Assembly: GCA_021300095.1 (NCBI GenBank)
Contig: JAJTHV010000010.1
Span: 1-64,000 of the forward strand
Source of the DNA: Flammeovirgaceae bacterium
GTDB taxonomy: Bacteria; Bacteroidota; Bacteroidia; Cytophagales; Cyclobacteriaceae
Reading direction: 5' to 3'
DNA length: 64,000 bases
A program made the translations under genes and the position numbers. Shown piece after piece: positions 1 to 64,000 of this stretch. Under the pieces are notes generated by a model, which was not told the origin of the DNA, did no database searches, and saw nothing but the letters and a program-made list of their open reading frames with translations. Each line of letters begins with the position of its first letter. The stretch's first letter is position 1.

Positions 1-1016
1 AAGGCTGGCGCATCGAAATAAAATCGTGGCCGAATTTGACACAAGTTGGTGGGCAAACAGAAGTAGGCGGAGGGAAAGGTGGTTTTTACACACAAGAGCA
101 ATACACCGAAATAATCCGATATGCTCAAGCGCGCTACATCACCGTGGTTCCTGAAATTGATATGCCGGGTCATATTAACTCCGCGCTGGCATCGTATGGC
201 GAGCTAAACGGTGGAACCATCGTGCCGGCTGAAGGAAAATTCTCCGTTGCTGCCAATGCCAATAAAATCTTAGACAGCAAATCGAAGCCCACCGATTTGT
301 ACACCGGAATTGAAGTGGGGTGGAGTACCCTGCGTTTAGAGAAGGAAGCCACCATGCGTTTTGTAAGCGATGTAATCCGGGAACTGGCAGCACTTACACC
401 GGGACCCTACTTTCACATTGGTGGTGATGAGGCCAAAGTGACCAAGAAAGAAGATTACATTCAGTTCATCAATCGCTTTCAGGAATTGGTGAAGGCGAAT
501 GGAAAAACAATGGTGGGTTGGGAAGAAATTGCACAAGGGGAGATTACGAGTGAAACCGTAGTCCAGTTTTGGAATGCATCGAAGTATGCGTTGATGGCAA
601 CCGATAAGGGAAGTAAAATTTTAATGTCGCCTGCCACAAAAGCATATCTCGATATGAGTTATGATTCCACGTCAAAGTATGGATTGCATTGGGCTGCATA
701 CATCGAAGTGGATAGTGCTTATCTGTGGGATCCTTCAACTTTCGTTGATGGTATCTCTCATGAGAACATCATAGGCATCGAGGCGCCCTTATGGTCGGAA
801 ACAATTTCCAACATGGATGAAGTGGAATACCTGTTATTTCCACGATTGCCCGGCTACGCGGAAATTGGCTGGACAAAAACCGATTCAAGAAATTGGGATA
901 AATACAAAGTGCGACTGGGGAAACAAGCCGAGCGCTTCCGGCTGATGAACATCGATTTCTATCGTTCCAAGAAAGTACCGTGGATGAATGGTTCAAATTC
1001 TGTTGTAGGGCATTAA
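1..1016 (+). CDS. Beta-N-acetylhexosaminidase, GH20, C-terminal part (5' truncated by window edge)
   Basis: The reading frame is open from base 3, and the first codons read GWRIEIKSWPNLTQVGG, as in the middle of the GH20 catalytic barrel, so the gene begins before the window. The HIGGDE motif at bases 414-431 carries the Asp-Glu pair of family 20, in which Glu is the acid/base and Asp orients the substrate acetamido group. Downstream landmarks are VGWEEI, QFWNAS and EAPLWSETI, which line the sugar pocket in relatives, and a closing LPGYAEIGWT segment. The enzyme is expected to remove terminal GlcNAc or GalNAc from chitin oligomers or glycans. The signal peptide and N-terminal domain cannot be seen. 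No operon partner follows; the gene runs into a repeat block. Confidence 0.9.
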   Translation, partial: GWRIEIKSWPNLTQVGGQTEVGGGKGGFYTQEQYTEIIRYAQARYITVVPEIDMPGHINSALASYGELNGGTIVPAEGKFSVAANANKILDSKSKPTDLYTGIEVGWSTLRLEKEATMRFVSDVIRELAALTPGPYFHIGGDEAKVTKKEDYIQFINRFQELVKANGKTMVGWEEIAQGEITSETVVQFWNASKYALMATDKGSKILMSPATKAYLDMSYDSTSKYGLHWAAYIEVDSAYLWDPSTFVDGISHENIIGIEAPLWSETISNMDEVEYLLFPRLPGYAEIGWTKTDSRNWDKYKVRLGKQAERFRLMNIDFYRSKKVPWMNGSNSVVGH

Positions 1017-1049
1017 CCCTTCCGTGGATTCTGAATCCTTGCTTTTATA

Positions 1050-1425
1050 AAAATATTTCACCCCTACGGGTTGATGACTCTTCGGATTTCTTTGCCACAA
1101 ATATTTAACCCTACAAATATTTCACCCCTACGGGGTTGATGATGCTACGCTTATTCCTTTGCTACAAATATTTCACCCCTACGGGGTTGATGATGCTACG
1201 CTTATTCCTTTGCCACAAATTATCAAGCCTACAAATATCAAACCCCTACATGGTTGATGATTATACGCTTATTCCTTTGCTACAAATATTAAACCCCTAC
1301 GGGGTTAATGATGCTATGCTTATTTCTCTGCTACTACAAATATTAAACCCCTACGGGGTTAATGATGCTATGCTTATTTCTCTGCTACAAATATTAACCC
1401 CTACGGGGTTGATAATTCTCTGATA
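1050..1425. repeat. Tandem array of seven palindromic units with CCCCTACGGGG core
   Basis: Seven units with spacings of about 50-67 bases share the layout ACAAATATT(T/A)(C/A)A, then CCCCTACGGGG, then TT(G/A)ATGATGCTA(C/T)GCTTAT, then TCTCTGCTAC or CCTTTGC(T/C)AC. Cores start near 1061, 1125, 1176, 1243 (degenerate), 1294, 1348 and 1398. Each core is a near-perfect palindrome. All units have the same orientation. This resembles the REP/BIME-type intergenic repeats common in Bacteroidota. An open frame across it (1136-1423) encodes only the repeat and is not a gene. Confidence 0.85.
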
Positions 1426-1430
1426 CATTG

Positions 1431-1575
1431 GCACCCAAATCTTTAACTCTTGCGGGAGTTGTGAATGCACGGTTGCATCATCTCCCGTGGCATCACCTCG
1501 TCCCGTAGGGACGAAATATTTGTAACGAATCTAAACGCGACATGCCCGCCCTGTAGGGGCGGAATATTAAAAGGC
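1431..1575. repeat. Further REP-like palindromes, partly in inverted orientation
   Basis: Three more short palindromes follow the array: AACTCTTGCGGGAGTT near 1445, CGTCCCGTAGGGACG near 1499, and CGCCCTGTAGGGGCG near 1548. The second is followed by AAATATTTGTA, which is the reverse complement of the TACAAATATTT that precedes the cores of the upstream array. It is therefore the same architecture turned around, with different stem bases. With the upstream array this fills the 619-base gap between the hexosaminidase and the M1 peptidase. No gene is seen there. Confidence 0.7.
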
Positions 1576-1589
1576 TCATCATAAAATAA

Positions 1590-1616
1590 AAAAGCTGCCC
1601 TTGTGAGGCAGCTTTT
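1590..1616 (-). terminator. Rho-independent terminator of the M1 peptidase gene
   Basis: A perfect 10-base stem, AAAAGCTGCC / GGCAGCTTTT, with a 7-base loop lies 20 bases after the stop codon. Read on the minus strand it is followed by an uninterrupted T run. Confidence 0.85.
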
Positions 1617-1635
1617 CATTTTGGCTTAACACCAA

Positions 1636-3873
1636 TTAATTCTTCTTTTTCAGTTCATCAAACTTACTTGGCTGTGCCACTTTCGGAAACACGTTGTCTT
1701 CGATGGTGATGTCAGCTGTTTCTTTTTGAGGATCCAGCACTACGCTCACCACTTCTTTTTCTTTCGCAAATACCTTGGTCACTTTTGTTTCATTGATTCT
1801 CCAAATCTCTGCAGGCAAACGCTCAATCTCTTTGCTTCCGTCTTTGAACGTCCACTCAATAATCACCGGCATCACCAAGCCTCCTTTGTTCGAGAGTGTG
1901 ATTTCATAGAAATTTTTGTTTTCCATCTTCGCCATCACCGCCTTGTCATCAATACGGTTGGCAAACTCACCATAAAAACGATTGTCGGTAGGAATGACGG
2001 TGAAATATTCAGGGCCTTTGCTGAAGTCGCTTGGCTTTTGGTTAGCATCGCCTTCTTTGGCCAAGTCACCCTTCGCCACTTTTACATCTTTGTTTTCCAA
2101 ATTGGTTTTTTCTGTTCGCATTTTAAACCACTTCACATTGTCCAGCGACATATCTACATTATCGGTAGTGTAAAACCATCCTTTCCAAAACCAATCCAAA
2201 TCCACAGCCGATGCATCTTCCATCGTTCTGAAAAAGTCTGCGGGCTTTGGATGCTTGAATGCCCAGCGCTGCGCATATTCTTTAAATGATTTGTCAAACA
2301 ACTCCTTGCCCATTACTGATTCACGAAGAATGTAAAGTGCTGTTGCCGCTTTTGCATATTGTTCTGAACCAAATGCAATTACTTGCTCCGAGTTCGTCAT
2401 CAGCGGGCGCATGATGCTCTTATCTCCTTTCATATAAGGAACAATACCAGCCGGCTTGCCACGGCTCCAATCCAATTGCGGATAGCGCTCTAATTCCGTC
2501 ATCAACTGAACAAAGCTGTCGATACCCTCGTCCATCCAAGTTGTCTGGCGTTCATCGTTGTTGATAATCATCGGGAAGAAGTTATGACCCACTTCATGAA
2601 TCACCACACCCAACATGCGCTGCAGAGTGGCATTGTCATACGTTCCGTCTTTCTTCGGGCGACCGAAGTTGAAGCAGATCATCGGGTATTCCATACCAAT
2701 CGATGCCGCATGTACAGAGGTGGCATGTGGATATGGATAATCAATCGTGTACTTCGAATAAACTTCAATCGTGTTTTTCACTGCAATGGTAGACTCTTTT
2801 TCCCACAGCGGATTTCCTTCTTTTGGATAATAGGACATCGCTAGTGGAGTCTTGTCGCCAATCTTCACTGCCATGGCATCCCAAATAAATTTACGAGAAG
2901 AAGCGAAAGCGAAATCACGCACGTTGGTTGCTTCAAATTGCCATGTTTTCTTTTGTGTTGACTTCGTCTTCTCACGGGCAATCGCTTCATCCTGTGTTAC
3001 AATGATTACCGGTTTATCATAGGTGTTTTTTGCTTTTTCAAAACGATCCATTTCCGTTTTGGTCAGCACCTGCTGCGCGTTTTTTAATGAACCGGTTGCA
3101 CCAATGATATGATCGGCCGGAACGGTGATGCTCACTTTATAATTTCCAAAAGGAAGCGTGAATTCTCCACGACCTAAGAATTGTTTGTTCTGCCAGCCCA
3201 CTACGTCATCGTACACACACATGCGTGGGAAAAACTGGGCGATGGTATAAACATAGTTGCCATCTTCCGGAAAAAACTCAAGACCACTGCGGCCACCATA
3301 TAAGTTACGGTCGTTGATATTGAATGACCACTCTACCTTAAAAGAATATTTATCACCTGATTTCAAAGGGGTAGGTAAATCAACGCGCATCATCGTTTTG
3401 TTGATGGTGTAGCTCAACGCTTTGCCATTCACATCCGTAACCGCTTTTACTTTATATCCGCCTTCGTAATCATACAAATTAAACTGACCAGCCATGGATT
3501 TAGCAGCTGTAGAATCGCGGATCGAGCTGGTTTGTGTTTTGGCTGTATTACTCTCTTTATCCAAAATGTTTTGGTCGAGTTGCAACCATAAGTATCTCAA
3601 AACATCCGGAGAATTGTTGATATAGGTAATGGTTTCTTTTCCGGAGATGCTTTGGTTCAAATCGTTGAGTTCGATGGCCATGTCGTAATCAGCTTGTTGC
3701 TGCCAGTACTTAGGGCCTGGTGCTCCGGAGCCGGAGCGGTATTCGTTTGGCGTAGGCAGCGTTTGATCGAGTTGTTCGAATTTGCCTTGCCACTTAGGCG
3801 CTTCCGGTTTTTGCTCTTGCGCCCATGTGCCAAGCGACACGAGCATAAAGGCGAGTAATAAAAGTTGCTTCAT
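1636..3873 (-). CDS. M1 family metallopeptidase (exported aminopeptidase)
   Basis: The 745-residue protein starts with a clear signal peptide (MKQLLLLAFMLVSLGTWAQ). The zinc site is HEVGH at residues 426-430, with the third ligand Glu 18 residues further on in WMDEG (about residue 449), the spacing typical of M1 gluzincins. IGMEYP upstream fits the substrate-binding GxMEN-type loop. The N-terminal half is the beta-rich M1 saddle domain and the last ~150 residues form a beta-rich tail. It probably trims peptides in the periplasm or at the surface. It has its own terminator and is the last gene of a minus-strand group with HupE and VOC genes, 46 bases away from the HupE stop. Such M1 proteins are often found near DUF6702 and HupE/UreJ genes in Bacteroidota, as here. 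Confidence 0.92.
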   Translation of the reverse strand: MKQLLLLAFMLVSLGTWAQEQKPEAPKWQGKFEQLDQTLPTPNEYRSGSGAPGPKYWQQQADYDMAIELNDLNQSISGKETITYINNSPDVLRYLWLQLDQNILDKESNTAKTQTSSIRDSTAAKSMAGQFNLYDYEGGYKVKAVTDVNGKALSYTINKTMMRVDLPTPLKSGDKYSFKVEWSFNINDRNLYGGRSGLEFFPEDGNYVYTIAQFFPRMCVYDDVVGWQNKQFLGRGEFTLPFGNYKVSITVPADHIIGATGSLKNAQQVLTKTEMDRFEKAKNTYDKPVIIVTQDEAIAREKTKSTQKKTWQFEATNVRDFAFASSRKFIWDAMAVKIGDKTPLAMSYYPKEGNPLWEKESTIAVKNTIEVYSKYTIDYPYPHATSVHAASIGMEYPMICFNFGRPKKDGTYDNATLQRMLGVVIHEVGHNFFPMIINNDERQTTWMDEGIDSFVQLMTELERYPQLDWSRGKPAGIVPYMKGDKSIMRPLMTNSEQVIAFGSEQYAKAATALYILRESVMGKELFDKSFKEYAQRWAFKHPKPADFFRTMEDASAVDLDWFWKGWFYTTDNVDMSLDNVKWFKMRTEKTNLENKDVKVAKGDLAKEGDANQKPSDFSKGPEYFTVIPTDNRFYGEFANRIDDKAVMAKMENKNFYEITLSNKGGLVMPVIIEWTFKDGSKEIERLPAEIWRINETKVTKVFAKEKEVVSVVLDPQKETADITIEDNVFPKVAQPSKFDELKKKN

Positions 3874-3919
3874 ATAATTTATTTAGTTCAAAAGTTTACT
3901 TGTTAATAAAAAGAATAAT

Positions 3920-4501
3920 TTACAAACGATCTTTCATCAAAATGATGGCTATTCCTGCAATGGCCGAAGACAACACCATCTTCCAATCTCTTCGCGTTAT
4001 TTTCAATAAATCAACCAAAAGAAAGCTAAGTGCCAGGAAAATAGCTACCACAATTATTTGGCCGAACTCCAAACCCAGATTAAAGGCCAATAGCTGTGAT
4101 AAGATACTCTGGTTTTTACCCAAAATGGCTCTCAAATAATTGGAGAAGCCCAAGCCGTGAATCAAGCCGAACATCAAAGCAAAAACATAGTTGATCTGAA
4201 CTTTGCCAGTGTTAAGGGTTTCTTCTTTCTTGAATAAATTGGAAACTGCCGTGATGAAAATAGTGAGAGGAATTAAAAATTCGATGAATGCGGGATTGAC
4301 AGTAACCAGCTGCAAGGTGGCCAGTGCAAGCGTAATCGAGTGGCCAATGGTAAACGCGGTAACTAAAATCAGAATCTTCTTCCAATCGCGGACCAAATAA
4401 ACCGCACATAGTGCCAACACAAATAAAATGTGATCATAGCCATTGGCATAGTCTAAAATATGCTCCTGCCCGAGTGTGAAATAAAGAGAAAATTCACTCA
4501 T
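3920..4501 (-). CDS. HupE/UreJ family membrane protein
   Basis: This 193-residue protein has about six predicted membrane segments. The N-terminal part (GQEHILDYANGYDHILFVLAL) and the TAFTIGHSITLALA segment carry the conserved His/Asp residues of HupE/UreJ proteins (GYDHILF, GHS), and FGLIHGLGFSN carries a further His. Relatives are linked to nickel or other metal uptake for hydrogenase or urease, but no such enzyme is encoded nearby, so the substrate here is unknown. The start codon directly follows the stop codon of the upstream VOC gene (TAG then ATG), so the two are probably translationally coupled. Confidence 0.8.
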   Translation of the reverse strand: MSEFSLYFTLGQEHILDYANGYDHILFVLALCAVYLVRDWKKILILVTAFTIGHSITLALATLQLVTVNPAFIEFLIPLTIFITAVSNLFKKEETLNTGKVQINYVFALMFGLIHGLGFSNYLRAILGKNQSILSQLLAFNLGLEFGQIIVVAIFLALSFLLVDLLKITRRDWKMVLSSAIAGIAIILMKDRL

Positions 4502-4942
4502 CTATTCTGTGCTATTTACTTTTTCCCATTTGTTATCACTGTTCAATCGCCACTGCTGTCCACGCATATCAAGCCAAGTTCCCATCTCAACATTTTTCTT
4601 TTGCTCTGACCCAAATCGAATTACATTTTCATCTAAATCATATACGTGCATTTCGTATCCCCACCAATAGTTGGTTGGCTCCTTCCGTATTTTCGCATTA
4701 CGCTTTCTAAATTCTTCAAAAAGGGTATCAACATTTTCAATACCAATATATGCCCAAGTACCCGGATGGCCTTGGTCACCCTCGCATAACATGAAGTGAC
4801 AACCTTGGCGGGATACGGAAGCCATAATGGAGGGATCAATCCAATCCACTGAAAAGCCAAGCACTTCCTTAAAATAAAGGATGGAATCATTTAGATTCTT
4901 AACGGGTAAAATTGGGATAGCCGGATGAAAAGTGTTCTCCAT
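4502..4942 (-). CDS. VOC (glyoxalase/bleomycin-resistance superfamily) protein
   Basis: A protein of about 146 residues with the VOC fold signature: PVKNLNDSILYFKEVLGF at the N-terminus, a central CxxGDQGHPGTWAYIG segment, and the second module ending in VYDLDENVIRFG, the usual position of a metal-ligand Glu. The start at MENTFHP is preferred because the family begins only a few residues before the IPVLPV-type strand; an in-frame ATG seven codons upstream (4963) is possible. Substrate is unknown; homologues bind or modify small molecules. It is the first gene of the VOC-HupE pair, divergent from the DUF6702 gene. Confidence 0.75.
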   Translation of the reverse strand: MENTFHPAIPILPVKNLNDSILYFKEVLGFSVDWIDPSIMASVSRQGCHFMLCEGDQGHPGTWAYIGIENVDTLFEEFRKRNAKIRKEPTNYWWGYEMHVYDLDENVIRFGSEQKKNVEMGTWLDMRGQQWRLNSDNKWEKVNSTE

Positions 4943-4975
4943 TGCGGTTACTGGTTGGTGCAAGTATAAAGCTAA

Positions 4976-5006
4976 TTTTGATTTAGGACAATTCGGGGTA
5001 TTTTTG
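4976..5006 (+). promoter_or_regulatory. Bacteroidetes-type promoter (TTTTG / TATTTTTG)
   Basis: TTTTG at 4976-4980 and TATTTTTG at 4999-5006 match the Bacteroidetes -33 (TTTG) and -7 (TAnnTTTG) elements with an 18-base spacer. The predicted transcript start, a few bases after the -7 box, falls just 1-3 bases before the ATG at 5015. The message for the DUF6702 gene may therefore be nearly leaderless. Confidence 0.6.
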
Positions 5007-5014
5007 CAACTCTT

Positions 5015-5551
5015 ATGAAAGCAACTGTTTTGAAATTTGCGATTGGATTAATCCTGATGACCACGGGCGTTAACGTGCAGGCCACAGGCGAAAATCCAGT
5101 TCATCCGGTGCATATCTCCGTAACAGAAATCAGCTACAGTGAAAAAGATAAAGCACTTCAAATCATTTCGCGCTTATTCATTGATGATTTGGAACTTTCC
5201 ATTCGCGCACAGCGCAAAGAACCGGATTTGGATTTGCTCGAACCCAAAAATGGACTCACTACGCAACAGTTGGTGATCAACTACCTCAACGAACACTTTC
5301 GTGTAAAGCTCGAGGGCAAGCTCTGTAAGTTCAAATATTTGGCTGTGGAGCGCGAAGACCTCTCGCTCATCGCATATATCGAAATTGAAGGTGTAAAAAA
5401 GGTGAAGTCTTTAGAAGTTTTCAACGATGCGATCATGGGAACGCACGATGATCAATCCAATCTGGTGCATGTTACCTACAAAAGTCCGGTGAAAAGCGCT
5501 CGCCTCACCGTCAACTCGCCATCAGAAAAATTTGTATTCGACAAAAAATAA
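5015..5551 (+). CDS. DUF6702 family exported protein
   Basis: The 178-residue protein has a signal peptide (cleavage probably after VQA near residue 24). HPVHISVTEISYSEKDKALQIISRLFIDDLE then matches DUF6702 proteins, a small beta-sandwich family that is typical of Bacteroidota and often encoded beside M1 peptidases and HupE/UreJ genes. The function is unknown; the family is periplasmic or outer-membrane associated. It is transcribed divergently from the VOC-HupE-M1 group, which keeps the conserved neighbourhood. Promoter elements lie immediately upstream. No terminator is seen before tpiA, 48 bases downstream, so some read-through is possible. Confidence 0.75.
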   Translation: MKATVLKFAIGLILMTTGVNVQATGENPVHPVHISVTEISYSEKDKALQIISRLFIDDLELSIRAQRKEPDLDLLEPKNGLTTQQLVINYLNEHFRVKLEGKLCKFKYLAVEREDLSLIAYIEIEGVKKVKSLEVFNDAIMGTHDDQSNLVHVTYKSPVKSARLTVNSPSEKFVFDKK

Positions 5552-5599
5552 GTTCTTACCTCAACTGATTCTTAACTTTACCTAAAATATAAATCTCTT

Positions 5600-6358
5600 A
5601 TGCGTCAAAAAATTGTAGCCGGAAATTGGAAAATGAACAAAACATTGGAAGAAGCACAAATCCTTACATCCGAACTGATGGGCATGGTTGCCGATGAAGT
5701 GAAAGGAAATGTGATCACAGTATTATGTACTCCTTTTCCTTATCTGTTGCCGGTAAAAAATCAATTAGGCCAATCTTCAATTAAAGTTGGCGCACAAAAT
5801 TGCAGCGAGCACGACAGTGGTGCCTACACCGGTGAAGTGTCTGCCGTGATGTTAAAGTCGATGAGCATCCCTTACGTGATCATTGGGCACAGCGAGCGCA
5901 GACAATATTTCGGAGAAGACGGAAAGCTTCTTGCTACAAAAGTTGATAAAGCATTGGCGAATGGTGTTACACCGATATTTTGCTGTGGCGAGCCGCTCGA
6001 AATTCGTGAGAAGGGAACCCATGAAGCATTGGTAAAGCAACAAGTAGAAGAGAGTTTGTTTCATTTAAGTGCGGAAGCCATTCAAAAAGTGGTGATTGCC
6101 TATGAGCCTGTGTGGGCAATCGGCACCGGCAAAACTGCCTCTTCTCAACAAGCGCAAGATATGCATGCGGTCATTCGTCAGCACATTGCCGGAAAATATG
6201 GCGCAGCCGTAGCACAGGAAATTTCTATTCTCTACGGAGGCAGTGTCAAAGCCGATAATGCCAAAGAACTTTTCGCTTGCGCGGATGTCGATGGCGGACT
6301 CGTAGGCGGAGCCTCACTGAAGTCGAGAGAGTTTGTGGAGATTGTTAAATCAATTTGA
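5600..6358 (+). CDS. tpiA: Triose-phosphate isomerase
   Basis: The enzyme interconverts dihydroxyacetone phosphate and glyceraldehyde 3-phosphate in glycolysis. At 252 residues it has normal length, and all active-site elements are present: NWKMN (Asn9, Lys11), electrophile His97 in IIGHSERR, catalytic Glu169 in AYEPVWAIGTGK (which also contains loop 6), and the phosphate loops YGGSVK and GLVGGASL. The last codons, including the TGA stop, lie inside a TTTGAAAA-type repeat (see 6350-6445), so the repeat touches the coding end. prmA follows in the same direction after 87 bases made entirely of that repeat. Confidence 0.97.
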   Translation: MRQKIVAGNWKMNKTLEEAQILTSELMGMVADEVKGNVITVLCTPFPYLLPVKNQLGQSSIKVGAQNCSEHDSGAYTGEVSAVMLKSMSIPYVIIGHSERRQYFGEDGKLLATKVDKALANGVTPIFCCGEPLEIREKGTHEALVKQQVEESLFHLSAEAIQKVVIAYEPVWAIGTGKTASSQQAQDMHAVIRQHIAGKYGAAVAQEISILYGGSVKADNAKELFACADVDGGLVGGASLKSREFVEIVKSI

Positions 6359-6445
6359 AAATGATCCAATTTGAAAATTTGAAAATGGCTCGCCCTACTT
6401 TTCGTGAGTCATTTTCAAATTAAATAATCTTCAAATTTTCAAATT
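6350..6445. repeat. Inverted TTTGAAAA-type repeat filling the tpiA-prmA gap
   Basis: CAATTTGAAAATTTGAAAAT on the left and its inverted counterpart ATTTTCAAATT...TTCAAATTTTCAAATT on the right could pair as a long AT-rich hairpin with the unrelated centre GGCTCGCCCTACTTTTCGTGAG. The left end includes the tpiA stop codon and the right end touches the prmA ATG. Related sequence occurs at 23785-23822 and 24313-24475. Confidence 0.75.
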
Positions 6446-7273
6446 ATGTACTACACCCGTCTGCAAGTGGTTTGCGATCCGGATTTTTCGGAGATATTGA
6501 TGGCCGAAATTGCCGATGTTGGCTTTGATACGTTCATGGAAACGGAGAAAGGCTTTGAAGCTTATGTGGAAGAGCGCAGATTCAATGAACAGCAACTGGC
6601 AGACGTACAAGAAAAATACAAATCCGTAAGCCCACTCCTTTTCTTTTGGGATCAAATTCAAAAACAAAACTGGAATGAGCAGTGGGAAAAAAGTCTGGAG
6701 CCTATTGTCGTAGATGATCGCTGTTTGATTCGTGCGGAATTTCATCAAATAGAAAAAAAGTATCCCTACGAAATTGTCATCACCCCAAAAATGTCTTTTG
6801 GCACAGGGCATCATCAAACCACTTATCTGATGATCAAAAGTCAATTAGACATGGATCATCAACAAAAACGTGTGATGGATGCTGGTTGCGGCACTGCGAT
6901 TCTTTCCATTATGGCCGCCAAGCGCGGAGCCAGCGAAGTAGTTGCTTTTGATATTGACGAGTGGAGTGTGATCAATGGAAAAGAAAATATTGAAAACAAT
7001 CGCTGCGAGTCGATTCAACTTCATCGTGGAACGATTGAAGAAGTAAATCCTGGCGGACTGTTTCACATTATCCTAGCCAACATCAACAAAAATGTGCTTT
7101 TGCAAGAAATGAAAACCTATGCCTCACACCTAGAACCGAATGGATTTCTATTGTTGAGCGGCTTCTACACGAAAGATATCGATGATTTGAAAGATGTGGC
7201 CACTCCCCTTGGCTTACAAGAAGTGAAGCGCGATGAAAAAGAAGAGTGGGCTTCGCTTTTATTGCAGAAATAA
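6446..7273 (+). CDS. prmA: Ribosomal protein L11 methyltransferase
   Basis: This 275-residue protein trimethylates ribosomal protein L11 using SAM. The N-terminal ~90 residues form the substrate-recognition domain. The linker QNWNEQWEKSLEPIVV and KMSFGTGHHQTT are characteristic of PrmA, the SAM-binding motif DAGCGTAIL starts at residue 145, and the catalytic-loop motif ILANINKNV is present. The length is slightly shorter than the E. coli enzyme, as usual in Bacteroidota. The ATG directly follows the repeat, so no conventional leader or ribosome-binding site is visible. Confidence 0.93.
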   Translation: MYYTRLQVVCDPDFSEILMAEIADVGFDTFMETEKGFEAYVEERRFNEQQLADVQEKYKSVSPLLFFWDQIQKQNWNEQWEKSLEPIVVDDRCLIRAEFHQIEKKYPYEIVITPKMSFGTGHHQTTYLMIKSQLDMDHQQKRVMDAGCGTAILSIMAAKRGASEVVAFDIDEWSVINGKENIENNRCESIQLHRGTIEEVNPGGLFHIILANINKNVLLQEMKTYASHLEPNGFLLLSGFYTKDIDDLKDVATPLGLQEVKRDEKEEWASLLLQK

Positions 7274-7417
7274 ATCCCTGGCGCATTCGTTATTTACCAT
7301 TAGAACTTTCGCGTTTTATTTCCGAATTTCACCAGTTAAAACTGATCCTATGGAATCGTCAGTAGATCATCCTGGTTGGATGTGGCTTATGGGTGGCGAT
7401 TTCATCGACTTATCACT

Positions 7418-10400
7418 GTGAAAAATAGTCTTCGCACATTCTTATTTGCGCTGGTAGCTTCGTCTGCTGCGTTTGGCCAGCAAGAGTCAACTGATATATC
7501 CGTTGCGCTCGGGTTTCAGGATAGCATTCGGGTACTTCTCAACAACACGCGCGCCATGGAAGTAATGGCCATTGGAGATGGTTTTGGAAACGTGTGGGCC
7601 AATCTGGGCCCCGATCAACAAACTTTGATCAAGAAGCAGGCAAAGTTCATGAAAAAGAGGGGCTATAAGCTTCGCCCGCACTTCGTTAACTACTATGGCG
7701 CTATCGTAGCTGCGCTTTCCATCGAAAAAACAGATCCATCCAAATTCGATAGTTTTTTGAAAGTGGCCGATCAGGTGATAACGAAAGAAAACAGCAATCA
7801 AGCCAACCTCTTCTTTCAACAAAGCCGCGATTTTTTTGAGCACCATGCGCTCAATTATCTGAAAGCATTTCGTTTAAATGCCAGCGATGACAACTACTCA
7901 TTTGTATACCTGGAACCAGCCGCTCCCGATACCACACAAGCCTATATTCCTCCAGCCGAACCAGACACTACTTCGGTAACTATACCCAATTGGCAACAGC
8001 CCATCGTTCAACCTGAGATTTACGGAGCCGCCATTGAATTTGACCGTGTAACGCTCACTTTTGTTACTCCTTATGATTCCGCTTCGCTGAATAGCACCCG
8101 CGGAACTTACTTTCTGCGTGATCGAATTTTTGTGGGCGAAGGTGGGCGCTTCGATTGGAAAATGGCCGGTTTATCCCCCGACTCGGTGAATTATGAATTG
8201 AATAAATTCCACTTTAAAACCACACAAGCTTTTTTAAAAGCCGAGCAAGGCAAACTTCAATACGTAGGGAAAATTTCGGGTCGCATACCCGGTCAATTTG
8301 AATTTAAAAGTATCAGTCATAAAAAAGGACCTTCACCTATTTACCCTCGTTTTAAATCATACGAAAACAATGTGCCTATCTTAGGATTAGGTTCTGATCG
8401 AATCTTTTACAGTGGTGGATTTGGTATGAATGGTGCCACCATCAATAGCAACTCCGTAGATGGTTATCCGGCAACACTGGAGTTACGGGGAGATGCCGAC
8501 AAGCGCTTCAAAGCACAATCTATTTCGTTCGCCTTCAAGGATTCATTGATTCTCGCCTCGAGTGCCAAAGTGGTGATCTATCAAGACAATGATTCGCTCA
8601 CCCATCCCTCCATGCAAGTGCGCCTCGACATTGCCAAACAAAAGATTACATTAACAAAAGACAAGACCAATCTGCGCAAAGCGCCATTTTCCTCTTCTTA
8701 TTTTGGGATTGATTTTTCTGCCGATGCCGTTGTGTGGGATTTGAAGAGCGATAGTCTCACCATCAATGTGGAAGGAAGCGGTGGTGTATCACCGATGGTG
8801 ATTGAGTCCAATGACTTTTACGACCCGAATGACTTCAACGAATTGAAGGGTACCGGCTTAGGCTTTCATGCACTCACCATCTTTGTGAATTATGCGAAGC
8901 GTTTCAACACGCAAGATTTTTTTGTGTTTGATCTAGCCGATGCCAACCGCAGCACAGAAAAAGTTCGAATGGCAGCCGATTTCCTCTCCCAAAAAGGAAT
9001 GATTTTATACGATGCCCGCTCCGGCAAAGTTCATGTAAAAGACAAGGCCATGCATTTGCTGGAAACCGTAGATGGCAAAGTGGACTACGACAATATGAAG
9101 TTGCATTCCCTCACCGATACGGTAGCCAACGCAACCCTCAGCCTAAAAGACCGAAGCATGGTGGTACACGGGGTCGAAGAATTTAACCTGAGCGACTCCC
9201 TCAATGTGGTGATTAAGCCGGACAGCGCGGTGATTAAATTTTTGCGCAACCGCGATATCAAATTCAATGGTACGATCAATGCCGGTAACTTTGAAATCAC
9301 GGGTAAGGATTTTACACTGAAGTACGACAGCTTCTTTATCAACTTAAATCATATTGACTCCATCCGATTTTATGTTACCGAGAAAAACGGTACGCGCAGG
9401 CGTGTTAACAACTCCATGGTGGGTGCCGATTCTACGGCAGCTGCGGCCGGTGGTTTGCAAGCCGGTGCCAATAAAACATCGGGCACACTTTTCATCAACC
9501 GCCCTGATAATAAGTCCGGGCGTATGAAGGTTCCGAATTATCCAAGACTGGATGCAACAGCCGGTGGTGTGATTTATTTTGACAGAGAAGAAGTGCTCGA
9601 TGGCGCGTATGACAAGTCAGTGTTTTTTGTGGTGCCTCCTTTTAAGTTAGATAGTTTGAATGATGCCGATCCGGGGTCGATCAACTTTGAAGGTACTTTC
9701 ATTTCGAGCGGAATGTTTCCTGCTTTCAAAGAAAAGCTGCACACTATGCCCGACAAATCACTTGGTTTTACGCACGCTGTTCCAAAATCCGGATATAACC
9801 TTTATCAAGGTGATGCGAAATTTTATGGTGGTCTGAACCTTGACAATGCGGGTATCCATGCCAATGGACGTATTGAATATTTGGCAACCAAAGTAGAGGC
9901 AGATGATTTTGTTTTCTATCCGGATTCAGTGCTATCGAAGGGAAAAACGGGTGAGATTAAAGAAAGGCAAATTGGGAATGTCACGTTCCCGCAGGTCACG
10001 TTTACTGATTACCACTTAAAGTGGTTTCCCGAACAAGATAAATTCAAAATGAAGAATTTGAAGGAGCCGTTCTCTCTCTACAAAAATACGGCTACGCTCA
10101 ATGGTATCATCACTGTTTCGAAAAGTGGAGTTGCCGGCAGTGGTAAGTTGAGTACGCGTGGCTCAGAAGTTTCTTCACGTGAAATGACGTTTGCTTCGAA
10201 AGATTTGGGTGCCCGCCATGCACGCTTTGAAGTGAAAACAGGCAATCCGGATAAGCCCGCGTTGGCCGGTAGCGATGTGCGCTTGAAATTTGACCTTGAC
10301 AAAAATGTGGCTACGATCAACCCTGAAGTGGAAGGTGTTGCGGCCATTGATTTTCCTTACTCGCAGTTTAAAACTTCTATTCCGCAAGCGAAATGGGATT

Positions 10401-12106
10401 TAACCACACAAAAAATTGTGATGACCAAGGCGGCCGATGTACCCATTGAAAATTCGTATTTCTACACAACGAAAAAGGAACTGGATTCGCTGAACTTCAG
10501 TGCTGAAAAAGCAGAGTATGATATTCAGCTGCAACAATTGAAAGTGAGTGGGATTCCTTTCATTACAGTGGCCGATGCTAAAATCACTCCCGAAAACAAC
10601 GAGGTGTTGATTTTGGAAAACGCGAAAATCGGTCAATTAAAAAATACCACTATTGTGCTGGATACACTCAACGGTTACCACGTGCTAACCAACGGTGTAG
10701 TGGATATTGTTTCCCGTAAGGAGTTTACCGGTTATGCTACTTATCAGTATGTGAATGCTGCCAATGACACATTCAAAATCAAGATGACGGATTTTCATTT
10801 GGAAGCAATTGCTCCCGAAGGAAAGTCGAAAAAGAAAAACTTGAACGCCACACAACAAACCGTAGCCAACGGAGCAGTAGCGGAAACAGAAAAAATATTA
10901 GTGGCTCCTCGCATTTTTTACAAAGGCGATATGGTAATGTACGCAACACGGCCTGCCCTTCAATTGAAAGGTTTTGTAAAGCTGGATTTGAAGAAGTTGA
11001 AAAACTATAACACGTGGTTGGCTTACAATCAAAGTGGAGATGAAAAAGATATTTACCTGGATTTTGATAACACGGTAACAGAAGAAGGCAGACGCGCTAC
11101 AGCCGGACTGCACTTTGCGCAAGACAATAGTTTGTACATCACTTTCATTTTCGACAAAAAAGACGAAGGCGATGATGATTTCTTTTTACCCAGCGGTTCA
11201 CTCTTTTTTGATAAGGAAAGCGGTCAGTTTAAAATCGAAGATCGCCAGAAGGCTGCCGGTGAAAAACTCTCTGGAAAAGTTTTTGCCTACAACGAAGACA
11301 AACAAGAAGTGAGTTTTGAAGGGCCTGTCACGTTCTTCAAAAACCTAAAAGATTTGAGTCTCACGGCTTCTGCGATTGGTTCCGGCAGCCTGGCGACCAA
11401 CGATATCAAGATGAATTCATTCATCATGGCCAACATGAACATTCCGGATGCCGCCTATCAATTGATGGCGCTCAACTTACAAGAGGTAATCAAAAATGAA
11501 GGTGCTACTGAAGGATTAGGAGATCAAACCGAGTTGCTCTACAAAATGGCCAACTTGGTGGGTGAGCGCGTTGCCAAAGATTACGAACAAAAATCGCAGC
11601 AAGGATATGTTTCACTTGGCACCGTGCAGGGGCTCATTCAGCCCATTGTATTCTCGAATGTCAATTTAAAATGGTCGCAAGAGCGCAAGGCATTTTACAG
11701 CGAAGGTTCATTGGGAATTAGCAACAGCTATCGCAACGACATCAACGGTGCTTTTGAAGGCTTTATGGAAATCCGAAGAAATGAAGATGGCTCGCCCGTG
11801 TTTCATGTGTTCTTTAAAGCATCGCCTGAAGCATGGTATTATTTCGGGTTTGAAGACAATCGCTTGATGGTGCATTCATCGAATCCGGCATTTAACGATC
11901 TTATTTCCAAAAAGACCAACGCCAGCAAAGCAAAAGTGGGTGAGCTGGTTTTCATACCGGGCTCTGATGACGAAACGCTTTCATTTGTCAATCGCTTCCG
12001 CTTGAATTACTACGGACTCGAAGCGCCTTACGATTTATCAGGCGGAACCTCAGCCGCTAAGAAGAAAGAGAAAAAAGAAGAGAAGAAAGAGGACGATGGG
12101 TTTTAG
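7418..12106 (+). CDS. Very large exported beta-rich protein of unknown function (1562 aa)
   Basis: I do not recognise a named domain. The GTG at 7418 is the preferred start because it directly begins a signal peptide (MKNSLRTFLFALVASSAAFG); an ATG at 7376 would put 14 unrelated residues before it. After a helical N-terminal region (to about residue 165) and a Pro/Thr-rich linker (PAAPDTTQAYIPPAEPDTT), the rest is almost all alternating beta strand. It contains phrases such as DRSMVVHGVEEFNLSD, KFNGTINAGNFEITGKDF and TLNGIITVSKSGVAGSGKL, which recall layered beta-sheet proteins of the OstA/LptA or AsmA/TamB type without a clear match. The C-terminus is a Lys/Glu-rich tail (KKKEKKEEKKEDD). It is probably periplasmic or outer-membrane associated. 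No obvious partner gene lies beside it. Confidence 0.7.
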   Translation: MKNSLRTFLFALVASSAAFGQQESTDISVALGFQDSIRVLLNNTRAMEVMAIGDGFGNVWANLGPDQQTLIKKQAKFMKKRGYKLRPHFVNYYGAIVAALSIEKTDPSKFDSFLKVADQVITKENSNQANLFFQQSRDFFEHHALNYLKAFRLNASDDNYSFVYLEPAAPDTTQAYIPPAEPDTTSVTIPNWQQPIVQPEIYGAAIEFDRVTLTFVTPYDSASLNSTRGTYFLRDRIFVGEGGRFDWKMAGLSPDSVNYELNKFHFKTTQAFLKAEQGKLQYVGKISGRIPGQFEFKSISHKKGPSPIYPRFKSYENNVPILGLGSDRIFYSGGFGMNGATINSNSVDGYPATLELRGDADKRFKAQSISFAFKDSLILASSAKVVIYQDNDSLTHPSMQVRLDIAKQKITLTKDKTNLRKAPFSSSYFGIDFSADAVVWDLKSDSLTINVEGSGGVSPMVIESNDFYDPNDFNELKGTGLGFHALTIFVNYAKRFNTQDFFVFDLADANRSTEKVRMAADFLSQKGMILYDARSGKVHVKDKAMHLLETVDGKVDYDNMKLHSLTDTVANATLSLKDRSMVVHGVEEFNLSDSLNVVIKPDSAVIKFLRNRDIKFNGTINAGNFEITGKDFTLKYDSFFINLNHIDSIRFYVTEKNGTRRRVNNSMVGADSTAAAAGGLQAGANKTSGTLFINRPDNKSGRMKVPNYPRLDATAGGVIYFDREEVLDGAYDKSVFFVVPPFKLDSLNDADPGSINFEGTFISSGMFPAFKEKLHTMPDKSLGFTHAVPKSGYNLYQGDAKFYGGLNLDNAGIHANGRIEYLATKVEADDFVFYPDSVLSKGKTGEIKERQIGNVTFPQVTFTDYHLKWFPEQDKFKMKNLKEPFSLYKNTATLNGIITVSKSGVAGSGKLSTRGSEVSSREMTFASKDLGARHARFEVKTGNPDKPALAGSDVRLKFDLDKNVATINPEVEGVAAIDFPYSQFKTSIPQAKWDLTTQKIVMTKAADVPIENSYFYTTKKELDSLNFSAEKAEYDIQLQQLKVSGIPFITVADAKITPENNEVLILENAKIGQLKNTTIVLDTLNGYHVLTNGVVDIVSRKEFTGYATYQYVNAANDTFKIKMTDFHLEAIAPEGKSKKKNLNATQQTVANGAVAETEKILVAPRIFYKGDMVMYATRPALQLKGFVKLDLKKLKNYNTWLAYNQSGDEKDIYLDFDNTVTEEGRRATAGLHFAQDNSLYITFIFDKKDEGDDDFFLPSGSLFFDKESGQFKIEDRQKAAGEKLSGKVFAYNEDKQEVSFEGPVTFFKNLKDLSLTASAIGSGSLATNDIKMNSFIMANMNIPDAAYQLMALNLQEVIKNEGATEGLGDQTELLYKMANLVGERVAKDYEQKSQQGYVSLGTVQGLIQPIVFSNVNLKWSQERKAFYSEGSLGISNSYRNDINGAFEGFMEIRRNEDGSPVFHVFFKASPEAWYYFGFEDNRLMVHSSNPAFNDLISKKTNASKAKVGELVFIPGSDDETLSFVNRFRLNYYGLEAPYDLSGGTSAAKKKEKKEEKKEDDGF

Positions 12107-12134
12107 TTGAAGTAAATAAAACAACTTCTTTTAG

Positions 12135-12857
12135 ATGAATTTCAAGTTCGATAAATATGATTTTTTCAAGATCTACGAATCCATAAAACAGTGCTATCCT
12201 ATCGGAATTAGTAATGAAGCTGGCAATATGTACTTTTCATATTCTGGGTTCAAGGAATTAGAAAAAATACTCGTAGAAAATATACACGAAGAGAAGAATT
12301 TCTTGGATCGATGGGAAAGTTTTGATGAGGAAATTGAAAAAGAAATTGGTAAAGAAGTTCAAGGAACAACAATGGGACAAATACCCTCATTTAGTTCCTT
12401 TATACTATTAGAAACTTACACCGTTGAGAATTTAACTCGAACCAAAGAGCTTCATTTCTTTGTGAGCTTAATAGGCCCCTATTACACCATAATTGGAAGA
12501 GACTACAACATTGTCAACATGGGTAAACTTGGGTATTCAAAAAGTACAAACCACTTGGTGGTCTCTCCCGAAATTGAATATGCAGAGAGCTTTCATTACT
12601 TATGCAATAAAATAGAAACTCGATTTAAAGGTTTCCGGTTTATCCCATTCTATATCTATGAACAAACCATAGAGGGTTTAAACACCCGATTTTTTAACGG
12701 TAAGAATAGTTCAATTTTTTGCACATTGTTCCATGATTTGATAGACCTGAAAACTCCAAGAATAATTGGGAATCATAGTTTCAAATCTGAAGATTGGATA
12801 AGGGAAGGATATATCGACACCGGAGATCATTGGGTAATTTATCCTCCAATTAGATAA
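12135..12857 (+). CDS. Hypothetical protein, 240 aa, cytoplasmic
   Basis: No family is recognised. The protein has no signal peptide or membrane segment and is rich in aromatic residues and acidic stretches (FLDRWESFDEEIEKEIGKE). It begins 28 bases after the giant exported protein in the same direction, but is visibly more AT-rich, with runs of AAT/ATA codons, suggesting a different history. Size, composition and isolated position would fit an orphan immunity-like or accessory protein, but this is only a guess. A weak purine stretch precedes the ATG. Confidence 0.6.
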   Translation: MNFKFDKYDFFKIYESIKQCYPIGISNEAGNMYFSYSGFKELEKILVENIHEEKNFLDRWESFDEEIEKEIGKEVQGTTMGQIPSFSSFILLETYTVENLTRTKELHFFVSLIGPYYTIIGRDYNIVNMGKLGYSKSTNHLVVSPEIEYAESFHYLCNKIETRFKGFRFIPFYIYEQTIEGLNTRFFNGKNSSIFCTLFHDLIDLKTPRIIGNHSFKSEDWIREGYIDTGDHWVIYPPIR

Positions 12858-12869
12858 GCAGATATTGCT

Positions 12870-13634
12870 TCATGTTTTTGATGCCGCAATTTCATCTAAT
12901 AATGCCTTTCGCTTCTTCTCCACCCTACTTCCATACCAAAAAAATATGGGGGTGTAAAGCAAGTAAGTCATTCCTGAAATCAGACCGGCATACCAATTCT
13001 TAAAAAAGAGAATTGCAATCAAGACAGAAACAAGCGGAAGTGTTCCCAGAATTGTATTTGTAGCAATCTTTGACTTCGTGTCAAATCTTTCAATTTCAGA
13101 TAATTCTAATTGATCCGCACACGAGTACGCATAGCTATACATTTGGCGTAGCACAAAAAATACACTGGCTGCTCCCAAACCATAAATAATCATCAGCTCG
13201 GCTACGTCTTCTCCCCTGATCATGGCTTTGAGCTCGAGAATAATTCCTTTGTTTCCCACTAGGCTCGCAATCGGGTACAGCACCAATTTGGTGATAAACT
13301 TCAACGGGTAAACATAGAACAAAACGATTACCAGAAACAATGTATTCAAGAGAATGACTTTGGTATTGCGCAGCCCATAGCGCAAATAAAAAACATAGTG
13401 CTCATGCCAAATCATGATAATGATCACGATGCACAAGGAGAATGGAATTAGATCATATGTAAATCTGCGAATCTGTTCAAAGTTGGTAGGCGGTGAGGTT
13501 GAAATGAGCAGGAGCGTGATGGCCAAAGCAAACACTGCGTCACTAAAGTTTTCAAGTCGGCCGGGTTCTTCTCCGCGGTAGTTAAACTCCGCATTCATGC
13601 CAATCCGATTTTTTGTAAGGCTTTGACGAATCAT
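12870..13634 (-). CDS. TMEM175/DUF1211-family potassium channel-like membrane protein
   Basis: The RLENFSDAVFALAITLLLIS segment at about residues 27-46 carries the RxxxFSD motif of TMEM175-type channels, whose first helix lines a K+-selective pore. Five or so further hydrophobic segments follow, and the C-terminus is basic and cytoplasmic. At 254 residues this is a single-repeat version; bacterial members are shorter (~200) and assemble as tetramers. An alternative start is MNAEFNYRG, 12 codons in. The gene begins 10 bases after the BLUF gene's stop, so the two were probably co-transcribed; light-linked control is only speculation. Confidence 0.75.
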   Translation of the reverse strand: MIRQSLTKNRIGMNAEFNYRGEEPGRLENFSDAVFALAITLLLISTSPPTNFEQIRRFTYDLIPFSLCIVIIIMIWHEHYVFYLRYGLRNTKVILLNTLFLVIVLFYVYPLKFITKLVLYPIASLVGNKGIILELKAMIRGEDVAELMIIYGLGAASVFFVLRQMYSYAYSCADQLELSEIERFDTKSKIATNTILGTLPLVSVLIAILFFKNWYAGLISGMTYLLYTPIFFWYGSRVEKKRKALLDEIAASKT

Positions 13635-13643
13635 AAAATATTT

Positions 13644-14091
13644 CTACAGGCTATTGATAACTTCCGGGTAATCGACATTGTTCTTTTTATAGAACAACTC
13701 TAAAAAGATTAGAACCAGACCTTTGTTTTCTTCCTTTTGCTGGTGAGCAAAAAAGTCATCCATCTCCAAAAAACCACTCTGCTGATAAAACTCTGTCTGT
13801 GTAAGGTGTTTAAATCCCATTGACCAATTTTGAAAAATACGATTAGCCGATTCCCCTTCTACTACGGTAGCCACTTTGCGATGTCGCGGGTCGTGGCGAA
13901 TGCGCTCATAAAGGTTCATGACCGCTTCGCGCTCACCTTCCAGCACTTGAATGAATTTGCCTTGCAAATACAGCAACACTGCCTGATATGGCTAATCCCT
14001 TATTGGTCGCTCGACTCTTTTCCAACAAACGAATCAGTTCTGCTTCAGAAAATGAATTGGTGGCAATGCTGGTATAAACCAAATGGTACAT
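13644..14091 (-). pseudogene. BLUF-domain blue-light receptor, interrupted by a one-base frameshift
   Basis: Read from the ATG at 14091 the protein begins MYHLVYTSIATNSFSEAELIR and continues for 37 residues to AISG. The frame then shifts by one extra base near 13980, and the rest of the domain (MLLYLQGKFIQVLEGE...) continues to a stop at 13644. Joined, it gives 148 residues, the normal length for a stand-alone BLUF protein. All flavin-pocket residues are in register: Tyr6, Asn30, Gln48, Trp89 and Met91 match AppA Tyr21, Asn45, Gln63, Trp104 and Met106. The frameshift may be a recent mutation or a sequencing error. The gene lies 8 bases from the upstream PrsW gene and 10 from the TMEM175 gene. 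Confidence 0.8.
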
Positions 14092-14099
14092 AGACCAAG

Positions 14100-14810
14100 C
14101 TACGATTTTATATCGTCCTTGTCAACACGTGTAAGCGGATTAAATGGTGAGGCCTGTTGATGGATATGCATGGCTCTGCGAGAAAGGAAGATACCTATAA
14201 ACAACGAAATGATCGCTCCGATCCAAATACCCGGCACATAGGAAATGAACCAGAAATAATCGTAGGCTCCATGAAATAATGTGGCGACACCCAACGCATA
14301 AATGGCGTAATGCCCTTTGCGATGTTCAAATTTGGCCTTCCCTAAAAAGTAGCCCATCAATACCCCAAAGGTAGCATGAGCCGGCACTGCTGTAAACATG
14401 CGCAATATGGCTGTTTCAACGCCACCATGGCTGATGTATAAAATGTTTTCCAGACCGGCAAAACCCAGGCTGACCACGACCGAATAAACAATGCCATCGT
14501 ACGGCTCATTAAAATTTTCATTAGGATATAAAACCCAATACACAAAAATGAATTTACTGAACTCTTCGATCAGCGCAACCAACAAAAATGCGTGCACTGC
14601 TTGTTGACTAATGCTGGATGGATCGATTGGAATTAATTGATTGATGGGCCAACTGATCAAGAGTGTGATGAGCGTGCTGATGACGCCCATGAAAAAACTT
14701 TTAATTAATAATCCAATAGGTTCGCGCTCGTGCTCGTCCTTCCAATAAATATAGAGGCCAATGGCGGCACCGGGTGCCAGAGCAAGCGCAAGAAGTACCA
14801 CTATATCCAT
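14100..14810 (-). CDS. PrsW family intramembrane metalloprotease
   Basis: The 236-residue protein has about seven membrane helices. Diagnostic motifs are LIEEFSK (EExxK), SLGFAGLENILY (FxxxEN), VPAHATFGVLMGY (HAxFG) and LFHGAYDYFW (HGxYD), which together form the metal site of the PrsW/CPBP-like proteases. PrsW in Bacillus cleaves an anti-sigma factor. Here a FecR-type anti-sigma gene lies three genes upstream in the same run, but FecR proteins are usually processed by other proteases, so a link is unproven. It starts 22 bases after the coaX stop. Confidence 0.85.
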   Translation of the reverse strand: MDIVVLLALALAPGAAIGLYIYWKDEHEREPIGLLIKSFFMGVISTLITLLISWPINQLIPIDPSSISQQAVHAFLLVALIEEFSKFIFVYWVLYPNENFNEPYDGIVYSVVVSLGFAGLENILYISHGGVETAILRMFTAVPAHATFGVLMGYFLGKAKFEHRKGHYAIYALGVATLFHGAYDYFWFISYVPGIWIGAIISLFIGIFLSRRAMHIHQQASPFNPLTRVDKDDIKS

Positions 14811-14832
14811 TGTCTTCGAATCGAGGTGAAAA

Positions 14833-15612
14833 TTACTTAATTTCTTTCTCTTTTACCGCCTCCACGATAAAACGAAGACCATCCAATGTGAGCGTGGGAT
14901 CAATAGCGTGAAAGAAAGTCTTGAGTGGGGAAATCACAAACGAAAGTCCACCCGTTGCAATAGTAGGGCAATCTGTTTTCAGCTCTTCGCGGATCGCGCT
15001 TACCATTTTGCGCACCAAGCCTTCGTAGCCGATTACTATTCCGGATTGAATAGCAGTCACCGTGCTGGTGCCCAAAGCAGATTTGGGTATTTCCAGTGGA
15101 ACATCAAATAACTTAGCCGCGTTTTGTGTGAGCGCTTTCAGCGCGGTGCGTAAACCCGGCACAATAGAAACGCCCAAGATCGTACCTTCTTTGGAGATAG
15201 TGGTAAACGTGAGAGCGGTACCGAAATCCACGACAATGCAAGTCTGTTTAAACTTTACATAGGCGCCCATGGCGTTGGCCACCAAGTCAGAGCCAATTTC
15301 ATAAGGATTCAAAACCTGTATGGGCAACTGCTGATACACTTTTGGCCCGAGCGTGATAGGCTCTAACGCAAACAATGTGCGAATCATGCTCTTGATTTTC
15401 TCGGTCAGACCAGGCACTACGCTGCTCACACAAACGGTACTCACATCCTGCATCGACACTTTGGATTCCAGAAAGTAGTCGCGGAGTTTTACGCCATAAT
15501 ATAGTTCGGGCTGATCAGGCTTTGAAGGAATTCGCCAAACTGCTTTCCATTCATCTACATGCCAAAGGCCTATAGTGATATCGCTGTTGCCGATGTCGAG
15601 AACAAGTAACAT
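14833..15612 (-). CDS. coaX: Type III pantothenate kinase
   Basis: This 259-residue ASKHA-fold kinase phosphorylates pantothenate, the first step of coenzyme A synthesis. The N-terminal phosphate loop is LVLDIGNSDITIGLW, CVSSVVPGLTEK follows, and the catalytic-base segment is VVDFGTALTFTTI. GLRTALKALTQNAAKLF and ATGGLS complete the pattern. Length is normal for the family. It follows the STN/surface-repeat gene by 36 bases in a same-strand run and precedes PrsW. No biotin operon repressor-like gene is fused or adjacent. Confidence 0.93.
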   Translation of the reverse strand: MLLVLDIGNSDITIGLWHVDEWKAVWRIPSKPDQPELYYGVKLRDYFLESKVSMQDVSTVCVSSVVPGLTEKIKSMIRTLFALEPITLGPKVYQQLPIQVLNPYEIGSDLVANAMGAYVKFKQTCIVVDFGTALTFTTISKEGTILGVSIVPGLRTALKALTQNAAKLFDVPLEIPKSALGTSTVTAIQSGIVIGYEGLVRKMVSAIREELKTDCPTIATGGLSFVISPLKTFFHAIDPTLTLDGLRFIVEAVKEKEIK

Positions 15613-15648
15613 GCGGCAATCTAAGCATATTCAGTAAATCCCAAAAGG

Positions 15649-17454
15649 TCACAAAAAACGCAGTGCCACCTTAGCACCCCACCACGAGTTGATATTATAG
15701 GTGGTATCCCAATTTTGATTGTGAATGAACGAAGGCTGGTAATTCTTAAATAGATTTGGCTTATCGGTAGCCGCTATTTCTGAAATGTATCCATTGAAAG
15801 TTACCCCTCCATAGATCCAAAACTTGCGTGCTAATTTAAAGTCAAGGCCCACATGCAGTTTGTTCAATAAACTCATAGAGGAGGTAAAATCGCGAGCCGA
15901 AACATGTTGCGAGGTCACATCAATATTCAGGTGAATGCCCGAAGAAATTTTTCGTGCGGTACCAAGTCCGTAACCAAATGTCCAATTGTAATTGTTCGTG
16001 CTGAGTTCATTGGGCTGAATACCGGCTAAGATGATGTTGTAAAACTTGCGCACACCCGTGCGAAATGCCAGGTTCGCATAAAATATTTCATCTGCGGAGA
16101 GTTCTAATCGATGGTAGCCGTGATTGACATAGCTGATCAATCCAATGGGAACTCCGCCCAAACTATCGGCATAATTTAAAATACCGATTTGCGTGCCACG
16201 AACATTCTTTCCATAGTTGAATGCCGCAGAAATTTGTGAGCCTCTTACTTTACGTGTAGCAATATTGCTAACGCCAGCCAACTGTGAACCGGAAATATTT
16301 CCGGTCACCACATTCACGGCTCCCGCCAACTGCATCCCCCTTAGTTGTCCGGTCATTACATTGGCTCCGCCTGCTATTTGCATTCCGCGAGATCTCTTGT
16401 TCGCGTAGTTAGCAAAGCCTCCGATTTGTAATCCATTCAGCGAGCGCAAGCTAGCATTTGCAAATGCGCCAATTTGCAAGCCATTGGTTTGCCCTCGATT
16501 GGCGTTGAAAGAGGATAATTGTAAACCTGTCATCTTCCCTCCATTGATGTTGGCAAAACCTGATGCTTGAATGCCATCAACATTTCGTCCTACCAAATTG
16601 CCGACACCGGCAATTTGTAACCAGCCCACATCTCCCCGGTCGATGTTAAAGAAAAATCCCAATTCAATTTCGCGAGTTCCCAGCGAATAGCCGCCTAAAA
16701 AGTTGATGGAATAATCATTAATTGTATTGCCACTCAAACCTTTGTTCGTGCCGATGTAGGGAAGAAAAGAAAGTTGAATATCACGATAGATGGTGTCACT
16801 GATGTTTTGCACGTTCGGGTTCGATTCATACGGAAGTTGTAATGGCTCTTCCTGTTTGGTTGTATCGACTACCGCTGCCGTTACGACCGCCTTGGTGTGC
16901 AATTTTACTTTCATCGAGGTGCGATTTTGTGGCGGTAAGGTCATCACTGTATCTTCATAGCCACCTTTACTCACCGACAAACGTATGGAATCGGTTTGTT
17001 TATTGAACTTCATGTGAAAGTAACCCCACTCATCGGTGAGCACCGAGTTGATTAGATCTTTGTCATACACACTCGCGTCTTTCAGTTTTTCACCGGAGTT
17101 TTCATCTTCCACAAAACCTGCGAGAATAAACTGAGATGGTTTTTGGGTGAGCGTTACCTTTTTCAAAATGATGTAACGCTCTTTCGCTTTGAAGCTGACC
17201 GATCCTTTAAACAAATCGGTAAGAATAGCTCCGATCGTTCGATCAATGGCATAGAGTGTTACCAACTGTTGATCAGAAATGAGCGAGCTATTGTAGGTGA
17301 ACGAACAATTCCCCGCCTTGCCAATTTGATTTAATGCTTCCGGCAAAGTTACTTCCACCAGACTGATGGTAATTCTCTTATCCAAAAGAGAAGATTGGGC
17401 CACTGCCGGCAATAAAAAGAAAGACACGAGGATAGTGCTAATGATTGTCTTCAT
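15649..17454 (-). CDS. STN domain / regulatory-like domain / LA_2272 surface-repeat protein
   Basis: The 601-residue exported protein has a signal peptide (ending AVAQ), then an STN domain at about residues 25-110 (ITISLVEVTLPEALNQI... IDRTIGAIL). Next comes a carboxypeptidase-regulatory-like beta sandwich at about 125-195 (LAGFVEDENSGEKLKDASVYD). A run of roughly nine 16-residue repeats of the form LQIGGFAN(x7)G covers residues 278-430, the LA_2272 surface-repeat pattern. A beta-rich C-terminal region follows, probably outer-membrane. STN domains normally contact FecR-type anti-sigma proteins, and this gene is third in an ECF sigma-FecR operon, in the slot usually held by a TonB-dependent receptor. 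It may sense an envelope state or ligand and signal to FecR. Confidence 0.75.
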   Translation of the reverse strand: MKTIISTILVSFFLLPAVAQSSLLDKRITISLVEVTLPEALNQIGKAGNCSFTYNSSLISDQQLVTLYAIDRTIGAILTDLFKGSVSFKAKERYIILKKVTLTQKPSQFILAGFVEDENSGEKLKDASVYDKDLINSVLTDEWGYFHMKFNKQTDSIRLSVSKGGYEDTVMTLPPQNRTSMKVKLHTKAVVTAAVVDTTKQEEPLQLPYESNPNVQNISDTIYRDIQLSFLPYIGTNKGLSGNTINDYSINFLGGYSLGTREIELGFFFNIDRGDVGWLQIAGVGNLVGRNVDGIQASGFANINGGKMTGLQLSSFNANRGQTNGLQIGAFANASLRSLNGLQIGGFANYANKRSRGMQIAGGANVMTGQLRGMQLAGAVNVVTGNISGSQLAGVSNIATRKVRGSQISAAFNYGKNVRGTQIGILNYADSLGGVPIGLISYVNHGYHRLELSADEIFYANLAFRTGVRKFYNIILAGIQPNELSTNNYNWTFGYGLGTARKISSGIHLNIDVTSQHVSARDFTSSMSLLNKLHVGLDFKLARKFWIYGGVTFNGYISEIAATDKPNLFKNYQPSFIHNQNWDTTYNINSWWGAKVALRFL

Positions 17455-17462
17455 AAAATACG

Positions 17463-18455
17463 TTAGTGCGTGTTGCAGCCGGTTCCTTCCAAATAAATCG
17501 CTTCGTCTTTGCGGCTGATGGCAAGCCCCATGGTTTCGGCAATTACTTCTATAATCGTATTGGGGTCATCTTCAAAAAACTGCGCAGTCAATTGGCATTC
17601 CATAATGGCTGGTGACAGGGTGATGCGCGTCTGATAAATTTCATTTAGCAATTTTACTACCGACTTCAATTCGGTGTTTCGGAAGTTGAAAACTTTTGTT
17701 TTGTACGCCAGCACATTGGTATCTGCTTTTAACAAGCGCTGAAACTCCTTCCGCGATTTGAGATACAGTGCACTCTCGCCTGCCTTCAAATTTAAACCTG
17801 CATTTTTCAAAGTGTAAAATTGAACTTCGCCTTCGGTCACAACAATTTCAATGGTATCCTTATCGGGATAGGCCTTCAAATTGAACTCAGTTCCTATGTC
17901 CCGCACGAGTATTTCATCGGCTTCGATGATAAATGGTTTTTCTTCTTCATGTTTGACTGAAAAGAACGCTTCCCCATTCAGTTTCACTTTTCGTTGGCCG
18001 GAACCCGAGTGAAACGAAAAACTCACTTCTGATTTTTTATTTAAGAAGATTCGCGATCCATCGGGCAGCGTATCATTTTGTGTGCCGATGGTTGAAGCGA
18101 TGGTAACAACTTGGTTTTCTTTTTCACCGACCAGATAAAACAAGCCGCTTACTCCAATGATCATGGCTATAGCAGCTGCTATTCGCCAATCAAAATAAAA
18201 CGTTCGGGTTTTTCCGGACGGTTGTTGGGCATTTAGTTTCGATTTCACATTCAGCCAAGCTGCATCTTCGTCAAATTTTTCACTTACGGTAGCATTGGCA
18301 GCTGAATCAAAAATCAGCTTGATGTTATTAAAGTAAATCCGGTTTTCTTCGCTTTGCGAAATCCACTGTTCTACCTCCTGTTGTTCGGATGCCGTTGCTT
18401 CTCCGGCTAGCACATTCGCAATCAGTGTATCGATATCGTTGAAATTCTTTTCCAC
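17463..18455 (-). CDS. FecR-family anti-sigma factor
   Basis: The 330-residue protein has an N-terminal cytoplasmic anti-sigma domain (about 1-85), one membrane helix at about 88-110 (IAAAIAMIIGVSGLFYLV), and a periplasmic FecR domain (TIGTQNDTLPDGSRIFLNKKSEVSF, VKLNGEAFFSV, LVRDIGTEFNLKAY). It ends in the DUF4974-type region (LKSVVKLLNEIYQTRITL). It should hold the ECF sigma factor encoded just upstream and release it on a signal from the outer-membrane partner. The GTG start is 2 bases after the sigma stop, implying coupled translation, and the STN protein follows after 8 bases. Confidence 0.9.
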   Translation of the reverse strand: MEKNFNDIDTLIANVLAGEATASEQQEVEQWISQSEENRIYFNNIKLIFDSAANATVSEKFDEDAAWLNVKSKLNAQQPSGKTRTFYFDWRIAAAIAMIIGVSGLFYLVGEKENQVVTIASTIGTQNDTLPDGSRIFLNKKSEVSFSFHSGSGQRKVKLNGEAFFSVKHEEEKPFIIEADEILVRDIGTEFNLKAYPDKDTIEIVVTEGEVQFYTLKNAGLNLKAGESALYLKSRKEFQRLLKADTNVLAYKTKVFNFRNTELKSVVKLLNEIYQTRITLSPAIMECQLTAQFFEDDPNTIIEVIAETMGLAISRKDEAIYLEGTGCNTH

Positions 18456-18457
18456 TA

Positions 18458-19048
18458 CTAATTACTGGTTTGTATGAATAGTAAAACCAACACGAGGTAT
18501 TCTTTCAAATGCAAGCGCATCGTTTTTAATGCCTTACCCATCTGGTTCTCCACGGTTTTCACCGAAATTTCCAACTGATCGGCAATTTCCTGGTATTTTA
18601 ATTCTTCAAATCGGCTCAACTGAAAAACCAACCGGCATTGTTCCGGCAACGCACGCATCGCTTCATAAATCTTGGATTCCAAGTCATTGGAAATCATTTT
18701 CTCCTCCACCACGGGTCGAGACTTCTCACTTACATATTGATGATCCTGCGCAAATTCCTGTTTCACTTTCTCATGTTTGATTACGTTGAGACAACTATTT
18801 CGCACGATGCTGTAGAGATAAGCCTTTACAGAAGTCTGCACATGAAGGGTTGTTCTTCGTTCCCATATTTTCACGAATGTATTCTGCACCACTTCCTCTG
18901 CTTCGGCCCCATCGTTCAAAAATGAGTAAGCATAATGGCACAAGGGTTTGTAATAGATTTTAAAAATCTTTTCAAACGCTAATTCATTTCCTTGCACCAG
19001 TTCGTTCTTGTCTATCAAATCGCTGCCATTTAAAAAATGATAGCGCAA
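18458..19048 (-). CDS. ECF RNA polymerase sigma-70 factor, Bacteroidetes type
   Basis: A 196-residue sigma factor with region 2 (AFEKIFKIYYKPLCHYAYSFL, AEEVVQNTFVKIWERR) and region 4 (LPEQCRLVFQLSRFEELKYQEIADQLEISVKTVENQMGKALK). It probably directs RNA polymerase to a small regulon, perhaps including this operon, under control of the adjacent FecR protein. The annotated start is a TTG at 19048; no ATG occurs in the first part of the gene, so the start is uncertain. It lies 20 bases after the GIN-domain gene. Confidence 0.9.
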   Translation of the reverse strand: MRYHFLNGSDLIDKNELVQGNELAFEKIFKIYYKPLCHYAYSFLNDGAEAEEVVQNTFVKIWERRTTLHVQTSVKAYLYSIVRNSCLNVIKHEKVKQEFAQDHQYVSEKSRPVVEEKMISNDLESKIYEAMRALPEQCRLVFQLSRFEELKYQEIADQLEISVKTVENQMGKALKTMRLHLKEYLVLVLLFIQTSN

Positions 19049-19068
19049 TGTACGGCTTAGTTTAAATT

Positions 19069-19833
19069 TTAGTTACTATCGGCCACATGTGTAACATTCG
19101 CCCTGCCCACCATCAACCCTTTGCGAACATCGGCTGAGCCGGAAATTTCAATCTGAGGTTCACCAAACGCGGTGATGCGCACCTGATTGGTGGCATATAG
19201 GCGCAGTTTCGCTTCGCCATAGATGGAAGTGAAAACGGTTTCGCTATTTAATCCACTATTGTCGATCCGGTTTTCGCCATACAGGCGGTAGGTCTGCTGC
19301 TGAACACTGCCATGAGATACCCGCAGTTTGTTTTCGCCATATAGGGCAATCACAAAATCATTTACATTCAAACTGTCTAGCGTAATTTTGGATTCGCCAT
19401 AGGCACGCAGAATAAACTCATCGCCACTGATCATGCTGTTGCACGAAACGGCTTCTTCGCCACGCACCACCAACTTCCGCAACGCAGTGTAAGTGACATA
19501 AGCTGTTACTGATGCATCGCGGTACATGGCCACTTTATGCTGATAATTATCTTCCGGCACGTAATGGTTCTTTTCAATGAGGCGCGCACCGTCTAAATAG
19601 AGTTGCAATGTTTTGCCTGATACATGCGCATGGATTTTTTGTTCACTTACTTTTGAGTAAACGATTCGCACGCTCTCTTTGTCACCTTTTACAAGAACTA
19701 CATTGATCTTGGGTGAAATTACAATCTTATCGAAGAAAGGAAGTGAGCGCTTGATTTCCTGGCCGGATGCAAATCCAAAGCCACAAAAAACAAGGGCGGT
19801 TATAGCTAAAAAGGGGCGGTAATGTGTTTTCAT
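19069..19833 (-). CDS. GIN-domain (DUF2807-like) exported beta-repeat protein
   Basis: The start at MKTHYRPFLA is chosen because a signal peptide follows at once (ending FASGQ); the longer frame adds 11 residues. The opening FFDKIVISPKINVVLVKGDKESVRI is typical of head GIN domains. It is followed by repeated strands of the form YGE(S/N/A)K(I/L)xL, such as AYGESKITLD, LYGENKLRV, LYGENRIDN and IYGEAKLRLY, with a period of about 24 residues, so a beta-helix or prism is likely. Function is unknown; such proteins are cell-envelope associated. It is the first gene of the sigma-FecR-STN run, 20 bases ahead of the sigma gene. Confidence 0.75.
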   Translation of the reverse strand: MKTHYRPFLAITALVFCGFGFASGQEIKRSLPFFDKIVISPKINVVLVKGDKESVRIVYSKVSEQKIHAHVSGKTLQLYLDGARLIEKNHYVPEDNYQHKVAMYRDASVTAYVTYTALRKLVVRGEEAVSCNSMISGDEFILRAYGESKITLDSLNVNDFVIALYGENKLRVSHGSVQQQTYRLYGENRIDNSGLNSETVFTSIYGEAKLRLYATNQVRITAFGEPQIEISGSADVRKGLMVGRANVTHVADSN

Positions 19834-19911
19834 AATGTCTGCGTTTGCTATACAGACACCCCACACGGGCTTTACCCCTACGCTATTTCAAATTTTTTTT
19901 TAAAGGTTTCA

Positions 19912-20604
19912 TTACGCCTTAAAATAGGCCTCCAGTTCAGCCAGCGTAGATTCTCCGCGCAAATCTTTGATCACTTGCCCCTTCTCCAAAAGAACAATGC
20001 GTTCGCAAATGTCCGTAACGTGGTTGAGATCGTGGCTGGAGATAAGGTAGGTGACTTGTCGGAGTTTTCGTTCGGTTTGTAACAACTCTTTCAGACGAAT
20101 TTGTGAGGTTGGATCAAGGTTTTCAAAAGGTTCATCCAACATAATAATTTGTGGGTTGCCAATAAATGAGGCCGCGATGCCTACTTTTTTTAAGTTACCC
20201 TTCGAGAGGTCTCCAATGTATTTATTCTTACCAGTGATTTCACCATGAAAGAGCACTTCGAATTTTTCCAAAAAGGATTTAAGGTCTGCAGCATTGTACC
20301 CATGCAAGTTGCCGACAAACCGAAAGTATTCATCGGGTGTGAGGTAGGGAATTAAAAAACCTTCATCCAAAAATGAGCCGACAAATTTTTTCCACTCATC
20401 GTTGCCTTGCACATTTTTACTATTGATGGTAATTGTGCCCGAAGTTGCTTTGACCAAATCCAATATCATTCGGAAAAGGGTAGTCTTGCCTGCACCATTG
20501 TTTCCCACTAGGCCAAAGCTTTCATTGCTGCCGATGGAGAGTTGCTCAATGTTTACAACCGTAGCGTCTTTATATCTTTTAGTGAGAGATTGGATTTCGA
20601 TCAT
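19912..20604 (-). CDS. ABC transporter ATP-binding protein
   Basis: A 230-residue nucleotide-binding subunit with Walker A GNNGAGKTTLF (about residues 36-46), a variant signature GDLSKGNLKKVGIA where LSGGQ is usual, Walker B IIMLDEPFENLDP and H-loop ISSHD. It fits the ABC-2-type exporter ATPases. The partner is the DUF5687 membrane protein encoded 12 bases upstream on the same strand. The substrate cannot be inferred. Confidence 0.93.
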   Translation of the reverse strand: MIEIQSLTKRYKDATVVNIEQLSIGSNESFGLVGNNGAGKTTLFRMILDLVKATSGTITINSKNVQGNDEWKKFVGSFLDEGFLIPYLTPDEYFRFVGNLHGYNAADLKSFLEKFEVLFHGEITGKNKYIGDLSKGNLKKVGIAASFIGNPQIIMLDEPFENLDPTSQIRLKELLQTERKLRQVTYLISSHDLNHVTDICERIVLLEKGQVIKDLRGESTLAELEAYFKA

Positions 20605-20616
20605 AGGTTTATTTGT

Positions 20617-22101
20617 TTATTCTTTGCGGAAGCCCGCAGCTATTTCATATTTTTTATTGGTAAATCGTTTGGTGGTGAGCGTGATGAGGTAAGGCCGTAG
20701 AGCAATGCCTATCAATCCGGCAACTCCCACTGCCAGCAAACCCACTTGTGTCGAGAACATCAATTTAAAGGGAAGGTAGATTACATAAGGAGCCAGCATG
20801 ATGGGAATCGCCATAATCCATTGCGCTGCGCCCACTCCTTCGTAGTTAAAGGTTGAGCCCTTGGTTAAATCAATTTTTTGCGGCCCCCACATAGCCATAT
20901 TCATAATGATAAACACATTGATCCCCATGTTAAAAATCATCATCACCAAATGAGCCAGAATAATATGCCAACCAAAGTAACCATAAGGCAAACTCAGTAC
21001 GAAAGCAGCCAATGTTGCTGCGCAAAGAAGCCAATACTTCGATTCGATAAATTGCCTCACCGAAATAGGGCGAGTAAATGTAAAATCAAAATGACCTCCT
21101 TGCCAACTGTAGAGCAACTGTCCATAGTTGATCATGAAAGCGCCTGTAATAAACATGCCAACGAACAAAGCAAAGCCGGGCATTTTTTGAACCTCATCGC
21201 CCCGGTAAAAAATCAGTCCGTATAAAAGTAACAATCCGCTCAACAAAACAAATGAGCGTGGGCGCTTGTTGCGCAAGATCAATTTCAATTCGAGGCTGAT
21301 CCATTCGCCATACGTTCCAAAGCCGCGCAAAAATTGCCAATCGCTATACTTACCCCACTCGGTGGCACTGTCTTTTTCAGAACTCCAGTCTTCTGCATAC
21401 ATGCCGTTGACGATCACACCATAATTGAGATAATATAAAAAAGCGAAAAGTGCGATTGCTAGAATAACTAAAATAAAAGAGCTGGCACCTCGATTAAAAA
21501 TGAAAGATGAAACATCCGAAAACTTAAACCACTGGTAATAATCGGCTGCTGCGAAAGATCCAAAAACGAGAATAAGCGCTGCCATTCCCAGCAGGCTGTC
21601 GTCTAATTTCTTTTTGTAATAGATCACTAGGTAATGAGTACAGAGGCTTAAAAATATAAGAGACGCTAGCCAACTAAAGGCGGCACTGGTGCCCCACTGT
21701 TTGGCAACTACCGTAAGCGCAAACGGGGTAAAGATCAATAACACCGAGGCGTTGAAAACATGTAAAATGGATTTGGATAATAAGTAATGAGTGATACTCG
21801 ATCGCTTGATGGGCAGGTGAAGGTAGGGCTGCACATCCAGAGCTGGTACGTTTTGCATAAAGTAACGCATCACAAACTCCGCCACGAAGTAGTAGAGCAA
21901 CATTTTATTCACAAAGCCGAGGCTATCCGGCTGATGCAGTTGATTGCGAATGATTCCATCGAGTGCAAAACCAAGGGCCAACGAATAGCCCACGACCATG
22001 AGTGCCAGCAACCCCATAAAAATTCCTTTCGCCAGTTCTTTTTCAAAAGAAACCGATCGGGTGAATTTTTTGTAGGAGTGGGTGAGAAATGTTGAGATCA
22101 T
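20617..22101 (-). CDS. DUF5687 family membrane protein (ABC permease subunit)
   Basis: The 494-residue protein has about 11-12 membrane helices arranged in pairs. It begins MISTFLTHSYKKFTRSVSFEKELAKGIFMGLL, typical of DUF5687 permeases, which in Bacteroidota are encoded with a single ABC-2-like ATPase. The motif YSWQGGHFDFTFTRPISVRQFIESKYWL lies in the middle. The ATPase gene follows by 12 bases, so these form a two-gene exporter unit. Substrate unknown. Confidence 0.88.
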   Translation of the reverse strand: MISTFLTHSYKKFTRSVSFEKELAKGIFMGLLALMVVGYSLALGFALDGIIRNQLHQPDSLGFVNKMLLYYFVAEFVMRYFMQNVPALDVQPYLHLPIKRSSITHYLLSKSILHVFNASVLLIFTPFALTVVAKQWGTSAAFSWLASLIFLSLCTHYLVIYYKKKLDDSLLGMAALILVFGSFAAADYYQWFKFSDVSSFIFNRGASSFILVILAIALFAFLYYLNYGVIVNGMYAEDWSSEKDSATEWGKYSDWQFLRGFGTYGEWISLELKLILRNKRPRSFVLLSGLLLLYGLIFYRGDEVQKMPGFALFVGMFITGAFMINYGQLLYSWQGGHFDFTFTRPISVRQFIESKYWLLCAATLAAFVLSLPYGYFGWHIILAHLVMMIFNMGINVFIIMNMAMWGPQKIDLTKGSTFNYEGVGAAQWIMAIPIMLAPYVIYLPFKLMFSTQVGLLAVGVAGLIGIALRPYLITLTTKRFTNKKYEIAAGFRKE

Positions 22102-22167
22102 TATCTTAATTTATATTTACCACTAAGGCACCAAGATACTAAGTCTAAAATTTTGTTTGTAAAAATC

Positions 22168-23781
22168 TTATTGATAAACTGATTTAATTAAATCAGCGCC
22201 TTTCTCCGCAATCATCATGGTTGGTGCGTTGGTGTTACCACTGCTAATGATCGGCATCACCGAGGCATCGATCACACGCAGATTGTAAAATCCTTTCACA
22301 CGCAACTGCGGATCGACCACCGCCATTTCATCCACACCCATTTTGCACGTTCCCACCGGATGATAAATGCACTCGGCTGTTTCACGGATGTGCGCCAGCC
22401 ATGCTTCATCTGAATCTCGCTGCTTAGGGATATGATTTTTGATTCGGATGGATGCAAACGCATCTGCCTCTAAGACCTCCAGTGCTTTTCGTCCACCGGC
22501 CACCTGAATTTTCTGATCTTCTTCCAGATGCAAATAGTTGGGATCAATCAATGGTGGTGCTGAAAAGTCTGCCGACTGCAATGCAATCGTACCACGGCTT
22601 TCGGGTCGAATCTGCGCAGGAAAAATAGAGTAGCCATCTGCGGAAGGGAACGAACTCATATCATACATATCGGCTACCTTATCCATGCCCGCGTTGGTGG
22701 GTGTAAATTGAAACTGAATGTCTGGACGGGCTTTTTCCGGAGATGATGATTTTATAAATGCTACGGCTTCTAAAGGTCCGATGGACATAGGCCCGCTTTT
22801 GGTAAAGAGATACTCCACCAGCGCAGCTGCTTGTCGATACCACGGCAAATAGTAATTGTTTGATTTGATATTTGCCAAACTGCTGACAGGATAAAAAATG
22901 TGGTCGTGCAGATTTTTTCCAACGCCCGGTAACTCTTTTTTCACTTCGATATTGTGGTGTTGCAACTCTTCTTTCGCTCCAATGCCAGAGAGCATCAACA
23001 ATTTGGGTGACTCAAATGCACCAGCACAAACGATCACTTCTTTTTTAGCACGTGCTACCATGGTGCTGCTGCTTCCTGTCATAAACTCTACGCCTCGCGC
23101 CATTTCGCCTTCCAAAACAATTTGCTTGCACAAGGCGCCACGTATAATGCTGAGATTAGTCCGGTTCATAGCCGGCAATAAAAATGCACGCGCGGCACTC
23201 CATCTCCGACTGTTCTTCATCGTATATTGAAACCAGCCGGCTCCTTCCTGCGTGGCTCCATTCACATCATTGTTTTCGGGAATTCCCTTTTCAGCACAGG
23301 CTTTGATAAATGCTTGTCCCATGACGGTGTGGTACCAATAGGCTTGTGTTACATTTAACGGTCCACCCTTCGAGTGAAATTCATTTTCAAACTGCTCGTT
23401 GTGCTCTGACTTTTTAAAGTAGGGCAATACTTCCTCATAACTCCAGCCTTCATTTCCCAATGCTTTCCAACTGTCATAGTCTTCGCGTTGTCCGCGAATG
23501 TAGGCCATTGCATTGGTAGAGCTCGAGCCACCGACCACCTTGCCGCGCGGGTGATAGATCTGACGATTGTTAAGATGTTTTTGTGGCGTGGTGTAGTAGC
23601 AATCCCAGTCCACATTGCTGTGATGCAATTTTAAATAGGCTTGTGGAATATGAATCTCGGGTTTGGTGTCCTTCCCACCCGCTTCGATCAGCAATACAGT
23701 TTTAGAAGGATCTTCGGATAACCGATTGGCCAAAATACATCCGGCAGAGCCGGCACCGATGATGATGTAATCGTAGGTCAT
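22168..23781 (-). CDS. GMC family FAD-dependent oxidoreductase (choline dehydrogenase-like)
   Basis: The 537-residue flavoenzyme begins YDYIIIGAGSAGCILANRLSED, the FAD-binding GxGxxG region, and has RGKVVGGSSSTNAMAYIRG (GMC signature 1) and GAFESPKLLMLSGIG (signature 2). The catalytic C-terminal motif is HPVGTCKMG with the partner residue in SSGNTNAPTMMIAEKGADLI. Such enzymes oxidise primary or secondary alcohols and pass electrons to a quinone or oxygen; the substrate here is not determined by sequence. No betaine aldehyde dehydrogenase is nearby, so a betA call is not justified. The start codon is preceded by a TTTGAAAA repeat. Confidence 0.92.
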   Translation of the reverse strand: MTYDYIIIGAGSAGCILANRLSEDPSKTVLLIEAGGKDTKPEIHIPQAYLKLHHSNVDWDCYYTTPQKHLNNRQIYHPRGKVVGGSSSTNAMAYIRGQREDYDSWKALGNEGWSYEEVLPYFKKSEHNEQFENEFHSKGGPLNVTQAYWYHTVMGQAFIKACAEKGIPENNDVNGATQEGAGWFQYTMKNSRRWSAARAFLLPAMNRTNLSIIRGALCKQIVLEGEMARGVEFMTGSSSTMVARAKKEVIVCAGAFESPKLLMLSGIGAKEELQHHNIEVKKELPGVGKNLHDHIFYPVSSLANIKSNNYYLPWYRQAAALVEYLFTKSGPMSIGPLEAVAFIKSSSPEKARPDIQFQFTPTNAGMDKVADMYDMSSFPSADGYSIFPAQIRPESRGTIALQSADFSAPPLIDPNYLHLEEDQKIQVAGGRKALEVLEADAFASIRIKNHIPKQRDSDEAWLAHIRETAECIYHPVGTCKMGVDEMAVVDPQLRVKGFYNLRVIDASVMPIISSGNTNAPTMMIAEKGADLIKSVYQ

Positions 23782-23784
23782 AAC

Positions 23785-23822
23785 TCAATTTGAAAATAGA
23801 TCAATTTGAAAATTTGAAAATG
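23785..23822. repeat. TTTGAAAA-type repeat before the GMC start codon
   Basis: CTCAATTTGAAAATAGATCAATTTGAAAATTTGAAAATG abuts the GMC start (GTCATAACTCAATTTG in plus orientation). The same junction sequence occurs at the start of the next gene (24301-24350). Confidence 0.75.
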
Positions 23823-23836
23823 AGTGCACTGTCGAA

Positions 23837-24310
23837 TCATAAAATAGTTTGAATAGCACTCGTGTAGTCGCCTTGCAGGTCTTCGGGGAGTTTGGCTAAC
23901 GTAGACTCAATTTTTTTCAACTGACCGTGATAGAGGTTGTACAATGTAGGACTGCTCTTTAACGGAACGTGGGCGTCTTTCACCTTCTGACAAAAATAGA
24001 TGCGCAACTCTAATTCAGTTTCTGTCACATGGGAATATTTGATGTGGCGGTTCGTGAACCGTAATATCTTTCGCAACATCTTTTTCAGGAGATACGAATT
24101 TTTACCTCTCAATTCGTCAAACTGTGTGTCGATGTCTTCTTTAATTTGTCGCACATAGCTGCTCTCATTCTGCGATTCAAAAAGCAAATAGCCCAGCAGT
24201 TCTTTGTTTTCTTTTTTGTATTTCGCCAACCGCAAACAAAGCGCTATCAACACGTCCGCATCGGTGTGCTGTAACTCTTTTTTTATATCTGCTATTGGAG
24301 GGAAAGTCAT
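23837..24310 (-). CDS. Hypothetical protein, 157 aa, helical
   Basis: The family is not recognised. The protein is predicted to be almost all helical, with no signal peptide, and is charged and leucine-rich (ADVLIALCLRLAKYKKENKELLGYLLFE, KNSYLLKKMLRKILRF). It has the look of a small helical scaffold. It lies between two TTTGAAAA repeats, upstream of the GMC gene on the same strand with a 55-base gap, and so might be co-transcribed with it. Related hypothetical proteins in Cytophagales are expected, but I cannot name a family. Confidence 0.65.
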   Translation of the reverse strand: MTFPPIADIKKELQHTDADVLIALCLRLAKYKKENKELLGYLLFESQNESSYVRQIKEDIDTQFDELRGKNSYLLKKMLRKILRFTNRHIKYSHVTETELELRIYFCQKVKDAHVPLKSSPTLYNLYHGQLKKIESTLAKLPEDLQGDYTSAIQTIL

Positions 24311-24312
24311 AA

Positions 24313-24475
24313 CTCAATTTGAAAATGAATCAATTTGAAAATTTGGAAATTCGTTGCCGATCATGATTATTAATTTGAAAATGGGTCAATTTGAAAATTT
24401 GAAAACGATTATCGATAGAATAATTAGCTGCGAATGTCATTTTCAAATTATCCAATTTTCAAATCTTCAAATTGT
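24313..24475. repeat. Cluster of three TTTGAAAA-type repeats
   Basis: Copies lie at 24313-24350, 24371-24407 and, inverted, 24437-24475. The inverted copy runs into the 3' end of the SpoU methyltransferase gene and encodes its last residues KQFEDLKIG and its TAA stop. The first copy abuts the start codon of the 157-residue gene. Direct and inverted copies could pair into a large AT-rich structure. Confidence 0.75.
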
Positions 24476-24990
24476 TTAGAAAACTCCCACGACACAATTC
24501 CCACGCACACGGAGATATTCAGTGAGTGTTTTGTTCCGCTTTGTGGGATTTCTAATGCTACATCGCCTAACTCAATGGCCTCCTCGCTGACGCCTTCTAC
24601 TTCATTGCCAAAAACGAGACAATACTTTTGATTGCGATCGATGGGGTATTCGTGGAGAGGCTTGCTTTCATTGGTTTGCTCGATCAATACAATGGTAAAG
24701 CCTTCGGCTTTCAGTTGACGGATAGCTGCTGCGGTGCTTTCGGCATACGACCACTCCACCGAATCGGTAGCACCGAGTGCTGTCTTATGAATTTCGCGAT
24801 GCGGAGGTGTGCCTGTGATTCCAGTTAAAATAATTTTTGAAATCCGAAATGCATCGGCCGTACGAAACGCAGAGCCCACATTGTGAAGGCTGCGCACATT
24901 ATCCAACAAAATACACACCGGTAGCTTTTCAGTCTCTTTAAATTGATCGACCGAAATGCGCCCCAACTCTTCGAGTTTCAGTTTCTTCAT
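24448..24990 (-). CDS. SpoU/TrmH-type RNA 2'-O-methyltransferase
   Basis: The three SPOUT motifs are present: CILLDNVRSLHNVGSAFRTADAF (motif 1), LVFGNEVEGVSEEAIELGDVALEIP (motif 2) and SGTKHSLNISVCVGIVSWEF (motif 3), which form the knotted SAM site. The protein has 181 residues counted from the ATG at 24990; an upstream TTG would add two residues. It should methylate the ribose of a tRNA or rRNA nucleotide; the target cannot be told from sequence. Oddly, the last nine codons are supplied by a dispersed TTTGAAAA repeat. Confidence 0.9.
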   Translation of the reverse strand: MKKLKLEELGRISVDQFKETEKLPVCILLDNVRSLHNVGSAFRTADAFRISKIILTGITGTPPHREIHKTALGATDSVEWSYAESTAAAIRQLKAEGFTIVLIEQTNESKPLHEYPIDRNQKYCLVFGNEVEGVSEEAIELGDVALEIPQSGTKHSLNISVCVGIVSWEFSKQFEDLKIG

Positions 24991-25023
24991 CAGCAATTAA
25001 ATCAGTATTGTGATTGTTTCCAG

Positions 25024-25662
25024 TTAGTTCTGTTTCCGTATATAATAAGCAAACCCTAGAGTGAATACTCCATAATTTAGATTAAATTGGCTAGTTAAAG
25101 CATTCGAGCCGGAGTTGCTTGTATTTGAATAACTCACGGAACCTATTCCAGCCTCAAAGCCCCACTTAGATGAAGGAAAGAAAACAAACTTAGGTGCTAC
25201 CAAAGCAGAAAATTCATCTGTTTTTGACTCACCCTTGCTGATTGTTCCATTGTTGTAGTCAACATAAGTACTATTGCGTTCTCCTTTAGCATAACCAAGA
25301 CTTCCTTCAATTAAGAAAAAGAATTTTTCAGAGATGAGGTAATATCGCCTTATCATAAGGCCACCAAAGTATTCGTTGTAATTCGCTTCTGAGTTGGAAG
25401 AACTAGGAAAAAAATACTTCGAATAGGTATTTGCATATCCCAATCTTACCCCAAAAGCCGTGTTTTCAGTAACGAAAAAGCCAACTGCTGGATTGACTGA
25501 ATAATTATTATATTCATAGGTTGAGCCCATTGCCGAAGTGTTAGAGCGTTTTTCTGTCTGAATAGAAAAACCTCCTACCAGAAGTTTGTCGCCCTTATTA
25601 AATTGTGAAAAACCAGTTGTTGCTATTGACAGACATGCCGCTACTAGAATAATTGATTTCAT
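25024..25662 (-). CDS. Outer-membrane beta-barrel protein
   Basis: The 212-residue protein has a signal peptide ending TTGFSQ and then alternating amphipathic strands (VGGFSIQTEKRS, YSVNPAVGFFVTENTAFGVRLGYANTYSK, GLMIRRYYLISEKFFFLIEGSLGYAKGE). It ends with LGFAYYIRKQN, a barrel-like C-terminal strand. It fits the 8-strand OmpA/OmpW-like barrel class. Function unknown. It is a separate minus-strand gene, 29 bases downstream of the M20 peptidase gene. Confidence 0.75.
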   Translation of the reverse strand: MKSIILVAACLSIATTGFSQFNKGDKLLVGGFSIQTEKRSNTSAMGSTYEYNNYSVNPAVGFFVTENTAFGVRLGYANTYSKYFFPSSSNSEANYNEYFGGLMIRRYYLISEKFFFLIEGSLGYAKGERNSTYVDYNNGTISKGESKTDEFSALVAPKFVFFPSSKWGFEAGIGSVSYSNTSNSGSNALTSQFNLNYGVFTLGFAYYIRKQN

Positions 25663-25691
25663 AAATTGAATTTTTAAAATTTAATAATGCT

Positions 25692-27095
25692 TCAATTAGC
25701 CTTCGCCAGATTAAAAATCAACTCCCAATTGAATTGAACAAACTTGTGCAGCGACTCTTCTAAAATCCGTTCCTGATCGCTGTGTGCACCAAATCCTTTG
25801 GGTCCATCTTCAATGTCCGTCATTGGTCCAATGCCGTAGCACTCAATTCCCTTCGCACGCAAAAATGCCATGTCGGTAGCACCCGTAGGCATAGTTGGGA
25901 TAGTAACGGTATTATAAATTTTCTTCACGGCTGCTTCTGTAGTGATAAACGCTTCTGACTCCAATCGTGAAGGTCGTGCTGAGGGGCGCAAGTTGCGCGT
26001 GTTGGGCACAATTTCAATTTGCGAATCATTGATCACGCGTTTCATTTCCGCCAGCAACGCAGGCATGTCTTCATCCGGCAACGCACGCACATCAAGAGTT
26101 GCTTCGGCTTCGCTCGGAATCACATTGCTCAAATAGCCTCCTTTAAAAATATTAGGTGAGATAGACGTGCGCAATGTAGAATGCATGCGGGGTTCTTTTG
26201 CCGCAAAATATTCTTGTGCTTTCTCGGCTCCTTTGCCTGTCACTACCGCCATGTACCGCTCGGCATCGGCCGGAGCGCTGATAGCGGCTAACCGTGTAAA
26301 GAATGTGCGGGTGGTTTCGTTCAACCGCATGGGTGTTTGCCAAGCAGCAATTTTAACAATGGCTTGCGATAAGTGTACGATGGCATTGTCTTGCAGTGGC
26401 ACCGAGCCGTGACCCGCTGTACCTCGAGCAACCAGCTTCACACCATTCGGCACTTTTTCGGTGGTTGAAACGGCCGCGTATAAAATTTTACCTTCCTTTC
26501 GTGTCACACCTCCGCCTTCAGCAAAACAGAACTCCGCATCGATCGCATCATAATGTTCCTTCACCATAAAATCGATCCCCACTTTTGTGTTCGATTCTTC
26601 TCCGGCCTCCGCCAAAAAAATCACATCGCGGTCAAGCGCAATGTTCATTCGCTTGAGTTGCAACATCACCATCAACGCTGCTACTACATTGTCTTTGTCA
26701 TCAACTGCTCCACGGGCATACACGTAGCCGCCATCGCGTGTAGCCGAAAAAGGTGGGTGAATCCATTTAGTGGTATCCACACTCACCACATCGGTATGGG
26801 CCATTAACAATATAGGCTTTTTCTTGCCACTGCCTTTGAGGCAAGCGACTAAGTTGGGATGCTTGGGGTCATTGTAAAAAACCTGTGTAGTAATTCCTTC
26901 TTTGTCGAGTACGGATTTTAAATATTCCACTACCGGAGCTTCGTAGCCGGTGGCCACACTGGAATTTATTTTTAATATGGCTTGAAAGTGGCGGATGGTT
27001 TCATCCTGCAGTTTTGTCCAGTCGGGTTGTTTGGTTTGAGCTTGCGTAAGTTGGGCGGCTGCCATCAGCAACCCGAAGAAGAAAGTGGTGCGCAT
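25692..27095 (-). CDS. Exported M20/M25/M40 family metallohydrolase
   Basis: A 467-residue zinc hydrolase with a signal peptide (ending QLTQAQ). Metal-site motifs are MAHTDVVSVD (first His), RGAVDDKDNV (bridging Asp), LAEAGEES (catalytic base Glu and ligand) and GFGAHSDQERI near the C-terminus (last His). A dimerisation domain sits at about residues 210-330. It probably cleaves peptides or acylated amino acids in the periplasm. It appears to be a stand-alone gene, upstream of the beta-barrel gene on the same strand. Confidence 0.92.
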   Translation of the reverse strand: MRTTFFFGLLMAAAQLTQAQTKQPDWTKLQDETIRHFQAILKINSSVATGYEAPVVEYLKSVLDKEGITTQVFYNDPKHPNLVACLKGSGKKKPILLMAHTDVVSVDTTKWIHPPFSATRDGGYVYARGAVDDKDNVVAALMVMLQLKRMNIALDRDVIFLAEAGEESNTKVGIDFMVKEHYDAIDAEFCFAEGGGVTRKEGKILYAAVSTTEKVPNGVKLVARGTAGHGSVPLQDNAIVHLSQAIVKIAAWQTPMRLNETTRTFFTRLAAISAPADAERYMAVVTGKGAEKAQEYFAAKEPRMHSTLRTSISPNIFKGGYLSNVIPSEAEATLDVRALPDEDMPALLAEMKRVINDSQIEIVPNTRNLRPSARPSRLESEAFITTEAAVKKIYNTVTIPTMPTGATDMAFLRAKGIECYGIGPMTDIEDGPKGFGAHSDQERILEESLHKFVQFNWELIFNLAKAN

Positions 27096-27138
27096 AGTTT
27101 AGCTATATAGTTTGACTGACAATATAGCGAACATCCGC

Positions 27139-27744
27139 TTAATTCGGGTCTTCCAATTGATCGATTCGTTCTTGTAATTCAACCAGGCATTTGCCATACG
27201 ATATTTTGTACATCCAGTTGGCCATGTAGTAGCATAGAGGGGTGAGTATGGCCATCACGATGACTGCCGTCACCAATATAATCGGGTCTTGCATCATCTT
27301 CTCTACGTTGCCGCCACCAATTGAACCGCCCATCATAAAACCGGCTGTACTTGCAATGGGGTAAATGAACAACGCTACTCTTTTTTGAAACTGGATGTTG
27401 TCGGTAATGAATTGATGCGTGTGCGCCAGTACTTGTTTTAAACTTTTATCGATCGGCAGCACCACATTGATTTTTCGATACATCGAAAAGTTGGTAATGA
27501 AAAAGAAGATGTAGGAAATAATGACCAGCACTAATCCAATTTTAACTAAAGGCTCATGAAAGTAAAAGAAGAGGACAATAAAGCAGATGAGAAAGAGTAC
27601 CGAGAAACCGGTTGTTTGTAAATAGGCTGTCTTTAATTTTTGTACAGGGTGTTTTGATTTTTTTTGAATATGCACTGCCCCCATCACCGGCTTGGTGAGT
27701 TTATCTGTCTCCAGCTTTTTCCATGCTTCCTGCAAATCCATCAT
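27139..27744 (-). CDS. Membrane protein, probable partner (anti-sigma) of the adjacent ECF sigma factor
   Basis: About 201 residues. A cytoplasmic N-terminal stretch (DLQEAWKKLETDKLT) precedes four membrane helices (SVLFLICFIVLFFYF; IGLVLVIISYIFFFITNF; VALFIYPIASTAGFMMGG; IILVTAVIVMAILTPLCYYMA). The ATG overlaps the sigma stop codon (TGATG), implying coupled translation; a GTG one codon upstream is an alternative. Position and topology fit a membrane anti-sigma factor, but no named domain is recognised. Confidence 0.7.
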   Translation of the reverse strand: MMDLQEAWKKLETDKLTKPVMGAVHIQKKSKHPVQKLKTAYLQTTGFSVLFLICFIVLFFYFHEPLVKIGLVLVIISYIFFFITNFSMYRKINVVLPIDKSLKQVLAHTHQFITDNIQFQKRVALFIYPIASTAGFMMGGSIGGGNVEKMMQDPIILVTAVIVMAILTPLCYYMANWMYKISYGKCLVELQERIDQLEDPN

Positions 27745-28223
27745 CACAGCGTTTTTAATTTTTTTGTAATCGTTTCCTTGATCCGGTGCAACTTTACGGC
27801 TGTGTTGTTTTTTGTCAACCCGGATATTTCTGCAATCTCTTCGTTCTCGTATCCATCCAGATGCAACGTAATGATCATCCGGTCGATTTCGTTGAGTTCG
27901 CGAATGGCGATGTACAAAGCTTCTGATTCCTCACTTTGAATTTTATCGCCCGAACTGGTTTTGAGCAATGACAAATCTTCATGCGGCACGACTAACTGCG
28001 GTCGTCTTTTGAACGTGAGTACCGTATTGAGCGCCACCCGATAGAGCCACGTTGAAAATTTGGAATCGCCCTTAAATTGAGGGAATGATCGCCACGCCTG
28101 GAAGAGAATCTCCTGAAATAAGTCGCGTTCGTCTTCCTCGTGATGAACATACAGGCGTATCACCTTAAAGATGATGCCCCTGTTTTGCTCAATGAGGATG
28201 GTAAACTCTCTTTCAGATGCCAT
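27744..28223 (-). CDS. ECF RNA polymerase sigma-70 factor
   Basis: A 159-residue minimal sigma factor. Region 2 (IIFKVIRLYVHHEEDERDLFQEILFQAWRSFPQFKGDSKFSTWLYRVALNTVL) and region 4 (LNEIDRMIITLHLDGYENEEIAEISGLTKNNTAVKLHRIKETITKKL) are complete. No C-terminal extension. It is co-transcribed with the four-helix membrane protein that overlaps its stop codon and is divergent from the truncated Crp-like gene. Confidence 0.93.
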   Translation of the reverse strand: MASEREFTILIEQNRGIIFKVIRLYVHHEEDERDLFQEILFQAWRSFPQFKGDSKFSTWLYRVALNTVLTFKRRPQLVVPHEDLSLLKTSSGDKIQSEESEALYIAIRELNEIDRMIITLHLDGYENEEIAEISGLTKNNTAVKLHRIKETITKKLKTL

Positions 28224-28363
28224 AATTGCTGCGTAGCTGTTTAGCTAACCTCATTGCCCTCAAATTGTTTACAGTTAGTCGGGCGGAGGTGTCTAAAATT
28301 ACAACGAATCAAAAATATTTGATGCCGGTTTGATCGGTGCGTTGTCTTCCGTTTATTTGTTGT

Positions 28364-28738
28364 ATGCAGCAACTAGTCTCCTACTTTCAATCACAAGGAT
28401 TCAATGCATCGGATTCGTCCAAGATGGCCGCTCGCTTTCAGCGCGAAGTATTTAAGAAAGGCGACTTGCTTTCAGAAGAAGGAAAAGTGTGTCGGCACCT
28501 GGGTTTTATTGAAAGTGGTTTTGTGCACTATTTCATACTGTTGGATGGTGAAGAAAAGACAACGTACGCCACGAACTCCAATAATTTTGTCACCTCGCTA
28601 GTCAGTTTTCTGAAAGAAACGCCCGCACGTGAAAGCATTCGTGCCGTTACGGATACTATCGTGTGGTGGATTTCCAAAAAAGATTTGCAAGAGCTGCAAA
28701 AAGAAATTGCCGCCTTCAGCGCCTTTGCAGCTCGTTGA
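28364..28738 (+). pseudogene. Crp/Fnr-type regulator lacking the DNA-binding domain (3' truncated)
   Basis: The start MQQLVSYFQSQGFNASD is preferred to an upstream GTG/ATG-like codon at 28337. The 124-residue product contains the cyclic-nucleotide-binding-like jelly roll (FQREVFKKGDLLSEEGKVCRHLGFIESGFVHYF, YATNSNNFVTSLVSFL, DTIVWWISKKDL) and stops at AAFSAFAAR. The C-terminal ~70 residues with the helix-turn-helix are missing compared with the intact 199-residue relative at 42265-42864. The coding end overlaps the first codon of a DUF4386 fragment in another frame, so a deletion that removed the 3' end of this gene is likely. Confidence 0.75.
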
Positions 28739-29292
28739 TTTTTACATGGTGGGCATTCGCCATACTCGGTCTGCCGTTGTTGATTGCCTACATTCAGTTG
28801 GGCAAGCGTTGGAAAAATATTTCATTCATGAGTTGGGCTACAACTCTGGGCATCATCTCAGGCATTGCGCAAATCATCGGGTTGTTGCGCTGGGTTTTTG
28901 TTGTGCCTGTGTTGGCGCACACATTTGTGAATGGAGACGAAGCCACCCAAAAAGCAACCGTGGTGGCCTTTCAGGTAGTGCATCAATTTGGTGGCGTGTT
29001 GCTGGGCGAGCACATCGGTCAGTTGTTTACCATCGCATGGACTGTTTTAGTCAGCATCGCATTGCTTCACTTAAACTTGATGCCGAAGTGGATCAGCTAT
29101 TTTGGAATGGGTGCTTCGGTAATCTATCTGTTCGCGCAAGCGGAATTATTTGCCACCGTCATTCCTGCTTTTCCCGTGTGGGGTCTGGCCGGGTTCATCG
29201 GTAGCACGCTGTGGTTGGTGTGGTTGATTGTGGTAGGCGTTTACCTAATGCGTAACAAAGAAGCAAAAACCGAATTACAATCAGCTAACTAA
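28735..29292 (+). pseudogene. DUF4386-type membrane protein, N-terminus missing
   Basis: From FTWWAFAILGLPLLIAYIQL onward the sequence matches the middle and end of DUF4386 proteins, with IGLLRWVFVVPVLA, VVHQFGGVLLGEHIGQLFT and four to five membrane helices. Family members usually have another one or two helices before this point. In-frame sequence upstream is only the antisense-of-frame Crp coding region, and the first possible start is a TTG at 28735 that overlaps the Crp stop codon. It might still be translated as a ~185-residue protein, but it is best read as a 5'-truncated gene. Confidence 0.65.
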
Positions 29293-29494
29293 ATCACTGA
29301 GCGTTGCCTTATCCCGAAATTTTCTGCATCAACGATTTCGAATGGTCCGCGTTGAATTTTTGAGAACTAGCTGAGCATCCCTAACAAAATAAAAGCAGTT
29401 CAGTTTTCCGTTTAAACGATCTTATTGCATAAAAATAGTTCTAAAAAGTTCTTCCAAAAAACCACTTTTTCCGTTTCATAGAAAAAACATTGAT

Positions 29495-31360
29495 ATGAAA
29501 TCGCTTCGAATTTCCATGTTTCTTCTAGGTATTGCAACCTTTCTTCATGGCCAGACACCCGACTGGGTGAATAATAAACCAAATGATGCCGGATTTTATG
29601 TGGGCATTGGTTCGGCTAGTAAAAAGTTGAATGACTATGCCGGTATTGCGAAGAAAAGTGCGCTACAGGATTTGGTCAGTGATATTAAAATCAATATCAG
29701 TAGCACTTCTATTCTCAATCAAATCGATAAAAACTATCAGTTCAAAGAAGAATACGAATCGAATATTAAGACAACAGCTGCTGCCGAAATTCAGGATTTT
29801 GAAAGGGTTGCTGCCTATGAAGATGCGGCCAATTATTGGGTTTACTATCGCCTTTCAAAAGCGACTTTCCATGCGCAAAAACAAAAGAGTCTCGCTGACA
29901 CCAAAAACATGGCATTTCAATTTTTTGAAAAAGCTGTGAGGGCAGAACAAAACCAATCATTTGCGACCGCTATTGACTTTTACTTTCGTACGTTACTTAC
30001 ACTCAAAGATTATTGGGGTGATAATATCGAAGTCACCTATCAAGGGAAACCGTTCTTTTTAGCTATTGAAAGTTACGCGCGATTACAGCAAATGCTTGAC
30101 TTGATCAATATTAAGCCCGCAGCTAATTTCATTCGACTCTCAAGTACTGGTAATAGCCGCATGGTTTTTACAACTACCAACTCCACACAACCCCTACCTA
30201 AAATCCCTTTGTTGTTGCAGGCCTCACCTACTCGCTTAGCATCCTCTAGTTACATCAGTGATAACAACGGTGAGATTACTGCGCTGTTTTCGCCCGAGGT
30301 CTGGAGCAATGCAACCCGCGAAGCCGAGGTAATTTTAGATTTAAAAAGTTTTTCTAAAGCCAGTTCAGAAGATCGGTTTTATGACTACCTGATTCGAAGT
30401 TTGCGAGTGCCTAAAGCAAAAATCGCGGTAGAAGTTTCGACCACCGGAAGGGTACAGCCAACAGGTGACTTCTTTCCATTCTTTTCGGGGTTGGTGGCGG
30501 CAGATTTCTCTACGCCAGAAAAATACACTTTCAAAAACTTACGGCTGATCCCCATTCGGATGAAAGAAAACTTTAAAGAAACCGTGGGTAACATGGGGTA
30601 TTACTTGTCTCTTCATCAAGCCATGTTGAACAACAAGATAGCGATTAGTGAATCAGGCACAGGTGGTTCGGTTAATACATTGATCGGCCGAAATTTAAGC
30701 GCTGATACGCTTTTTATTATGTCGGGTGAAATTTTACAGGGAGGCAAACAAGATCGAGTTGTAGCACGTGACATGCTGATCCCACCAGGGGAAGGGCGAG
30801 TGAAAATTCCGGTCTTCTGCGTAGAGCAAGGGCGATGGAAATACAAAGGAAAAGATAATGATCAGAATTTCTCAGAGTATTATGGAATGGCCAACGAGCA
30901 CTTACGTGATATTATCGATCACAAAAAAGGCCAGCAAGATGTTTGGGAAGAAGTTTCAAAAAGTAACAAACGCGATGGAGTAACTAGTGGTAGTGACGCA
31001 TATACAGAACATGCCAACAACCGCGCCTTCCGAAGAGCCGAGCAAGAGTATGTCGATTTTTTCAGTCAAATATTTGAAAACGATCCTACAGTGATCGGTG
31101 TAATGTCAATAACTGGCAACCGGGTAGAAGGTGTGGATCTATTTATCAACAACCCATTATTTCTTCAGGAATATCCCAAACTATTGTATTCATACATTGA
31201 TGAAGCTGTTACATACGGGGCACCGATCACAATCCAACAGAGCGTCATTGATGGCTACCTCAATAAGTTATTGGATACAGGAACTCAAGCGAATTTCATT
31301 GAGCAACGTGGCCAAGCGTTTCGTAAGGGACAACAGGTCATTCACATTTCCACTTATTGA
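29495..31360 (+). CDS. Exported LPP20-like / ARPP-1 (DUF6569) domain protein
   Basis: The 621-residue protein has a signal peptide (ending FLHGQ) and begins TPDWVNNKPNDAGFYVGIGSASKKLND, the pattern of LPP20-type lipoprotein domains, through about residue 130. A middle beta-rich region (about 190-300) follows. The C-terminal half contains LIPIRMKENF, SADTLFIMSGEILQGGKQDRVVARDMLIPPG and KIPVFCVEQGRW, which I recognise as the ARPP-1/DUF6569 domain. Its biochemical role is unknown. The gene stands alone, with 202 bases of featureless sequence upstream. Confidence 0.7.
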   Translation: MKSLRISMFLLGIATFLHGQTPDWVNNKPNDAGFYVGIGSASKKLNDYAGIAKKSALQDLVSDIKINISSTSILNQIDKNYQFKEEYESNIKTTAAAEIQDFERVAAYEDAANYWVYYRLSKATFHAQKQKSLADTKNMAFQFFEKAVRAEQNQSFATAIDFYFRTLLTLKDYWGDNIEVTYQGKPFFLAIESYARLQQMLDLINIKPAANFIRLSSTGNSRMVFTTTNSTQPLPKIPLLLQASPTRLASSSYISDNNGEITALFSPEVWSNATREAEVILDLKSFSKASSEDRFYDYLIRSLRVPKAKIAVEVSTTGRVQPTGDFFPFFSGLVAADFSTPEKYTFKNLRLIPIRMKENFKETVGNMGYYLSLHQAMLNNKIAISESGTGGSVNTLIGRNLSADTLFIMSGEILQGGKQDRVVARDMLIPPGEGRVKIPVFCVEQGRWKYKGKDNDQNFSEYYGMANEHLRDIIDHKKGQQDVWEEVSKSNKRDGVTSGSDAYTEHANNRAFRRAEQEYVDFFSQIFENDPTVIGVMSITGNRVEGVDLFINNPLFLQEYPKLLYSYIDEAVTYGAPITIQQSVIDGYLNKLLDTGTQANFIEQRGQAFRKGQQVIHISTY

Positions 31361-31378
31361 CTTTTTAACTTAGTAACA

Positions 31379-31397
31379 GATGAGCGAACTGCTCATC
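31379..31397 (+). terminator. Possible terminator hairpin without T-tract
   Basis: GATGAGC-GAACT-GCTCATC forms a perfect 7-base stem 18 bases after the stop codon of the 621-residue gene. No T run follows, so intrinsic termination is uncertain. Confidence 0.35.
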
Positions 31398-31488
31398 AAT
31401 GTAAGTGCCAACTGCGCGCCCAAAAATCTATGCCAAAGACTTGATCACTCGAGCAAAATGGTTTTTGTGTTGCCGAAGATTTCAAGCG

Positions 31489-32571
31489 CTATAAATACTC
31501 TGACAGTTGATCAAAGAAATTAGGCCAAGGCATTTTACCTTCACTCTTACCCAAGCGCACGATGATCAGATTTTTAGAACGATTCACATAGATAAACTGA
31601 CCGTGCAATCCATCGGCATAAAACCCTTTCTGCGAAATCCACCACTGGTAGCCATAAAATCCTACCGCTCCTTCTTTTTGTAATGAAGTAGTAGATTCGT
31701 TGATCCATTCTTTGGGAAGCAGTTGCTGACCATTCCACTGACCTTCGTTGAGGAAGAGCCTTCCAAACTTGGCAAAGTCGCGAGCTTTGGCGTTGATGCA
31801 ACAAAACGTTTTTTCCAAACCATTTTTCTTTTTGTCAATGCTCCACGTTGCTTCGTACTCGGCACCCAAATGGCTCCAGATTTTTTCGTTCATGTAATCT
31901 GTTACATTTTTTTGAGTGGCACGCTCTACGATCAAGCCGAGTAGCTGCGTATTCACACTTCGGTATGCGAACTTCGTTCCGGGAGCGTAATCTGTTTTCA
32001 AGCGAGAAAGATAGCCGCGCAAATTTCTTCCGTAATACAACTTGGCCGCTTGCCCTAATGGATTGTAATAGCTTTCGCTGGATTTGATACCGCTTGTCAT
32101 TTGGAGCAGGTGGCGAATTTTAATTCGATCAAAGCCTTTTCTGACCTTCAACTCGGTGAGGTAAGTTGTGATGGGCTCTTCCACACTTTTAATGAATCCA
32201 TCCGACAGCGCTGCTCCGATCAAAGCAGAGGTATAAGACTTAGCCATGGAAAAAGAAGCTACCGTAGAGCCGGCATCATATTGCTGGTAGTAGCGCTCCA
32301 TTAAAATCGAGTCGTTGCGGATAATGAGGAACGCCACAGAATTATTAGCCGCCACCATACTGTCAATTCGGGCCACACGAGCCTTGCCAATCCTTTCTTT
32401 CTTCGGTGCCTCCGTAAATCGGAAAGGAGCATTGGACTTACTGAGCGGGCGCGAAGGAAAAATTTTGTGATCGGTGATGTTTGAAAAGTTGTACCACGCA
32501 AAGCGCCCCACCAGGCACGATTGCAACATGACCGCAGACAACAAGAACAAAATCCATTTTCTGTTTTTCAT
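31489..32571 (-). CDS. Serine hydrolase, class C beta-lactamase/penicillin-binding-like lipoprotein
   Basis: The 360-residue protein has a lipoprotein-type signal (VMLQSC, Cys19). The catalytic SxxK motif is Ser108-Met-Ala-Lys111, followed by the YxN-type element YRSVNTQLLG, and HGQF in the position of the KTG/HxG element. FCCINAKARDFAKFGRLFLNEGQWNGQQLLPKEWI is typical of the beta-lactamase/CubicO group. These enzymes hydrolyse esters, peptides or amides, and true beta-lactamase activity is not implied. It is convergent with the 621-residue gene and upstream of an AraC regulator on the same strand. Confidence 0.88.
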   Translation of the reverse strand: MKNRKWILFLLSAVMLQSCLVGRFAWYNFSNITDHKIFPSRPLSKSNAPFRFTEAPKKERIGKARVARIDSMVAANNSVAFLIIRNDSILMERYYQQYDAGSTVASFSMAKSYTSALIGAALSDGFIKSVEEPITTYLTELKVRKGFDRIKIRHLLQMTSGIKSSESYYNPLGQAAKLYYGRNLRGYLSRLKTDYAPGTKFAYRSVNTQLLGLIVERATQKNVTDYMNEKIWSHLGAEYEATWSIDKKKNGLEKTFCCINAKARDFAKFGRLFLNEGQWNGQQLLPKEWINESTTSLQKEGAVGFYGYQWWISQKGFYADGLHGQFIYVNRSKNLIIVRLGKSEGKMPWPNFFDQLSEYL

Positions 32572-32669
32572 ATCTAATACTAAAATTTAATGCAAGAAGC
32601 CGTTTTCTTCAACGGCCAATGCCTTTCTGCTTTCAATTTAAAGCAGCCGAACGTCTAATTGGATAAATT

Positions 32670-33788
32670 TTAGACTTCAGATGGAAGCTCTTTCTTGAAT
32701 TGGGAGGGTGTAACTCCGGCATAGCGCTTAAAAGCGGTGTTGAAGGTCGTTTTCGAGTTAAAGCCTGCCTCCTGCCCGATCGCCAATAAAGAATAATGAT
32801 TAAACTTAGCATTGGCCATTAGCTCTTTTGCTTCCTCCACGCGGTAGCGATTGATAAAATCATAAAAATTGGATTTCTGTTTTTTGTTGATGATTTGCGA
32901 TACATAGCCCGCACTCAGTTCAACATCTGCGGCCAAAATCTCTAAACTCAGTTCGGGGTTGAGGTACGGCTTTTTCGTTTTCATCACCGCCAAGAGATTT
33001 TGATAATGATCATCCGTTTTTTCAGAGAGCACCGGCTCAACCTTCGTAGGGGTTTGAAAGTTGGCGGCCTCAAAAACTTCTCTACGGGTGTAGGCCGAAT
33101 AGCCAATCCAGTAAATAACAACCGACATGCCAATCCACAATGGGTAATGATGCCATTGAGAAAATTGGTTGGTGGCTAATTCATAGGCATAGGGCAAACT
33201 CCATAAAAACCACAACGCAAGTAATGCATACATCAGGTTGCGCAACCAACCGACCGTATGTTTGTTGATGGCTGAGAAATTATTTTTCAAGTTATGCTGA
33301 TAGCGAAACACGCGCTGCATTCCATTTACGAGCAAAGCAATCGCCAGGATCATAGAAAGCACTTCAATGCTATGATTCAATTGGTTGACTAGACCAATGT
33401 GTCCTGCTAACCATTTTCTGTTTAGCATAAATGCGAACAACATACTGGTCTTGAAAAGTATATCTACCAAAAATGGAAGGAAGAGTAACTTTTCAGTGAG
33501 GGACGGTTGATGCTCCGGCTTTATCAGATAGGTGATAAAAAAATAAAATGCTACAGGAATGAGCAGTGTCCACGAAAGTGGTAGGAAAAAAATGATCGGG
33601 TAGATTTGAACAAGCCCGATGTCAAATAGAAAGTAATAAAAATTATTGAGCGAAAAACTGAATATGGTGAGCGCTAAATACCCATTGGACTTCCTTCTGA
33701 AATTAGTAGTGCGCCCTAAAAGAATGGACAAGAAAAAACCTTGGGCGCAACCGACTAAAATGAGAACATTAAACAGATTGAGACTCAT
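32670..33788 (-). CDS. Membrane-anchored AraC-family transcriptional regulator
   Basis: The start MSLNLFNVLILVGCAQGFFLSILL at 33788 is chosen because the longer open frame to 34067 would overlap a gene on the other strand and adds unlike sequence. The 372-residue protein has about seven membrane helices in its N-terminal two thirds (sensor). It ends with an AraC DNA-binding domain of two helix-turn-helix units (LEILAADVELSAGYVSQIINKKQKSNF; YSLLAIGQEAGFNSKTTFNTAFKRYAGVTPSQFKKE). This 7TM-AraC layout is common in Bacteroidota. It may control the serine hydrolase 98 bases downstream, or the divergent small membrane genes. Confidence 0.88.
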   Translation of the reverse strand: MSLNLFNVLILVGCAQGFFLSILLGRTTNFRRKSNGYLALTIFSFSLNNFYYFLFDIGLVQIYPIIFFLPLSWTLLIPVAFYFFITYLIKPEHQPSLTEKLLFLPFLVDILFKTSMLFAFMLNRKWLAGHIGLVNQLNHSIEVLSMILAIALLVNGMQRVFRYQHNLKNNFSAINKHTVGWLRNLMYALLALWFLWSLPYAYELATNQFSQWHHYPLWIGMSVVIYWIGYSAYTRREVFEAANFQTPTKVEPVLSEKTDDHYQNLLAVMKTKKPYLNPELSLEILAADVELSAGYVSQIINKKQKSNFYDFINRYRVEEAKELMANAKFNHYSLLAIGQEAGFNSKTTFNTAFKRYAGVTPSQFKKELPSEV

Positions 33789-33891
33789 CGGGGTTAATTG
33801 TAGGCTAAAATAAGCCAACTTTCTGAAAAGAAAACAGGAAAGGTTTGTAATCAAAACGGGTGGGTTGCAACTAATCAGAAAAAGATTAAAA

Positions 33892-34104
33892 ATGGAAGCT
33901 AAAAAGAAATCAAGATGGGGGAAAAATGCGCTCATCATCGGCATTACTAGTGGTTTTGCTTTCTTAATCGCGTTGTTTGCCATAATAGAAGGTGATTTGG
34001 AAAAATCTGAAACACTGGCTATGGTTGGGTTATGCGCTACGTCCATTTCGATGTTTTTACTAGCCATGGATGAAAAGAAAACTAAAACATGTTCAAAAGT
34101 ATGA
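33892..34104 (+). CDS. Small two-helix membrane protein (70 aa)
   Basis: The product MEAKKKSRWGKNALIIGITSG... has a basic N-terminus, a helix IGITSGFAFLIALFAII, a short acidic loop and a second helix LAMVGLCATSISMFLLAM, then a charged tail. The ATG at 33892 is preferred to a TTG at 33865. Its stop overlaps the next gene's ATG as ATGA, so the pair is translationally coupled. No family recognised. It is divergent from the 7TM-AraC regulator. Confidence 0.6.
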   Translation: MEAKKKSRWGKNALIIGITSGFAFLIALFAIIEGDLEKSETLAMVGLCATSISMFLLAMDEKKTKTCSKV

Positions 34105-34376
34105 CCACCGTCACAGAGAATACCTCTTCGAAAGGAAAATTTTCAATCGTTCGGTTTTTATATGGAGGCTTTGTCCTGTTGGGCGTTTATTACTTGCTGC
34201 GTAAAGATATTTCAGAAGCCATGAGCGCGTTTGGTATTGGATTGATTTTCGATCCGTTTGATCAAACCATGAAGTGGAATGATCGCCCGGCTTACCAAAA
34301 ACTTTGGTTGATTGTTCACCTGAGCGTTGTGCTTGGCTTAGTCGGAATGTTACTTTTCAATTGGTTGAGTAAATGA
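34101..34376 (+). CDS. Small two-helix membrane protein (91 aa)
   Basis: The protein starts MTTVTENTSSKGKFSIVRFLYGGFVLLGVYY and has two membrane helices (FLYGGFVLLGVYYLL and LIVHLSVVLGLVGMLLFNWL) joined by a polar loop (GLIFDPFDQTMKWNDRPAYQ). ATGA overlap with the 70-residue gene indicates one operon. Function unknown. A DPFDQ segment of this type occurs in small unannotated Bacteroidota membrane proteins, but I cannot name the family. Confidence 0.6.
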   Translation: MTTVTENTSSKGKFSIVRFLYGGFVLLGVYYLLRKDISEAMSAFGIGLIFDPFDQTMKWNDRPAYQKLWLIVHLSVVLGLVGMLLFNWLSK

Positions 34377-34483
34377 CGAATTGGCTTGTGATTCAAAATC
34401 AAAGCACCAAGAAACATCGAACACAACAGATGCCTCCCGAATAATTGTATACAAAATACACTCCGCGCCTTCGCAACGAAAAA

Positions 34484-35182
34484 TTAATTCTTACTCATCC
34501 CCAATTTGTAAACAAAAAACACATTGATGCTTGGTAAATAACCGTAACTGGAGTAGTCTGACTTTAATTCCGTATCAATTAATTCACTCAGTTTCTCCAG
34601 CGAGCGCTGTGGTGATTCTACATAACTAGATGAAGCCAGTGTTTTAGCAAAACTGAATTCAGTATGTATCTCGATCTTGGGGTTCTTAAAAGTAAATCTT
34701 CGGCCGTATAAAATACCCGCATTGTATAAATCAGATGACAGTGTCATTGCAATTGGAGTTTGTGCATTTTGTCGGGGTCGCACCGGATAAGAACTTACAT
34801 TTACGTTAAAGGCTGTTTGAATGGCACTGATGGGTGTATCGGCCGCCTGCAAATGAATCCAAGATCCGGTAACGCCTACATAATTTTTACCAAAATGATA
34901 ATTCGTACCCACCTGACTTATTACACCAAAATTGAACGCATTGGTTAACACATTAACAATAGATTGATCCACACCAAAAGCTTTGAGCACATCTAAAATT
35001 ACCTGATCATACGGTTTGGTGAGCACACCCACTTGTGCGTTGGTTGACCAGTGTTTGTTCCATTGATAGTCGTATTGAACGGCATACTGTAGGGGTATTT
35101 GCGTACCTACCTTTATGGAATGTTGTGCCTGCATGTGGGTGAATACGGTTAGCAAAAAAAGAGTGGTAAGCGTTTTTCTCAT
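34484..35182 (-). CDS. Exported, probable outer-membrane protein of unknown function (232 aa)
   Basis: Signal peptide MRKTLTTLFLLTVFTHMQAQ, then alternating strands (SIKVGTQIPLQYAVQYDYQWNKHWSTNAQVGVLTKP, NYHFGKNYVGVTGSWIHL) and a C-terminal NVFFVYKLGMSKN typical of a barrel-closing strand. No family recognised. It is isolated, divergent from the WG-repeat lipoprotein gene. Confidence 0.6.
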   Translation of the reverse strand: MRKTLTTLFLLTVFTHMQAQHSIKVGTQIPLQYAVQYDYQWNKHWSTNAQVGVLTKPYDQVILDVLKAFGVDQSIVNVLTNAFNFGVISQVGTNYHFGKNYVGVTGSWIHLQAADTPISAIQTAFNVNVSSYPVRPRQNAQTPIAMTLSSDLYNAGILYGRRFTFKNPKIEIHTEFSFAKTLASSSYVESPQRSLEKLSELIDTELKSDYSSYGYLPSINVFFVYKLGMSKN

Positions 35183-35280
35183 GGGGGAAGTTCAGAATAA
35201 AAATAGATTGGACAGTAAAAGTTATAATTTGTTGAAAGTAGTGAATTAAGTTTTTAATATTGAATGATCAAAGGTTCACT

Positions 35281-37092
35281 ATGAAAAAAATCTACGCATC
35301 CGTTTTCGTTTTAGCTGCTAGTGTGGCTGCTTGTACCATCATGAAGAATGATAAGCTCGACAAAGATGCCGAGCAATTCTTGACAGAGTTCAAAAGTGTG
35401 CTATCGAAATCTGATGCAGAGATTTTAACACTGTTTTATTCCGGCCAAAGTGAAGAGGAAATTCTAAAAGGCGTGGCAATTCTCCAAAACAAAAACCAGT
35501 TTGTTTCTACTCGCATCCGCTATGCTGAAGCTACCGGGAAATGGGAGGATGGCTACTTGTTTATTGATTTGCCTGTGGAGATTGTTGCCGAAGGCGAAGA
35601 GAATGTAGTGAAACGCCTCGCATTAAAATTGGTGCAAAAGAAGGCCGGAAAATTTTATATCAATCGTTTCGGTGGTGAAGAGGTTTACTCAGCCTATCAA
35701 TCATTAAAGTATAAAGTAGAGAACAGAGATTTACTGGCCAAGCGATTGCAAGAACTGAAAGTGTATTACGACCGCGCCATGGAATTGCAAAAAAATTATG
35801 ACTCGGTAGTTTGGTACACACAATACAAAGACACGACTTATTACTTTGCTGTGAACGGAAGATATGTGCTTGATTCATTGAATGGAAAATCGCCCACTAC
35901 TTTCAAAATGGGGTTGGTACATGAAAATGGCAAAGTGGTTATACCTGTTGAATATGACCTGATCGGCAACCCGAGCATCAACATTTCTGATGCGGTTGAA
36001 GTAAAGCGTGATGGCAAAGTTGGGTATTATGATATGACTGGCAAGATGTTGGTGCCGGCCGAATATACTTGGGTTGTTCCCTATGAGGAAGGAGAATCGA
36101 AAGCATTGGTGAAAAAAGACACGGTGTTTGGCTGGCTCGATGCTTCGTATCAATTCCATGAAAACTTTCCTTCTGAAAAAGCAGAAAAATACATTCGCGA
36201 GTTTACGTATCTGACGGAAAAGAAATTTGTATTTGGGGGTGATCATCAACAACTCATCATTGATCTCGCTCAAAGCGAAAATAACTACGAATCAAGGGGA
36301 ATAATTATCGTGCCCGGACTTTTAGCAAATAACAACATCTTTAATTGGGTACAAACCAATTTTATTACGCTACTTAAAAGTGAAGATGATATCTATGCTT
36401 TTGGAAATGACTATAAAGAAAACAGTAATCAATATACAATAAATCTTTCCGAGTCTTTTGATTTACTAGTTAACAGTATTAAAACAAGATACATTGGCGG
36501 CAGGGGAGAGTTTTATACTACATCCAAAATTAATTTGGTGGACAAAAATCAACGACTCATCAGCTCACTTGATATTTGGGGCGATGAAGGATTTGCCCTC
36601 AAACGAATAAGCGAAAATCTCTATCAATCATCTTTTTTAGCTTACGATGAAGAAGGTCCAATGCCGACATTTAAAGAAACAAATCTTCCTTTTTATACTT
36701 TCTATAAATTGGAAAATGAAAATCTAGAGACGTTACCCTGCAAGCGCTTATTTGCTTATACTAAGTTCGTAAAGATGGACAGTAGTTATATACTGGGCAA
36801 TTTCAAAACGTATGATTATGGCCTGCCAGAAAATCAGCGTGAGGGAACATCGGCAATTTTAAGCAAAGAAACTTTGGAGTACATCCGAATAGAGATACTT
36901 GCAAACTATGGCTACATTATAACCAATGAAATGTTTCTTGAAAATTATCAATGGCTAGGGATTAGTGATGAGAGCGACAAAGAGTCTAAGACATTAGATT
37001 ACGAAACAGTCTACGCCAAAGCCTCCGAAATCGATAAATACAACCTCGATTTTCTGGCGAAGATTCTCGGGCCGATTGCAAAGCCCATTTAA
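35281..37092 (+). CDS. WG-repeat-containing lipoprotein
   Basis: The ATG at 35281 begins a lipoprotein signal (MKKIYASVFVLAASVAAC) with the lipobox AASVAAC. A helical segment (about 25-170) precedes WG-type repeats at about 205-300: GLVHENGKVVIPVEYDLIG, KRDGKVGYYDMTGKMLVPAEYTWVV and KKDTVFGWLDASYQF. The remaining half is beta-rich and not recognised. Base composition becomes more AT-rich after about 36280, so the C-terminal half may have a different origin. It is probably anchored on the inner or outer membrane facing the periplasm or surface. The DUF2306 gene follows after 6 bases. Confidence 0.75.
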   Translation: MKKIYASVFVLAASVAACTIMKNDKLDKDAEQFLTEFKSVLSKSDAEILTLFYSGQSEEEILKGVAILQNKNQFVSTRIRYAEATGKWEDGYLFIDLPVEIVAEGEENVVKRLALKLVQKKAGKFYINRFGGEEVYSAYQSLKYKVENRDLLAKRLQELKVYYDRAMELQKNYDSVVWYTQYKDTTYYFAVNGRYVLDSLNGKSPTTFKMGLVHENGKVVIPVEYDLIGNPSINISDAVEVKRDGKVGYYDMTGKMLVPAEYTWVVPYEEGESKALVKKDTVFGWLDASYQFHENFPSEKAEKYIREFTYLTEKKFVFGGDHQQLIIDLAQSENNYESRGIIIVPGLLANNNIFNWVQTNFITLLKSEDDIYAFGNDYKENSNQYTINLSESFDLLVNSIKTRYIGGRGEFYTTSKINLVDKNQRLISSLDIWGDEGFALKRISENLYQSSFLAYDEEGPMPTFKETNLPFYTFYKLENENLETLPCKRLFAYTKFVKMDSSYILGNFKTYDYGLPENQREGTSAILSKETLEYIRIEILANYGYIITNEMFLENYQWLGISDESDKESKTLDYETVYAKASEIDKYNLDFLAKILGPIAKPI

Positions 37093-37098
37093 TTTCTT

Positions 37099-37722
37099 GT
37101 GAAAAAATTCACGTGGGGTTTTTTGTTCTTGTTGGGAGCTGCGCTCACGATCAACGCGCTCACCTATCTGAATTTTGACCCGCGCTACGGTTTTTTAGAA
37201 ATCAAAAAACAAGCCGTGGCCTCCGGCTACTATCTGCCCTTTTACTACATGCATGTTGTAATTGGCGGGCTTATTCTCTTGGTCGGATTTGTGCAAGTGT
37301 CTACCTGGTTTCGCAACAAGTGGATTCGCCTTCATCGGGCGCTGGGTAAATTTTATGTGTATGGCGTTTTGTTCTTTGCCGCACCCGGTGGATTGGTGAT
37401 GAGTTTCTTTGTCGACCGTGGATTAGCCGTACTCATCAGTTTTCTCGCGCAAACAGCTCTTTGGTTTTATTTCACCAGCGTAGCCGTTATCAAAATCAAA
37501 CAAGGAAAAATAGCGGAGCATGAAGTATGGATGTGGCGCAGCTTCGCGCTTACCCTGGCGGCCATCGCATTACGCTTATATATTTTCTTCGCTTCCTACT
37601 TTTTTGATTTAAGCCAGCCCATTGCATACGCCATCATTGCGTGGGCAAGTTGGGTACCCAATTGGCTGGCCGTTGAATTTTACTTTCGCGATAGACACAT
37701 CCTGCGCACAAAACATTTGTAA
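37099..37722 (+). CDS. DUF2306 family membrane protein
   Basis: The 207-residue protein has about six membrane helices. FYYMHVVIGGLILLVGFVQ, IRLHRALGKFYVYGVLF and HEVWMWRSFALTLAAIALRLY carry the conserved His residues of DUF2306, whose members resemble b-type cytochrome-like membrane proteins. The GTG start at 37099 lies 6 bases after the upstream stop codon, so an operon with the WG-repeat lipoprotein is likely. Function unknown. Confidence 0.75.
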   Translation: MKKFTWGFLFLLGAALTINALTYLNFDPRYGFLEIKKQAVASGYYLPFYYMHVVIGGLILLVGFVQVSTWFRNKWIRLHRALGKFYVYGVLFFAAPGGLVMSFFVDRGLAVLISFLAQTALWFYFTSVAVIKIKQGKIAEHEVWMWRSFALTLAAIALRLYIFFASYFFDLSQPIAYAIIAWASWVPNWLAVEFYFRDRHILRTKHL

Positions 37723-37725
37723 CGG

Positions 37726-38142
37726 TTAGCCCACCACGCGTTTGTCTTTCGCCACAAATTTGCCGAAGGCCAGCAAGGCACCAATCACCATAATATTGCG
37801 GAAGAAGTTGACCATCTCTAATTCTTTTTCACGAGCGAGGTCGGCTGCCATCATTTCTGTGCCCAACTCGTAACCCATAGCCCGCGGCAAATGAACGAGC
37901 AGTGCCATCAACAATACATATAAAGCCATCAGCGTGTAGGCAAGTTTGTCATATCGAGCACTGAGCGCGCTAATAATAAATAAAATGATGCACACGGCTG
38001 TAAAGTAATTCCAGAAATAAGGGAATGGAAGAAAGTCAGGCACGAAAGCTGCGCCTACATCCGGCTTGCCAAAATGCAAACCCACATACATGATAAACGA
38101 AGCAGGGAAAATCCATCTTCCCAGATTTAATAATTTGTCCAT
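37726..38142 (-). CDS. DoxX-like four-helix membrane protein
   Basis: The 138-residue protein has four membrane helices, starts LGRWIFPASFIMYVGLHFGKPD and includes LVHLPRAMGY and NFFRNIMVIGALLAFGKF, a pattern common in DoxX/DoxD-like proteins. It begins 12 bases after the VOC gene on the same strand. DoxX proteins are often co-transcribed with VOC proteins in Bacteroidota, but the shared function is unknown. Confidence 0.7.
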   Translation of the reverse strand: MDKLLNLGRWIFPASFIMYVGLHFGKPDVGAAFVPDFLPFPYFWNYFTAVCIILFIISALSARYDKLAYTLMALYVLLMALLVHLPRAMGYELGTEMMAADLAREKELEMVNFFRNIMVIGALLAFGKFVAKDKRVVG

Positions 38143-38154
38143 AAGTAAATTGTC

Positions 38155-38535
38155 TTAATTGTTCGAGTGTAAACCGATTACATTTCCTTCCGTGTCTACA
38201 AAAAAGGCCATGTTGCCCCATGGACCAATGGATGTTTTTGGCAACACAATTTTCCCGCCATTCATTTCTACCTGATCTAAAACGGTAGAAAGATTTGGAT
38301 TGGCATTCAGATAGATCTTGCTGCCATCGATGCTGGGCTTGTGAAATGGACCTTTCGCCAGCGCGCCACCCACCTTTCCGCTATCATTTGCAGAAGGAAA
38401 GAATGCCATGAGGCTTCCTGCCAATTGCGATTCTTCCATTTTTTTATTAAAAATAGATTCATAGAATTTTTTAGCCCGAGGCATTTCAGCTACTGAAATC
38501 TCGAACCAATTTAAACTGTTGTCGGTCGTGTTCAT
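38155..38535 (-). CDS. VOC family protein, single-domain
   Basis: A 126-residue protein starting NWFEISVAEMPRAKKFYESIFNKK and ending GNMAFFVDTEGNVIGLHSNN, the two beta-alpha-beta modules of the VOC fold with the final ligand segment. GPFHKPSIDGSKIYLNANPNLSTVLDQVEMNGGKIVLPKTSIGPWG is typical of the PhnB/YdhR-like small group. Substrate unknown. It is the first gene of a VOC-DoxX pair and is divergent from a GlxA-like AraC regulator that is the likely controller. Confidence 0.82.
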   Translation of the reverse strand: MNTTDNSLNWFEISVAEMPRAKKFYESIFNKKMEESQLAGSLMAFFPSANDSGKVGGALAKGPFHKPSIDGSKIYLNANPNLSTVLDQVEMNGGKIVLPKTSIGPWGNMAFFVDTEGNVIGLHSNN

Positions 38536-38652
38536 CTGTTTTGTGTTTTTGTTGACACAAAGGTGAGGGTCTTAACTTGCGCGAAGGCATGGGTAATCGG
38601 ACAACCTAATGGGGTAAATCTGACAGCTTGCAGATTTCTCACAAAACATAGT

Positions 38653-38660
38653 GATATTTG
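38653..38660 (+). promoter_or_regulatory. Possible -7 box upstream of the GlxA-like regulator
   Basis: GATATTTG matches the Bacteroidetes TAnnTTTG -7 element at seven of eight positions and lies 28 bases before the ATG. A TTG about 22 bases upstream could serve as the -33 element, but the spacing is at the upper limit. Confidence 0.3.
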
Positions 38661-38688
38661 ATTTATTGAAATCAACCATCATTAGTGA

Positions 38689-39672
38689 ATGAAAGTAATT
38701 GTACCGGTTATCTCGAGCAATGTGCCTACTTCCGTGTTAGGCATTATGGACATTCTGAACTACTCAAAAGCTTTTCGCGATCAGTTGATGCCGCAAAATG
38801 CACATCAAAAAACATTTGAGGTAATCTTAGCTTCGGCTGAAAATTCACTTTCTGTGAACTGCAATGGATATGAATTGATTTGCCATACACAATTAGAACC
38901 TTTTGAAAAAGCAGATTTAATTGTAGTGCCGGCTGCCGTGGGCAATATGGCTGCGTTGGTTGCGAATTATCCCAATCTGATTAACTGGATCAAACAGCAA
39001 CATGAATTAGGTGCGGCCATTTGCAGCACTTGCACCGGTGCATTTTTTGTAGCGGCCACCGGTTTACTCGATGGCAAAGAAGCCACTACTTCCTGGTTTG
39101 CATCGGACTATTTCAAACAGATGTTTCCATCTGTAAAATTACTGGATGAAAAGATCATTGTGGATAATGGCAACATCGTGACAGGTGGTGCAACGCTCTC
39201 ATTCATGAATATTTGCATTTATTTAATTGAGAAATATTACGGAGCTGTTTTGGGCAACTATTGTGCAAAAATGTTTTTGGTCGACAAAGGCAAAAGTTCA
39301 CAGCAGTCGTACTCTATTTTTTCAGTTCAAAAAGTTCATCAGGACGAAGATATTTTAAAAGCGCAGACTTTCATTGAAAAGAATGTGACGGATAAGTTAA
39401 GTGTCAGTCAAGTGTCGGAAGTAGTGCTGCTGAGTGAACGAACTTTTATTCGCAGGTTCAAAGCAGCAACCGGCAACCTTCCTTCCGAATACATTCAGCG
39501 GGTAAAAGTAGAGCACGCCAAGAAATTGCTAGAGGGAGGAAATGAAAACATCAAAGAAATATCGTATAGCACAGGTTATGAAGACCTCAATCATTTCCGA
39601 GATGTGTTTAAGAAATACACAGGCCTCACTCCACAACAGTACAAGAAAATGTATTCGTTTTCTTTAGACTAA
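38689..39672 (+). CDS. GlxA-type AraC regulator with DJ-1/PfpI-like domain
   Basis: The 327-residue protein has a DJ-1/PfpI-like ligand domain at about residues 1-190. Its nucleophile-elbow segment AAICSTCTGAFFVAATGLLDGKEATTSWF is characteristic of GlxA regulators, where it binds a ligand rather than catalysing. A C-terminal AraC domain follows with two HTH units (LSVSQVSEVVLLSERTFIRRFKAATG; IKEISYSTGYEDLNHFRDVFKKYTGLTPQQYKK). It is divergent from the VOC-DoxX pair, which it probably controls. A shared terminator separates it from the convergent TonB-dependent receptor. Confidence 0.92.
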   Translation: MKVIVPVISSNVPTSVLGIMDILNYSKAFRDQLMPQNAHQKTFEVILASAENSLSVNCNGYELICHTQLEPFEKADLIVVPAAVGNMAALVANYPNLINWIKQQHELGAAICSTCTGAFFVAATGLLDGKEATTSWFASDYFKQMFPSVKLLDEKIIVDNGNIVTGGATLSFMNICIYLIEKYYGAVLGNYCAKMFLVDKGKSSQQSYSIFSVQKVHQDEDILKAQTFIEKNVTDKLSVSQVSEVVLLSERTFIRRFKAATGNLPSEYIQRVKVEHAKKLLEGGNENIKEISYSTGYEDLNHFRDVFKKYTGLTPQQYKKMYSFSLD

Positions 39673-39676
39673 GAAA

Positions 39677-39708
39677 AAAAGCTCTGTCACTTGCGCAACA
39701 GAGCTTTT
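39677..39708. terminator. Bidirectional terminator
   Basis: AAAAGCTCTGT / ACAGAGCTTTT forms an 11-base perfect stem with a 10-base loop, flanked by A and T runs on either side. It serves the AraC regulator on the plus strand and the receptor gene on the minus strand. Confidence 0.85.
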
Positions 39709-39726
39709 ACCTACTACAGCTTTAAA

Positions 39727-42117
39727 CTAGAATGTATATCGCACGTAGGGCACCGGGAAAAATCCTTGCTGGTATTGATTGGCAATGGAGTTGGTGCGCG
39801 TGTTATACGTTTGCGAGAAAATGTTTTGGTTGCCCGTTACATTTTGCAAGTCGATGGCCATTTCGAGGGTGCTCTTTTTATATTCTTTACGATACGCAAT
39901 TCTGAAATCGGTACGGAAGTAAGGGCTTTGCTTTTCGCTGAAGGCGCGTGCCCGATCATACACTGCCTGACCTTGTGTGGCTGATGCGGTTACATTCAGT
40001 GGCGTGAGGTAGCGACCGCCAATCGTAGTCACCTTTAAATTGAAGCTGAGGAAATTCCGATTTTTTCCTACTCGGAATTCTTTCCCCACTAATCCATTCA
40101 CTACATACTGTGTGTTGTAAGCTGTGTTACGCTCAATTCCATCGCTGCCTTTGTATTTGGAATCAAACAAAGAAGTAGTCACTAAGAAATAGTATCCTTT
40201 GCTGAAAAATCGCTCCAACGTAAATTCTACTCCGTAATTTCTTCCGCTGCCTTTGCTGACCAAGTTCACTTCATCATCCGGGCCAAAGCTTATACCGGTG
40301 TTGACTGAAGAGAAAGCCGATGATTTTTGTTCAACCGGCAAATTACTTAACTCTTGATAGTATGCCTCAGCCTTGAAGCGCAGGCTTTCGTTGATGTTCC
40401 AATCGTACGTAAGCACATAGTGCTGGCTTTTGATGAAATCCAAAGTTTTGTTGGGGAAAGTTGCACCTGCGTTGGTTGTCAACTGGGCGTAGGATGTGGT
40501 GATGAGCGGAGTTTGGTGATGCAATCCATATCCAAAACTTAATGAGTTCTTGGCATTTATTTGATAGCTCACACTGGCGCGTGGCTCAACAACGGTTTGA
40601 TTATTTAAACTATAATGTTGCACGTGGGCACCGGCAATAAACGAAAACTGATTGTTGAAACGATGTCTCCATTGTGAATATGCTTGTGTCAACCAGTTGT
40701 TGTCTTTGGCGTTGAGTCGAACGGTGTCTTTATTTACATTAGCGAAAAGCTCACGTCTGAACAAATCAAAATTTAAATAATCAACATACAAACCTGAAGT
40801 GAGTGAATTTTTTGAGTTGAACTTAGTACGTGTGTAAAGCACCAACGATGTTTTGCGAGTAGTGAACTCTGCTTCTACACGTCTGAATTTCCCAACCACA
40901 TCTAAATTAGCATTGCGCGTGAGCGAGTCATTATAAAATGATTCATTGGTAGAACTGTAGCCCAGCGTTGCTTTCAAAAAACTTTTCTTCGATAAGTTCT
41001 TTTCATAGCTCGCACCGGTGATGTTGGTCGTGTAGCGTGGGAAAGCGTCCAGGTTTTCATCGCCATACAAATCGTTTGATTTTTTCTTGAGGTCAACTTT
41101 ACTTCCCAACAAATCAATGGAGCTGTTTCCGGCTATCCCAAACAAAGTGAATTTTCCATTTTTGCCAGAAGGGAATGTAAACTTGTAGTTCACATCTTGA
41201 TAATTGGGTGTATTACCACCGGTGCCAAACTCAATTCCCAACTTTTGAAAAACTCCTAATGTAGAGTAACGATAGTTAATGATAAACGAGCTCCTTTTGC
41301 TTTTTGATAACGGACCTTCCGCACCTAGTTCAAAACCGTTGAAGCCAATCTGTGCTACTTTCTCTAATTTTTGGTTGTTGCCATCTTTTAATTTAATGTC
41401 AAATACACCGGCTACGGCATTTCCATATTGTGCCGGAAATGCGCTGGTCATAAAGTCAGATTTGTCGAGGTTATTATTATTGAGCATACTCACCGGTCCA
41501 CCCGTGCTTACTAGCGCGCCAAAGTGATTGGGGTTCGGAATGTTGAGTCCTTCTAATTGCCACAGCATTCCGGTAGGCGAATTTCCGCGCACCACAATAT
41601 CATTCCGCGAATCGTTGCCGCCTACTACACCCGCAAAGTTGGATGCCATGCGCGAAGGATCGCCCAATGCACCGGCATAGCGCTTGGTGTCATCGATGTT
41701 GAACGAGCGCGAACTCACAACAGCCAAGTCATTATTGGTGGCTGTTTTATCTTCTTTTGTATTCGCTGTAATCACTACCTCACTCAATTGATTGGCACTT
41801 TCAGTAAGTGATAGGTTCATTACCACCTCTTTTCCCGCAGTGACAATAATGTTAGGTATAAGTTGTTCTTCGTAGCCGATGTAACTTACTTTAATCGTTT
41901 GCCTACCCAGTGGCACATTGGTAATTCGGTAGTCGCCATTCTCATCGCTGGAGGCGCCCAGCAATGTACCGCCATCAGATACAATAACAACGTTCACTCC
42001 AATCAAAGGAGTCTTGCTTACTTCGTCTGTTACTTTGCCACGAATGGTTTGCGTGGTTTGTGCCCATAGCTGGACACTAAATAATAGGATTGCGGATAGT
42101 AAAATCGTTCGCTTCAT
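39727..42117 (-). CDS. TonB-dependent receptor with carboxypeptidase-regulatory-like N-terminal domain
   Basis: The start MKRTILLSAILLFSVQLWAQ at 42117 gives a signal peptide; the longer frame adds 15 residues. Order: a CarboxypepD_reg-like beta sandwich at about 23-105 (IRGKVTDEVSKTPLIGVNVVI, VSYIGYEEQ), a plug domain at about 120-260 (SRNDIVVRGNSPTGMLWQLEGLNIPNPNHF), and a barrel to the C-terminal aromatic strand (FPVPYVRYTF). About 796 residues. It should import or bind a ligand using TonB energy; no SusD partner or metal-specific gene lies beside it, so the ligand is unknown. It lacks an N-terminal STN domain and so probably does not signal to FecR. Confidence 0.9.
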   Translation of the reverse strand: MKRTILLSAILLFSVQLWAQTTQTIRGKVTDEVSKTPLIGVNVVIVSDGGTLLGASSDENGDYRITNVPLGRQTIKVSYIGYEEQLIPNIIVTAGKEVVMNLSLTESANQLSEVVITANTKEDKTATNNDLAVVSSRSFNIDDTKRYAGALGDPSRMASNFAGVVGGNDSRNDIVVRGNSPTGMLWQLEGLNIPNPNHFGALVSTGGPVSMLNNNNLDKSDFMTSAFPAQYGNAVAGVFDIKLKDGNNQKLEKVAQIGFNGFELGAEGPLSKSKRSSFIINYRYSTLGVFQKLGIEFGTGGNTPNYQDVNYKFTFPSGKNGKFTLFGIAGNSSIDLLGSKVDLKKKSNDLYGDENLDAFPRYTTNITGASYEKNLSKKSFLKATLGYSSTNESFYNDSLTRNANLDVVGKFRRVEAEFTTRKTSLVLYTRTKFNSKNSLTSGLYVDYLNFDLFRRELFANVNKDTVRLNAKDNNWLTQAYSQWRHRFNNQFSFIAGAHVQHYSLNNQTVVEPRASVSYQINAKNSLSFGYGLHHQTPLITTSYAQLTTNAGATFPNKTLDFIKSQHYVLTYDWNINESLRFKAEAYYQELSNLPVEQKSSAFSSVNTGISFGPDDEVNLVSKGSGRNYGVEFTLERFFSKGYYFLVTTSLFDSKYKGSDGIERNTAYNTQYVVNGLVGKEFRVGKNRNFLSFNLKVTTIGGRYLTPLNVTASATQGQAVYDRARAFSEKQSPYFRTDFRIAYRKEYKKSTLEMAIDLQNVTGNQNIFSQTYNTRTNSIANQYQQGFFPVPYVRYTF

Positions 42118-42264
42118 TTTCTTTTCAATTTTTTGTGTGTGCAAATATGTGAGTGGATTCATACGAATCGAATTGATTCAGGTTAAGAAGAAGCGGCTGA
42201 TTACCGTTTTCTTAACTTAGATCAATAAAAATCAGAACAAACTGCGGTGCAGGCGGTGAAATAA

Positions 42265-42864
42265 TCACTTTTTGGATTCACTCAATCGCTTGCGAATACG
42301 GCTGAGGGACTCGGGTTGTATGCCCAGATAGGAAGCAATGTAGTGCTGGGGAATTTTTTCAAATACTTTGGGTCTCGATTTCATTAGGTTGAGGTATTGC
42401 TCCTCGGGGCTTAGAAACAACATCGCCCGGTTACGTTCCGCTATACGGACCAAAATAAATTCGGCAATCAGTCTTCCAAACTTTTCCCAAACCGGCATTT
42501 GCCGGTAGGTGCGCTGCATCTTTTCGTACGATACTACCAACACTTCCGAATCGACCAACGCCTGATGGTATTCCATCGAAGGCTGTCGTGTAAGAAAGCT
42601 TGGGTAGTCGGTATAGAAGTTTCCTTCAAACGAAAAATTGTACGTCACCTCTTCTTGATTGATAATACAAAAGGTTCTGAAGTGTCCTTTATTGATAAAA
42701 GCTACATAATCGCATACCTGACCGGCTTCCATCAAGCAAGCTCCTTTCGGCACACGCTTCATTTCCATCGTTTGCAGAAAGGCATTCAGTTGTTCATCGT
42801 TGAATGAAACAAACCGACTGATAAATTCCTTTACTTTTTCTAAATCTTCTGCGCTGGGGATCAA
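42265..42864 (-). CDS. Crp/Fnr family transcriptional regulator
   Basis: A complete 199-residue regulator with a cyclic-nucleotide-binding-like jelly roll (about 20-130; KRVPKGACLMEAGQVCDYVAFINKGHFRTF) and a C-terminal winged helix (SPEEQYLNLMKSRPKVFEKIPQHYIASYLGIQPESLSRIRKRLSE). The ligand is unknown; the Arg/Ser residues that bind cAMP in E. coli Crp are not evident. It is divergent in position from no gene but lies upstream of the receptor gene on the same strand, 147 bases away, so it may regulate it. Confidence 0.9.
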   Translation of the reverse strand: MIPSAEDLEKVKEFISRFVSFNDEQLNAFLQTMEMKRVPKGACLMEAGQVCDYVAFINKGHFRTFCIINQEEVTYNFSFEGNFYTDYPSFLTRQPSMEYHQALVDSEVLVVSYEKMQRTYRQMPVWEKFGRLIAEFILVRIAERNRAMLFLSPEEQYLNLMKSRPKVFEKIPQHYIASYLGIQPESLSRIRKRLSESKK

Positions 42865-42901
42865 TTCACTTATAATTATGCCACGTCTTTCCTTAACAAG
42901 T

Positions 42902-42929
42902 TCCCCTCCTGAAAGTTTTCAGGAGGGGA
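42902..42929 (-). terminator. Hairpin after the 127-residue exported protein gene
   Basis: TCCCCTCCTGAAA / TTTCAGGAGGGGA is a perfect 13-base stem with a 2-base loop, 37 bases after the stop at 42966. No T run follows on the minus strand. It could terminate transcription or insulate the Crp gene. Confidence 0.5.
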
Positions 42930-42965
42930 TTACAAGCTTACGAATTTTAGACGAAATCGGCATAA

Positions 42966-43349
42966 TTACTTGGCAGCTATCTGATCGGTACCCACCGTCA
43001 CCTTTAAGATGGAGCCTTTGCGCTTGGTATTGAGCGTTGCACTTAATACAATATTGTAAGTGCCGGGTGTGGCGTCTGAAGCTACGGATATCAAGGCATT
43101 GCTATTTTCAAAATTGCCTTCTTTGGGTTCGTACGTGAGGGTAATTCCTTGTGGCAAGGCGCTTTGCAATCCGAGGGTGGCTTTCTCTTTCGCAAAATAC
43201 TTGGAGCGAACGATGGAAACGGTTACCTGTTTGCTTTCACCGGGCTTGATAGATACATTGCTTTCAGAAAGATCAATTGTAAAATCTTTGGTTTGCGCAA
43301 AGCTGACCGCAGCAGCAAAAAGGAAAAAGACAGTAAGAAATGTTTTCAT
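42966..43349 (-). CDS. Exported beta-sandwich protein (NEW3/Ig-like), 127 aa
   Basis: After a signal peptide (ending VSFAQ) the protein is a single Ig-like domain: FTIDLSESNVSIKPGESKQVTVSIVRSK, then LPQGITLTYEPKEG, and SDATPGTYNIVLSATLNTKRKGSILKVTVG. The PGESKxVTVSI and PGTYNIxL phrases resemble NEW3-type domains. It is a stand-alone domain with no catalytic module, perhaps a periplasmic binding or structural protein. Confidence 0.65.
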   Translation of the reverse strand: MKTFLTVFFLFAAAVSFAQTKDFTIDLSESNVSIKPGESKQVTVSIVRSKYFAKEKATLGLQSALPQGITLTYEPKEGNFENSNALISVASDATPGTYNIVLSATLNTKRKGSILKVTVGTDQIAAK

Positions 43350-43492
43350 AAATAGGTTGTTTTAATTTTTTCTTAAAAAACGTACCTGCAGAGGCAAAAG
43401 GCGAACAAAGCACAGCGTTTGGGGCAATGTGCGCAGCGTTTGATGTGAATGAATGACTTGTGGGGCGAGTGGAAAGATGCTGTGGCGACTGG

Positions 43493-44455
43493 CTAGCTTA
43501 CTTCCATCATGTTTCTCAACTGACTTATCTTTTCCATCACTTCTTTTCCCTTGGGCCGCGAAACCGGTATGGAAAAATCCGATCCATTCATTTTTAATTT
43601 GTAGCCATTGGTATTTCCGGTAATCGCGCTGATGGCGTTGACATTAACAATATAAGAACGGTGGCAACGCAACGTGAAGGAATTGTTAAGTTGTGTCTCG
43701 AGATTTTTAAGATTCACACGCAACAACTTCTTCTGAATGGCCGAATCTTCTTTCCAATGAACGGTAGAATAATTATCATCAGCTTCTATAAATAGTAGAT
43801 CAGGCAGATTGAAGGTAAGGCTTTCGCTGGTATCGGAATAGAGAGTTACTACAGTAGCGGTTTTTACCGTTTCTTTAGATTCTCTTTTTAATGTTTGAAT
43901 TTTCTGAAGTTCCTGATTGGTTTTGATCGCTTCATGAAGGTTCTGTTGCAGCATTTGCGCTTTTAAAAATAAGGTGCAAAGTGCGATGGGTATCACACCT
44001 TTGATAGCTACCTGCGCGCTTGTGTGCGCTGATACTTCCAACCACGACATATCAAACGGGCAGAAAAACAGCTTTTCCATTACAGTAGAAATCAACCAAA
44101 TGAGCATCAGGTGTAAAATATTCAGATAAATGTATTTTTTGATAGTCCAAGTGGTTGGATCCATCGTAACAGGAAAAATGCGCGGCAACAGCAAAACATT
44201 AAAAAAAAGAACCGCCAATGTAATCAGGCCATGAAGCCATCCTAAATCATTCGCAAAGGTGAGTTCTGATTCAGTTTTAAATAAATAAAGGAAAACGGTT
44301 ACAAAGGCGCTGATAAACAGGGCCAACAGAAAGTTTTTGCGCTCATCGTTCAGGTAAAATGGAAAGGGTGCGTTGAGCCAGTCGCTAATCCGTTGAGATA
44401 AAGTGCGTTCTTCCGCATTCATGGCCGGGGAATTGATTGCCTGAAATTGATCCAT
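43493..44455 (-). CDS. Membrane-bound LytTR transcriptional regulator
   Basis: MDQFQAINSPAMNAEERT at 44455 is the preferred start; MFLSLWY seven codons upstream and MNAEERT eleven codons downstream are alternatives. Four membrane helices span about residues 40-170, a coiled linker follows (LQQNLHEAIKTNQELQKIQTLKRES), and the last ~100 residues are a LytTR DNA-binding domain (DLLFIEADDNYSTVHWKE, LNNSFTLRCHRSYIVNVNAISAI, FSIPVSRPKGKEVMEKI). There is no receiver domain, so the membrane part is probably the sensor. It is divergent from the RND adaptor gene with a 240-base gap, and is a likely regulator of the pump. Confidence 0.85.
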   Translation of the reverse strand: MDQFQAINSPAMNAEERTLSQRISDWLNAPFPFYLNDERKNFLLALFISAFVTVFLYLFKTESELTFANDLGWLHGLITLAVLFFNVLLLPRIFPVTMDPTTWTIKKYIYLNILHLMLIWLISTVMEKLFFCPFDMSWLEVSAHTSAQVAIKGVIPIALCTLFLKAQMLQQNLHEAIKTNQELQKIQTLKRESKETVKTATVVTLYSDTSESLTFNLPDLLFIEADDNYSTVHWKEDSAIQKKLLRVNLKNLETQLNNSFTLRCHRSYIVNVNAISAITGNTNGYKLKMNGSDFSIPVSRPKGKEVMEKISQLRNMMEVS

Positions 44456-44695
44456 ATACCACAAACTTAAAAACAAGGCTCAAAGTTGCCAATGGCTGCC
44501 ATTTGTGTGGCGAAAAGATGTGGTTTTGGGGTGAAGTGGTAAATGGTTGCCGGAAAATTTTACACGAGAGTTCCTTCGCTAAAGAGCCAAAGCCCTGACA
44601 AGTTGGTTCAGTAGCCCTTTTGAACGCTTCAGTTACATTCTAAAATAAGGTCTCTCTGCTGTCCCTCAATTTTGTCATGCTAAAAATCAAAAAGC

Positions 44696-45763
44696 ATGAA
44701 AAACTCAATCAAGATCATTATTACCGTTGCGCTGGTGGGCATCATGGCCGGGGCATTGGCGCTGCAATTAAGACACAGCCAACAGGCAAAGCTGAAGGAA
44801 GCGATAGATGCGCAGGCACCGATCAACATCACGGTAGAATCGCTCAACATCATACCGCAGCAGATTTCTAAAATCTTTTCCATACAGGGAATCACACAAC
44901 CTTTTCAGGAAGTAGTGGTAGCCAGTGAGGCAACCGGAAAAATTTCGCAACTCTTCATCAAACAAGGAGATGTGGTGAAAGCGGGTGCGCCACTTTGTCG
45001 CGTGGATATTAAACTGAAAGAAATCGAATTGAAATCAGCTACTGTTCAGTTGGAAAAAGCGAAGCGCGATTACGAAAAGTTTGTTGCCCTTCAAGCAGCC
45101 AGCAACATTTCTGCGACAGAAGTAGAAAGTGCTCATGTACAAATGATGCAATGGAGTTACAACGTACAGTCTATCGAACAGCAAATAAAAGAAAGCACGG
45201 TCTGTGCACCTTTTCAGGGAATGATCATTGAGAAAGCCGTAGATGTGGGCGGCTATCTGCAAGTTGGTACACCGGTGGCAACGCTCGTGAATGTACAAAA
45301 ACTAAAGGCGTTGGTTTGGTTGAATGAAGGATCTGTGAGCAATGTTCGCATCAACGATGACGTGCGCATTCAATTAGATGCCATGCCCAATGTGCCGATT
45401 CACGGTAAGATAAAATTTATCAACCCGAAAGCGAGTGATGCGGGGAAATTTCAAGTAATGATTGAGTTTGATAACACGATGCACGCCCGTGCGGGCATGT
45501 CGTTACGAGCATTTTTTAATGATCAGAAAACAAGCGATGTGTTGATGATTCCGAAAACGGCTTTGGTATTGAACAGCGAAATCCCAGCCGTATTTGTCAT
45601 TGAAAACAACAAGGCAAGACTGCAACCCATCGCACTTGGAAACTCACGCTTGGATCAGATAGAAGTTATAAAAGGTCTGAGTGTTAACACGACAATCGTT
45701 TCGAAAGGAGTGGAAAATGTGATTGAAGGGCAGATAGTAAACATTGCGAACTCAAAACATTAA
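44696..45763 (+). CDS. RND efflux periplasmic adaptor (membrane fusion protein)
   Basis: The 355-residue protein has an N-terminal membrane anchor or signal (IKIIITVALVGIMAGALALQL). It has the barrel-sandwich lipoyl halves FQEVVVASEATGKISQLFIKQGDVVKAGAPLCRVD and APFQGMIIEKAVDVGGYLQVGTPVATLVN on either side of a short helical hairpin. The beta-barrel and membrane-proximal domains follow (MSLRAFFNDQ, VLMIPKTALVLNSEIPAVFVIENNKARLQPIALG). It links the inner-membrane pump to the outer-membrane channel. The permease gene follows after 6 bases. Confidence 0.9.
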   Translation: MKNSIKIIITVALVGIMAGALALQLRHSQQAKLKEAIDAQAPINITVESLNIIPQQISKIFSIQGITQPFQEVVVASEATGKISQLFIKQGDVVKAGAPLCRVDIKLKEIELKSATVQLEKAKRDYEKFVALQAASNISATEVESAHVQMMQWSYNVQSIEQQIKESTVCAPFQGMIIEKAVDVGGYLQVGTPVATLVNVQKLKALVWLNEGSVSNVRINDDVRIQLDAMPNVPIHGKIKFINPKASDAGKFQVMIEFDNTMHARAGMSLRAFFNDQKTSDVLMIPKTALVLNSEIPAVFVIENNKARLQPIALGNSRLDQIEVIKGLSVNTTIVSKGVENVIEGQIVNIANSKH

Positions 45764-45769
45764 AATTTT

Positions 45770-48700
45770 ATGTCCATTGTAGAGATATCCATCAAGCGAC
45801 CACTTTTAATAGTTGTTGTCTTTGTCATTTTAGGTTTGGGTGGTTTGGTAGCGTATCAAAAATTGAACTACGAGCTACTTCCAAAATTTAACATCGCCTA
45901 CGTAAGCATCAGCACCTTTTATCCCGGTGCATCTCCTTCGGAGATAGAACAATCCATTACGAAACCCATTGAAGAAGCCATTGCCAGTGTAGAAAAAGTA
46001 AAGCGCATCACCAGTAGCAGCAACCCCAATTTTTCGCTCATCAACATTGAATTTATTTACGGAGCCAAGGTAGAAGAAGCCTTTCAGGATGTGCAACGCA
46101 AAGTAAATGAAGTGTTGGATAAACTTCCTTCCCAAGCGAAAAAACCCATCGTGAGCAAATTCAATGTGAACGAGGTGCCTGTAATTAAAGCGGCTGCGAC
46201 AGCCAAAATGGGCAATGACCAATTATCGGTTTTGCTGAAAGATCAAATCAAACCACAACTCGCCCAACTCAAGGGCATGGGCAAAATTGAATTTATCGGA
46301 TTAGAAGAAGATGAGTACATCGTACAGATCGATCCGCAGAAGATTAAGCAATTTCAAATTACTGTTTCAGAAGTTGTTCAGGCAATCGAGCAATCCGAGT
46401 TTAATGTGCCGGCAGGAAACCTGACTGCACTTGGTTATCAACAAGGCATTCGCGTAACGGGCAAAGTAACTGACATTGATGAGTTGAAACGAACACTCAT
46501 CGTAAATCGCGAATCCAGTGAAGTTCGATTGAGCGATGTAGCAGAAATCAATCGCTATGCAAAGAAAAAAGAAACCACCAGCCGACTGGATGGCAAAAGC
46601 ATCATTGGTCTTATTCTCTTTAAGCAAAACAATGCCAATGCAGTTGAAATGAGTTCGCTCATTCAAAGCAAGTTAAAAGAACTGGAGCAGACGTATCAAA
46701 ACGAAAACTTAACTTTTACTATTGCTCAAGACGGCTCCGTGTTTACAACCGCATCGGCAACGGCTGTAAAGGTAGATTTACTATTGGCCATTGCGCTGGT
46801 TGCTTTGGTGATGCTGGTGTTTTTGCACAGCCTCCGAAGTTCTATGATCGTGCTCGTATCATTGCCGGCATCGCTTTTGAGCACACTCATCTTCATGTAT
46901 TTTCTTGGCTACACATTTAATCTGATGACACTCCTAGCAATGAGTTTGGTGGTGGGCATTCTGGTGGACGACTCTATTGTGGTGTTAGAAAATATCTACC
47001 GCCATTTGGAAATGGGGAAAGATAAAATCAAAGCTACGATTGACGGACGAGAAGAAATTGGCTTTACGGCTTTTGCGATCACGTTGGTAGATGTGGTGGT
47101 TTTTTTACCATTGGCATTTACAGGCGGATTGGTGGGTGACATTGTAAGTGAGTTTGCGATGGTGATTGTAATCAGCACACTCTTTAGTTTGATTGTCTGC
47201 TTCACCATCACACCGATGTTGGCCAGCCGCTTTGGTAGACTCGAACACTTGTCGGCTGCTACGTGGGCAGGAAGATTTGGATTGTGGTTTGAAAAATATT
47301 TTAAACTGCTGGAAGAGCAATATGGCAAGCTGTTGCTTTGGTCGCTGCAAAACAAAGTGAAAGTGCTGGCCATTGCATTCGGGTTGTTTATTGGCTCGCT
47401 TTTGTTACCCGCACTTGGCTATGTAGGCAGTGAGTTTGCGCCTCGCATTGATAGAGGAGAAATGGCGGTGACGGTTCAATTACCCACAGGCACCACGCTG
47501 CTAACAACGGAAGCTTTCAGCAAGCAAGTAGAAAGCAAACTAGTGAAACAGTTTCCGGAAATCAACCGCATCATGGCCAACCATGGAGTGTCCGCAGAAG
47601 CGTGGGGTGCTCCGGAAGAAAGGAACTTCGAATTCAACATCAACTTCAAAGGCAAAGATCATCGCACGAAATCCATACAACAGTTGGGAAGAGAAATTCA
47701 GCGCACCATTCTTTCCTATCCCGGCACCAAAGTGAAAGTAGCGATGATTGGTTTGTTTGGTACAGCCGATGAAGCCCCTGTTCAACTTCTGGTGAGTGGC
47801 GCTAACAGAGATATGGTTGCTCATGTAGCATCCGAACTTGCTAGCACTATGCGCTCTATTGCGGGCACCTACGACATTCGCATCAGTGGCACCTCGCGCA
47901 AATACGATGTACAAATTATTCCCGACAAGGATAAAATGGCGCGACTGGGTGTAAACGCCACAGACCTTGGCACGGCCGTTCGCATTGCGATGGTGGGATA
48001 TGATGAATTAAAAAAAGAAGAAGGTACAACTACTGTTCCCATTCGCATCACACTCAACCCCGCAGCTAAGCAAGACATTCAAACGTTATCTGAATTAGAA
48101 ATTCCAAGTGCATCCGGCCAATTGATTGAATTAAGCCAAGTGGCGCGCATCGAACCCATCAGCACACCGGCCATGCTCGAGCGTACGAATAAAAACGGAT
48201 CCGTTACCATTTTTTCCGGAGTTGCCGGAAGGCCCGTTGGCGATGTTGGTGAAGATATCAAAGCAGCGATTGCACAATTGAAAAATGTAGAAGGTGTGTC
48301 GTTCAATTTTCAAGGTGACCTGGCCAATCAGGATGACAGCTTTGGTCCATTGGGCTTGGCGTTTGGAGCAGCCATTTTACTGATGTACTTCATCATGGTG
48401 GCATTGTACAACTCGTGGATTGATCCGTTCGTTGTGTTGTTCTCCATTCCGCTCGCGATCATCGGGGCATTGCTTGCCTTGGCGCTGACAGGCGAAAGCA
48501 TCAACATCTTCTCCATTTTCGGAATGATCATGATGACGGGCCTCGTAGCCAAGAATGGAATTCTGTTGGTGGATCGTATCAATCAAAATCTACAATCGGG
48601 CGAAACATTGGTGCATGCCATTGAAGAAAGTGGCAAGACACGATTGCGTCCGATTATGATGACTACCATTGCGATGGTATTGGGCATGTTGCCAATTGCC

Positions 48701-50197
48701 TTAGGCAAAGGGAATGGAGCAGAAGTAAAAAATGGTTTGGCGTGGGCGATCATGGGAGGTCTTACCAGCAGCATGTTTCTCACACTGATTGTGGTGCCGG
48801 TTGTATTTGCAGTCATTCAAAAAATTGCGATCAAGTTGAGTCAGTTCAACTGGGCGTTGGCGAAACAATCTACTATTGTACTTTTACTTGTCGGCAGTCT
48901 TGCTTTCTGCGAATCAGCGCAAGCGCAAGACACCTTACAACTTTCTGTGAAAAGTGCGGTGGCGTTGGGTATGGAAAACAATGCAGCGGTGCGTATTGCA
49001 AAACTGGAAACGATCAAGCAACAGGCGGTTCAGCGCGAAGCATTTAGTTTTCGCTTGCCACAAGTAAATGCATTCGGAAACTACATTCAGAACACACAAA
49101 TTCCCGTGGTGTTTTTTCCTTCGCTATCAGCGGATCCAACAACTGGTGAGTTGGTGTTTGGTCCGGTGCAACCCATCAAGGCGGGCAGTAATCATGCCAT
49201 TATTGCTGGCGTCAACGCATCGTTTGATATTTTGAATTTGCAAACAGCGGCCGCCAGTAAGCAAGCTTCCATTGGCAGAGAAGTGGCGCAGCACAAACAA
49301 AAAGCCTCCGAACAACAGGTGGCGTATGAAATCAAGAAAACGTACAACGATATTTTGTTTATTCAATCGCAGCGAATGGCCATCTACGAATCTATGAGAA
49401 GGTATGAAGTAGCGCTTGCCATGCAACGCGATTTGCTTAAGAATGGATTAGCGATACCGACCGACACTCTTCGCGTTTTCACCGATAGGGAAGTACAGGA
49501 GTTAGATTTAATACAACTGCGCTATGCGGAAGAAAACTTATTAAATCTTCTTCGCTATCAATTGGGTTTAAAAGCTCAAACGACAATTAAGTTGACAGAT
49601 GAAGTTTTCTCCACCGAAACCATTGTGAAAAAAGAAACTCCCGATTTTGTAAAGCGTGCAGACTTGGATGTTCATCAAACACAAATTGCATGGGCGAAGC
49701 AGAGCGTGCGCACGGCAAATGCTTCCAGTTTACCAACCCTCTCACTAACTGGAAACTGGCAGTTGCAAGGTCAGGATGATCGATTGAATTTTAGCGCTTG
49801 GCAATTTCCGCAAAGTTCATTTGTAGGTGTAAGCTTGGCCATTCCGCTGTTCAATGGATTTCGAAGAGAAGCAAGAACACAACAAGCCAACATCGATGTT
49901 CAGCAAAGCACCATTCAATATCAGGATGCCATGCATCGTGCGGTGTTAGAATATGAACAACAATGGAACAAATACTACGAACTGCAAAAGAAATGGGAAG
50001 TGCAGAAAAGAGTGAGAGAATCAGCACAGCGAACAGTGGATTCGCAAACCGATCGATTCAAAAAGGGATTGATTAAATGGTTGGAGGTTAAAGATGTCGA
50101 GTTGGTATTGACACAAGCTCAGCTAGGCATGGCACAGATACAAATGCAAATCAATAGCACATTGATTGAATTGGAAAGAATTAATCCTACGAATTGA
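45770..50197 (+). CDS. RND efflux permease fused to a TolC-like outer-membrane factor (single 1475-aa frame)
   Basis: Residues 1 to about 1030 form a complete RND pump with 12 membrane helices: KRPLLIVVVFVILGLGG, the porter entrance YPGASPSEIEQSITKPIEEAI, proton relay Asp400-Asp401 in LVVGILVDDSIVVLENIYRH (TM4) and Lys928 in GLVAKNGILLVDRIN (TM10). The two acidic residues place it with the HAE (hydrophobic/amphiphilic drug) pumps rather than CusA-type metal pumps. A signal-peptide-like segment lies at about 1033-1053 (STIVLLLVGSLAFCESAQAQ), then a TolC-type domain of ~420 residues with helical repeats (LGMENNAAVRIAKLETIKQQ; SIGREVAQHKQKASEQQVAYEIKKTYNDILF). The frame is continuous with no stop. 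Adaptor gene upstream, regulators on both sides. Confidence 0.9.
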   Translation: MSIVEISIKRPLLIVVVFVILGLGGLVAYQKLNYELLPKFNIAYVSISTFYPGASPSEIEQSITKPIEEAIASVEKVKRITSSSNPNFSLINIEFIYGAKVEEAFQDVQRKVNEVLDKLPSQAKKPIVSKFNVNEVPVIKAAATAKMGNDQLSVLLKDQIKPQLAQLKGMGKIEFIGLEEDEYIVQIDPQKIKQFQITVSEVVQAIEQSEFNVPAGNLTALGYQQGIRVTGKVTDIDELKRTLIVNRESSEVRLSDVAEINRYAKKKETTSRLDGKSIIGLILFKQNNANAVEMSSLIQSKLKELEQTYQNENLTFTIAQDGSVFTTASATAVKVDLLLAIALVALVMLVFLHSLRSSMIVLVSLPASLLSTLIFMYFLGYTFNLMTLLAMSLVVGILVDDSIVVLENIYRHLEMGKDKIKATIDGREEIGFTAFAITLVDVVVFLPLAFTGGLVGDIVSEFAMVIVISTLFSLIVCFTITPMLASRFGRLEHLSAATWAGRFGLWFEKYFKLLEEQYGKLLLWSLQNKVKVLAIAFGLFIGSLLLPALGYVGSEFAPRIDRGEMAVTVQLPTGTTLLTTEAFSKQVESKLVKQFPEINRIMANHGVSAEAWGAPEERNFEFNINFKGKDHRTKSIQQLGREIQRTILSYPGTKVKVAMIGLFGTADEAPVQLLVSGANRDMVAHVASELASTMRSIAGTYDIRISGTSRKYDVQIIPDKDKMARLGVNATDLGTAVRIAMVGYDELKKEEGTTTVPIRITLNPAAKQDIQTLSELEIPSASGQLIELSQVARIEPISTPAMLERTNKNGSVTIFSGVAGRPVGDVGEDIKAAIAQLKNVEGVSFNFQGDLANQDDSFGPLGLAFGAAILLMYFIMVALYNSWIDPFVVLFSIPLAIIGALLALALTGESINIFSIFGMIMMTGLVAKNGILLVDRINQNLQSGETLVHAIEESGKTRLRPIMMTTIAMVLGMLPIALGKGNGAEVKNGLAWAIMGGLTSSMFLTLIVVPVVFAVIQKIAIKLSQFNWALAKQSTIVLLLVGSLAFCESAQAQDTLQLSVKSAVALGMENNAAVRIAKLETIKQQAVQREAFSFRLPQVNAFGNYIQNTQIPVVFFPSLSADPTTGELVFGPVQPIKAGSNHAIIAGVNASFDILNLQTAAASKQASIGREVAQHKQKASEQQVAYEIKKTYNDILFIQSQRMAIYESMRRYEVALAMQRDLLKNGLAIPTDTLRVFTDREVQELDLIQLRYAEENLLNLLRYQLGLKAQTTIKLTDEVFSTETIVKKETPDFVKRADLDVHQTQIAWAKQSVRTANASSLPTLSLTGNWQLQGQDDRLNFSAWQFPQSSFVGVSLAIPLFNGFRREARTQQANIDVQQSTIQYQDAMHRAVLEYEQQWNKYYELQKKWEVQKRVRESAQRTVDSQTDRFKKGLIKWLEVKDVELVLTQAQLGMAQIQMQINSTLIELERINPTN

Positions 50198-50312
50198 GAA
50201 TAGTTAATAGCAAAATCGGAGAAGCGAAATAAATTTTGTTTTTGTTGCTTCGGTTTTTCAAGACGATAATTTTACAATCTTTGCGAAACGACTTAGATCA
50301 ACCAACAGGTAA

Positions 50313-51380
50313 ATGAAAGAAGATTCCTATTCGCTGCGCATCTGGATGCGGTATTTTGGCTCTCCGCTGTTTGGATTTTTTCTTTACATAATTGCATTCT
50401 TTTTGGTGTCGGATGAGAGCTTTGATGAATACTATAAAAACTATGGCGGATGGGCTTATCTCTATGACATTCTTATTGCCATTGCCTGGTCAGCCATCAA
50501 TTTAGAGATCAATTTTATTATCAGCGATTGGTTGGAAAAAATACTTCCCTGGGCAACGAAACCTTTTTTGCGATTTCTCACGCAAAGCAGTCTGCAACTC
50601 GTGCTCACCGTCTTGGTATTGTTCGGATGTTTGACATCGTATATCTATGTGTTTCGTTTGGAGCAATGGACCGAGCATGATCTCACCATTATCTTTATGC
50701 CAACCGCTATCATTGCGGTATTGGTCAGTCTTTTGGTGATGGGTGTAAACATTGGAGTTTTGTTCTTTCAACGTTGGCAAACATCTCAACTGGAAGCCGA
50801 GCGATTGAAGCAGGCTAATCTGGAAAGCCAGATTCAAATTTTAACACAGCAGCTCGACCCTCATTTTCTTTTTAACAACTTCAATACGCTTTCTGCATTG
50901 ATTGAGGAAAATCCCACAAAAGCCAATCAATTTTTATGGAAGTTAAGCGATGTCTATCGCTACGTTTTATCGAACCGTGAACAAAAGATTGTACCGTTGA
51001 AAGAAGAGATGCAAATGATTGAAGCGTATGTGCATTTGCTCAAAGAACGATTTGGTGAACAACTGTCTGTTCACAATACGATTTCAACGGAATCTCAAGA
51101 TCTATTCATACCGGTTTTGGCATTGCAAAATTTAGTTGAAAATGCGGTGAAGCATAACATCATCAATGCGCAGCACCCGTTGACAATTTCGATTTACACA
51201 GACAATGATTGGCTCGTACTTGAAAACCCGTTTCAGCCCAAGTTGCATACGGAGCACAGCAGCAAACTCGGATTAAAAAATATTCAAGACCGGTATAAGC
51301 TGCTCAGTAAAAAAACAATCGACATTGAGCAATCACCTGAAATATTTCGTGTTCGATTGCCCTTGTTGAATTTGACATAG
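50313..51380 (+). CDS. LytS/YehU-type sensor histidine kinase
   Basis: The 355-residue protein has four membrane helices in residues 10-160, a coiled segment (SQLEAERLKQANLESQIQILTQ) and a HisKA_7TM/His_kinase-type domain with QLDPHFLFNNFNTLSALI (His184 is the phosphorylated residue). It ends with an ATPase-like C-terminal part (LQNLVENAVKHNI, KLGLKNIQDRYKLL). It pairs with the LytTR response regulator that begins 56 bases downstream. It probably responds to an unknown envelope signal and may control the efflux genes just upstream. Confidence 0.92.
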   Translation: MKEDSYSLRIWMRYFGSPLFGFFLYIIAFFLVSDESFDEYYKNYGGWAYLYDILIAIAWSAINLEINFIISDWLEKILPWATKPFLRFLTQSSLQLVLTVLVLFGCLTSYIYVFRLEQWTEHDLTIIFMPTAIIAVLVSLLVMGVNIGVLFFQRWQTSQLEAERLKQANLESQIQILTQQLDPHFLFNNFNTLSALIEENPTKANQFLWKLSDVYRYVLSNREQKIVPLKEEMQMIEAYVHLLKERFGEQLSVHNTISTESQDLFIPVLALQNLVENAVKHNIINAQHPLTISIYTDNDWLVLENPFQPKLHTEHSSKLGLKNIQDRYKLLSKKTIDIEQSPEIFRVRLPLLNLT

Positions 51381-51436
51381 AAAGCTATTTCAGAAAATGA
51401 CCTCTTTATTTTGTAAACAAAAATAAAACCAGCGAA

Positions 51437-52198
51437 ATGAATCTTGTTTTATTGGAAGACGAACAACCTGCCCTTCGGCACCTAAAGCGAATGATAGAAG
51501 AAGTAGCACCACAAACACGCATTGTTGCTGAATTTGATTCGGTAGAAAGTGCGACCGCGTGGTTTCAGTCCAACATAGAATACGATCTCGTCATCAGCGA
51601 CATCCAATTGTCGGATGGACTTAGTTTAGCTGTTTTCAAATCAATTAAAATGGTGAAGCCTATTGTTTTCACTACAGCTTTTGATCACTATGCCATCGAA
51701 GCATTTAAAGTAAATGGAATCGATTATTTGTTGAAGCCCATAAAAGCCGAAGATCTGCGTGCGGCTTTTGATAAATACAAAACCTTTTACAAAGCAGCGT
51801 CATCATCTAGCGTAGATATTGAGCGACTGCTCATGCAAATCGCTGGTCAGGAGAAAATTTACAAAACCCGACTGTTGGTGCATTTTCGCGATGAGTTGAA
51901 AAGTATTCCGGTAGACACCATCGCATTTATTCACAGCGAAAATCGTACATCGCATCTTTATACGAAGACTGGTGAGATGCTCATTTTGGATCAGAACATG
52001 GAAGAGTTGGAGAGCCAACTCAATCCACAGCATTTCTTTCGGGCCAATCGTCAATTCATCATTTCGTTTAATTCGATCAAGAGCAGTCATGCCCACTTTA
52101 ATGGAAAAATCAAAATCATATTGACACTGCCCACCAAAGAGGAGGTGATTGTTAGTCGCGAGAAATCTGCTGATTTTAAAGCGTGGTTGGCACACTAA
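51437..52198 (+). CDS. LytTR-family response regulator
   Basis: The 253-residue protein has a receiver domain (about 1-120) with acidic pocket LEDEQP, phospho-acceptor Asp55 in DLVISDIQLSDG, Thr in FTTAFDHYAIEAFKVNGIDYLLKPI and the Lys of that final motif. A LytTR DNA-binding domain follows (about 150-253; HFRDELKSIPVDTIAFIHSENRTSHLYTKTG, HFFRANRQFIISFNSIKS). It ends EEVIVSREKSADFKAWLAH. Relics of this same 3' end are dispersed downstream in the window (see 52870-52920, 56311-56511, 61256-61315). A terminator follows directly. Confidence 0.93.
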   Translation: MNLVLLEDEQPALRHLKRMIEEVAPQTRIVAEFDSVESATAWFQSNIEYDLVISDIQLSDGLSLAVFKSIKMVKPIVFTTAFDHYAIEAFKVNGIDYLLKPIKAEDLRAAFDKYKTFYKAASSSSVDIERLLMQIAGQEKIYKTRLLVHFRDELKSIPVDTIAFIHSENRTSHLYTKTGEMLILDQNMEELESQLNPQHFFRANRQFIISFNSIKSSHAHFNGKIKIILTLPTKEEVIVSREKSADFKAWLAH

Positions 52199-52234
52199 CC
52201 CATACGCATCTTTCCCGGCTATCTGTTTGCCCAT

Positions 52235-52259
52235 GGCTCTACTGTTAAGAGCCGTTTTT
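52235..52259 (+). terminator. Rho-independent terminator after the LytTR gene
   Basis: GGCTCT-ACTGTTA-AGAGCC followed by GTTTTTCTTTTT lies 37 bases after the stop codon. Confidence 0.8.
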
Positions 52260-52310
52260 CTTTTTAAACAAAATTCTTAAAATAGCGCAATTGAGAATGA
52301 TTATCTAGTT

Positions 52311-52769
52311 ATGTTTAATATCACGCTTCGATTTTTCTCCGATTTATTCAACAGAACAGAGACATCTTCTCCCAATATTCACCCCATTGATAAAAACTAT
52401 CTAGCCATTGGTGGATATGATCTTGTATCCTATTTCGATGGAAAGCCTCTTAAAGGCGACTGTGCCTTCATGGATTTACACTTAGGAATTCGGTATCAGT
52501 TTGTTTCATACCAAAATCTGGAAAAGTTTAGAGCCGATCGCGAAAAATACTTACCGCAATGTGCCGGTCATTGTGCTTTAGGAGTTGTTCGCGGCTACAA
52601 AGCAAGAATCAATCCTCAGACATTTAAAATTATCGATCATAAACTCTACTTGTTTTTTAATGGAGTGCATCAAAGGAAGCATCTCAATGCACTTGCCCTA
52701 TGGGAACAAAATGAAGAGGATAATCTGAAAGTGTTACCGACAAAATGGATGCAGCTTAATCGAAGATAA
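52311..52769 (+). CDS. YHS-domain protein
   Basis: A 152-residue protein with the YHS pattern GGYDLVSYFDGKPLKGDCAFMDLHLGIRYQFVSYQNLEKFRADREKYLPQCAGHCALGVV. Family members begin with a signal peptide and use Cys and other residues for metal binding. Here the N-terminus (MFNITLRFFSDLFNRTETS) is not a clear signal peptide, so a cytoplasmic location is likely. C-terminal IDHKLYLFFNGVHQRKHLNAL closes the domain. Function unknown; relatives sit with metal or redox genes. It stands alone after the two-component pair. Confidence 0.78.
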   Translation: MFNITLRFFSDLFNRTETSSPNIHPIDKNYLAIGGYDLVSYFDGKPLKGDCAFMDLHLGIRYQFVSYQNLEKFRADREKYLPQCAGHCALGVVRGYKARINPQTFKIIDHKLYLFFNGVHQRKHLNALALWEQNEEDNLKVLPTKWMQLNRR

Positions 52770-52789
52770 TTTTGGTTTTTATATCAACG

Positions 52790-52922
52790 TCTGGAAACAG
52801 GAGACGATACTTGGCTCCCTCTTTCACGCATTGTCTCCTGCCTCAGAGACGATGCTCCTCAAAAAGTCTTTGTCAGCTCGAGATTAGCTGCTGATTTTAA
52901 ATTGTGATTGGTACGTAGCCAA
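52790..52922. repeat. Composite repeat: imperfect hairpin plus LytTR 3'-end relic (copy 1)
   Basis: An imperfect palindrome (GCATTGTCTCC...GAGACGATGC, 52828-52855) is followed by CTCAAAAAGTCTTTGTCAG and then GCTGATTTTAAA. The latter aligns with the 3' end of the LytTR response regulator gene (which has GCTGATTTTAAAGCGTGGTTGGCACACTAA in fragments; the copy has ...TTGTGATTGGTACGTAGCC). It closely matches the copy at 56390-56511 over about 120 bases. Confidence 0.7.
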
Positions 52923-53235
52923 TCCGCTTCGGTCGCGAATTCAATCGCTTCAGTAAGTTTCTATTATCGATTGTTTATGGAGCCGCTCATATTTGCCTAA
53001 AAAATATGAAACACCTACTTATCATTCTTTTCTTTTTCGCACTGACATCGCTTACCGCACAGTCCAACCGAATTATTGGCGTTTGGCTTACAGCCGATAA
53101 GAGTGCAAAAATTGAAATTGAACAACACGAGAAAAATTTTACTGGCGCCATCATTTACCAGGAGATCAATCGTGATGAACAAGGAAAGCTGTTTGCCGAT
53201 ACACAGAATCGGGATACACCAAAGCATAGCCGACT
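52923..53235 (+). repeat. Duplicated segment, copy A (with 57904-58215)
   Basis: From CGCTTCGGTCGCGAATTC to about 53125 this is nearly identical to 57904-58104, including 80 bases upstream of the gene and the first ~40 codons. After that identity falls to roughly three quarters and ends near 53235. Confidence 0.85.
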
Positions 53236-53308
53236 TTTCACAGCTTGGAAGATAGCCAACCATTACAGGGTCCATCGAATAAAGCAAAAACACGAGTACA
53301 TAGCTTAA
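53006..53308 (+). pseudogene. DUF2147-family gene, truncated duplicate
   Basis: The first ~75 codons match the intact DUF2147 gene at 57985-58416, with the same signal peptide (MKHLLIILFFFALTSLTAQS) and the NRIIGVWLTADKSAKIEIE opening. Homology stops at about SRLFTAWKIA, where one base is missing relative to the intact copy. The remaining frame (NHYRVHRIKQKHEYIA) has no counterpart, and the domain's second half is lost. Probably non-functional. It shares the promoter region of the intact copy. The gene after it starts 13 bases downstream. Confidence 0.8.
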
Positions 53309-53321
53309 CGGAGAAAAACAG

Positions 53322-53732
53322 ATGAGTTTAAAGTATAAAATAATTTATGATGCAATTTGGGGCGAGGAGACTCAAATAACTGATGAGATAGTTGAGTACT
53401 ATCAGAAAAATCCAAGAGACTTAGATTTGATCCTCGACAAAGAGCATTTCTATGGAAGGTTCATTAAACTTGTTTTTTTTCTGGGTATCGTACTCACAGT
53501 TTTAAGCGGAACACTTAAGTTTTATTTTGAAGACTATTGGTCGGAGTTTATCAGTGACGTGATCCTTGATGTTTTCTCCGAAATGGGTATTGCCATGTTT
53601 GGAGGAGCGATAACTACTTTCTTACTTGAAAAACTAAATCAAAAGCAATATGAGCGAAATATTTCACTTCGCCAGGAAATCATAGCAAGAATTAATCAAT
53701 CTCAAAATAACGTAACAGATGACACAATTTAG
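53322..53732 (+). CDS. Hypothetical two-helix membrane protein (136 aa)
   Basis: No family recognised. An acidic cytoplasmic N-terminus (residues 1-45) precedes helix VFFLGIVLTVLSGTLKFYF, an acidic amphipathic segment, a second hydrophobic stretch (EMGIAMFGGAITTFLL), and a Gln/Asn-rich charged tail. A GGAG element lies about 9 bases before the ATG at 53322. It is AT-rich compared with the core genes. It overlaps the next gene by 14 bases, so the two act in one transcript. Confidence 0.65.
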   Translation: MSLKYKIIYDAIWGEETQITDEIVEYYQKNPRDLDLILDKEHFYGRFIKLVFFLGIVLTVLSGTLKFYFEDYWSEFISDVILDVFSEMGIAMFGGAITTFLLEKLNQKQYERNISLRQEIIARINQSQNNVTDDTI

Positions 53733-54342
53733 CAACTCATTTTTTATCAATTCCAAAGTCATACTTATTCTTATAATCAGTAGTTCATCTTTTCATGCAA
53801 CTGCACAAGAAGAAGCATCAGATAACATAGCTAAAAGATTTTTTATGCCGGCAATAAAATTGGGTTATATATATCATAATTCCGACAACATATCTTCGGG
53901 CATGATGAGACAGACATCTTTGGAATATCGAACTAAAAAGAATCTGTTGTTTCGTCTAAGCTATGACGATTTTAGTAGTCGTGTTAACATTACAACTAAT
54001 TCCAAACAAATCTATCGCGCAAGAATACCAACCTCGGACTTTATCGCAGGTGTAGGGTATCGATTTAAGAAACAAAGGAATAATTTTTTTCTTATTGTCC
54101 AATCCGGATTACGTTCTTACGAAAATCCAGTTATCGAAAATCTTAATGGTGGTATTAATATCGACCAACGAAGTGAAACAATCGGAACGATGCGCTATAC
54201 ACTTGTATATGAGTATGAATTGTTTAAATACGTATTTCTAAATTCTGAGGTATTTGCCGGACAATTATATTCAACAAAAGATTTTTGGAGTGATCGATCA
54301 AGTTTTGGAGTCACAATCGGAATTTCAGCTACAATATTTTAG
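53719..54342 (+). CDS. Hypothetical exported beta-barrel-like protein (207 aa)
   Basis: The ATG lies inside the end of the preceding gene, overlapping by 14 bases. A signal-like segment (VILILIISSSSFHATAQ) is followed by amphipathic strands (MPAIKLGYIYHNSDNI, QTSLEYRTKKNLLFRLSYDDFSSRV, FIAGVGYRFKKQRNNFFLIVQSGLRSY) and FGVTIGISATIF at the C-terminus, fitting an outer-membrane barrel. No family recognised. AT-rich like its neighbours. Membrane-protein plus barrel pairing suggests a shared envelope role that cannot be specified. Confidence 0.65.
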   Translation: MTQFSNSFFINSKVILILIISSSSFHATAQEEASDNIAKRFFMPAIKLGYIYHNSDNISSGMMRQTSLEYRTKKNLLFRLSYDDFSSRVNITTNSKQIYRARIPTSDFIAGVGYRFKKQRNNFFLIVQSGLRSYENPVIENLNGGINIDQRSETIGTMRYTLVYEYELFKYVFLNSEVFAGQLYSTKDFWSDRSSFGVTIGISATIF

Positions 54343-54505
54343 AGCGATAGATTTTGTCTTTATGTAACAGAGGGTATTATCAATTCTTCTACGCGACAAT
54401 CCATGACTAAAAACAGAGATGATGGATATCTCAACGTGGTATCTTTCTTGAGTTTATTCTGTAATTGAATTAAAGGCTACTTCTACAAATTAAATTTCAC
54501 AAAAA

Positions 54506-55840
54506 ATGAAACTGCAACTTTTATCTTTTTTACTGGTATTTTACACTCTCTCTACGAGCTCAAATGCACAAAGAGTACCAGCGGAATGGGAACCACAACA
54601 TGCTACAATATTCACTTGGTTTGAAGGCGATTTGTCAACAAGATATTCGGTTGACAGTGTACATCTTAAAATGGTGAAAAGCCTAACGGAGGCGAACAAT
54701 AAACTAATCATAAATGTTAAAAATAACAGTCACAAAAAACACATCATCTCCATTCTTTCTACTAACCAATTACCTGTAGACAATATCATTTTTAGAAAAG
54801 CCACCTTCAATTTTCCGTTAGGTAATTATCCAAGGGATTATGGTCCTGAATGGAGGTATGACACACTGAATCAATTGTCAGTAATTGATTTGAATTGGGC
54901 ATTTTATGGTTATCTGTACGGTGATAGCTTTTTGAAACGTTATTTGAATAATCCACTGAAAAGTTATGATAAACAAATAGCTAACGAACTAGGCATTAAA
55001 ACATCCGCAACGTCAAAAATTATCAGCGAGGGTGGTGCGAAAGAATTTAATGGTGCGGGTGTATTAATGTTAGTTGAACAAACTGAATTGAAAAGAAACC
55101 CGGGTTATTCAAAGGAAACTTTAGATAGCGCATATAAAAAGCTATTTAAATTAGAGAAGATAATCTGGCTTCCGTACCCAACCTACGATGATGAACACAT
55201 ATTCAACGATTTATTAGAAGATGAAAATAGAAACAGGGTAGTGTTAAGAAGTGCATCTGCGAATGGTCATATTGACGAATTCTGTCGCTTCCTTAACTCA
55301 AATACAATCTTATTGGCCGAGATTACGGAAGAAGAAGCACTTAAAAGTGATCTTCACAGAATAAACAAAGACAGGTTAGACGCGACTTACAATATTCTTA
55401 AGAATGAAACCGATGTAAATGGCAATCCTTATAAAATTATAAGAATACCAGTACCCGATCCACAATTTTATAAAGCAAGCGAAAACCCTAAATTGGTTAA
55501 TCAACTTACTACTCTCAAGAAGTTGTTCAAGGCCAATACATTGCTCGATGGTTCCGGTTATCCCAAGGTTTCTGATTTAAAATTTTTGCCTGCATTGAGC
55601 TATTGCAATTTTACAATCGCAAATGGTGTAGTACTAATTGCCTCTTATTGGGAGGAAGGCTTACCGGAGTCGATCAAAGAGAAAGATAAGCGGGCATATC
55701 AGGTAATTCAGCAAGCTTTTCCGGACAGGAAGATAATTGCTATCAATCCTTTAGCAATTAATTTTGGCGGGGGCGGTTTGCATTGCAATACTCGGCACAT
55801 ACCAGAAAAGAAGTTACAGATTAACGAATTAAAAAAGTAA
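54506..55840 (+). CDS. Exported agmatine deiminase-family (PAD-type) enzyme
   Basis: After a signal peptide (ending SSNAQ) the 444-residue protein begins RVPAEWEPQHATIFTWFEGD, as agmatine deiminases do. The catalytic set of the guanidine-modifying superfamily is in place: Asp111 in NYPRDYGPEWRYD, ISEGGAKEFNGAGV, His255 and Asp257 in SANGHIDEFCRF, and nucleophile Cys427 in INFGGGGLHCNTRHIP. These enzymes hydrolyse a guanidino group to a ureido group and ammonia. Cytoplasmic AguA converts agmatine to N-carbamoylputrescine; the export signal and 60 extra residues make another substrate (such as peptidyl-arginine or an extracellular guanidine) possible. An SMR exporter of Gdx type follows after 16 bases. 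Confidence 0.85.
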   Translation: MKLQLLSFLLVFYTLSTSSNAQRVPAEWEPQHATIFTWFEGDLSTRYSVDSVHLKMVKSLTEANNKLIINVKNNSHKKHIISILSTNQLPVDNIIFRKATFNFPLGNYPRDYGPEWRYDTLNQLSVIDLNWAFYGYLYGDSFLKRYLNNPLKSYDKQIANELGIKTSATSKIISEGGAKEFNGAGVLMLVEQTELKRNPGYSKETLDSAYKKLFKLEKIIWLPYPTYDDEHIFNDLLEDENRNRVVLRSASANGHIDEFCRFLNSNTILLAEITEEEALKSDLHRINKDRLDATYNILKNETDVNGNPYKIIRIPVPDPQFYKASENPKLVNQLTTLKKLFKANTLLDGSGYPKVSDLKFLPALSYCNFTIANGVVLIASYWEEGLPESIKEKDKRAYQVIQQAFPDRKIIAINPLAINFGGGGLHCNTRHIPEKKLQINELKK

Positions 55841-55856
55841 CCAAACACATAACTAT

Positions 55857-56180
55857 ATGGCCTGGACGTATCTTTTCATTGGTGGTATTCTTGAAATAGT
55901 CTGGACTATTGGTCTCAAACAAATGGACAATCATCGTAATCTATGGTGGACTGTCATATTTTATGTGAGCATCATCTCCAGTTTTGGTTTTTTGCAAAAA
56001 GCGTTGGAAACCTTACCCATTGGAACTGCTTATTCCATATATACCAGCATAGGTGTGATCGGCACCGCAATCTTTGGGATGGTCTTTTTTAAAGAGCCTT
56101 TTAGCCTGCTGAGGATATTTTTTATTCTACTCATCATTGGGGGTGTATTCGGATTGAAAATAACCTCTACTAACTATTAG
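55857..56180 (+). CDS. SMR family transporter, SugE/Gdx (guanidinium exporter)-like
   Basis: A 107-residue protein with four helices. Key residues match the Gdx subgroup: Glu13 (proton/substrate coupling) in GGILEIVWTIGLK, Trp16, the Gly19-Leu20-Lys21 triplet, Ser42 and Tyr59 in GTAYSIYTSIG. One oddity is Tyr62 where Gdx proteins usually have Trp. Gdx proteins export guanidinium in exchange for protons as antiparallel dimers. It begins 16 bases after the PAD-type enzyme gene, suggesting an operon for guanidino compounds. Drug-exporting Qac function is less likely but not excluded. Confidence 0.82.
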   Translation: MAWTYLFIGGILEIVWTIGLKQMDNHRNLWWTVIFYVSIISSFGFLQKALETLPIGTAYSIYTSIGVIGTAIFGMVFFKEPFSLLRIFFILLIIGGVFGLKITSTNY

Positions 56181-56244
56181 CATGTATGCGACTTTACTTG
56201 CTTGTGATAATACAATATGTTATGCACTACACCTTTGAAACGAA

Positions 56245-56512
56245 ATTGTCTTTTTAGATCTCCTTCACGCATCGTCTCATGCTTCAGAGACGATGCTCTA
56301 CAAATATTCATTGTCAGTTGTTAAGTAAGAAGCTGAATTTAAAGCGAGATTGGCACATAAGCCAATACAACTTTAATCTTCTCGTCCCTTCGGAGACCAG
56401 ACTTGACTCCTCCTTTCACACATCGCTCTTGCCTCAGGAACGATGCTCCTCAAAAAGTCTTTGTCAGTCTGAAATTAGCTGCTGATTCTAAAGCGAGGTT
56501 GGCACACTAGCA
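56245..56512. repeat. Two tandem composite repeats: hairpin plus LytTR 3'-end relic (copies 2 and 3)
   Basis: Copy 2: GCATCGTCTC / GAGACGATGC hairpin at 56269-56296, then CTACAAATATTCATTGTCAG and a relic at 56331-56362 that reads AEFKARLAHK. Copy 3: a degenerate hairpin at 56420-56446, then CTCAAAAAGTCTTTGTCAG and a relic at 56463-56511 that reads VSLKLAADSKARLAH followed by TAG. These fill most of the 390-base gap between the SMR gene and the monooxygenase-like gene; no coding sequence is seen in it. Confidence 0.75.
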
Positions 56513-56570
56513 TTTATACATTTGTTGTCACACATTTCTAATTGCTTGTCTAAATATCAAAAACAAGACC

Positions 56571-56966
56571 ATGAAGACTTTAAACACCATCTTATTGACA
56601 ATTATGACCACCATTGCGGCAGCCCAATCAACAAAAACCAAACCAATTATGAACAAAAATATAACCGAGGTAGTTATCTACCAGATCAAAGCTGAGAAGC
56701 GCAAAGATTTTTCGGCCATTTTAGAGAAAGTGCGAGCAAATGTGAGCCAGGCACCTGGCTTCGTTAGCTACAAAACGCTTAGTTGGATGAGAGAACCAAA
56801 TGAATTTATTTCCAGTGAAAATACTTTTATTGACATTGTTGAATGGAAAACGCTAGATGATGCCACCAATGCAATGAAAGCGGCAGAGCAAAATCCAGCA
56901 TTTGGCGAGTTCTTCTATTCAATTGAAAAGATCACCATGATGGGTCACTTTGATTTCTACAAGTAA
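56571..56966 (+). CDS. Exported antibiotic biosynthesis monooxygenase (ABM)-like protein
   Basis: The 131-residue protein has a weak signal peptide (ILLTIMTTIAAAQS) and then a dimeric alpha-beta barrel domain: TEVVIYQIKAEKRKDFSAILEKVRANVSQAPGFVSYKTLSWM, FIDIVEWKTLDDATNAMKAAEQNPAFGEFFYSI. MNKNITEV is an alternative start for a cytoplasmic form. Catalytic residues of true ABM oxygenases are not evident, so a binding or unknown enzymatic role is possible. The ECF sigma gene starts 7 bases downstream, suggesting co-transcription. Confidence 0.72.
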   Translation: MKTLNTILLTIMTTIAAAQSTKTKPIMNKNITEVVIYQIKAEKRKDFSAILEKVRANVSQAPGFVSYKTLSWMREPNEFISSENTFIDIVEWKTLDDATNAMKAAEQNPAFGEFFYSIEKITMMGHFDFYK

Positions 56967-56973
56967 AAATTCA

Positions 56974-57846
56974 ATGCTAGATATTTTCCCCGCTTCTTAT
57001 TCTGACCAAACGGATTCTGTGTTGGTAAAAGCTTCCCGGCAAGGTAACCGGGAAGCATTGGAGCACTTGGTAAGAAGACATCAAATATTTGTCTACAACG
57101 TGGCCTGGAAGATGGCTTTCAATCCGCATGACGCGGAGGATTTGGCACAAGATGCGTGGGTGAAGGTAATCACTAACCTAGCTACGTTTAAGGGTGAAAG
57201 CGAATTTCGAACGTGGCTCTACCGGATTGTGGTCAACCACTTCCTGAATATGAAAAAGAGGCCAGCTGAAAAGATGATTTCCGATTTTGGCGAGTACTTT
57301 GGAGGCTTGGATGCCCTCGCGGACGAAGTATTGCCCGAAGAAGAGCAACTACAAAGAGAGCTTGAAATTGAAGAGGTGAAAGTAAGTTGTACGGCTGGCA
57401 TGTTACTTTGTTTAGATCGGGAGCAACGAATGATCTATGTTTTAGGTGAAATCTTTGACGTGGATCATAAATTAGGAGCGGAAATCCTGAATATATCTTC
57501 AGATAATTACCGACAAAGACTAAGTCGCGCGCGCAAGGATTTGCACCAATGGATGGACAAAAAGTGTGGTCTTGTTAACAAATCCAACCCATGCCGATGC
57601 GCTAAAAAGACAAATGCATTTGTCAAGCAAGGTTGGGTGAATAAAGATAATCTACTTTTTAACGTCAATTATTTGCAGCGGATAAATGATATAGCTTCAG
57701 CAGAGACCAATACAGGCTTTGTGCAAACAGACAAACTTTACAAGACTCTTTATCAGACCCATCCATTGCAGCAGCCGAGGCAGCCTGATTTGTTTTTAAA
57801 AAGTATCCTGAACCACGAGCTGGTTAAATCAATTTTTCGGCTGTAG
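56974..57846 (+). CDS. ECF sigma factor with Cys-containing C-terminal extension
   Basis: MLDIFPASYSDQTDSV at 56974 is the preferred start. Regions 2 (REALEHLVRRHQIFVYNVAWKMAFNPHDAEDLAQDAWVKVITNLATFKGESEFRTWLYRIVVNHFLN) and 4 (LLCLDREQRMIYVLGEIFDVDHKLGAEILNISSDNYRQRLSRARKDLHQWMD) are followed by a tail with KKCGLVNKSNPCRCAKKT and ~80 further residues. The C-x8-C-x-C cluster could bind a metal or act as a thiol sensor. No anti-sigma gene is adjacent, so the tail may control activity. A similar but distinct sigma factor lies at 58454-59293. Confidence 0.85.
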   Translation: MLDIFPASYSDQTDSVLVKASRQGNREALEHLVRRHQIFVYNVAWKMAFNPHDAEDLAQDAWVKVITNLATFKGESEFRTWLYRIVVNHFLNMKKRPAEKMISDFGEYFGGLDALADEVLPEEEQLQRELEIEEVKVSCTAGMLLCLDREQRMIYVLGEIFDVDHKLGAEILNISSDNYRQRLSRARKDLHQWMDKKCGLVNKSNPCRCAKKTNAFVKQGWVNKDNLLFNVNYLQRINDIASAETNTGFVQTDKLYKTLYQTHPLQQPRQPDLFLKSILNHELVKSIFRL

Positions 57847-57903
57847 AAGGTTATGTTGTCTCTTCGATTTGAAGCAATTTGAAAGATTGATTTGATGACT
57901 TTC

Positions 57904-58215
57904 GCTTCAGTCGCGAATTCAATCGCTTCAGTAAGTTTCTATTATCGATTGTTTATGGAGCCGCTCATATTTGCCTAAAAAAATATGAAACACCTACTTA
58001 TCATTCTTTTCTTTTTCGCACTGACATCGCTTAGCGCACAGTCCAACCGAATTATTGGCGTTTGGCTTACAGCCGATAAGAGTGCAAAAATTGAAATTGT
58101 ACAACGCGAAAAAAATTTTACAGGCACGATGATTTGGTTGGAAATGGATCGCGATGAACAAGGCAAGCCGCTGACCGATACACAGAATCCGGATCCATCG
58201 AAGCGCAGCCGGCTG
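57904..58215 (+). repeat. Duplicated segment, copy B (with 52923-53235)
   Basis: Nearly identical to copy A for about 200 bases, spanning the intergenic leader and the signal-peptide codons, then diverged. See the DUF2147 entries. Confidence 0.85.
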
Positions 58216-58416
58216 TTATGTGGCTTGGAAATTATTCCGAATCTTGTTTACAAAGATGGTAAATGGAAAGGAACCATTTACGATCCGGAGAGCGGCAAAA
58301 CATACAGTAGTGAAATCGTGTTGGTAAACGAAAACACGCTGGAAGTAACAGGCTATATCGGGTTACCCATGTTTGGCCGAACCGAAAAGTGGACGAGGGT
58401 AAAACCTCAGGAGTAA
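57985..58416 (+). CDS. DUF2147 family exported protein
   Basis: The 143-residue protein has a signal peptide ending SAQS and the DUF2147 landmarks IIGVWLTADKSAKIEI, GTMIWLEMDRDEQGKPLTDTQNPDPSKRSRLLCGLEIIPNL, and DGKWKGTIYDPESGKTYSSEIVLVNENTLEVTGYIGLPMFGRTEKWTR. The W-K-G-x-I-Y-D-P-E-x-G-K-x-Y core is diagnostic. Function unknown; the domain is a small periplasmic beta barrel. It is the intact member of a duplicated pair, with an almost identical leader and 5' end at 52923-53125. Confidence 0.85.
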   Translation: MKHLLIILFFFALTSLSAQSNRIIGVWLTADKSAKIEIVQREKNFTGTMIWLEMDRDEQGKPLTDTQNPDPSKRSRLLCGLEIIPNLVYKDGKWKGTIYDPESGKTYSSEIVLVNENTLEVTGYIGLPMFGRTEKWTRVKPQE

Positions 58417-58453
58417 CTCGATAATACTTCTGGATAAATATTGAAAACGAAGC

Positions 58454-59293
58454 TTACGCAGGAATGGCTAACTCCCCCATACCCATTCGATCGCACTTCA
58501 TCAACAAGTCTTGCAGATCAGCACCTTTTCCCCGCATAGGGTCGATGGCTTTTACCAATTTGGTGCGCATGTCAAAGAGTTCATCGCGATCAAATTTTTT
58601 AGAGCCTTTCACGAGATCGAGTTGATTCAATGCTTCTTGTTGGTTTTGCTTGGGATTGAACATGCCGTTCAACTCAGAGCATTGGTTGCACACGCCATTT
58701 TTGTTTATCAGCGCACAGCGGTTGTCGAAGATGTCCATCATGGTATGGCGCGCATCTTGCAAGAGATGTTTTACCACATCTTGCGATTTGTCGATGATGA
58801 CGGCAATTTCTTTGACAGAAAAATCATAAATGTCTTTTAATATCAGTGCCACTTGTTTTTCGATGGCCAATGTTTTGCCCATGCACGTAAAGCAGTGGTC
58901 GATGTGGTCGCGCATATCAAACGTTCCTTCGGGCGACTCCTGTCCTTTTTTCAGAATGGAGTTACGTATTGTTTCATTGCTCATCACAATGCCTTTGGCT
59001 ATTTCTTTTGTGTTCACCGTCCAGCGTTTAAATTGACGCAAGTGATCGTATGCGAGGTTGGTGGCAATTTGAAACATCCATGTTTTGAAAGACGATTTCC
59101 CTTTGAAGGTTGAGACTTTATCGAAGCCACGAATGAAGGCATCGTGCGCAATGTCTTCAGCATCCTCGCGACTGGCCACCAATCGATACAAATACGATTT
59201 GAGCTGCGGTTGAAATTCGGCATATAATTTTTGAAACGCATGAATATCGCCACCCATGGCGAGTTTTAAGGTTTGTTCGTTGGAGTTTTCCAT
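58454..59293 (-). CDS. ECF sigma factor with Cys-containing C-terminal extension (second paralogue type)
   Basis: The 279-residue protein has region 2 (HAFQKLYAEFQPQLKSYLYRLVASREDAEDIAHDAFIRGFDKVSTFKGKSSFKTWMFQIATNLAYDHLR) and region 4 (ALILKDIYDFSVKEIAVIIDKSQDVVKHLLQDARHTMMDIF). Its tail contains NRCALINKNGVCNQCSEL and about 65 more residues. The C-x9-C-x2-C spacing resembles that of the sigma at 56974-57846, though the rest differs. A second cysteine pair occurs in the linker (HIDHCFTCMGK). It is convergent with the DUF2147 gene. Confidence 0.85.
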   Translation of the reverse strand: MENSNEQTLKLAMGGDIHAFQKLYAEFQPQLKSYLYRLVASREDAEDIAHDAFIRGFDKVSTFKGKSSFKTWMFQIATNLAYDHLRQFKRWTVNTKEIAKGIVMSNETIRNSILKKGQESPEGTFDMRDHIDHCFTCMGKTLAIEKQVALILKDIYDFSVKEIAVIIDKSQDVVKHLLQDARHTMMDIFDNRCALINKNGVCNQCSELNGMFNPKQNQQEALNQLDLVKGSKKFDRDELFDMRTKLVKAIDPMRGKGADLQDLLMKCDRMGMGELAIPA

Positions 59294-59692
59294 TGGATAA
59301 AGTTAAGTGTGTTTCAGTGATTAGACGCACAACTTTAATAAAACGGGCGATTTGTGGAATAAAAACCACCATCACGCATCATCTTATCTCGCAGGGACGA
59401 TGCTATTTATAGATTGTTAAATGAAGCAAATGTCGAGAGATGGAGGGGATTGTATTGTCTCTGAACCGAAAAACATGGCTTGAGCAAAATTTTTTTTAAT
59501 TTTAACACTATGTCGGATAAGTTAACGCAGACGAAAACGGACCAAACAAACAGATTGACTCTTCCAAATAAAATCATCAAAATGGTATCTTTCCTCTTTG
59601 CAATCAGGACTTGATATACTTTGAGTAGTAATCTTACCGTCTGTGAAGTAATAAGTGGTGTGAGCAGAAAAAGTTCGAATGGAATCAATGTT
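59294..59692. other. AT-rich intergenic region with a REP-like hairpin
   Basis: About 400 bases without a credible gene. A degenerate hairpin (CGCATCATCTTATCTCGCAGGGACGATGCT) lies at about 59377-59406, matching the GCATCGTCTC/GAGACGATGC family seen at 52828 and 56269. Downstream are homopolymer T/A stretches and no clear promoter. A 93-codon open frame on the minus strand (59407-59688) is judged spurious. Confidence 0.5.
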
Positions 59693-60523
59693 ATGAGCGA
59701 AGTAAAATTATTTGAGACTAAAAAAGTAAGAACTCAATGGGATGAGGAAAAAGAATTGTGGTATTTCTCTATCATTGATGTAATTGAAGCACTTACGGGA
59801 ACGGATAGGCCAAGAAAATACTGGAGCGATTTAAAAGTGAAACTGTCAAGGGAGGGTAGTCAACTGTCCGAAAATATCGGACAGTTGAAGATGGTAGCTG
59901 AAGATGGAAAAATGAGACTTACTGATGTGGCTGACACAGAGCAAGTTTTAAGATTAATTCAGTCAATCCCTTCTCCAAAAGCAGAACCTTTTAAGCAATG
60001 GTTAGCAAAGGTAGGTTACGAGCGAATTGAAGAAACCGAAGACCCAGAATTGAGCTTCGACCGAGCCATGGAAACATACTTGGCAAAGGGTTACACTAAA
60101 GCTTGGATAAACCAACGCTTAAAAAGTATCGAGGTCAGAAAGGAATTAACCGATGAATGGGAAAAACGTGGAGTGCAAAAAGGCATGGACTTCGCCATAC
60201 TTACGGATATAATTACCAAGACTTGGAGCGGCAAATCCGTAAAGCAATACAAAAAATATAAGGACCTGAAAAAGGAGAATCTCCGCGACTACATGACCAA
60301 CTTAGAATTAGTTTTGAATATGCTGGCCGAGGCGACTACTTCAGAGATATCAAAAAAGAAAAAGCCAACGACATTAGATGAAAGTAAAGTAATTGCCAAA
60401 CAAGGTGGAGCTGTTGCCGGAAATGCACGAAAAGAAATTGAAGTGAGAACAGGAGATAAGGTGGTGAGTAGGCTAAATGCCAAGCAAATCATTGAAGGCA
60501 AACCGAAAAAAAAGCTGAAATAA
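59693..60523 (+). CDS. BRO-N domain protein (phage antirepressor / DinD-like)
   Basis: The ATG at 59693 (MSEVKLFETKKVRTQWDEEKELWYFSIIDVIEALTGTDRPRKYWSDLK) starts a BRO-N DNA-binding domain through about residue 110; the longer upstream frame adds 24 unlike residues. Motifs TDVADTEQVLRLIQSIPSPKAEPFKQWLAKVGYERIEE and YTKAWINQRLKSIEVRKELTDEWEKRG are characteristic of the chromosomal BRO-N/DinD-like family. The C-terminus is Lys-rich (KPKKKLK). The protein is typical of phage-derived or mobile DNA and is AT-rich. No other phage gene is present. A terminator follows. Confidence 0.82.
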   Translation: MSEVKLFETKKVRTQWDEEKELWYFSIIDVIEALTGTDRPRKYWSDLKVKLSREGSQLSENIGQLKMVAEDGKMRLTDVADTEQVLRLIQSIPSPKAEPFKQWLAKVGYERIEETEDPELSFDRAMETYLAKGYTKAWINQRLKSIEVRKELTDEWEKRGVQKGMDFAILTDIITKTWSGKSVKQYKKYKDLKKENLRDYMTNLELVLNMLAEATTSEISKKKKPTTLDESKVIAKQGGAVAGNARKEIEVRTGDKVVSRLNAKQIIEGKPKKKLK

Positions 60524-60550
60524 AATCTGAGCGTCTTCAAAAAAGGAAGT

Positions 60551-60583
60551 GAAAAACCACACTCTTTAAGAGCGTGGTTTTTC
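60551..60583. terminator. Bidirectional terminator
   Basis: GAAAAACCACACTC / GAGCGTGGTTTTTC forms a 14-base stem with one mismatch and a short loop, with A and T runs on both sides. It separates the BRO-N gene (plus) from the following minus-strand gene. Confidence 0.8.
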
Positions 60584-60596
60584 AAATTTTTTCAGT

Positions 60597-61184
60597 TTAC
60601 TTCTTCACCACTGCAGGTGTTAACTTGGTTGGTCTCTTTTCGGGTGAGCACATGTTGTTATCAGCGGGGCGCTCGCCAAAATACAATTTCCCGTCTTTAT
60701 CCAGCGAAAGCAAATCATAATCGCCCGGGCAGTCGGCAACGGATTGCCATGCTGAGCAGCCTGTAATCGAAATATCTTTTTCTACATCTTTTGTCAAGTT
60801 GCAAGCAGCAAAGCCAAAAGCTTGAATCAAATTAGCATCAGCTGTTTTAAGCGTTACCCATTTTTTGTCTTCATAGAATACAGCATTGTAAGTGTTATCC
60901 ACAGCTTTGGATTTGTCCAACACTTTGTAAGTGCCTTCGGTTCGAAAAGTAAAGACTTGCATTTTCAGTTCCGGATCGAGCCCCAGCGTGAAGAGCAATG
61001 TCCATTTGCCTTTGTCAAAAGTGAATACGCGCTTGCCCCACGCTTTGCCATAATTGTAAGGCGCTGGGTCGGCATAGGTGCCGGATAATTTTTCCAACGC
61101 AGCTTTGCTGTCGGTGGTTTTGGTGAAACTGAATGCGAGGGCAATGGCTACCATCAGCCCTACTGCTAAAAAAAGTTTTTTCAT
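60597..61184 (-). CDS. Exported protein with APCDD1-like pattern (195 aa)
   Basis: A signal peptide (MKKLFLAVGLMVAIALAFSF) precedes a beta-rich domain: LEKLSGTYADPAPYNYGKAWGKRVFTFDKGKWTLLFTLGLDP, MQVFTFRTEGTYKVL, AACNLTKDVEKDISITGC, DYDLLSLDKDGKLYFGERPADNNMCSPEKRPTKL. The closing LYFGERP...EKRPTKL and paired cysteines recall bacterial APCDD1-like domains; this assignment is tentative. It is exported or lipid-independent in the periplasm. Stand-alone gene. Confidence 0.6.
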   Translation of the reverse strand: MKKLFLAVGLMVAIALAFSFTKTTDSKAALEKLSGTYADPAPYNYGKAWGKRVFTFDKGKWTLLFTLGLDPELKMQVFTFRTEGTYKVLDKSKAVDNTYNAVFYEDKKWVTLKTADANLIQAFGFAACNLTKDVEKDISITGCSAWQSVADCPGDYDLLSLDKDGKLYFGERPADNNMCSPEKRPTKLTPAVVKK

Positions 61185-61255
61185 ATTGTTTTGGTTTGTT
61201 TGTCATTCAGACGAACGAGCCAACCAAAACGGGCGGGATTTCAGAAAGTAGTTAA

Positions 61256-61320
61256 GAAGAAGTAATTTTTAGCCGTGAGCGAGCCGCTGACTTTAAAGCG
61301 TGGTTGGCTCATTAGCCATT
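61256..61320 (+). repeat. Relic of a LytTR gene 3' end (copy 4)
   Basis: From 61256 the plus strand reads, in one frame, EEVIFSRERAADFKAWLAH then TAG at 61313-61315. The intact response regulator ends EEVIVSREKSADFKAWLAH. An in-frame stop (TAA, 61253) lies just upstream, so nothing but the last 19 codons survives. No LytTR gene body is beside it. Confidence 0.8.
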
Positions 61321-61422
61321 AGAACTTTCTTCGGCTTGATATTTATTGGTGCCTAACCTTAAAATGTGTATTATTATCATTGGGCAAACGACAAATAAAT
61401 TAAGTAAAAACGATATCAATTT

Positions 61423-61797
61423 ATGAATAAGAAATCTAAACGACTTTTCTTGATAGACGGACTTGGCGCGCTGACCACTGCCGGATTATTGTTTTTTCTC
61501 TTGGCAGAATTTGAATATCTATTCGGAATGCCGAAACCGATTATACATGGACTATCTTTAATGGCTATTCTTTTCTCGGCTTACTCTTTCAGCTGCCTCA
61601 TTATGGTTAAACAGAATTGGAAATTTTTCCTTTCGCTGATAGCTTTTGCCAATATCACCTATTGCCTTTTAACTACTGGGTTAATGCTTTACCACTATTC
61701 GCAGTTAACTCAATTGGGGCTAATGTACTTTGTTGGAGAAATTGCTATTATAATTATGCTCGTATATTTTGAGCTTAAAACAATAGTCAAATCATGA
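61423..61797 (+). CDS. Hypothetical four-helix membrane protein (124 aa)
   Basis: Helices at LIDGLGALTTAGLLFFLL, IIHGLSLMAILFSAYSFSCLIMV, WKFFLSLIAFANITYCLLTTGLML and GLMYFVGEIAIIIMLVYF. No family recognised. The N-terminus is basic (MNKKSKR), so it faces the cytoplasm. It is AT-rich and isolated, 103 bases after the relic repeat. Confidence 0.6.
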   Translation: MNKKSKRLFLIDGLGALTTAGLLFFLLAEFEYLFGMPKPIIHGLSLMAILFSAYSFSCLIMVKQNWKFFLSLIAFANITYCLLTTGLMLYHYSQLTQLGLMYFVGEIAIIIMLVYFELKTIVKS

Positions 61798-62109
61798 GCC
61801 GTTTCAGTTTAAGAATAAGGTATCGAGTAATCAAAAATAAATTTTGAACAAATCGTTAATCTGTCTACAAAAGACTGACAGAGTTTCTCTTCCAAGTTTT
61901 CAAAACAAGAATTCTCTACTGGGTATGTTTCGAGCGAAAATTACTTGAACTTGATTGCGTACCAATACCACTAAATGGATGATTTTTACATATCTCCCAT
62001 TGTGCGCAGAGATCAACAGTTGCAGATAGCACTTTCTTGCATACTATGAGACTAGAAAATCAACTTTAAGAATGAGTTGCTTGTATGATTTTTCGCCAGT
62101 TATAATTCA
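61798..62109. other. Intergenic region, nothing recognised
   Basis: About 310 bases between a plus-strand and a minus-strand gene. No convincing coding frame, terminator hairpin or repeat of the families described above is seen. Stops are frequent in all six frames. Confidence 0.5.
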
Positions 62110-63528
62110 TCATTCCTTTACTATTGGCAGGCAGTTGGTGTTGAGTTTGTTATTCGGATCATTAATAAAATCTATCATCACTTGGGTAACACAATTGCCA
62201 AACACGCCATGCCCCTGCGCATCTAGAACAAACAATTTTGCATTCCGTATTGTCTCCTTGTAAATGAACCCATTTTTTGGGGGAGTAACAGGGTCATATT
62301 TGTTTACAAAAATCAATGTCGGTATAGCAGAGGATTTAAGTTTCCTTTCTTCCGCTGATACTACTTTTGTATGCCAATCGCTCGAAGCTTTGTAAAGTGA
62401 AGTAAAAAAGCCAAGTTTTACGGGTAAGTTTGGCAAGGCTGAATACAAACTATCAAAGTAAGCTCCTACTCTAGTTTCGTCATACTCCTCGTTTCTGCCG
62501 GTAGATAAAAACAGAGAAAGGTTTAAACTATTGACAAAACCAATAAGGAATTGCTGCGAAGTATTTAAGCTGCTAACGTCTCTCTCTTTAATGGCTTTAA
62601 TGAATGCAGGTACGCTTGTTTTAGAAGTGGGTGCGTACAGCTGGTAGCGTAACATAAACAACGCATCTTGCGGATTTACATAAAACGGATTGCCACCAAT
62701 TGTCAGCTGAATTGGATTTTTATCAAGCATTTGTAGTCCTTCAAAATAGTCTTTTCGAAGTGTGGGATAATTGCTTTTACAATTCAGATCACCTTCACAA
62801 AACGTAAATATTTTTTCAAGTCCATCATTGTAATTTTTGATTCGCAAAGACAAAAAATCGTCTTCTAAAATGGCAGGCGCATCGGCAATAACGGAGCTAA
62901 TTTTTTTGGGAAATCTATCCATCACTACGCGTGCTAGCCGAGTGCCATATGATTCACCGTATAGTACATATTTCTGGTAGCCTAAGTTTTCCATTAGGAA
63001 ATTTACATCGGCTGCGTTCTGTGAAGTAATGTAATGTTCCAATTGAATTCCTTGATCGATACATTTCCTCTTGTACACCGCAAGGGTATCTCGTATCAAT
63101 TGAAACTCCTGATCAATATTGAAATCGCCAGCCAGTATTTTAAAAATACCCACATCTGGGTTGGGCAATGCACTGGAGCGCCCAATCCCTCGCTGGTCAA
63201 ATACAATTAAATCTCTTTCTTGTCGAAGTAGATTATCCGTCCATCGCTCTACATTCTTTAAGGCCTCAGCACCAGGTCCTCCATTTAGTAGAATGATTGG
63301 GGGTTTACTTCTATCCTTGTTGTGTGCTTGTAAAATAGCGTAGGCGATTGATATCTTTTTCCCATTGGGATTGTCGTGGTCTTCGGGAACATCGATATAT
63401 CCACATGTAATACCTTCTCTTTTTTCGGGTCTTATATGATCGCAAGGCTTTGTTCTCGACTGAACACTTTGGCTAAACGATGGAAGAACTAGGCTTAGAT
63501 TGAGCAATAATAGAAGGTGCTGTTTCAT
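62110..63528 (-). CDS. Exported alpha/beta hydrolase of the S33/TAP-like group
   Basis: The 472-residue protein has a signal peptide (ending SFSQS). ITCGYIDVPEDHDNPNGKKISIAYAILQA and the oxyanion-loop segment IILLNGGPGAEAL are typical of the tripeptidyl/proline iminopeptidase group. The nucleophile elbow is LYGESYGTRLARVV, preceded by VFDQRGIGRSSA. The C-terminal TAP-like module (IPTLIFVNKYDPVTPPKNG... AQGHGVF) supplies the acid and His. The two extra cysteine pairs (KPCDH, ITCGY, FCEGDLNC, GNCV) fit a disulfide-bearing periplasmic enzyme. Predicted to release N-terminal residues from peptides or hydrolyse esters. Confidence 0.88.
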   Translation of the reverse strand: MKQHLLLLLNLSLVLPSFSQSVQSRTKPCDHIRPEKREGITCGYIDVPEDHDNPNGKKISIAYAILQAHNKDRSKPPIILLNGGPGAEALKNVERWTDNLLRQERDLIVFDQRGIGRSSALPNPDVGIFKILAGDFNIDQEFQLIRDTLAVYKRKCIDQGIQLEHYITSQNAADVNFLMENLGYQKYVLYGESYGTRLARVVMDRFPKKISSVIADAPAILEDDFLSLRIKNYNDGLEKIFTFCEGDLNCKSNYPTLRKDYFEGLQMLDKNPIQLTIGGNPFYVNPQDALFMLRYQLYAPTSKTSVPAFIKAIKERDVSSLNTSQQFLIGFVNSLNLSLFLSTGRNEEYDETRVGAYFDSLYSALPNLPVKLGFFTSLYKASSDWHTKVVSAEERKLKSSAIPTLIFVNKYDPVTPPKNGFIYKETIRNAKLFVLDAQGHGVFGNCVTQVMIDFINDPNNKLNTNCLPIVKE

Positions 63529-63556
63529 AGTAATACTTTTTATTGAGTGGCGTCTA

Positions 63557-64000
63557 TCAAGTGAGTGGTAGTCGAATGAACCAGTTCACGAAAGCATTCC
63601 AATGTGGAAGTTGAACATGAAATAGAATTATGAAGTAGGAAACGATGTACAAGCCCATCGTGAAGGGAAAAATCCATTTACCCTCTAGGTGCTTTCTTTC
63701 TAGATAAATCAACAGCAGCAGAAGCAATAGGACGCAGGCCATCGTCAAATAGTACGAATTTGGAAATGAGATATTTGCGTTACTAATCAGTCGAATCATG
63801 GGTGGTTCAATAAAAGCGATCCCTGTAACAACCATCCCTCTTGCATGGAGCTGCGTGTTGGTGAGATTAAAAATAGCAATGACATAACCAGTGGCTAAAA
63901 TCAATAGATCTTTGAATGGAATGAAAATGGACATTTCCAGGTCTTTTTCAGTTGCCGAATGCCGGTGATGGGTTAGAAGAATCACTGAAACGATGAGCAG
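63557..64000 (-). CDS. Membrane protein, 5' truncated by window edge
   Basis: The frame stays open to the last base of the window: a hydrophobic stretch LLIVSVILLTHH continues upstream of the GTG at 63985, so the true start lies outside. Helices follow at FKDLLILATGYVIAIF, YYLTMACVLLLLLLLIYLE and IFPFTMGLYIVSYFIILF. No family recognised. It is 28 bases upstream of the hydrolase gene on the same strand and may share its transcript. Confidence 0.6.
   Translation of the reverse strand: MLIVSVILLTHHRHSATEKDLEMSIFIPFKDLLILATGYVIAIFNLTNTQLHARGMVVTGIAFIEPPMIRLISNANISFPNSYYLTMACVLLLLLLLIYLERKHLEGKWIFPFTMGLYIVSYFIILFHVQLPHWNAFVNWFIRLPLT

Follow-up and report, generated by a model that had tools for sequence, protein, structure and literature searches.

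A second copy of the 3' end of a LytTR response-regulator gene lies downstream of the intact gene, and we consider it probable (roughly 65%) that this relic, R4, is the original 3' end of the nearby gene, displaced 9 kb by an insertion that brought a substitute tail. The LytTR 3' end is best read as a recurrent insertion point of the kind in which an att site lies in a gene end, and R4 would then be attR-like. Events of this kind are known; the target gene, LytTR, is unusual. In the proposed sequence of steps, foreign DNA would enter LytTR at one constant position, some 55-66 bases 5' of the stop, and bring its own LytTR-like end, which would now complete the gene at 52198. The old end, R4, would stay at the far side of the insert, still joined to its old neighbour, the gene at 61423. 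Three further LytTR tails (R1-R3) would have been displaced earlier by similar events, either here or in donor genomes. The incoming DNA would be a circular molecule, and the site-specific recombinase acting on it would have been provided in trans or would have been lost since.

The window, the whole stretch of 64,000 nucleotides that was analysed, belongs to a 77-kb contig (C430) of a 4.66-Mb draft genome in 473 contigs (G000). Two comparisons with genomes of the same genus carry the argument. The corresponding slot of G059 holds LytTR remains directly before the 61423 gene, and G035 and G080 form a before/after pair. From these we infer the circle, the recombinase, the order of events and an insertion of the same type in the window itself, where the left crossover is invisible because the comparison set is without a close empty-site relative. 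With this reading, a 60-bp fragment becomes the marker of an insertion hotspot at the end of a two-component regulator gene that stays intact, with sigma factors, an efflux gene, a glycosyl hydrolase and DUF2147 proteins as cargo. Were a recombinase for ACCAAAGAAGAA to be found, uncultured Flammeovirgaceae would have a defined insertion site, and the abundance of displaced ends in the region would be accounted for. Displaced gene ends are easily mistaken for decayed paralogues.

Table 1. Features of the LytTR locus, in window coordinates.
Feature	Position	Strand	Basis or remark
Histidine kinase (HK), partner of LytTR (His_kinase)	50313-51380	+	Pfam
LytTR response regulator, intact (Response_reg and LytTR)	51437-52198	+	Pfam
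Position of the 12-bp crossover interval as mapped in G035	52133-52144	+	ACCAAAGAAGAA in G035; ACCAAAGAGGAG here
Stretch now separating LytTR from R4, about 9 kb	52199-61255	.	G059 has remains directly before the R4/61423 flank
YHS-domain protein, first gene after LytTR; under Pfam's curated cut-off	52311-52769	+	
Imperfect palindrome directly 5' of R1	52828-52857	+	
R1, decayed LytTR tail, followed by truncated DUF2147 copy	52861-52925	+	Self-comparison, tail model
Truncated DUF2147 copy	53006-53308	+	Read from the DNA repeat
PAD_porph family deiminase	54506-55840	+	Pfam
Small multidrug resistance family protein	55857-56180	+	Pfam
Palindrome 5' of R2, perfect 10-bp arms at 56269-56278 and 56287-56296	56269-56298	+	
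R2, decayed LytTR tail	56302-56369	+	Self-comparison, tail model
R3, decayed LytTR tail, directly 5' of the ABM gene	56452-56517	+	Self-comparison, tail model
ABM protein and sigma-70 family factor	56571-57846	+	Same pair after LytTR in G025, 87% DNA identity
DUF2147, intact	57985-58416	+	Pfam
Stretch common to G012, in two pieces	58473-61255	-	58473-59306 (91%), 60598-61255 (90%)
Junction	61253-61256	.	G012 homology (lipocalin-side DNA) up to 61255; LytTR/G059 homology from 61254
R4, relic LytTR 3' end including stop	61254-61317	+	Codons 61256-61315
61423 gene, 124-aa protein without Pfam match	61423-61797	+	3' neighbour of the LytTR remains in G059

The relic and the further LytTR tails

Read on the plus strand from 61256 to 61315, R4 encodes EEVIFSRERAADFKAWLAH-stop, against EEVIVSREKSADFKAWLAH-stop at the C-terminus of the intact regulator, and an in-frame TAA (61253-61255) lies just 5' of these codons. 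A search of the draft genome matched R4 to the intact gene at 78% DNA identity over 64 bp (E = 8.1e-8). The fragment first noticed in a preliminary description of this DNA is therefore real, a LytTR 3' end with its stop, and the upstream in-frame stop and the distance of about 9 kb from the gene that were claimed there also hold. By protein search the relic corresponds to LytTR residues 233-253 (76%, E = 0.0047), a match that is weak by itself. The LytTR protein has 33 matches in this genome, the relic included; R4 aside, the best match elsewhere is 42% identical. The preliminary description had considered that the rest of a LytTR gene might lie here in another frame; in the protein search of the genome, residues 233-253 alone matched and no other gene part was found at R4. 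Additional gene parts beside the fragment, the feature of a paralogue decaying in place, are absent at R4 and present in G059. Over the 20 codons including the stop, R4 and the intact end show nine synonymous differences (the stop codon among them) and three non-synonymous ones, the pattern that would be expected had both ends diverged while coding.

Comparison of the window with itself, together with a sequence model of the tail, revealed R1-R3 between the gene and R4, all of which the preliminary description had missed. Their LytTR homology starts near the point at which that of R4 starts, the exact edge being uncertain owing to decay, and a palindrome just 5' of the tail is common to the three, with perfect 10-bp arms in R2 only. 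R4 obtained the best score with the tail model (62.7 bits) and the other tails scored 46-57.9 bits. We also note a small inverted repeat of approximately the form TTGGC-N6-GCCAA across the old stop codon in R1, R2, and R4, imperfect in R1 and R4. Other local repeats detected by self-comparison (1039-1422; 6346-6445, 23777-23821, and 24306-24473) are unrelated to LytTR as far as could be seen.

The specificity of these copies was assessed on C430, where the last 66 nt of each of 68 non-overlapping ORFs (at least 100 aa) were compared with the same contig. A non-self copy at E <= 0.01 was present for 5 of the 68. The LytTR end had four copies (E from 3.9e-10 to 1.5e-4), and the remaining four ORFs had six in all (E of 0.003-0.008), three of them, of 20-24 bp, belonging to a single ORF. 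Copies below E 0.003 were found for the LytTR end alone, and matches no commoner than those of other 3' ends, which the preliminary description had allowed for, are not what this control on C430 gave.

The genome-wide tail search suggested in that description did recover repeated ends, with the DNA matches confined to C430. In G000 the tail model recovered, besides R1-R4 and the end of the gene itself, two weak matches, both located where other LytTR genes end. A genome-wide repeat family was rejected, as DNA copies of the tail occur on C430 only and strong model matches across 62 genomes, under filters that may pass over weak tails, lie only beside LytTR or its remains. Of the two alternatives first offered for the relic, a decayed paralogue or a repeat, membership of a small repeated set thus stands and genome-wide dispersal does not. 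The palindrome was also rejected as a REP-like mobile repeat; its 30-base pattern (up to three mismatches) was found in 2 of the 62 genomes only, at R1 and R2 here and at one place in G061 with no LytTR tail seen beside it. A phage or plasmid origin was likewise rejected: a 30-mer of the relic had no exact match in viral contigs, no relative of LytTR was confirmed there, the LytTR gene end matched no plasmid, and the 22 phage records with a LytTR-protein match were all below 60% identity (5 of the 22 among the matches listed).

The same locus in related genomes

The tail model was run over 62 genomes of the same genus under strict filters, with at most 82 candidates scored per genome, such that weak tails may escape; it returned 53 matches at E <= 0.01 in 34 genomes. 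Twelve of these reached at least 46 bits, namely six gene ends, R1-R4, a displaced copy in G035 and the remains in G059, and each of the six strong tails outside gene ends is found either at the remains of a LytTR gene or no more than 9.2 kb downstream of such a gene. None of the other 41 matches exceeded 29.1 bits. All 23 of those fetched were ORF ends (93-309 aa), which we read as LytTR C-termini, and two of the remaining 18, both in G000, sit at the ends of other LytTR-protein matches. An orthologue of the LytTR gene is present in 6 of the 62 genomes, the window's included (E <= 1e-75), and G059 is without one at that threshold; its locus was found through the tail model. The DNA to the right of the relic, searched in 60 genomes of the genus (G059 not among them), gave a weak match in G058 only, and faint matches of a 238-base query were seen in relatives.

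Contig C10 of G059 is collinear with the left side of the window over 14281-44538 (five pieces at 81-89%, with 28322-33845 unmatched) and with the right side over 61254-61918 at 93.5% and 61917-74185 at 95.7%. Its slot contains a 142-bp HK remnant, then directly the last 160 bp or so of LytTR, and then directly the flank shared by R4 and the 61423 gene. The HK and LytTR parts have been fused by a deletion, and the LytTR part has a stop and a gap. These remains are 81% (HK) and 79% (LytTR) identical to the window's pair, compared with 63-67% and 72% for the five other orthologues. The window's HK-LytTR pair is thus the closest of six orthologues to the G059 remains and looks native to the slot. 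Moreover, the position of the remains directly before the R4/61423 flank marks R4 as the point where the lineage's LytTR ended, and LytTR in the window's lineage probably once lay directly before the 61423 gene. As such, the evidence does not favour a paralogue elsewhere, and R4 is best read as the end of the same gene. Of 62 tail sites, 11 differ between R4 and G059, compared with 5 of 101 sites immediately 3' of the stop (p = 0.013) and 31 of 600 beyond these (p = 0.0009). A short ORF on G059 C10 (252649-253026; L111, L135), whose start appears receiver-like by eye, runs into the HK remnant; this join is probably a chance fusion at the deletion.

In G080, G074, and G076, a DUF2147 gene (DUF2147b) directly follows LytTR. 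G035 instead has an insert of about 4.4 kb after LytTR, encoding DUF2147a, a family 3 glycosyl hydrolase, two small proteins without Pfam match and a cNMP-binding protein. About 4.5 kb downstream of the gene end lies an old 66-bp LytTR end, identical to that of G080 at all 66 sites, and after it comes DUF2147b. The two genomes are close in the HK gene and in LytTR before its last bases (34 of 1060 HK sites differ, with 98% identity in the LytTR windows from -176 to -57), whereas the last 54 bp of their LytTR genes differ at 17 of 54 sites. Provided that the G035 copy is the old end of the host gene, the insert would have its two joins within a single 12-bp stretch, ACCAAAGAAGAA, at positions -66 to -55 relative to the stop. 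It is here, too, that the LytTR homology of R4 begins. The coincidence of the two joins suggests a circular molecule opened at one point. To the left of the displaced copy, about 27 bp of LytTR-like DNA, more diverged, have been retained, so that the LytTR end brought in by the molecule may have measured about 93 bp. The idea in the preliminary description of a repeat that captured the LytTR 3' end was in this respect close in spirit, as the G035 insert appears to carry a LytTR-like end.

Ordinary homologous recombination seems unlikely to have placed the G035 insert, because the two tails share little identity beyond the 12 bp. General mosaicism does occur in the G035 LytTR gene, as differences from G080 are found elsewhere in it (49 of 462 sites from -762 to -300; 15 of 170 from -236 to -66), the majority of them within a linker region that spans -416 to about -180. 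The 94 bp after the displaced G035 end differ from G080 at 14 sites. G074 and G080 differ at 11 of 63 tail sites, compared with 17 of 237 before the tail (p = 0.025) and 7 of 95 after it (p = 0.07). It is possible that this discordance of tail and flank, seen for R4 and G059, for G074 and G080, and in G035, reflects repeated exchange of the gene end alone or other mosaic exchange.

The neighbours of the repeated ends were also informative. Four ends (R1, R3, R4, and the G035 copy) each precede DNA that adjoins LytTR or its remains in another genome, attested in G035 for R1, in G025 for R3, in G059 for R4, and in G080, G074, and G076 for the G035 copy. R1 is followed by DUF2147a-like DNA, with 74% identity over 395 bp to the G035 LytTR end and DUF2147a. 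Immediately downstream of R3 is the ABM-sigma pair; in G025 this pair comes after LytTR, with 154 bp between the stop and the shared DNA. In G025 the pair lies between LytTR and DUF2147b without a recognisable displaced tail, and the window's second DUF2147 gene joins the sigma factor just after the stop-codon position, again without a tail.

Explanations for the repeated LytTR ends and relation to known elements

Several observations sit uneasily with insertion at the gene end. Were every insert to enter beside the gene, R4 would be expected to be the oldest of the tails, whereas it is in fact the best preserved; a composite block that arrived ready-made would account for this, though we offer it only as a conjecture. 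Moreover, no recombinase was found, some joins lack tails (G025 and the second DUF2147), and tail and flank identities are discordant. The main rival, possible though unlikely in our judgement, is that a resident HK-LytTR pair decayed in place to its last 20 codons and that the block at 44539-61255 brought the intact copy independently, its right end landing in the remains by chance. Just such decay is seen at this slot in G059, and most of the block (44539-58472) is missing at this place in the G012 contig. However, R4 is undecayed with mostly synonymous changes (9 against 3 codons), the intact pair is nearest of the six orthologues to the G059 remains and hence seemingly native, and the junction falls at the same gene position as in G035. 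That coincidence of position also bears on recombination, homologous or illegitimate, with imported DNA (by natural transformation, for example), in which alleles of LytTR and its 3' DNA would be swapped between species and old ends left at ragged joins. The mosaic identity along the G035 gene, the differing identities of tails, flanks, and adjoining blocks, and the joins without tails would all fit. We nevertheless find this account quite doubtful: both G035 joins lie in the same 12 bp with tails little alike beyond, R4 repeats the position, and random joins are not expected to coincide.

Local tandem duplication of the LytTR 3' end with the genes that follow, involving no import, could be read from the duplicated DUF2147 (90%) and from R2 and R3 as adjacent repeats; the four ends nonetheless have different 3' neighbours, each attested in another genome, and four of the five G035 insert genes have no relative among the ORFs around LytTR in five other genomes, which leaves the idea very improbable. 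Least credible of all is an assembly chimera at 61255/61256. The exact join is indeed known from one assembly only, with G012-like DNA on its left and G059-like DNA on its right, but it lies inside a 77-kb contig, and R1-R3 and G035 independently show repeated LytTR ends. An AA overlap is, moreover, too short for an assembler's k-mer join.

Returning to insertion at the gene end, the enzyme can only be inferred, as no recombinase was recognised. Tyrosine recombinases (PF00589) were absent from C430 (77 kb) and from G035 contig C5, and the nearest on G059 C10 is about 179 kb away. A Pfam scan of 16 insert proteins (11 from the window, 5 from G035) assigned none to a recombinase or transposase family, five of the 16 having no Pfam family at all; neither the window nor the G035 element thus contains a recognised recombinase gene. 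Direct repeats of the gene end flank the insert both in G035 (ends about 4.5 kb apart) and in the window (the gene end and R4, with R1-R3 between them). A target gene completed by the element, with an old end matching an empty-site relative, is found in G035 against G080 only. Both crossovers fall in one short core, the 12 bp ACCAAAGAAGAA, in G035, and the right join alone is visible in the window. A doubtful extension would make the last 20 codons of this one LytTR gene, within the present Cytophagales group, a dedicated recombination site for small recombinase-less cassettes that are moved in trans and stack as an array, each arrival rewriting the C-terminus of the regulator. If true, regulator variation would be coupled to cargo capture.

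Displacement of a gene end has a precedent in the e14 prophage in icd, for which the original study is reportedly that of Hill et al. 1989. As outlined in PMC6379469, e14 enters the 3' end of icd in E. coli K-12 and supplies a substitute end, the old end being left as a 163-bp fragment. The likeness lies in an element at the 3' end of a protein gene that supplies a new end and displaces the old one; e14, however, is a prophage with known site-specific integration in that account (PMC6379469), whereas the LytTR locus has small inserts and a stack of several old ends, with no recombinase recognised. CIMEs and the tandem accretion of IMEs and ICEs, as presented in parts of PMC5704250, involve elements that keep attL and attR, have lost their integration genes, and are stacked at one gene's end, an arrangement similar to that seen here. 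LytTR is not among the Table 1 targets covered from that article (PMC5704250), and literature searches found nothing on insertion at a LytTR gene end in the portions of the sources they returned. Unlike in those systems, no intact parent element or recombinase was found at the LytTR locus, and the repeats consist of 60-90 bp of LytTR codons. The locus may be a CIME: LytTR ends are present and no recombinase was recognised among the proteins scanned, although no parent element is known; the label IME does not apply because no recombinase was found. Integron cassette arrays are made up of small units, each of one gene or a few, with repeated sites between them. The locus resembles them in its small gene units between repeated sites, with palindromes near R1-R3. 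However, the repeated site here is the LytTR gene end itself and, with no PF00589 match on C430, no integron-type tyrosine integrase adjoins the array.

The DNA between the gene and the relic

The DUF2147 duplication within the intervening DNA pairs 52925-53238 with 57903-58217 (90% DNA identity over 315 bp). The stretch shared with G012 encodes a sigma factor and a 195-aa protein without Pfam match, with a Bro-N gene between them, and the same 195-aa gene has another neighbour in G012. The overlap at the 61255/61256 join is AA only, and the exact join was seen in one assembly, all genomes being drafts and G012 76% complete. The window, G012, and G059 part from one another at the same left boundary, 44538/44539, such that the slot from 44538 to 61254 is variable in the three genomes.

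An ORF of 1475 aa at 45770-50197, for which 1474-aa ORFs with a near-identical start were seen in G035 and G025, presumably encodes an RND efflux transporter and, after it in the same frame, a likely outer-membrane efflux protein, as judged from motifs. Finally, we note an element of the form TTTTGGTT...GACGAA...AACCAAAA at 61188-61230, 5' of the gene for the 195-aa protein. It also occurs at three places within about 2.4 kb in G012 (L081, around 8959-9008, 9997-10045, and 11299-11369) and once in G035 (C5:142672-142718), and is possibly the operator of a local regulon.
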